From a virus: a DNA stretch of 24,252 nt. The notes under the pieces were generated by a model that saw nothing but the letters and a program-made list of their open reading frames with translations, ran no database searches and was not told where the DNA came from. Both the position numbers and the translations under genes were made by a program. The stretch is from positions 1 through 24,252 of the IMG/VR virus record IMGVR_UViG_3300008050_005587; one strand, given 5' to 3'. This document shows positions 1 through 24,252 of the stretch, in pieces; the stretch's first letter is position 1, and every line of letters starts with the position of its first letter.

Positions 1-140
1 ATTGTTGACCGTCTTACTTGCATTCTTGCTTGATATGCATTGAGGGTAACACCAGTCCCGGCATTTTCTAGATATTGTAAATAAAGAGAAAAATCTGAAC
101 CCTGCTCTGTTATAATGTCGTAATTTCCTGCTCTACCCAT
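1..140 (-). CDS. Virion structural protein, N-terminal part (3' end beyond window)
   Basis: Open frame of 46 codons from ATG at 140 running off the left edge without a stop. The start is supported by a strong Shine-Dalgarno AGGAG about 8 bases upstream and by a late promoter just before it. The N-terminus (MGRAGNYDIITEQGSDF..., then a segment ending QARMQVRR) fits a pattern I associate with small N-terminal beta domains of phage tail or baseplate-associated proteins: YDI-x-EQG-x-x-F-S-L followed by L-x-x-Y-x-A-R-M-Q-V-R. The family assignment is from memory of that pattern, and the rest of the protein is not visible, so the exact virion role is unknown. The late promoter supports a structural role. 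Confidence 0.6.
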   Translation of the reverse strand, partial: MGRAGNYDIITEQGSDFSLYLQYLENAGTGVTLNAYQARMQVRRST

Positions 141-158
141 ATGTAATCTCCTAAGTAT

Positions 159-166
159 TATTTATA
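159..166 (-). promoter_or_regulatory. T4-type late promoter TATAAATA
   Basis: The minus strand reads TATAAATA exactly, the consensus recognised by the T4 gp55 late sigma factor with gp33 and the gp45 clamp. It lies 19 bases upstream of the ATG at 140, followed by AGGAG, so transcription would start just before the ribosome-binding site. The octamer overlaps the TAA stop codon of the glycosyltransferase upstream. It is the only perfect match in a sensible position in this window. Confidence 0.8.
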
Positions 167-1460
167 CTTTAGATTTCTTCTTCTTCTTCTTTTTCTTTTT
201 ATTTTGTTGATTTTTTATCTTTTGTAATTTCTTTTGTCTTTCTTCCTCTTCTTTTTCCGCTTTTGACTTTAGCCATTCTTCTTTCTTTTTTTCTTCTTCC
301 TTTATAGCGGATTCATAATAGGTAATATTATCATAGAATCTCTGTCTATGTTCTTCAGGAACTTCTCCGTTTTCCAACAACTCAATTAGAATTTTGCTTG
401 CTTGATAACCATTATGATAATCACCCATATAATATGCTGAGGCGGCAAATTCGTCTAGGATTTTCCATTTATAGATATCATCACTAATAAACAGAATGTC
501 ATCTTTGGGATAAGGTATTTCAGTTGCTTGTTTTGCAAACAAATAACCAAGATGCGGATTACCATTCATCCGATGAACTTTAGCAATTTGATATAAAGGC
601 TCTGCCCTGTCTGGTTTAATATTCCATGCTTGGAGCATAGTATCTTGTGCATCAGGCCATGGTTTTTCCTGAAGTAGTTTACAAATTGCTACTCTAAACA
701 CTGAGTAAAATACTTCTTCTTTCCACCCACCCAAGTTTGCCCTTTTTGCATATGCTTCTTCTGCTTTCTCCCATTGTTGAGAGTCGAAATAAGATTGTGC
801 TAGATAGAATTGGTATCGTGAGTTATCTGGTTCATATGCAGGGTCTTCTGGGTTAGTTAAAGCACTCAAAAGCACTTCAGCATCTCTAGAATATTTTTCT
901 ATACCTTCAATTGCTTCACCAGTTTTATGGTTTTTGTTTCTAGCACCTAAGGTTCTGGCATCAACATGGTATTTACCTTCTATTCTACCTAAGTTATGTG
1001 GTTGTGGTGCATCACAGGCTGCATACTCATGCAGAACACCCACATATTTCCAGTCAGCATCTGCTTTAAAAATTTGGTTTCTCCACCAAGTAAAATCACC
1101 TCTGTGTATTCGAAGTCCATAACCATGAAAGTCTTCTTCAATTATCTTATCCATATCAAGGTCTAAAGAACCTTCAATATAGTCATCCGCATCAATCATC
1201 AAAATATAATGGGCCTTACCTTTACACATAGCAAGAACTTCTGACCTGTTATGACCGAAATCTACCCAAGGTACGTTATGTACTTCTCCTTCAATACCTT
1301 TGTCATCAAAAAACTCTTTAATAAATTCTTGAGTTCCATCAGTAGAACCATTGTCTGCTATAATATAGTAGTTAATATATGGTGCTACCGACTCCAAACA
1401 CTGTTTAAAGTGGTCGCAGTTCTCATTCTTCACAATCATTGCTAGTGTTAATTTATGCAT
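162..1460 (-). CDS. GT2-family glycosyltransferase with TPR-like region and poly-lysine tail
   Basis: A 432-aa protein. Residues 1-110 are a GT-A family 2 domain: LAMIVKNEN at the N-terminus, DNGSTDGT at 36-43 and the metal-binding MIDADD around 88-93. Residues about 215-315 look like tetratricopeptide-type helical pairs (YQFYLAQSYFDSQQWEKAEE, then PLYQIAKVHRMNGN). The last 60 residues are charged coiled-coil ending in nine consecutive lysines and SKV. It should transfer a sugar from a nucleotide-sugar donor; the acceptor is unknown. The ATG at 1460 is chosen because it overlaps the preceding stop (ATGCATAA) and has AAGGA upstream; an in-frame start at 1484 would only add unconserved residues. 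It is the last gene of the glycan island before the late region. Confidence 0.85.
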   Translation of the reverse strand: MHKLTLAMIVKNENCDHFKQCLESVAPYINYYIIADNGSTDGTQEFIKEFFDDKGIEGEVHNVPWVDFGHNRSEVLAMCKGKAHYILMIDADDYIEGSLDLDMDKIIEEDFHGYGLRIHRGDFTWWRNQIFKADADWKYVGVLHEYAACDAPQPHNLGRIEGKYHVDARTLGARNKNHKTGEAIEGIEKYSRDAEVLLSALTNPEDPAYEPDNSRYQFYLAQSYFDSQQWEKAEEAYAKRANLGGWKEEVFYSVFRVAICKLLQEKPWPDAQDTMLQAWNIKPDRAEPLYQIAKVHRMNGNPHLGYLFAKQATEIPYPKDDILFISDDIYKWKILDEFAASAYYMGDYHNGYQASKILIELLENGEVPEEHRQRFYDNITYYESAIKEEEKKKEEWLKSKAEKEEEERQKKLQKIKNQQNKKKKKKKKKSKV

Positions 1461-2355
1461 TATTAATCCTTGTTTGATTTTCAATCCAGTTTTTAAGTTC
1501 TATTTTAGGACTCCAACCTAAATCATTTTTAATCTTATGCAAATATGCAAGAGTTTCCTTTGCTTCACCATCTCTAGGTTCAATCCATTCTTGTTTATTA
1601 GAAATCATATTTGCTATTTCTGAAACAGAATAACTAACACCTGTTCCAACATTATATATTTCACCAGAAATAATATCTTTCTTAAACCCTGCAATTATAT
1701 TTGCCTCAACTACGTCTGAAACATGGATATAATCTCTTCTTTGACTACCATCGGGTACGATAGTCAACGGTTCACCCTTGCTACGTTGATTTAAAAATCT
1801 ACCTACTAGTGGTGCATATTGACCTTTAGTTGGTGACCTATCACCGTACACATTGAAGTATCTAAATATTACCGTTTCTAGACCAAATAAATCAGAATAG
1901 TTTTTGCATAGTAATTCACCTGCTACCTTGGTAGAAGCATATGGATTAATACAATCTACTTTATCATCTTCTTTATTGGGTATGTCTTCTGAAAGACCGT
2001 AAGCGGAAGACGTAGAAGAATAGACTACCCTTTTTACTCCATTATCAGAAGCGGCCTGCAATACATTACATATACCAACCACATTGGTTTTGGCTGCTTG
2101 TATTGGGTTGTGCAAACATTTTTGTACCCTTGATTCGGCCGCTAAATGGAAGACAACATCTACATCTTTCATTAGATAGGGTAAACAGTCAAAACAATTA
2201 ATGGTAATTTTATGATTAGTTGCTTTTTTATTCCAATAGAATTTATTATCTGCTGATTCATTATCAACAGCAATCACCCTATGACCTTCTTTAATAAGGG
2301 TGTCCACTAAATGTGAACCAATAAATCCTGCTGCCCCTGTTACTAAAAATTTCAT
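1453..2355 (-). CDS. NAD-dependent nucleotide-sugar epimerase/dehydratase (extended SDR, GalE/WbpP-like)
   Basis: A 300-aa extended short-chain dehydrogenase. The NAD-binding motif GAAGFIG is at residues 7-13, the catalytic Ser/Thr region YSSTSSAYG at 112-120 and the catalytic pair YASTK at Y139/K143, followed by RYFNVYGDRS, typical of UDP-hexose 4-epimerases and related NDP-sugar enzymes. The substrate cannot be fixed from sequence; UDP-hexose or UDP-HexNAc 4-epimerisation is the most likely reaction. The ATG at 2355 overlaps the TGA of the methyltransferase gene (ATGA) and has GAAGG upstream, so translation is probably coupled; the longer reading from 2379 is not favoured. Confidence 0.85.
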   Translation of the reverse strand: MKFLVTGAAGFIGSHLVDTLIKEGHRVIAVDNESADNKFYWNKKATNHKITINCFDCLPYLMKDVDVVFHLAAESRVQKCLHNPIQAAKTNVVGICNVLQAASDNGVKRVVYSSTSSAYGLSEDIPNKEDDKVDCINPYASTKVAGELLCKNYSDLFGLETVIFRYFNVYGDRSPTKGQYAPLVGRFLNQRSKGEPLTIVPDGSQRRDYIHVSDVVEANIIAGFKKDIISGEIYNVGTGVSYSVSEIANMISNKQEWIEPRDGEAKETLAYLHKIKNDLGWSPKIELKNWIENQTRINNA

Positions 2356-3131
2356 CTTATAGCCTTCACTTTCTTGCATACAAATACTACTTTATAATCT
2401 TCTGTAGTTGCATCTTCACACTTAAAATGTTTGTAAATACTGGTCGGACTAAGACCGCTTTTTAAAAGTGCAACTATTATGGTGTTAATATGCCATATTT
2501 TGTGGTTAATTTCATAATAGAATTCTTCACTGTTGTTTTCATATTTACATTCCAAATCTAATGTGGACTCATAATAATCTGTTTTAGGTTTTACTGTAAG
2601 AGTAGCACCATTAATTAATTTCTTGGTTACTTTATGGGGTGCGTCTTTAACATAAGCAGAACGATTAAAACAATCAAATATAAAAAGACCTTTCTTATTA
2701 AGTTTTTTTGAAGCAGATTTAAAGAAATTTTCTAGGTTTTCATATTCACCAGTTATATGGTTAACCACATTGAACATACTAACAACCAAATTAAATTTAC
2801 CTTCAACATCATCAGCACTACCACATATCAAGTTAACATCCATACCCAATCTTTTTTTTGCTTCATTTATCATATCTTCTGATGGGTCTACACCGTTAAC
2901 ATTATATCCATATTCTTTAAATACTTCCAAATGTTTACCAGTACCACAACCGATATCTAATACTTCTTTATTTTTGGGATTAATCCTACTGTAAATGTGG
3001 TCTAAGAAATCCACTTCTGATTTATAATCTTTGTTTTCATGTATTAAATCATAAATAGCGGCCATTTTGTTTTTGTATTTTTCTTCAAACATTTGCGTAG
3101 GGGTTCTGTATTTTAATAACTTTGATTCCAT
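2352..3131 (-). CDS. Class I SAM-dependent methyltransferase
   Basis: A 259-aa protein from the preferred ATG at 3131. Motif I is VLDIGCGTG (57-65), with the ribose-binding acidic residue in NGVDPSEDM (79-87) and later motifs FNLVVSMFNVVNH and GLFIFDCFN, as in Methyltransf_11/25 enzymes. It probably O- or N-methylates a sugar, though the acceptor is inferred from context only. The start at 3131 is preceded by a near-ideal AGGAG with 7-base spacing, although this puts 47 bases inside the upstream epimerase gene. A start at 3092 overlaps the epimerase stop but has no ribosome-binding site, and the longest frame to 3239 would overlap even more. Confidence 0.85.
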   Translation of the reverse strand: MESKLLKYRTPTQMFEEKYKNKMAAIYDLIHENKDYKSEVDFLDHIYSRINPKNKEVLDIGCGTGKHLEVFKEYGYNVNGVDPSEDMINEAKKRLGMDVNLICGSADDVEGKFNLVVSMFNVVNHITGEYENLENFFKSASKKLNKKGLFIFDCFNRSAYVKDAPHKVTKKLINGATLTVKPKTDYYESTLDLECKYENNSEEFYYEINHKIWHINTIIVALLKSGLSPTSIYKHFKCEDATTEDYKVVFVCKKVKAIR

Positions 3132-4011
3132 CCGATAACTCCTGAATTCCTTCATCCAGTCCAACATGCACTTCAAACCCAAGAGATGAAATCTTATCAT
3201 AAGACACCACATAATCTCTTTGGTCTGCATCACTACCAATATCCGCTAAATGTAAAAAGTAAGGGGAAACCTTTTGAATTTTTTCACACACTTCTTTTTT
3301 ACTGAAATTCATGGAATCACACCCTACATTATATACATTCCCAACCATTTCATCTAAATTATCTAAAGCAAACAGAAAAGACCTTGCTATATCGTGCACA
3401 TGAATAAAAGTTCGCATGAAGTGAGATTCATAAACAACAATGTATTTGTCATTTATTGCCTTATTAGTAAAATCATTAATTAAAAGGTCTAATCTCAATC
3501 TAGGAGAAAGACCAAATGCAGTAGCAAATCTGTAAGCAACCGCCTTGCAATTTCTCATAATATATTTTTCTGCTTCAGTTTTGGTTACACCATATAGACT
3601 CAGAGGATTTAATGGTGATTCTTCTGTGCAAACCCCTTCTACTTTCCCATAGTTACTACCAGTAGAACCAAATAATATTATTTGGTTTTTATCTAACATA
3701 TCTACTAACCTTTTAGTTGCATCTAGATTTACTTCTTTTGTAACCTTATGGTCTTGTTCACAAGCAGGATAACCAACTATTGCGGCGAGGTGAATAATAA
3801 TATCTTTACCCTTAACAGATTTTCCCAATTTACCAGTATTTCTAATATCACCTTTTACAAGAGTAAAATTAGAATTTCTAAAATAAGGGAGCATGCTATT
3901 TCCACCAAATAAAAGCGAATCATAAACACATACCTCATGTCCCGCTTTCAAAAGTTCTGGTACTAACATGCTGCCAATATAACCTGCTCCCCCTGTTACT
4001 AATATTTTCAT
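3085..4011 (-). CDS. NAD-dependent epimerase/dehydratase (extended SDR)
   Basis: A 308-aa extended SDR with GGAGYIG at residues 7-13, STGSNYG at 116-122 and the catalytic pair Y140/K144 in YGVTK. The later block RTFIHVHDIARS matches the substrate-binding part of NDP-sugar epimerases. It resembles the many uncharacterised GalE/RmlB-like enzymes of LPS clusters more than true UDP-galactose epimerase, so the substrate is left open. The ATG overlaps the TGA of the DUF2061 gene (ATGA) and follows GGAAGG, a strong Shine-Dalgarno. Two SDRs of equal length but different sequence in one island suggest two steps or two sugars. Confidence 0.85.
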   Translation of the reverse strand: MKILVTGGAGYIGSMLVPELLKAGHEVCVYDSLLFGGNSMLPYFRNSNFTLVKGDIRNTGKLGKSVKGKDIIIHLAAIVGYPACEQDHKVTKEVNLDATKRLVDMLDKNQIILFGSTGSNYGKVEGVCTEESPLNPLSLYGVTKTEAEKYIMRNCKAVAYRFATAFGLSPRLRLDLLINDFTNKAINDKYIVVYESHFMRTFIHVHDIARSFLFALDNLDEMVGNVYNVGCDSMNFSKKEVCEKIQKVSPYFLHLADIGSDADQRDYVVSYDKISSLGFEVHVGLDEGIQELSDGIKVIKIQNPYANV

Positions 4012-4217
4012 TCTTTATACCTTCCTTTTTTAATTTTATCCCAAATTCTTTCATAAAAATAATAAACGATAAACCCAGTTAAATTCATTAATAAAGCGTT
4101 GTGTATCGGTTCATCTGATATCATTAAAACCAAAATTAAATAACTATTCAGGATTGCAACCAATCTCCAAACTATAGTTTTAGTAATACTTCTAGATTTT
4201 GTTTCTTTAAAAGTCAT
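4008..4217 (-). CDS. DUF2061 small membrane protein
   Basis: A 69-aa protein matching the DUF2061 pattern: an N-terminal ETKSRSITKTIVWR stretch, a first membrane helix at about residues 13-33, a second at about 39-55, and a C-terminal YYFYERIWDKI with the conserved aromatic-glutamate-arginine. Its function is unknown in general; the family also occurs near or fused to sulphate-activation enzymes. It is the only obvious membrane protein in the glycan island. The start TAATG shares one base with the stop of the cupin gene and AGGT lies upstream. Confidence 0.8.
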   Translation of the reverse strand: MTFKETKSRSITKTIVWRLVAILNSYLILVLMISDEPIHNALLMNLTGFIVYYFYERIWDKIKKGRYKE

Positions 4218-4720
4218 TATCTACCTATTGTTTCCCACGTTTCATTCACAACATAAGGGTCTATTCTAATGTCGTCATTCAGTGCTTCTTCATAACGAAG
4301 GTTGCTTAGAGAAGTCAATGTGGTATTGTCTTCCAGACTTACCCAACCATTAGCATAATAAGGTGGAATTACCAAAACTCCATGATGTCTATTGCTTAAA
4401 ACAAAAGTTTGTACGCTATCTGGGTTATCGTCTATAAAATCAGCAATTTCACATAGGTCATTCCTGTCTGCCATGTCTTCTGAAATTTTAAGGGTTACAA
4501 ATTTAGCAGCCCCATTAACTATTGTAAATATTTTTGTTTCCAATTTATGATAATGAAGTCCTCTTATGACTCCTGTACCATAATCACTTACAACATAACA
4601 TCTATGGAACAAGTCATGGTCAATATCGTCTGTTATCGGTATTAAATAACCCCTATCGTCTGAAATCGACTGGATTTTTAGCAAAGTTGGTTCAGTAATA
4701 CTAGCATCTATTTTATACAT
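4217..4720 (-). CDS. RmlC/FdtA-like cupin, dTDP-sugar epimerase or isomerase
   Basis: A 167-aa cupin. It carries IRGLHYH at residues 52-58, equivalent to the conserved RG-x-H region of dTDP-4-dehydrorhamnose 3,5-epimerase (RmlC), and a C-terminal block VIPPYYANGW ... LSNLRYEEALNDDIRIDP matching the RmlC pattern IP-x-G-x-AHGF ... Y-x-x-E-x-x-I-x-x-D-P. AHGF is replaced by ANGW, so this is a divergent member that could equally be a 3,4-ketoisomerase type (FdtA/WxcM-like) or another sugar epimerase. It directly follows the DegT aminotransferase, the usual arrangement for amino-deoxysugar synthesis. ATG overlaps the upstream stop by eight bases and AAGG lies 9 bases before it. Confidence 0.75.
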   Translation of the reverse strand: MYKIDASITEPTLLKIQSISDDRGYLIPITDDIDHDLFHRCYVVSDYGTGVIRGLHYHKLETKIFTIVNGAAKFVTLKISEDMADRNDLCEIADFIDDNPDSVQTFVLSNRHHGVLVIPPYYANGWVSLEDNTTLTSLSNLRYEEALNDDIRIDPYVVNETWETIGR

Positions 4721-5852
4721 TAGCAGTTACCTTTTTTTCAGCATAATAAGATTTAATTGTATCACAAACGAATTCCACTTGGTCTTCAGTCATTGATGCG
4801 AACGATGGTAAACAAACTCCTCTATCATAAGCATAATTTGAATTTCTGAAAACATCACCTTCATATCGTTTATCATTTTCTACATATTTTTTAAAACAAG
4901 GTTGTTTATGTAAAGGGTAGAAAAATGTTCTGGGTTCAATTTCATGTTCTTTCATGTAGGTCATAACACCTTCTGAAGTGTTTTCATTGTCTACTGTTAA
5001 CACAACTCTGAAAGGAATAAACGAAGTAATTTTATCTGTCGGTTGCACCACTGTTACTTCATCCACGTCTTTTAATAACTCAGTATACATTTTATGAATT
5101 GCTATTTTATTTTTTACAATGGTATCAAATTTTTTGATTTGAGATAAACCCAACGATGCTTGAATATCAGTCATCCTAAAATTATAGCCAATCATGGGAT
5201 GGATGAATGTACCTCTGTTAAGTCTACCTTGATTTCTCAAAAATAGTAGTTTTTCATGAATGCTCTCACTATTGGTAGCAACAAACCCGCCTTCACCAGT
5301 TGTGATTGTTTTGTCTGCAAAGAATGAAAAACATCCAACATCACCTATACCACCGCACCTTTTTCCATCCCATTCAACACCGAGTGCTTGGGCTGCATCC
5401 TCAATAACCAAGATATTATGTCTTTTAGCGAATTCCATAACTGCATCCATGTCACATGCAAAACCATAAAGGTGTGCGGGCATAATTGCTTTTGTTTTTT
5501 CTGTTACCAATGCATCACACACACTGATGTCCATTTGGAAATCATAAATGTTAATATCAGCAAATACTGGAGTAGCACCCACCATTTCCACAGCATTTGC
5601 TGTTGCAATAAATGTGAAATTTGGTACAATAACTTCATCACCCCTACCAATATTACATGCTTTAAGAGCAAGATATAATGCTAAAGTTCCATTCGGAGCA
5701 AACGAACCGTAATAAGTGTTTACTTTCGCACGAATTTCTTCATTAAACTGCTTAGATTTAGGCCCCTCTGTAATCCAGTTGATTTCAAAGGATTCTTTTA
5801 GGGCATCGTAGTCTTTAAGGTCTACGAACGGCATGAATTGGGGAACTTTCAT
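4713..5852 (-). CDS. DegT/DnrJ/EryC1/StrS-family PLP-dependent sugar aminotransferase
   Basis: A 379-aa fold type I aminotransferase. VIEDAAQALG (149-158) carries the Asp that binds the PLP pyridine nitrogen, and CFSFFADKTITTGEGG (174-189) carries the Schiff-base lysine, K181. The N-terminal ITEGP is typical of the family. It should convert a 4-keto (or 3-keto) nucleotide sugar to an amino sugar with glutamate as donor. PseC and perosamine synthase are the nearest familiar examples, but the exact product is not deducible. The ATG at 5852 is chosen for GAGGA placed 5-7 bases upstream; it lies 38 bases inside the GT10 gene. A start 12 bases further upstream lacks such a site. Confidence 0.9.
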   Translation of the reverse strand: MKVPQFMPFVDLKDYDALKESFEINWITEGPKSKQFNEEIRAKVNTYYGSFAPNGTLALYLALKACNIGRGDEVIVPNFTFIATANAVEMVGATPVFADINIYDFQMDISVCDALVTEKTKAIMPAHLYGFACDMDAVMEFAKRHNILVIEDAAQALGVEWDGKRCGGIGDVGCFSFFADKTITTGEGGFVATNSESIHEKLLFLRNQGRLNRGTFIHPMIGYNFRMTDIQASLGLSQIKKFDTIVKNKIAIHKMYTELLKDVDEVTVVQPTDKITSFIPFRVVLTVDNENTSEGVMTYMKEHEIEPRTFFYPLHKQPCFKKYVENDKRYEGDVFRNSNYAYDRGVCLPSFASMTEDQVEFVCDTIKSYYAEKKVTANV

Positions 5853-6738
5853 AATCTTCCTCACTTTCTAGACTATCAATTGCATTCTTGATAGTAGGCC
5901 ACATGTTGTATCTGTTCAAGATTAATTCTCTTGCTTCTTTTATCGCAGGAAGTCTTGAAAGGTAATCACCACTTTCAACAATATCAACTATCCTGTCAAT
6001 TTCATCATAGTTATCGACATCAAAGGTTTCATAAGACCCCTCTGGGAAGTATTTATTCCCATCTCCTCCACCCCAAAAGATAGGTACTGTCCAACATAAT
6101 AATGCATCTGTAAACTGAGTACCAAAGAAGTCTTTGATGGTGTTTTGGTTATCAAATGCAAGGTGGTAGTTATAATTCATTAAACCGCTTCTTTTGTCAT
6201 TATTTTCAAGAACTTTATTATTGCAAATAACAGAACCAAAGATATCTATGAAATTCCTTTTTCGGGATGAAAATTCAAATGTAAACTTTTTTCTTCTAAC
6301 ATGACCATAGCACATTTCTTTATCTGATAAAATGCAACTCAAACCATAAAGTTTTTCACCCATCGGTTCAAGATTGACTAATTCATCATAAGTCATGTTT
6401 ATCCCACCACTGAATTTATTGGGATACCACCACTTAGTCCAAAGATAACCAGTTTCATCCCAAAAAGAAAAATGCTTGCATTCTTCTTCTGGAAAATTAT
6501 CTATAGACTGAGGTGTTAGTGCTTCCCTTGAAAAATATAACCTTTGTTCTGGTTCGAACTTGTCCCATAAATCCTTACTGCATTCGTCTTGGATTATCAG
6601 GTAGTCTGCTTCATCAGGATTCAAAGTGTATTCAATATCTTCCCAAACTCCTGAACAGCCGGGCGTCTGATTCCTATAATCATCCACCATTTGCTCTGAT
6701 GTTAAACCCCAGTTTGGAACAAAATAAATTTTACGCAT
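5815..6738 (-). CDS. GT10-like (alpha-1,3-fucosyltransferase family) glycosyltransferase
   Basis: A 307-aa protein. Residues 189-225 hold the hallmark of family GT10: YNYHLAFDNQN, then a segment ending FTDALLCWTVPIFWGGG, corresponding to the F-x-L-x-F-E-N-S ... T-E-K-x-x-D-A-x-x-x-G-x-V-P-I-x-x-G donor-binding motif. Known members use GDP-fucose; here the usual glutamate-lysine of TEK is replaced by GTQ, so donor choice may differ. No GDP-fucose synthesis enzyme (Gmd/Fcl) is seen in this window. The ATG at 6738 overlaps the upstream stop (ATGCGTAA); the longer frame begins at a TTG and is not favoured. Confidence 0.75.
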   Translation of the reverse strand: MRKIYFVPNWGLTSEQMVDDYRNQTPGCSGVWEDIEYTLNPDEADYLIIQDECSKDLWDKFEPEQRLYFSREALTPQSIDNFPEEECKHFSFWDETGYLWTKWWYPNKFSGGINMTYDELVNLEPMGEKLYGLSCILSDKEMCYGHVRRKKFTFEFSSRKRNFIDIFGSVICNNKVLENNDKRSGLMNYNYHLAFDNQNTIKDFFGTQFTDALLCWTVPIFWGGGDGNKYFPEGSYETFDVDNYDEIDRIVDIVESGDYLSRLPAIKEARELILNRYNMWPTIKNAIDSLESEEDYESSPIHAVRRP

Positions 6739-7240
6739 TACTTTCACTTTTTTCAAAAGAAGACTTAAGTCTTCTTAAAACATCACCTATTGGTTTTTCA
6801 CCACTAAATTCTTCAATATAGTCACTACAAATTGCATAACAGTCTTCTATCCCTTTTAATTTACTGTCAGGATTTTCTGGTAAGACACATACAGATTCGG
6901 GTAATAACTCTTTGGTTGGATGTACCCAAACTAAACCATCAGATGTTAGTGTGTAGTCATCACCGTCATGCCAAAAACAATGAATTTCACCACTTTCTAG
7001 CATCACCTGTAGTGCCTCTTTGTCTTTAGCATGGCAGATGATTCTATTAAATCTGAGAAGGTTTTGTCTTACTTTATATTTAGGTTCATTGTGTCCAAGA
7101 TACAAGTCCCCATCTTTATAATGAACATCAACTTCTACATGATATCCTTTGTTCAAGGCCTCCATGATATAGTCTGGATGGTTCTCCCTGTCTGGGTTTT
7201 TACCCTTCATATTACCTCTATGTGATATTAACTTAACCAT
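6731..7240 (-). CDS. Glycerophosphodiester phosphodiesterase-like protein (small)
   Basis: A 169-aa protein. The N-terminus has the GDPD catalytic set in order: SHRGN (H7, R8), VEVDV with E36 and D38, and GHNEP with H50. These correspond to the general acid/base histidines and metal ligands of GDPD TIM-barrel enzymes. The length is well below the usual 240-plus residues, but the protein agrees with a short phage and bacterial family that also ends with a tryptophan-rich FWHDGDDYTL segment, so it does not look truncated. In this context a role on a sugar- or polyol-phosphate diester is plausible but unproven. GGAG lies 9 bases upstream of the ATG. Its stop overlaps the GT10 start. Confidence 0.65.
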   Translation of the reverse strand: MVKLISHRGNMKGKNPDRENHPDYIMEALNKGYHVEVDVHYKDGDLYLGHNEPKYKVRQNLLRFNRIICHAKDKEALQVMLESGEIHCFWHDGDDYTLTSDGLVWVHPTKELLPESVCVLPENPDSKLKGIEDCYAICSDYIEEFSGEKPIGDVLRRLKSSFEKSESNA

Positions 7241-7243
7241 AAT

Positions 7244-7954
7244 TTATTTCTCCAAAAACGACCGCAAATCTTCTGGTGTTCCTATCCCATTCATGCTATG
7301 CACATAAAAAGGAACTAGAGTATAACCGTCTTGAATAAGTTCATTATAAACTGGAGCGATATAAAATTCGTTATTAACACGAATATCTTTCTCAACCATT
7401 TGTTTTGCATATTTTACAAAATCAGAACCCCTTCTATACCAATATATCCCACATGTTGCAATATTAGATATTGGTCTTTTCTCAGCGACTTCTGTTACTA
7501 CACCTCTAGAATTCGTTTTAACAAATGACCACTTTGGGTGTACCGCTTCGAAAGTATAGACCATAGCATCAAAACTAGTTAATTCCTTCATTAGATTAAA
7601 ATTCTCTGGTGAGTATTCAATAATTTGGTCTGAGTTAGCAATTAGCAAATCTTCATCGTTATCAATATATTCTTTTGCTAAAAGTGCCGTACAGGCTGCA
7701 CCTTCTGTTAAACCATCTACTTTAACAATAGTACATCTACCGTTAGTGATTCTATTCAATGTGTCCTCTAGACCTTCATATTTTTCAAGATGTTCTTTTC
7801 TTACTAAAAAAATGTAATTTGCATTGAAATCTAAATTTTCAACCACTGCTTGAATCATTGGTTTACCATTCACATCAATTAAAGGTTTAGGGAAAGTGTA
7901 ACCTTCCTTAGCAAATCTACTACCCTCACCTGCCATTGGTATTAGTATATTCAT
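7244..7954 (-). CDS. Nucleotidyltransferase for an activated sugar or polyol phosphate (NTP_transferase family)
   Basis: A 236-aa protein. It starts with IPMAGEGSRF (5-14), then GYTFPKPLIDVNGKPM (18-33), the nucleotide-binding loop and lysine typical of the family, and NSDQ (around 106-109) supplies the metal-binding Asp. The short length and the GYxxPKPLI form match the family that includes RfbA-related and Campylobacter capsule cytidylyltransferases rather than full-length RmlA or GlmU. The nucleotide and phosphate substrates are not determinable. It starts two bases after the stop of the HAD phosphatase gene and ends three bases before the GDPD-like gene, suggesting the three act in one branch. 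Confidence 0.8.
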   Translation of the reverse strand: MNILIPMAGEGSRFAKEGYTFPKPLIDVNGKPMIQAVVENLDFNANYIFLVRKEHLEKYEGLEDTLNRITNGRCTIVKVDGLTEGAACTALLAKEYIDNDEDLLIANSDQIIEYSPENFNLMKELTSFDAMVYTFEAVHPKWSFVKTNSRGVVTEVAEKRPISNIATCGIYWYRRGSDFVKYAKQMVEKDIRVNNEFYIAPVYNELIQDGYTLVPFYVHSMNGIGTPEDLRSFLEK

Positions 7955-7956
7955 AG

Positions 7957-8580
7957 TTATAATATTCCCATTAGTTCTCTTTTTACTGTGTTAAAATGTA
8001 CCTGCGTAGAGTCATCTACCTCAAAAACATATGCCCCTGTTGCTTCTGCTGATTCAATTCCTTTAGGTGAGTCTTCTACGATAAGACACTCAGTTGGTAG
8101 AAAACCCAGTTTTCCCATTGCTAGTATATAACATTCTGGGCTTGGTTTATTATTTTCAACATCTTCATTGGTAACAACAAAATCCATATATTCAAGTTGT
8201 CCAGTATTTTTTAACATCAACTCTGCTGTTTTTCTGATTGAATTTGTTACACAACAAGATTTGATGCCCAACATTTTAGTAAATTCATGTAATCTTCTTT
8301 TTTGTGGTGAGTTGTGTGCCATCTCATTGATGACATCTACAGTATATTGTTGTTTCTTTTCCCATACTTGATTTGCCTTGTCACCAGTTATTTCCAACAT
8401 AGCAAGTTTCTTTCTGGTTGGTAAACCATTATAAGTGCTTATATGCTCTTCTCTGCTGATTTCGAAACCTGCGACTTCTTCCAGTGCACGGTTTAAAGAG
8501 TGATAGTGCCAGTCGCAAGCATCGACCAAAACACCGTCCAAATCATACAAAATTGCTTTGATTTTATTTGATTTTCTCAA
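7957..8580 (-). CDS. HAD-superfamily phosphatase (beta-phosphoglucomutase/GmhB-like)
   Basis: A 207-aa HAD hydrolase: motif I DLDGVLVD (D13 nucleophile, D15 acid/base), motif II VTNS (111-114), motif III KPSP (145-148) and motif IV VEDSPKG (168-174). The residues after motif I form a helical cap as in subclass I. It probably dephosphorylates, or mutates the phosphate of, a sugar or polyol phosphate for the adjacent nucleotidyltransferase. The start is TTG, overlapping the previous stop (TTGA). It is the only possible one: an in-frame stop lies four codons upstream and no ATG precedes motif I. GAGG sits 7 bases before the TTG, which supports it. Confidence 0.85.
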   Translation of the reverse strand: MRKSNKIKAILYDLDGVLVDACDWHYHSLNRALEEVAGFEISREEHISTYNGLPTRKKLAMLEITGDKANQVWEKKQQYTVDVINEMAHNSPQKRRLHEFTKMLGIKSCCVTNSIRKTAELMLKNTGQLEYMDFVVTNEDVENNKPSPECYILAMGKLGFLPTECLIVEDSPKGIESAEATGAYVFEVDDSTQVHFNTVKRELMGIL

Positions 8581-9434
8581 ACCATATCCTCAATTTCAGA
8601 TACTGTATATAATTCCACTTCGTTTGAATACGGCCCTTCTTCTAAAATCTTTTCATGAAGATTTTCACCTTTTTGTATACCGATGGTTTTAATCTTCAAC
8701 TTCCCACCCTCAGGTAGATAGTTGTTAGCCATCGCTTTAAGCATGTCACTAATTTTCATTGATTTCATGTCTGGACAATATGGTGTTGTATCAGTCGCAT
8801 TTTCTAAGCAGGAAAAAATCAAATCGATTGCTTGTTCTCTAGTCCAAAAGAAACGTGTTGCTTCTGCATCTGTCACAATAACCTCTTCATTATTTGATAG
8901 TAGGTCTTTCCATTTGCATAATACAGAACCTGTTGAATATAACACATTTCCATACCGTACAATTCTATACTTGGTGTTAGGATTGATTCGTTCATATTCA
9001 CCGAATAAACTCTCCATTAAGAGTTTTGATGCACCATAAACCCCCACAACTTGGGCTGCCTTGTCAGTGCTAATACCAATAATAAAATCTAAATCCATAC
9101 CCCTTGTAAGGTCTAACAGGTTCATTGAACCTATAGTGTTGCTTGCAATGCATTCCCTACAGTGAGTTTCTGCTAAACCAACGTGTTTGAATGCCGCAAG
9201 GTGGAACACACCGTCAACATCCTTTAACCCTTTATGTAAGCAATGAATGTTAGAGATGTCGCCTGGAATTATTTCTAACCATGGATATTTTTGAGCAATT
9301 TCAACTAGTTTACCTTCATTTCTAGATACAGTTACCACATTTGTAACACCCATACTTTCCAGTCTATCTAACAATGCTACACCCAGAAATCCGGCTGCAC
9401 CAGTAATTAAGTATCTCTTATTTTTATCAATCAT
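8577..9434 (-). CDS. PseB/CapD-like UDP-GlcNAc dehydratase/epimerase
   Basis: A 285-aa extended SDR with GAAGFLG at 12-18 and AAFKHV at 80-85 (the family's AA-x-KHV). The catalytic set is STDKA at 122-126 with Y133 in YGASK; the eight-residue gap from K125 to Y133 equals that in the 4,6-dehydratases of the PseB/FlaA1 group (D, K, Y). RYGNVLYSTGSV and ATRFFWTREQA also match this group. The likely reaction is inverting 4,6-dehydration of UDP-GlcNAc or a related C5 epimerisation, feeding the DegT aminotransferase. The start at 9434 is preferred (GGAAAA upstream, four bases after the previous stop); an ATG at 9449 with no clear site is the alternative. Confidence 0.85.
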   Translation of the reverse strand: MIDKNKRYLITGAAGFLGVALLDRLESMGVTNVVTVSRNEGKLVEIAQKYPWLEIIPGDISNIHCLHKGLKDVDGVFHLAAFKHVGLAETHCRECIASNTIGSMNLLDLTRGMDLDFIIGISTDKAAQVVGVYGASKLLMESLFGEYERINPNTKYRIVRYGNVLYSTGSVLCKWKDLLSNNEEVIVTDAEATRFFWTREQAIDLIFSCLENATDTTPYCPDMKSMKISDMLKAMANNYLPEGGKLKIKTIGIQKGENLHEKILEEGPYSNEVELYTVSEIEDMV

Positions 9435-9438
9435 TATT

Positions 9439-10239
9439 TTATTTTCCATAGACTATATCAATCCAATTTTCAAAGGGCCACTCTTCCTTAAATTCACCTA
9501 TCTCTTCTGGTCTATCAGCGTAAATTTCTCTAATTTTTTCTATATCTTCTTTTCTCATACCCTTTACATTAATCTTATCTGGGTATTGCTTCTCGCTTAC
9601 TAATTCTACCTTCTTTACACAGTGTCTTCCTTTAGTACCTAAAATCTTATAACCGTCACCTTCTGCCATCTGACCACCTATCAACTCCCAGTCATGTGGA
9701 CTCCAGTTGGGTTTCAGGTTTTTTAAAAAGTATTCTCTATTCCAGATGGAAAATTGACCAGTTATTCTATAAATAAATTCCTGTGTAGACCTCTGTGCTA
9801 GTTCTATAATTTCAAAATCATCGAATTTCTTGTAGGTTGTTACATCTCTAGGATTCCTTGCGTATTGTAAAGATGGTTGCAAATCTATTCTACCAATTTT
9901 ATCTCCCATGTCACCTTTCCAGTTGGGTATGCTTTCTAAGATATAATATAACTCTCTATCTAAAGGTCTTGCTAAGCAAAAATCATCAATACCAAAGATA
10001 AAATATTCATCATCTATTGAGTTAACATATTCTAAGACATAGTTAGACCATCCTTTAGCCTTACCCACTTGTTCATCCGCCATTGATATAAATTCGAAAT
10101 TTTTAGGTAATTCGAAGTCTGGTTTACTAAAACCTAAAATCGTAACGTTGAAGTCATCACCCCAATACTTGTTAAAAAAATATGAAAAACCTTTAAGTAC
10201 AAACAAGTGTGGGTCACATGTTGGTATGATTATTCTCAC
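9439..10239 (-). CDS. Putative glycosyltransferase (GT-A-like), GTG start
   Basis: A 266-aa protein from a GTG at 10239. It opens with a strand R-I-I-I-P-T-C-D, and FIFGIDDF (80-87) is positioned like the metal-binding DxD strand of GT-A transferases. A later acidic/aromatic block (HDWELIGGQ) could be the C-terminal catalytic region. I do not recognise a numbered GT family, so the call is moderate. GTG is chosen over the ATG at 10275 because GTGA overlaps the stop of the preceding gene, GAGG lies about 10 bases upstream, and the 12 extra residues of the longer frame (rich in Arg, Cys and Trp) look like translated overlap rather than protein. Confidence 0.65.
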   Translation of the reverse strand: MRIIIPTCDPHLFVLKGFSYFFNKYWGDDFNVTILGFSKPDFELPKNFEFISMADEQVGKAKGWSNYVLEYVNSIDDEYFIFGIDDFCLARPLDRELYYILESIPNWKGDMGDKIGRIDLQPSLQYARNPRDVTTYKKFDDFEIIELAQRSTQEFIYRITGQFSIWNREYFLKNLKPNWSPHDWELIGGQMAEGDGYKILGTKGRHCVKKVELVSEKQYPDKINVKGMRKEDIEKIREIYADRPEEIGEFKEEWPFENWIDIVYGK

Positions 10240-11099
10240 CAGCCAGCACCTCTGGGTCCTTCTGCTAGGGTACACGCTCTGTCTTCTGGTAAAGGTTGGT
10301 CTAATGGAAATGGGAATCCTCTGGGGAAATATGGATTTGTTCTACCGTGAGGTATCTTTCTAATCAAAGACCAAGAATTGTATTCAAGACCTATAAACCC
10401 TGATTCAATTTCATCAGTCTTAACATGCCATCTGAGAAGACCGTGGTTTGAAATTTTGTTATCACGTTCGGGTGCTTCTCTCGGAGAAATCTCCCTCAGG
10501 GACATTAAGTATTTTTCATAATCACTATCTTCTGCTAGATAACTATTGATATTATCATATAGGTTACCAACTTTATCTGCGTTTTCTGAACCAGTGATAA
10601 ACCAAGGGTCATTATAACCAAAGTTAAACCTATTGTGCCACCAGTTAGATACGTAGAATACATTGGGGTTTAGATTTTCAAATTTGATGAAAGAATCATA
10701 GAAAACCATATCAAACCTTAATGCTAACACGAAATCATATTTGAAATCATTAGCATCTTCTTCTTCTTTCTTTAAACTGATACACTTATCTAAGGAATAC
10801 CACCTACTATATGTGCTTTGAAGTTTAGTCTGGATGTCTGGTGTAAAACTGTATTGAGTAGAATCTATACCATATGGGTGCTTAAATATGATTTGTTTTT
10901 CAACCAGATACTTCTTTGGATTGTATCTTTCTACCAAATCTTTCTCTGAGTCTTCACTCCAAGTGTGAAAAAATATATCCACATCATGGTCACCAAACAC
11001 GTTTTGTTTTAAACTTTCAATACCTTCTTCAAAAGAAACTGGTACACCTTTGTCGTTAAATCCCGATGCCAGTCCATGTAAACAAATTGCTATTTTCAT
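10236..11099 (-). CDS. Putative glycosyltransferase of the HTW/RxD type
   Basis: A 287-aa protein. It begins MKIAICLHG, has VDIFFHTWSED (40-50) and YDFVLALRFDMVFYD (121-135). The pattern of an initial beta strand, a V-D-x-F-x-H-T-W motif and a Y-D-x-V-x-x-x-R-x-D motif recurs in short uncharacterised sugar transferases of capsule and LPS islands and in phages. No biochemical function is known to me for this family. The ATG overlaps the TGA of the 424-aa gene (ATGA). The C-terminus (TLAEGPRGAGW) is proline- and glycine-rich and reads through the region where the next gene's ribosome-binding site lies. Confidence 0.65.
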   Translation of the reverse strand: MKIAICLHGLASGFNDKGVPVSFEEGIESLKQNVFGDHDVDIFFHTWSEDSEKDLVERYNPKKYLVEKQIIFKHPYGIDSTQYSFTPDIQTKLQSTYSRWYSLDKCISLKKEEEDANDFKYDFVLALRFDMVFYDSFIKFENLNPNVFYVSNWWHNRFNFGYNDPWFITGSENADKVGNLYDNINSYLAEDSDYEKYLMSLREISPREAPERDNKISNHGLLRWHVKTDEIESGFIGLEYNSWSLIRKIPHGRTNPYFPRGFPFPLDQPLPEDRACTLAEGPRGAGW

Positions 11100-12370
11100 A
11101 CTTTTAACATACCTTCCATTAATTCAATATCTCTAATATCTTTGGGTTCTGAACGCTTGTTCTTTAATTCGTGAATAACACCTATGCTTGCAAACTTAAC
11201 ACCGTTAAAATAAAAGTGGTTATTATCATTATACATGATTTCATCTTTACCAATGGTATAATTACCGATTTCTTTATTGTGTTCGTTTATTAAGGGATTA
11301 CCTTGTATTGGTTTAACATTACCACCATAAAGGTAGTCTAGGTCTTGTCCCTCTCTCATACCGAACGCTGACATAACTGAACTGGCAGTTATACAAACAT
11401 CATCACTATCGTATTTATTTTTAGCCATCCAATCTTTCAATTCTCCCACAAGACGATTATATTTAGGATAATCCTGAATAACCGCATTGTTTAAATAATG
11501 GAGGCTATTATTATTAAAAAATACCCTTGCTAGTCTTAATGTTTCTTCGTGGGTGTCGTTAATATGAACAGAGTGATTGCTAATACCATAGACATCTCTG
11601 ATTAGTCTTTTCACCTCATGTGCTTTTTCTACTGAGTCGAATTCCGCTAGGAAAGCATAAACTGGACTTTCGGGTGATGGGGAGAAGCAATAATCTTCCT
11701 TAAGACGGAATCCACTAAAACCATTGTTAAAATCACCACCCCAAGGTTCACCATCATATATCTGTCTAATTAAGTTTAAGGGGCCCTGATTATAAAGTAT
11801 TGCACCTTTTTCATAAACAACATCTCCATTTTCCATTATGATTTTTCTAATATCACCGAGATTGTTTTTAACTGTGGCAGCAGGGAATAGAGTTACAATG
11901 AATGAGTTTTCTTTCAATTTAGCATATTCTAAAGCGATTGAATCGCAGATTTTATTATCTAAACCAAGATTTCTAAAAAAATAAGATGTACAATCTTCTT
12001 GTCCTGCTTTAGGGTCATCTGTTTCTTCAAAATTTATATTTTTGTTATTAAGAATGCAACTTGCTAATCTATGTGCACCGTTTAAGAGATAACCGTCTTT
12101 GTTAATTGGTACTGGGGGTAATTTAGGATTGTAACCTCCTTCTCTAATGGAGTCGTTGATTTTAAAAAATTCTTTAACATAAGATTCTAGGTCATTCTTT
12201 TTTGGGTTGTCATATTCTTTAAAACCATTCCATACTTTAATATGTTCTGAATAAATGTTCAAACCGAAAGTGGTCTGATAACCTCTTTGTGCATGTTTTA
12301 ACATTAAGTGCTTGGCTGCGACATCAAATCTGTTGAATTTTAATAAATTTTTGGGGTTAATATATGTCAT
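11096..12370 (-). CDS. Two-domain protein: ParB/Srx-like N-terminus and nucleotidyltransferase-like C-terminus
   Basis: A 424-aa protein. Residues 88-104 (VPINKDGYLLNGAHRLA) match the ParB/sulfiredoxin nuclease-fold motif, in which a glycine-histidine-arginine loop binds nucleotide. Residues 264-277 (NHSVHINDTHEET) form a second conserved-looking block. Residues 325-348 (VCITASSVMSAFGMREGQDLDYL) resemble the G-S ... D-x-D signature of the polymerase-beta nucleotidyltransferase fold, with the usual GS replaced by ASS. The domain reading is mine and untested. The position between glycosyltransferases suggests attachment or activation of a phosphorylated group on the glycan. No clear ribosome-binding site precedes the ATG. 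Confidence 0.6.
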   Translation of the reverse strand: MTYINPKNLLKFNRFDVAAKHLMLKHAQRGYQTTFGLNIYSEHIKVWNGFKEYDNPKKNDLESYVKEFFKINDSIREGGYNPKLPPVPINKDGYLLNGAHRLASCILNNKNINFEETDDPKAGQEDCTSYFFRNLGLDNKICDSIALEYAKLKENSFIVTLFPAATVKNNLGDIRKIIMENGDVVYEKGAILYNQGPLNLIRQIYDGEPWGGDFNNGFSGFRLKEDYCFSPSPESPVYAFLAEFDSVEKAHEVKRLIRDVYGISNHSVHINDTHEETLRLARVFFNNNSLHYLNNAVIQDYPKYNRLVGELKDWMAKNKYDSDDVCITASSVMSAFGMREGQDLDYLYGGNVKPIQGNPLINEHNKEIGNYTIGKDEIMYNDNNHFYFNGVKFASIGVIHELKNKRSEPKDIRDIELMEGMLKV

Positions 12371-12373
12371 AAT

Positions 12374-13030
12374 TTATAGCAGTGGGTCTTTAATACGTTG
12401 TCCCGATTGATTAAAAATCGTAAGCGGAGTTTTTGTTAAGTTTTCCCATTTATTTGCACTATCTCTTTCATCTGCTTGATAAAAATAAGGTTTATGCGGT
12501 GCTACGACGTAGTTTTTTGTTTGTAAAAAAGCACAACCCAAATCAAAAGGGGTGTTGTGGTTGTATACTATATCTTTTGCTGTTTCAGACACAGCCTTTC
12601 TGTAACTATCCGTTAAATATAAAATAGCATGAGTTGCAAAAACTTTTCCAATTCTAGCAAATCCATCACCGATGTCTACTGCTAGATAACGTCCATCACC
12701 GTGGGATGTCCCTAGATAAACAGCATCTGTGTTATCTGGAATTTCTAATATTGGGTTGAAATTTTCTGTAATCTTAGCATCATCTTCTAAAATTAAAAGA
12801 GGTAATTCGTTGTCCTCGTTATCTAAAATATCAATATGGGACTGTGCACACCCTCTGTAGTGTTTTATCGTTTTGTCTGCACCCTCATGTGGCTCTATGA
12901 CTCTAGCAGACAACCTCTCATGATTTTTAAGTCCAATATCTTCGAACTGTTTGACCATCGCATCAGCATTATGCTTATCTTTGTCTAAATTAATCCAACA
13001 ACATCTTACATCACGAATATCAATTTTCAT
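12374..13030 (-). CDS. GT25-like glycosyltransferase (LPS biosynthesis type)
   Basis: A 218-aa protein. CCWINLDKDKHN at 10-21 corresponds to the V-I-N-L-x-R-x-x-x-R start of family GT25, GCAQSHIDIL at 60-69 to its G-C-x-x-S-H motif, and LLILEDDA at 78-85 to the DxD-type metal site. GT25 enzymes (LgtB-like) transfer galactose in LPS outer core synthesis, but donor and acceptor here are not known. This is the first gene of the glycan island, starting 15 bases after regA with AAAAGG upstream. No promoter or terminator is visible in that gap, so the island is probably read from transcripts passing through regA. Confidence 0.8.
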   Translation of the reverse strand: MKIDIRDVRCCWINLDKDKHNADAMVKQFEDIGLKNHERLSARVIEPHEGADKTIKHYRGCAQSHIDILDNEDNELPLLILEDDAKITENFNPILEIPDNTDAVYLGTSHGDGRYLAVDIGDGFARIGKVFATHAILYLTDSYRKAVSETAKDIVYNHNTPFDLGCAFLQTKNYVVAPHKPYFYQADERDSANKWENLTKTPLTIFNQSGQRIKDPLL

Positions 13031-13045
13031 AACAAAAAACCTTTT

Positions 13046-13453
13046 TTATTTTTTAACGCCTATATGGTATTTGGGTATAAGTTCCCAGTCTGATTTATCT
13101 CTATGAGAGATAATTTTTATTTGACCTATTGATGCAATAGGGTCTTCAGTTTTATTTTTATCCACTATATTAACCAGTTCCCATTCTTCTAAAAGGTTTA
13201 CAATAGTATTTCTTCTTGCGATGTCGTTATCGGACATATCGCTTGGTAAACCATCCAACCCAAATAATTCTTTAAAATGAACAATATAATATTTTCCTCT
13301 TTTATGAAGAATATGACATGATTGGTAAAGTTTCTTTTCTTTCCTTGAAGAAACACCAATTCTTGTTAATGTTTCTTTGACCTTAAGAAAGTCTTCGTCG
13401 GTTGTTAGTGTCACTTCAATTAAGTCATCAACAGTGACTTTTGTGTTTTCCAT
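13046..13453 (-). CDS. regA: RegA translational repressor of early genes
   Basis: A 135-aa protein with extended similarity to T4 RegA: FLKVKETLTRIG, LYQSCHIL, GKYYIVHFKE and the C-terminal IPKYHIG all match. About 10 residues are added at the N-terminus compared with T4 (122 aa). RegA binds AU-rich sequence around the start codons of many early phage mRNAs, including its own, and blocks ribosome binding. As in T4 it lies just after gene 62. Its ribosome-binding site (GGAG, 7 bases before ATG) is inside the 3' arm of the hairpin at 13460-13504, so its own translation is probably controlled by RNA structure. Confidence 0.97.
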   Translation of the reverse strand: MENTKVTVDDLIEVTLTTDEDFLKVKETLTRIGVSSRKEKKLYQSCHILHKRGKYYIVHFKELFGLDGLPSDMSDNDIARRNTIVNLLEEWELVNIVDKNKTEDPIASIGQIKIISHRDKSDWELIPKYHIGVKK

Positions 13454-13459
13454 TATTTA

Positions 13460-13504
13460 ACTCCATTATATATGGCTTATTTACACCTTTATATATAATG
13501 GAGT
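13460..13504 (-). promoter_or_regulatory. RNA hairpin sequestering the regA ribosome-binding site
   Basis: A perfect 14-bp inverted repeat: ACTCCATTATATAT at 13504-13491 (minus strand) and ATATATAATGGAGT at 13473-13460, with a 17-base loop. The 3' arm contains GGAG, the Shine-Dalgarno for regA, 7 bases before its ATG. The 5' arm begins five bases after the last base of the gp62 stop codon, within reach of a ribosome terminating there. There is no T-run, so a terminator is unlikely. The stem would hide the regA start unless gp62 is being translated. Confidence 0.8.
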
Positions 13505-13509
13505 CGTCA

Positions 13510-13896
13510 TTAAGAACCACCCGTGTTTAATTCCTCTTTAATATTATTTATTTGTTCTTTACTAAGTACGTCAAGTGCTTCATAGGCTTTCGAATTTGAA
13601 TACCCAAAATAGTCTTTAATGGCCTGCAAATCAGCAGGGGCTGTTTTCTTCATCCACTTACTAAATCTTTTTCTTTTCCTGACGGAGCGTTGTAGATAGT
13701 CAAAATGCATTCTCTTGTCTATACCACAAAAGAAATTCATATTGTTGGATTGGATTATTGAGTCTGGAAAATAAGAAACCCCTTTATTAATAATAAAAGG
13801 GCTATATCTCTTGAGTACAAACTCATAATCATCATCCAGTTTGTCCATAGGAACTTTGGTATAATTAATGGCGTTTAAGTAATCACTTAATTTCAT
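13510..13896 (-). CDS. 62: Clamp loader small subunit gp62
   Basis: A 128-aa protein recognised by YSPFIINKGVSYFPDSI (31-47), RMHFDYLQRSVRKRKRFSKW (62-81) and the C-terminal YFGYSNSKAYEALDVLSKEQ, all characteristic of gp62 of T4-like phages. It is shorter than T4 gp62 (187 aa), as in other marine T4-likes as far as I recall. One copy joins four gp44 subunits to load gp45 onto primer-template DNA. The ATG overlaps the TGA of the groES-like gene (ATGA) and no ribosome-binding site is visible, so it probably depends on translational coupling to groES rather than directly to gene 44. Confidence 0.93.
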   Translation of the reverse strand: MKLSDYLNAINYTKVPMDKLDDDYEFVLKRYSPFIINKGVSYFPDSIIQSNNMNFFCGIDKRMHFDYLQRSVRKRKRFSKWMKKTAPADLQAIKDYFGYSNSKAYEALDVLSKEQINNIKEELNTGGS

Positions 13897-14156
13897 GTAG
13901 TTATAATTGCTAGTACAGAAGATTCAGGTACAATAACCACTTCACCATAAGCACCAAGTCCTTGTCTACTCCATAAAATTGTATCACCGACTTTGATTTC
14001 AGATTTTACATCAGGACCAACACCTGCTACAATAACTACTTTTGGTTTAGATTTATCGTCTACGGCACTACCTGTTATAATAATACCAGACTCAGTGGTT
14101 TTTTCTTTTTCTATTTCGCTTATAATTGTTAAATTATCATTGATTGGTCTAATCAT
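13893..14156 (-). CDS. GroES-like co-chaperonin (gp31 analogue)
   Basis: An 87-aa protein. IRPINDNLTI at the N-terminus matches the bacterial GroES I-R-P-L-x-D-R-V-x-V, TESGIIITGSAVDDKSKP (21-38) corresponds to the mobile loop (GGIVLTGSA) that docks on GroEL, then GVGPDVKSEIKVGDTILW and the C-terminal ESSVLAII. The hydrophobic GroEL-binding triad is III instead of IVL. It is closer to bacterial GroES than to T4 gp31 (111 aa). It would form a heptameric lid on host GroEL and help fold phage proteins such as the major capsid protein. It lies between the two clamp loader genes with ATGA overlaps on both sides. Confidence 0.9.
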   Translation of the reverse strand: MIRPINDNLTIISEIEKEKTTESGIIITGSAVDDKSKPKVVIVAGVGPDVKSEIKVGDTILWSRQGLGAYGEVVIVPESSVLAIITT

Positions 14157-15106
14157 TTAAAGGTACACTCCATCATTAATTCTGTACAACATGCGGTCAT
14201 GTTTATTTCTTGGTCTGCTACGAAGGCCGCCTTATATTGGTATTCTGCAACTATAAGAATTGCGGCTGGGATGCTTTGTGGTTCAAGACTTTCTGATAAA
14301 TTATCGTAAATCTTTTTAAAAATTTGCACTTGGTCATTGTCTAAATTGTCAACCACCCATTTTCTAACTTCTTGAAAGTTTTTGTTTTTCATTGATGTCA
14401 TTAAGTCGTTGATTTTAACATTTTCGACATCAGCAAGAACACCAACATCAATTGTACCTGCAATGGAATATCGTTGAAGTTCATTAATTACCCTTCTAAA
14501 ATCGGGTACGTAGCGAACAATTAATTTTGCTATAACTTTATCTTCATAAGGAACATGTTCATCGTTTAATATATGCTTTACTCTCTCCATAAACTGTGCA
14601 GACATTATATTCATATCCTTTTTACCAAACTGGAAATGGATACAAGTGCATCTTGAATGAATAGGTTCAATAATTCTGTTTTTGAAATTACATGTGAGGA
14701 TGAATCTGCAGTTATTAGCAAATTCCTCAATGAATCCACGAAGTGCAGGTTGCATAGACTGTGCATTAGCATAATCAAATTCGTCCAAAATCACGACCTT
14801 TTTGGACCCTGTCAAGGACACAGTGCTAGCAAAACTACGGATTCTTGTTCTCAGAGTGTCAATGTTACCATCTTCAGAGCAATTAATCATCATCCAGTCT
14901 GTTTCAAGTTCACTACATAAAGCCTTCGCAACTGTAGTCTTACCGCAACCTGCACTTCCTGATAAGAGGAGATTCTGGGATTCACCAGATTTTACCATAT
15001 CTTTGAATGTTTTTTTCAGTCTTTCAGGAAGAATGCATTCATCAATGGTAGTTGGTCGATATTTTTCGACCCACAGATATTGTTTGTTTTCTGTCATTGT
15101 TATCAT
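14153..15106 (-). CDS. 44: Clamp loader large subunit gp44 (AAA+ ATPase)
   Basis: A 317-aa AAA+ protein (T4 gp44 is 319 aa): LWVEKYRP (11-18), Walker A GSAGCGKTT (50-58), Walker B VVILDEFD (104-111), sensor 1 LTCNF (137-141) and the arginine-finger SRC motif (151-153), all typical of clamp loader ATPase subunits. With gp62 it opens and loads the gp45 clamp for replication and, through gp45, supports late transcription. The start ATG shares bases with the stop of the DUF4406 gene (TAATG). A second in-frame ATG lies three codons downstream and cannot be excluded. Confidence 0.97.
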   Translation of the reverse strand: MITMTENKQYLWVEKYRPTTIDECILPERLKKTFKDMVKSGESQNLLLSGSAGCGKTTVAKALCSELETDWMMINCSEDGNIDTLRTRIRSFASTVSLTGSKKVVILDEFDYANAQSMQPALRGFIEEFANNCRFILTCNFKNRIIEPIHSRCTCIHFQFGKKDMNIMSAQFMERVKHILNDEHVPYEDKVIAKLIVRYVPDFRRVINELQRYSIAGTIDVGVLADVENVKINDLMTSMKNKNFQEVRKWVVDNLDNDQVQIFKKIYDNLSESLEPQSIPAAILIVAEYQYKAAFVADQEINMTACCTELMMECTFK

Positions 15107-15498
15107 TATAATTCTTCGGCAATAATCCTGTCAATAGTGTTTTCATAGAGAATCGTTAGACCAATGGAACAAGATAGGTAAAATTCTGCACAAGCACCTT
15201 GACTCATTTGCCACCCTTCTAACATATAGATGGCATCGCAACTATCACATATTGCATCTAAATCACGCTTCATAATCTTTCTATTTACATCTCTGTGTCT
15301 AGAATTGCTGTCTGGGTCAAACTCGTCTGGTTCGCACTGTAACCCTTGAGTTTCTTTAGAATTTTCATCTAGTGTAGCAGGATTAACCACATTCCATCCC
15401 AACTTTGACATCATTTTTTCTGCTCTATCAAATGCTTCATAATTCCAATTGGGTTTTCCCCTCATGGGGCCTGCTATGTATATTGTTTTATTACGCAT
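15106..15498 (-). CDS. DUF4406 protein (nucleoside deoxyribosyltransferase-like fold)
   Basis: A 130-aa protein. IYIAGPMRGKPNWNYEAF (6-23) is the DUF4406 hallmark, followed by VVNPA and by a C-terminal CDAIYMLEGWQMSQGACAE, in which the glutamate region parallels the catalytic site of nucleoside 2-deoxyribosyltransferases and related nucleotide-processing enzymes. No member's reaction is known to me; a role in nucleotide salvage or nucleotide signalling is inference. The ATG at 15498 overlaps the gp45 stop (ATGCGTAA); the 15 residues of the longer frame are translated gp45 sequence. It is inserted between clamp and clamp loader genes, which are adjacent in T4. Confidence 0.8.
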   Translation of the reverse strand: MRNKTIYIAGPMRGKPNWNYEAFDRAEKMMSKLGWNVVNPATLDENSKETQGLQCEPDEFDPDSNSRHRDVNRKIMKRDLDAICDSCDAIYMLEGWQMSQGACAEFYLSCSIGLTILYENTIDRIIAEEL

Positions 15499-16180
15499 TG
15501 TATGTTGAATCCGGCTCCATAGCAACCCAATAACTAAGGTCAACTGCTTTGTTATTAAACTTTGCTACGCTGTTTTTACAAATTTCTACATTATAATCAC
15601 CAGACAGCATTTTCATATTTTCAACTTTAAATAAAAATGAAAAATCTGCATCTTCTGCGTTATCACCAACTTCGAATGTCCAACTATTTGATGAAGGGTC
15701 TTTCCTATCATGAACAGTCAGGTTGATTTTATCACCTTCAGAGGAGATTTTAAGGTCTGGTAGTTGAAGTACGCCTGCTGCCCGTTGGATTTCTTTAAAA
15801 TCTTCTTCCTTAATTTCACATTGAACAACTGCTTCAGGCATCTTCAATTCTTTATTAACTGTTGTTAACAATTTTGGTTCTGAATAATAATATACGACTG
15901 TAGCACCGTTTTCACCTTCGATAACTACGTTTTTTTGGTTAAACTCAAAGGTTGGTGATTCGAATAATGATACAGTACCCAAGAATTTATTTAAATCCCA
16001 GATTCCGAATTCGATATCAAAAGATTCTTCTACAGTTGCTTCCGCTAGAACATTCTTATAATTTGATATGGTCTTGATTTTATTACCAGGCTTAACCAAT
16101 ATATTAGAATTGATAGAGGCGAAGTTCTTCAATAACTCTATTGTTTGTTTAGATATTTTTAGTTTTGTTGCTATAGACAT
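15491..16180 (-). CDS. 45: Sliding clamp gp45
   Basis: A 229-aa protein (T4 gp45 is 228 aa) with TIELLKNFASINSNILVKPG near the N-terminus, FDIEFGIWDLNKFLGTVSLF in the first domain, NMKMLSGDYNV and the C-terminal WVAMEPDST, all matching T4 gp45. It forms the trimeric ring that tethers DNA polymerase and activates late transcription with gp33 and gp55. It has its own predicted promoter (16207-16235) giving a leader of about 20 bases, with GGAG five bases before the ATG. This is the best expression signal in the window, suiting a highly expressed protein. Confidence 0.97.
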   Translation of the reverse strand: MSIATKLKISKQTIELLKNFASINSNILVKPGNKIKTISNYKNVLAEATVEESFDIEFGIWDLNKFLGTVSLFESPTFEFNQKNVVIEGENGATVVYYYSEPKLLTTVNKELKMPEAVVQCEIKEEDFKEIQRAAGVLQLPDLKISSEGDKINLTVHDRKDPSSNSWTFEVGDNAEDADFSFLFKVENMKMLSGDYNVEICKNSVAKFNNKAVDLSYWVAMEPDSTYNA

Positions 16181-16206
16181 TTTTACTCCATGTTGTTTGT
16201 TTAACC

Positions 16207-16235
16207 ATTATAATGTATTGGCTAAAATCAGTCAA
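16207..16235 (-). promoter_or_regulatory. Sigma70-like promoter for gp45
   Basis: On the minus strand TTGACT (16235-16230), a 17-base spacer, then TATAAT (16212-16207). The first part of the spacer, GATTTTAGCC, is shared with two other promoters in the window. The predicted start is near 16200, 20 bases before the gp45 ATG. The -35 box contains the TGA stop codon of the 60-aa gene. Confidence 0.85.
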
Positions 16236-16414
16236 TTATTAAATTTTTCAAAATTCTCAGAGAATTCGATATCATCACCGTATTCTTTGGTAAATTGGTT
16301 TGTTCGGTGTCTGTTATTTCTAGTGTTTCTCCTCTTATTTTTCTTAGACCTTTTATTGGCCAAATCACCATCACTAACATTTTCGTTGTTGGTTTTTTTC
16401 TCTTTTTTAGACAT
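16232..16414 (-). CDS. Small basic protein of unknown function
   Basis: A 60-aa protein I do not recognise. The first two thirds are dominated by Lys, Arg and Asn (SKKEKK, KRSKKNKRRNTRNNRHR), probably disordered and able to bind nucleic acid; the last third is acidic and aromatic (YGDDIEFSENFEKFNN). It sits directly before gp45, where T4 has the RNA polymerase-binding protein gene rpbA, but it is half that length and shows no similarity I can see. AGG lies 7 bases before the ATG. The compact spacing (8 bases after RNase H) and the clean stop in the next promoter support a real gene. A tether to DNA, RNA polymerase or the clamp is speculation. Confidence 0.6.
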   Translation of the reverse strand: MSKKEKKTNNENVSDGDLANKRSKKNKRRNTRNNRHRTNQFTKEYGDDIEFSENFEKFNN

Positions 16415-16422
16415 AATTCTAC

Positions 16423-17310
16423 CTACACTAAAAACTCAGTCAAATCTCCTAGTCTGTTTGAAATTAAATATTCCATTTGATTATTTTTATTCATTTGGTG
16501 TCTTGCTACTTCCTTATAGTAAGCATCCGTAATTAATTTAACCTTGTCTTTTGGAATACAACCAAGGTCTATTAGATTTTTATTTCTAAACCAATTCCTT
16601 CTAAATTCAGAATTTTCTTGTCTGAATTTTCTGCCCTTTACCTCTTCAAGAATACTATTATATCTCTTGGATGACATGATAGTTTGTTTTTTGTCTTTAT
16701 TAATTAAACAATCATCATCCGACAATACGTTTGGTATACCATCAGACGAATCACCTCTGATAATATGGTCAACTAGAAACGATACTGGGTCTTCGCACAC
16801 AATAAAATCCTTGTTATTAGGGCTATATTGTACGACATTTTTGATTCTTTGTAGTTGTTTAAAATCTTTGTCAGAAGAAACTATTAAAGTTTTGTTCTGT
16901 TGTGGGGTGAATTTGTCATCGTAGATTTCTTTAGAGATTACAGCAATAATATCGTCCGCTTCAACTGTATCTACTTGCATACTAAGAAATGGAAAATTTG
17001 TACTTATTTCTTCTCTTACTAAACTGAACAAATTATATATTTTATTCCAGTTTATATTATCGTTTTTTGTTTTCTTTTTCCTACTGGCCTTATATTGTGG
17101 AAACTGGTCGGTTCTCCAGTAATTACCAGAGTCATAGCAAAGAATCATTTTATCACCATATTCACCTTTAAACCGATTATAGTAGTAAAGTACCCCTTTT
17201 AAAACTGAATATCTAATATCTTTTAATGTGAGTTCTTCGCTATTAAAATTTTTACCTTTTGTAGCGAACAAATTTGAAATCATGATTTGGTTTGTGTCTA
17301 AAAGTATCAT
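16423..17310 (-). CDS. rnh: RNase H, FEN1-like 5'-3' exonuclease
   Basis: A 295-aa protein (T4 RNase H is 305 aa) with the complete metal-binding set of the FEN family: LLDTN (D5), LCYDSGNYWR (D60), the helical-arch start FPQYKASRKKK (70-80), VEADD (E117, D119, D120), SSDKDF (D147, D149) and GDSSDGIPN (D187, D190). It removes RNA primers and flap DNA from Okazaki fragments, working with gp32 and the clamp. The ATG follows the preceding stop by two bases (TAAGGATG). All catalytic residues are intact. Confidence 0.95.
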   Translation of the reverse strand: MILLDTNQIMISNLFATKGKNFNSEELTLKDIRYSVLKGVLYYYNRFKGEYGDKMILCYDSGNYWRTDQFPQYKASRKKKTKNDNINWNKIYNLFSLVREEISTNFPFLSMQVDTVEADDIIAVISKEIYDDKFTPQQNKTLIVSSDKDFKQLQRIKNVVQYSPNNKDFIVCEDPVSFLVDHIIRGDSSDGIPNVLSDDDCLINKDKKQTIMSSKRYNSILEEVKGRKFRQENSEFRRNWFRNKNLIDLGCIPKDKVKLITDAYYKEVARHQMNKNNQMEYLISNRLGDLTEFLV

Positions 17311-17312
17311 CC

Positions 17313-18431
17313 TTAAAATATCCTAACTATAATGCAGTTTTTGTTTAGTCTTTCCCTAACTGGTTTTTCCACGGTTTTTATATCTTTAATGTGTTGTACC
17401 ACAAATTTTTTTGTTAATCTAACTTTACCATTAACCATGTGCATAGTATGCTTTGGATTCCTCAATTTTTTAACCAATGATTTCTTTTTATCGAATCCTG
17501 TAATAGAAGCACCCTTAACTGACAATCCTTTGCTGTCTGCTATGTACATGTAAATCAACCTGCTTTGAACGTTATATACAAACAACGCTGTAGCACCTAT
17601 AATATCTTTGGGGTCTTCAGAAATTAAATTTAACTCGTCGTATTTTTCTAGGTGAGGCAGTTTTTTAACCATCATATTTGGTGTTGTAGATTTTTTTCTC
17701 TTTTTCTTACCTTTTTTGGTGAAAGTTCTTTTATTGGAGTATTTTTTAGCGACCTCTACTATATCACCAACAAATTCTATTAATCTGGTATGATATCTCT
17801 TTTTAAGATAATCATATGCTTCAACTAGTTGCTCATCTTCCCCCTCTAGGGCTAGTTTTAACTCATTAAGAACTGGATTTAGTTGGTTCAAAATTTCAAC
17901 GGCAAACTCTGGTTTTATGTTTTTAGTTTTAAAATAACTCTCAGCATTAAACCATTCTACTTTTTTGGTTTTAGGATAGTTTATTAGCCTATCCACTTCA
18001 GAATTAATTTTATGGATGTATTCATTTAATTCATTGTTAAATTTGGTCTTGGGGTTAACTTTAACTTTACTAAGAGAGGTTTTTGCTGCCTGCACAGACC
18101 GTTTTCTAGAAAGAACAGTGTTCCTTTTTATTTCACCAAGACCTTCATTAATAATCTCTTTAACCAGTTCGATAGGACAACCCTTTTCTAAAATTCTACA
18201 TGCAGAACCTACTTTTTCATAGTTGCTTCTATTACCATTGCTGTAATTTTTGGCTGATTTTTTGTCCATATTGTTTTTAACGTAATTCAAAGTCCATCTT
18301 TTTAGTTGCTTGGGTGTAGCATAAACTCTGTACCAGTATAAACATGAAACAACCTCAAAGGGTGCATCTTTTTTGGTTATTTTTGTCCAATCCCTGTCAG
18401 GCTCTTTTGCAATTGATACTTGTTTACTCAT
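17313..18431 (-). CDS. Unrecognised basic phage protein
   Basis: A 372-aa protein I cannot assign. The N-terminal third has SCLYWYRVYATPKQLKRWTL (29-48), a W/Y-rich helical segment. The middle is predicted helical (residues 130-215), followed by a strongly basic stretch TKKGKKKRKKS around 243-253. The C-terminal third looks beta-rich (ATALFVYNVQSRLIYMYIAD, then VNGKVRLTKKFV). The composition suggests a nucleic-acid-binding protein. It has its own predicted promoter, whose start would fall at or next to the ATG, and no ribosome-binding site, so the mRNA may be leaderless. Its place between the methyltransferase and RNase H suggests a role in DNA metabolism, which is inference. Confidence 0.7.
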   Translation of the reverse strand: MSKQVSIAKEPDRDWTKITKKDAPFEVVSCLYWYRVYATPKQLKRWTLNYVKNNMDKKSAKNYSNGNRSNYEKVGSACRILEKGCPIELVKEIINEGLGEIKRNTVLSRKRSVQAAKTSLSKVKVNPKTKFNNELNEYIHKINSEVDRLINYPKTKKVEWFNAESYFKTKNIKPEFAVEILNQLNPVLNELKLALEGEDEQLVEAYDYLKKRYHTRLIEFVGDIVEVAKKYSNKRTFTKKGKKKRKKSTTPNMMVKKLPHLEKYDELNLISEDPKDIIGATALFVYNVQSRLIYMYIADSKGLSVKGASITGFDKKKSLVKKLRNPKHTMHMVNGKVRLTKKFVVQHIKDIKTVEKPVRERLNKNCIIVRIF

Positions 18432-18437
18432 ATTTGT

Positions 18438-18466
18438 ATTATATTCTAAAGGCTAAATTCAGTCAA
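18438..18466 (-). promoter_or_regulatory. Sigma70-like promoter for the 372-aa gene
   Basis: On the minus strand TTGACT (18466-18461), a 17-base spacer beginning GAATTTAGCC, then TATAAT (18443-18438). It closely matches the gp45 promoter. The -35 box contains the TGA stop of the methyltransferase gene. The start predicted seven bases after the -10 box is at about 18431, the A of the ATG. Confidence 0.85.
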
Positions 18467-20055
18467 GATGGTTTTTTAAAGACAAAAACTGGTTCGTATT
18501 TAAGATATTTACCGTTTACTCTACAATAATTTTTGCACATGGGTACACCGTTTTCATCCAAACGATTTTGCCCAGGCATCAATTCCATCGCCATTTTGAG
18601 TGTATAGCAATATTCCATACCAAGAGATTCTAATATGTCCCTTGAGTCTTGCTCTAGAGGTAAAAATTGTTTTTTAATTAAAAGGTCAGCGATGTTCCAC
18701 AGCAAATATCTATCTGGTTTTAAATATTCAACACAAGTTTCTAGTGTTGGTGCTAGAAATCCATGTCGCCATGCGTCATATGATTGTCCGAACTTTTTAT
18801 ATGATTGAGTTTCGTCTTCGCTATACGCCTCTCTGTTGAAATAAGGTGGTGAAGTAAAGATAAGGTCGATTTTTCCTTTATATTTTTTGAAGTCGTGTTT
18901 GAGGTGGATGTCTTCAGACCCTTCTCTAAAAAGATGGTAAGTATTCGTTTCGGAAAATATAGGATTTCCACGATAAGTTTTGGTATTGTAAAAATCTGCG
19001 AGAGAAGCATACTTGCTGTAATTACTGTCATCGTTAAAATTGTCAGTATTGGGGTCAGTACCAATATAGTGAATCCTACGGTCATCCCTAACGGCCATAG
19101 CACCGAGTATGCGACCGCCCCAGCCAGCAGATGGGTCATATATGTTGATAATCTCTTGGTCTTTGAGGTTTTCAGTGAATCTCTCATATAAGTATTTAGC
19201 AGTCATCGATGGGTAATTAACGGCCACCTGTATATATCCGATTCTAAAGGAAGCAAACCCTCGTGGAAAAATTTTTTTATCTTTTTTGTAAACACGAATA
19301 TTATATACCATATTATCGGGCATTTTATCAATGTCAAATGTTGAGTGATTACGATATTCTAACCATCCCTTTTCTTTGTATTCCTTAACTTGCTCCCTGC
19401 TCAGATGCAAGATGTCAGATTGTTGGACTTGATAATATCCACTGTTTACACCCTCTCTCATCTTTGTTTGTTCAAGCATAAAATCATAACCCTTGAAAAT
19501 CTTGGGGCTGTTATGAAACGCATCCATCCATTCTTCACCATTGCTTACGCTTACCACTGAGTATTTGTCATCGTTACATAATGCTGATTTCGCATGCTCG
19601 TAGAGAGAATCCCTTCGGAAGTGACGCATTGATGCCTTGACCATTCTCTCTAGAAACCTATCTTCTGCAAATAAGTCATAAATTGAATAACCAGTATCTT
19701 TTTCTGTGTAGTTGATGCGAGTCTTCATCATGTTACTAAACCATTGGTCTGCTTCTCCACCAACCCTTGATTTGTTGATAATAACGTCGTTATCGATGTT
19801 TGATAATTCGTCAGTAAAGGTGAATTCGTGGGTGGGAAATTCAGCCATCTTATTGAATTGCTCAACAAGTGCTTCCTCATTTTTACCAATTCGTGGTGGA
19901 CAACCATATAAATCCCAAGACTCTTTTACGGTTTTACGCATTTTAATAACCCAACTTCTAAACTCATCTGGGGTCATGTTAGCAAGGTCTTGATAATAAC
20001 AATTCATGTCTGAATTGATTACATGGTTGTTTCTCTCATAAAAATCTTTATTCAT
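18463..20055 (-). CDS. Putative SPPY-type DNA amino-methyltransferase
   Basis: A 530-aa protein from ATG at 20055. The C-terminal part has the SAM-binding motif IYDPSAGWGGR (305-315, the D-P-F-x-G-x-G-T equivalent), an acidic motif HYIGTDPN, and catalytic TSPPYF (401-406) as in N4-cytosine and some N6-adenine methyltransferases, followed by a motif around LKPDRYLLWNIADL. The first 300 residues match nothing I know and may be a target-recognition or partner domain. No restriction enzyme is adjacent, so protection of phage DNA from host defence or marking of replication DNA is more likely than an R-M system. ATG overlaps the gp46 stop (ATGAATAA) and has no clear ribosome-binding site; the longer frame from 20136 lies inside gene 46. 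Confidence 0.75.
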   Translation of the reverse strand: MNKDFYERNNHVINSDMNCYYQDLANMTPDEFRSWVIKMRKTVKESWDLYGCPPRIGKNEEALVEQFNKMAEFPTHEFTFTDELSNIDNDVIINKSRVGGEADQWFSNMMKTRINYTEKDTGYSIYDLFAEDRFLERMVKASMRHFRRDSLYEHAKSALCNDDKYSVVSVSNGEEWMDAFHNSPKIFKGYDFMLEQTKMREGVNSGYYQVQQSDILHLSREQVKEYKEKGWLEYRNHSTFDIDKMPDNMVYNIRVYKKDKKIFPRGFASFRIGYIQVAVNYPSMTAKYLYERFTENLKDQEIINIYDPSAGWGGRILGAMAVRDDRRIHYIGTDPNTDNFNDDSNYSKYASLADFYNTKTYRGNPIFSETNTYHLFREGSEDIHLKHDFKKYKGKIDLIFTSPPYFNREAYSEDETQSYKKFGQSYDAWRHGFLAPTLETCVEYLKPDRYLLWNIADLLIKKQFLPLEQDSRDILESLGMEYCYTLKMAMELMPGQNRLDENGVPMCKNYCRVNGKYLKYEPVFVFKKPS

Positions 20056-21805
20056 TGTCGAGTTTGTGCATATTGAATCTAATTTCACTGAAATTTCCTT
20101 TCTTAACAAAATGTAAATTATTTTGGAATTTGTCAACTAATTGGTCTGCCTTATGTGTAATTACAAAGACATTCGCTTTATTACCAAGACTGTTCAATAT
20201 TTTTAAAAATTCCTCTGTGCCAACCACATCAAGACTAGAATCAAAAACCTCGTCTAACAGCAAGAGATTACAATTAACACTGTTTTTAAGCCTTGCTATT
20301 TCTCTCCAAGCAAGTAAAAGAGAGAGGTCTATTCTCAATCTTTCACCTTCACTAAAATTGAAATAAGTGAAGTCATCCCTATATCTACTTTTAATTGTTT
20401 CATCGAAGTTCTCGTCTAATGTAAACTGACAAAAAAACCCCATAGAGGACAAATACTGATTAATCAACTTGTTCATTATTGGTAAATAGTAACCGATTAT
20501 TTTAGATTTAATACCCGTATCTTTCAATAGAGAACTTACAACCTCAAGATTCTCCCTAAAATCCACCATTTCTCTCCTGTCTGAATCTAAAATACTGTGT
20601 TCTGATTCCAGTTTTACTAGAGATTCTCTTTCTGTTTGTAAGTCTTCTTTGTCTTCTGTTATTTCTTTAATGTTGTCATTTATTTTGGTTATATACCTAT
20701 TACAAACTGATATATTATTATTGGACTCTGATATTTTATCCTCGATTACTCTCACATCTTTCAACGTAGAATTTACTTTGCTTAGCAACTCACCTGTATC
20801 ATCTATGGTTTTGCTAATTTGGTCTACTGCATCTTCCAACTCTTTTATTTTGATGTTCTTTGTATCAATCTTATCCTTTTTTATCTCATCATCTATGTTT
20901 TGGTCACACACTGGACATGAGTTGTTATCCTCATAAAAATTTATATCCTTCTTACTCTTTTTTATATTGAATATAAGTTGTTTTTCTATAGATTCTGCTT
21001 TCAGGAGTTTAGAAGAAAGAGAATTTTCATCCCCAATTTCTTTCATAAATTCGTCAATTTGATTTTGGTATTCTTTTATATTTTTTTCTAAATCTTCAAT
21101 TTGACTGTTGGTTGTATCCAGTTCTTCTTTGTAACCTTGCACAGATTCTTTAGATTTCTCTTCCATTTTGTTTATTAGGTTTTTATGACCGTCTATCTTT
21201 GATTTGATTACATTGATTTGATTAACCACATCCGATAGTTTGGTTTTATTCTCTGAAACTCTAGACCTTAGCAAGTTATTCATCACAGAAAATATATTAA
21301 TATCTAATAAATCTTCAACGATGTTTCGTCTGTCTTTAGCAGATAATTTCATAAACGGTGTATAATTTGAAGAACCTAAAATAACAATCTGACAAAATGC
21401 TTTATATGACATTTTGAGTATTTGTTCTTCTAGAATTTTTTGGTAGTCTAATACAGTTGCTTCCTGAGGAACTAGTACACCATCTTTGTAAATTTCAAAA
21501 ATCTTTGGTTTTAAACCACGAATTACTTTATATTCGTGGTTGTTGGTATAAAATTCTATTTCTACCACACAGTCTTTTTCATTTACACTATTTACTGTAT
21601 TAGCAATTTTTCTTCTACCGCTAAGTGATATTCCTCTAAAAGAATTACCAAATAAGGAAAAAGTTAAAGCATCCAACATTGTGGATTTTCCTGCTCCATT
21701 ATCACCAGATATTAGAGTGGTATTGTATTTATCTAGATATACCTCTATAGGTACATTACCAGTGGACAGGAAATTCTTCCACGATAATTTTTTAAATATT
21801 AACAT
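20048..21805 (-). CDS. 46: Recombination endonuclease subunit gp46 (Rad50/SbcC-like ATPase)
   Basis: A 585-aa SMC-like ATPase (T4 gp46 is 560 aa): Walker A SGDNGAGKST (33-42), Q-loop region QIVILGSS (139-146), long coiled coil from about 180 to 430 broken by a zinc hook CPVC (297-300), signature FSEGERLRIDLSLLLAW (484-500) and Walker B LLLLDEVFD (514-522). With gp47 it resects DNA ends for recombination-dependent replication and host DNA breakdown. Unlike T4, genes 46 and 47 are separated here by purB. It has its own promoter with a predicted leader of only about three bases and no ribosome-binding site. Confidence 0.97.
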   Translation of the reverse strand: MLIFKKLSWKNFLSTGNVPIEVYLDKYNTTLISGDNGAGKSTMLDALTFSLFGNSFRGISLSGRRKIANTVNSVNEKDCVVEIEFYTNNHEYKVIRGLKPKIFEIYKDGVLVPQEATVLDYQKILEEQILKMSYKAFCQIVILGSSNYTPFMKLSAKDRRNIVEDLLDINIFSVMNNLLRSRVSENKTKLSDVVNQINVIKSKIDGHKNLINKMEEKSKESVQGYKEELDTTNSQIEDLEKNIKEYQNQIDEFMKEIGDENSLSSKLLKAESIEKQLIFNIKKSKKDINFYEDNNSCPVCDQNIDDEIKKDKIDTKNIKIKELEDAVDQISKTIDDTGELLSKVNSTLKDVRVIEDKISESNNNISVCNRYITKINDNIKEITEDKEDLQTERESLVKLESEHSILDSDRREMVDFRENLEVVSSLLKDTGIKSKIIGYYLPIMNKLINQYLSSMGFFCQFTLDENFDETIKSRYRDDFTYFNFSEGERLRIDLSLLLAWREIARLKNSVNCNLLLLDEVFDSSLDVVGTEEFLKILNSLGNKANVFVITHKADQLVDKFQNNLHFVKKGNFSEIRFNMHKLDNE

Positions 21806-21814
21806 CTTGAATAC

Positions 21815-21843
21815 ATTATATCAGATAGGCTCATTGCAATCAA
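21815..21843 (-). promoter_or_regulatory. Sigma70-like promoter for gp46
   Basis: On the minus strand TTGATT (21843-21838), a 17-base spacer beginning GCAATGAGCC, then TATAAT (21820-21815). It shares TTGA-Y-TG and the AGCC block with the gp45 and 372-aa promoters, at identical spacing. The -35 box contains the TGA stop of purB. The predicted start near 21808 leaves about three bases before the gp46 ATG. Confidence 0.8.
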
Positions 21844-23252
21844 TTATAAAACATGCTAAGGTATAGTTGCCGTATTGGCTCAACTATGTTCTGGATATAC
21901 CATTTAGTTTGTTCTTCTGCTAGTCCAGTATATTTTAAATCTAACATGTCTTTAACATTAATGTCTTTGAAAATCTTTTTTCTAGAAATTCTATATACTA
22001 AGTTGTTAGTTTTGCCGGCATTAACACGACCTTTTGCATCTATTGCTAATTTTCTAATTTCCTCATGCGCCACTTGTCTATCTACACCGTTCTTTTTAAC
22101 TGCTTCAATCACAACATTTTCGGTAATGAAAAAAGGTAGTTCTTCTTTATAATGTTTGTGTACCATATCGGTATTTACTACCATATTGTTTACTACTTCA
22201 AACACTGAATCTAAAATTTCATCTGCTATAATAAAAACTTCTGGTAGTAATAATCTCTTGTTTGCTGAGTCATCCAAAGTTCTTTCCATCCATTGATTGG
22301 CTGCGGTATGATATGGATTTTGGACGAGGGATATTAAATACCGTGATAATGAACAAATTTTCTCACAGATGATTGGGTTTTGTTTGTATGCCATTGCAGA
22401 AGACCCAACTTGGTTATTTAAGTCAAAACCTTCTGATATTTCCCTTTTACTGCTTAAGATGCGAATGTCGTTCGCAAATTTGCTGGCTGCAGATGCAATC
22501 AAACAAACAGATGAAATTAGTGTTGCATCGTTAATTCTTGGATTTGTTTGTCCAGTAATTTTTACTAGATTAGATTGACCAAATCCGAGTTTTGATGCAA
22601 TCATTTCATCCATGGTTTGCACCTTTTCAGCATCACCATCAAACAAACTTAAAAATGATGCTTGTGTTCCTGTAGTACCTTTTGCACCTCTAAACTTGAT
22701 TTTATCTAATCTAAAACCCAAATCTTCTATTGTAGTAACAAAATCTTGAATCCACATTGTTGTTCTTTTTCCAACTGTAGTTGGTTGTGCGGGTTGCAAA
22801 TGAGTTAGACCAACTGTTGGTAAACCTGCATTAGTTAGAGAAAAATTTGCTAGACTATCTATCACTAATGCAACTTTTATTATAAGTTTAGTCAATGAAT
22901 CCCTAACCATAATAGATTCTGCATTATCGACTACAAATTGGCTAGTGGCCCCAAGATGAATAATGGGTTCAGCATCAGTTGCAACTGCACCAAATGCATG
23001 AATGTTTGCTACTACATCATGTTTCGTTTTGGATTCATAATTTTGAATAGCAGAGAAATCTATTTTAGTTACTGCATCCTTCATTTCTTTGATTTGGTTA
23101 TCAGTAATGATGTCAATACCGAGTTCTTTTTGCGTTTCTGCTAAAACACACCATAAATGCCTCCAAGTCATTATTTTGTTTTGTTCTGACCAAATGTATT
23201 TAATATCATCTGACCCATATCGGTTACTTAAGGGTGAAACATATTCGTTCAT
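21840..23252 (-). CDS. purB: Adenylosuccinate lyase (auxiliary metabolic gene)
   Basis: A 470-aa fumarase/aspartase-superfamily enzyme. Catalytic and binding blocks: KHDVVANIHAF (77-87), HLGATSQ (99-105), GLTHLQPAQPTTVGKR with the catalytic His151 (148-163), FRGAKGTTGTQASFL (187-201) and the signature loop GSSAMAYKQNP (283-293). The FRG-x-KGTTGTQASF block and length match the human-type adenylosuccinate lyase more than the E. coli or Bacillus forms. It splits SAICAR to AICAR and adenylosuccinate to AMP, in de novo purine synthesis. In the signature the usual Pro after GSSAM is Ala. AAGG lies 9 bases before the ATG. It sits between genes 47 and 46, whose products form one complex. Confidence 0.93.
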   Translation of the reverse strand: MNEYVSPLSNRYGSDDIKYIWSEQNKIMTWRHLWCVLAETQKELGIDIITDNQIKEMKDAVTKIDFSAIQNYESKTKHDVVANIHAFGAVATDAEPIIHLGATSQFVVDNAESIMVRDSLTKLIIKVALVIDSLANFSLTNAGLPTVGLTHLQPAQPTTVGKRTTMWIQDFVTTIEDLGFRLDKIKFRGAKGTTGTQASFLSLFDGDAEKVQTMDEMIASKLGFGQSNLVKITGQTNPRINDATLISSVCLIASAASKFANDIRILSSKREISEGFDLNNQVGSSAMAYKQNPIICEKICSLSRYLISLVQNPYHTAANQWMERTLDDSANKRLLLPEVFIIADEILDSVFEVVNNMVVNTDMVHKHYKEELPFFITENVVIEAVKKNGVDRQVAHEEIRKLAIDAKGRVNAGKTNNLVYRISRKKIFKDINVKDMLDLKYTGLAEEQTKWYIQNIVEPIRQLYLSMFYN

Positions 23253-23283
23253 TAATTGTTACCTTTTTGTTTGTTTTGGTTAA

Positions 23284-24252
23284 TCATACTGTTAAAGATT
23301 CCATATAAAGTTCTTTAATCAGTTGTTTTACTATATTGGAATCTTTAATGTCTTCAAGGTTATCCACTTCTTCATAGATTAATTCAAGTGTGGATTTGGT
23401 AATGTCTGCTTTTTGGTTGTCTATACTGTTAATTATTGTATTATCTACATCTTCAACTATACTTAAGTCATAAACACCGCTATTATATAAAGAATCTATA
23501 ACTCTATCTAAAATATAAGGTTTTTCTTTATTTATGACATAAATTTTTACATATGTATCCCTATATTTGGAGTGGTTTTCAGTGATAAATTTACTATAAT
23601 CATATTTGGTGTCATCATAACTTAACGTGTAAAATAACTTCTGGTCATTTTTAATAAACTCTAGTTCTCTAGTGTCGGTGTCTAAAATCCAAAAACCTTT
23701 GGGTTCATTTACATCTGAAAATGTAATCTGATAAGGTGCACCCAAATATATTATATTACCTTTTTCTTGTTTACAGTGAAAATGACCACTTAAAACCTGT
23801 TCAAATCTGCTAAAATTTTTGGGGCTCATCCCACCGTCGTATTTAATACCACGAAGCACTTCATATCCATCCAATTCAAGATGACCAACCAACCATTGTG
23901 CACTTGTTGAGTTAACAAAATCCATGCTGTTTTTATAATTTTCATTGTTTATCCATGGTAATAATGCTATTTCCATACCATCAAATTCTAAAGTAACTGG
24001 ATTTTCATAAAGTTTGAAATTGTCATATCTGTCTGAAAATAACTCTTTTATAGAATTCAAGTCATTGGTATTTTTATAATAGGTATCGTGGTTACCCAAT
24101 ATACAATGAACTTTAATATCCATATCTTTCAAAGGTTGCATAAAATTGTTTCTAACTTTAGAAAGAGTGTTGAAGTTTATATACTTTCTTCTATCTAACA
24201 AATCTCCCGCATGGATTACAGTATCTATGTCATATTTTTTTAAAGTGGGAAA
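23284..24252 (-). CDS. 47: Recombination nuclease subunit gp47 (Mre11/SbcD-like), 5' end beyond window
   Basis: The frame is open to the right edge; the visible 322 residues lack only the N-terminal start and the first metal-binding motif. Seen are IDTVIHAGDLLDRR (motif II), LGNHDTYY (motif III with catalytic His), VGHLELDG and SGHFHCKQ (motif V) of the calcineurin-like phosphoesterase fold, then a beta-rich C-terminal capping region. It is the Mn-dependent nuclease partner of gp46. Reading inward from the edge, the codons before the LLDRR motif are FPTLKKYDIDTVIHAGD, so an apparent TTG start at 24201 is internal and should not be used. Confidence 0.95.
   Translation of the reverse strand, partial: FPTLKKYDIDTVIHAGDLLDRRKYINFNTLSKVRNNFMQPLKDMDIKVHCILGNHDTYYKNTNDLNSIKELFSDRYDNFKLYENPVTLEFDGMEIALLPWINNENYKNSMDFVNSTSAQWLVGHLELDGYEVLRGIKYDGGMSPKNFSRFEQVLSGHFHCKQEKGNIIYLGAPYQITFSDVNEPKGFWILDTDTRELEFIKNDQKLFYTLSYDDTKYDYSKFITENHSKYRDTYVKIYVINKEKPYILDRVIDSLYNSGVYDLSIVEDVDNTIINSIDNQKADITKSTLELIYEEVDNLEDIKDSNIVKQLIKELYMESLTV

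Follow-up and report, generated by a model that had tools for sequence, protein, structure and literature searches.

Can the spacer of a phage promoter, often treated as a matter of length only, hold a phage-specific signal? This question is raised by a virus record of 24,252 bases, analysed over its whole length and called the window here, in which three minus-strand promoters share not only their -35 and -10 boxes but also the tetramer AGCC at one place in the spacer. A positive answer would also bear on the timing of replication-gene expression in T4-like phages that lack MotA, a question that a box of defined sequence and constant register opens to testing. According to passages in PMC1524935, MotA is apparently conserved only in T4, RB69 and 44RR among the phages compared, while parts of PMC9004378 describe Melnitz and other marine T4-like phages as having no identifiable middle promoters, which may be too divergent to detect.

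Our preferred reading, to which we give a rough probability of 0.45, is that these sites belong to a sigma70 promoter class peculiar to one clade of T4-like phages, with the consensus TTGAC-N7-AGCC-N4-TGR-TATAAT, and that AGCC would be read by a factor with polymerase bound.

Three promoters in a replication-gene cluster

Between 13 and 24 kb the window holds, in order, a gp47-like gene, phrog_1703, gp46, a methyltransferase-like gene, phrog_11903, an exonuclease, gp45, a nucleoside-transferase-like gene, gp44, gp62 and regA, and this replication-gene order resembles that of T4. The name gp47 is our assumption, in keeping with the place in the gene order, and the phrog_1703 ORF is one that we take to be adenylosuccinate-lyase-like. 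For gp46, the nearest named phages among the matches listed are cyanophages at about 44% identity; for positions 12000-24252 the phage collection holds no close match at the DNA level. Downstream of the replication genes, the minus strand carries a putative block of sugar-nucleotide and glycosyltransferase-like genes (162-12370), named from their translations.

The letters and coordinates that an earlier note had given for the three sites are correct on re-reading (Table 1). As expected of sigma70-type promoters, in which 16-18 bp separate the two hexamers, each has a TTGACA-like and a TATAAT-like box before a gene, and the ORFs directly downstream are gp45, phrog_11903 and gp46. The shared pattern TTGAYT-N17-TATAAT occurs three times in the window versus 0.08 expected from dinucleotide shuffles, and the shared spacer block, searched as AGCC-N7-TATAAT, three times versus 0.09, at the identical three places. 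All three spacers also have G at their first and T at their fifth position, and an extended -10 TG is found at the 21843 site only. A general promoter scan of 12000-24252 returned 64 sites versus 56.3 expected (sd 7.6); since this is no clear excess, the signal is that of a promoter family and not of promoter-likeness.

Table 1 Coordinates of the promoters and genes of the window and of promoters in the related record G001
Feature	Record	Position	Strand	Details
Whole window	IMGVR_UViG_3300008050_005587			24,252-base virus record
gp45 promoter	window	16207..16235	(-)	-35 TTGACT 16235-16230; AGCC 16223-16220; -10 TATAAT 16212-16207
phrog_11903 promoter	window	18438..18466	(-)	-35 TTGACT 18466-18461; AGCC 18454-18451; -10 18443-18438
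gp46 promoter	window	21815..21843	(-)	-35 TTGATT 21843-21838; AGCC 21831-21828; extended -10 TGA 21823-21821; -10 21820-21815
gp45 sliding clamp (phrog_223)	window	15491..16180	(-)	
phrog_11903 protein	window	17313..18431	(-)	no assigned function
gp46 recombination nuclease subunit (phrog_77)	window	20048..21805	(-)	
60-aa ORF	window	16232..16414	(-)	TGA stop within -35 box of gp45 promoter
DNA-methyltransferase-like ORF, 557 aa	window	18463..20136	(-)	start uncertain; TGA stop within -35 box of phrog_11903 promoter
phrog_1703 ORF, 470 aa	window	21840..23252	(-)	TGA stop within -35 box of gp46 promoter
147-aa protein promoter	G001	22884	+	AGCC
92-aa protein promoter	G001	24884	+	AGCC
purA-like gene promoter	G001	26340	+	AGCC
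gp32 promoter	G001	32093	+	AGCC
uvsY promoter	G001	76924	+	AGCC
gp55 promoter	G001	79583		variant GTCC
gp46 promoter	G001	82779	+	AGCC
phrog_11903 promoter	G001	86165	+	AGCC
gp45 promoter	G001	88400		variant CGCC
dUTPase promoter	G001	105160	+	AGCC
gp43 promoter	G001	106158	+	AGCC
Site before 61-aa ORF	G001	122834	+	AGCC; poor -35
Promoter of ORF at record end	G001	125864	+	AGCC

A further site, a perfect TTGACA-N18-TATAAT at 15134-15105, stands before gp44 and overlaps the end of the preceding ORF. It has TGCC at the AGCC register and no counterpart in the four relatives compared.

A box in fixed register with the -10

A search with gp45 led to 52 loci, and three related records were scanned whole: G001 (126,210 bases, gp45 94%) as well as G002 and G003 (136 kb; gp45 71 and 73%). 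AGCC-N7-TAYAAT is found 11 times in G001 versus 0.36 expected (binomial p ~2e-13), five times in G002 versus 0.43 (four with a strong -35), three times in the window versus 0.08, and not at all in G003. The earlier note had proposed such a search of related phages, with an absence of further matches to count against the family; the relatives hold many more. When all tetramers are ranked at the N7 register, whether by enrichment or by p, AGCC comes first in each of G001, G002 and the window; in G001 it occurs 0-2 times at every other spacing from 0 to 20 (20 spacings). The G001 sites all lie on the plus strand (11/11), and 10 of the 11 have a TTGA box in register.

Counting the -10 box as -12 to -7, AGCC occupies -23 to -20, usually accompanied by TTGAC and an extended -10 (TGR). 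Its register follows the -10, because the distance between the two is unchanged in the uvsY promoter of locus L089, which has an 18-bp spacer, and because AGCC is present despite a poor -35 before dut in L151 (TTGTAA) and at 122834 in G001 (TTTTAA). The -35 ending TTGA-Y-T, which had been proposed as a family trait, is true of the three window sites, but Y-T is not kept in relatives.

Strong TTGANN-N17-TAYAAT sites carry AGCC in 3/3 cases in the window, 10/17 in G001, 4/13 in G002 and 0/7 in G003. Unselected 17-bp phage promoters have it at the box position in 1/145, which rules out a general phage preference, and have CC at its last two places in 4/145. Pooling window, G001 and G002 (17/33) against these 145 gives a Fisher p of 8e-14, for a pool that omits G003 and two samples drawn by different patterns, the unselected one having required TTGACA, TG and TATAAT. 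In a wrong-spacing control (15-bp spacer), AGCC was in the spacer of 0/110.

Conservation, spread and the genes served

How well is the box kept where the genes are shared? Orthologous promoters of gp45 have AGCC in four loci (L008, L011, L013, L014) and CGCC in L010/G001; those of phrog_11903 have AGCC in G001 and G002, and it is absent from G003; those of gp46 have it in G001, L089 and L096, and none was seen in the other loci compared. The gp55 promoters show the variants GTCC, TGCC or TACC, or none (G002, G003). The gp55 variants and the CGCC of the G001 gp45 promoter count against our preferred reading.

For a closer comparison, 36 orthologous promoters were picked by hand; the set omits G003, L626, L631, the 18-bp L089 site and the gp55, purA, p147, p415 and cobT promoters, and keeps one non-carrier (G002 hth92) and the phrog_11903 row of G004. 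The conserved parts are TTGAC, AGCC, TGR and TATAAT with little information between, the T and the G of the extended -10 each being present in 33/36. Pairwise identity is 0.93-0.97 in AGCC versus 0.26-0.45 in the remaining spacer bases, those of TG excepted, a contrast within carriers, because the set is hand-picked and non-carrying promoters are omitted. For 25 promoters that did not come from the AGCC scan the values are 0.86-0.97 and 0.30-0.57. The degenerate -35 before phrog_11903 in G004 was not counted as evidence, because the AGCC there lies in coding sequence.

The earlier note had suggested setting AGCC against its flanking spacer bases, and among carriers AGCC was indeed kept while the neighbouring bases drifted to low identity. 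This drift speaks against the notion that AGCC was merely inherited by common descent of the promoters and has little function, as does the recurrence of the box before many unrelated genes. Descent would fit the finding that all carriers in a gp32 tree fall within one group, but we consider this explanation very improbable.

In that tree of 28 rows, chosen among 80 fetched loci and others, AGCC is found in 8/11 rows of one group (SH-aLRT 99) and in 0/17 rows outside it; it was the AGCC scan that first led to three of the eight carriers (L087, L122, L198). With a midpoint root there are three changes, fitting one gain and two losses, and the 3/11 rows of the group without AGCC count against the preferred reading. 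Best sites before gp32, picked by score only as in the uvsY/dut/gp55 locus comparison, have AGCC in 3/65 loci scored; among twelve loci picked from those fetched by protein, it is in 6/12 strong sites. G003 is nested in the carrier group, and its lack of AGCC at all seven strong sites implies that the box was lost from many promoters together. A search for TTGAC-N7-AGCC-N4-TGN-TATAAT in viral contigs gave at least 120 stretches, including the T4-like clade and an unrelated family, and a scan with phrog_11903 gave one relative only. Judged from these comparisons, AGCC is a real, conserved and clade-limited element of the predicted promoters. A literature search found no paper on an AGCC spacer box, an absence that is not thereby proven.

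In G003 (loci L074-L080), the promoters of gp55, phrog_11903, gp32 and uvsY (100, 7303, 85856 and 133562), which are without AGCC, share AGAGA directly after TTGACN.

The label 'early', which the earlier note had given to the family, is unproven, as many of the genes served have T4 orthologues that are preceded by middle promoters. The class precedes replication and recombination genes, namely gp32, uvsY, gp43, gp45, gp46 and dut, and the mapped T4 middle promoters named in passages of PMC2988021 are those of genes 32, 43, 45, 46, 55 and uvsY.

What reads the box?

The earlier note had envisaged either a phage-specific element or a phage activator with MotA- or AsiA-like logic. The former stands, as an element beyond the hexamers that is repeated in relatives; MotA and AsiA as named are not supported. 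Homologues of both were detected in 0/3 related records (which may be incomplete, the window being a 24-kb fragment) by searches that detected the T4 control, and neither the window sites nor the 36-promoter profile shows the MotA box, a TGCTT that stands where the -35 would be and has its centre near -30. The lack of homologues, together with the position of the box at -23 to -20 next to a -35 that is retained, argues against this pair as the reader. A GcrA-type activator was rejected as well, with no homologue in the three records and the Caulobacter control detected. The three window sites also differ from the T4 late promoter, where TATAAATA replaces the -10 and there is no -35.

Parallels with T4 are partial. 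In passages of PMC2988021 its middle promoters, before 32, 43, 45, 46, uvsY and 55, have a strong -10, often a TGn, and 5' of these a short box, much as here; however, the T4 box (a/t)3TGCTTtA takes the place of the -35 with its centre at -30, whereas AGCC leaves the -35 where it is. T4 early promoters, in the same source, are likewise recognised by host sigma70 through a strong -35, TGn and -10, and they too have extra consensus positions; the AGCC box and the gene set set our class apart, the extra T4 positions being compared by description only. With the marine T4-like phages of PMC9004378 (Melnitz, cyanophages) our phages have in common that no MotA-type promoters are identified, and differ in the candidate box found here, Melnitz being set beside it by description.

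In the preferred reading, host RNA polymerase would start about 7 bases past the -10 box of a predicted class that stands before replication, recombination and nucleotide genes. With polymerase bound, and only then, a small factor of phage or, less likely, host origin would read AGCC, sitting on the spacer and raising initiation. In this way a middle-type gene set might be under separate control, with neither MotA nor AsiA. Going one step further, and tentatively, the clade may possess its own middle-mode system, in which a phage factor unrelated to MotA would read the spacer AGCC while docked on the intact sigma70 holoenzyme, its sites having been lost together in G003. Two points count against a factor: four bases are short for a DNA-binding protein, and most sites, with a full -35 and -10, could by their sequence function unaided.

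A 92-aa predicted winged-helix protein is a candidate factor by fold and distribution, and no more. Its predicted structure has the winged-helix order of elements (mean pLDDT 80.7), with a winged-helix Pfam match below cut-off and weak structural matches (best E 0.034). Relatives are found in G002, G003, L086 and L144 and, more distantly, in L679 outside the clade; among 50,697 phage records there is no match at E 0.01. That it occurs in G003, which lacks the box, and in L679 counts against it as a candidate unless the specificity changed.

Repressors classically act between the -35 and -10 boxes, and AGCC might accordingly be part of an operator for a phage or host repressor that shuts the genes off later in infection or in a carrier state. 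With only four bases conserved and no second half-site in the profile, and with a fixed register to the -10 that would be more typical of contact with bound polymerase, we regard an operator as improbable.

A different possibility is that host RNA polymerase itself reads the spacer, these phages being tuned to the polymerase or sigma factor of their own host. According to parts of PMC4496709, the beta' zipper contacts a stretch from -24 to -18 termed the Z-element, within which AGCC lies, and T4 early promoters have extra consensus regions too (passages of PMC2988021); a -35 and mostly an extended -10 are present, and a shared host could account for the limit to one clade. Yet the same parts of PMC4496709 describe the Z-element as a core-enzyme contact without known sequence specificity, while AGCC is confined to a clade, and passages in PMC5101437 put the zipper contact at -17/-18. 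The rarity of AGCC, and of CC at its last two places, among the 145 unselected phage promoters also argues against direct reading, as may a bacterial-genome scan: the matches listed among at least 120 stretches are mostly Clostridia by 80 titles, with mixed spacers and no window-like family, and the 80 titled rows include no proteobacterium by title, several titles naming no group. Promoters of another class in the same genomes do without AGCC. On balance, direct reading seems rather unlikely.

Other promoter classes nearby

These other promoters form a class with TTGACAGAA and GCATGG or AGCCATGG at the end, found before genes such as small ORFs, a phrog_459 peptidase-family gene (presumably CobT-like) and a phrog_249 ATPase gene. 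They are strong promoters without AGCC at the place of the box, in the same genomes as the AGCC class, so polymerase does not need AGCC. In a TTGACAG(A/T)AG...AGCCATGG class, AGCC is three bases nearer to the -10 (G002 110212, 112483 and 114279; G003 27305 and 77455), and its occurrence at this shifted place in G002 counts against the preferred reading.

Another family, by eye approximately TTGACCAAAAATNNCCAATTTTGCTATAAT, has A/T-rich arms around CC at the same place in the spacer. It was seen in nine loci (L091, L098, L101, L103, L117, L135, L146, L147 and L163; records G011-G018 and G021), with up to 15 TTGAC-N15-TGN-TATAAT matches per record, and a T4-type clamp was detected in 0/9 of these records.

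Stop codons and leaderless starts

Is each promoter built on a stop codon, as the earlier note had it? At all three window sites the TGA of the -35 box does close the upstream ORF, but the rule is not general. At a cut of 40 open codons it applies to 16/35 listed promoters over four genomes, 7/14 in G001, set against a baseline of 6% in G001 and 10% in G002 for all TTGA. A similar ORF ending is visible 5' of gp45 in L008-L010, and the DNA-methyltransferase-like orthologue has the same TTGA ending in G001, G002 and G003; the apparent stop of the G001 phrog_1703 gene is a TAA just 5' of the -35. Genes packed closely enough to take their stop codon from the -35 suffice as an explanation: the overlap is common, not built in.

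At their other end some of these promoters reach almost into the gene. Before phrog_11903, the gap from -10 to ATG is 6 nt in the window (18438-18431), G001, G002 and G003, and 5 in G004, and the gp43 promoter has the same 6-base gap in G001, L151 and L197 (loci L506-L624 were covered too). The ATG would thus lie at or beside +1, which predicts a leaderless mRNA. Among phage promoters, many of them at sites without an ORF within 60 bases, exactly 6 bases is the commonest distance, found in 8/144 unselected promoters and 11/103 AGCC sites, versus 2/115 wrong-spacing sites.
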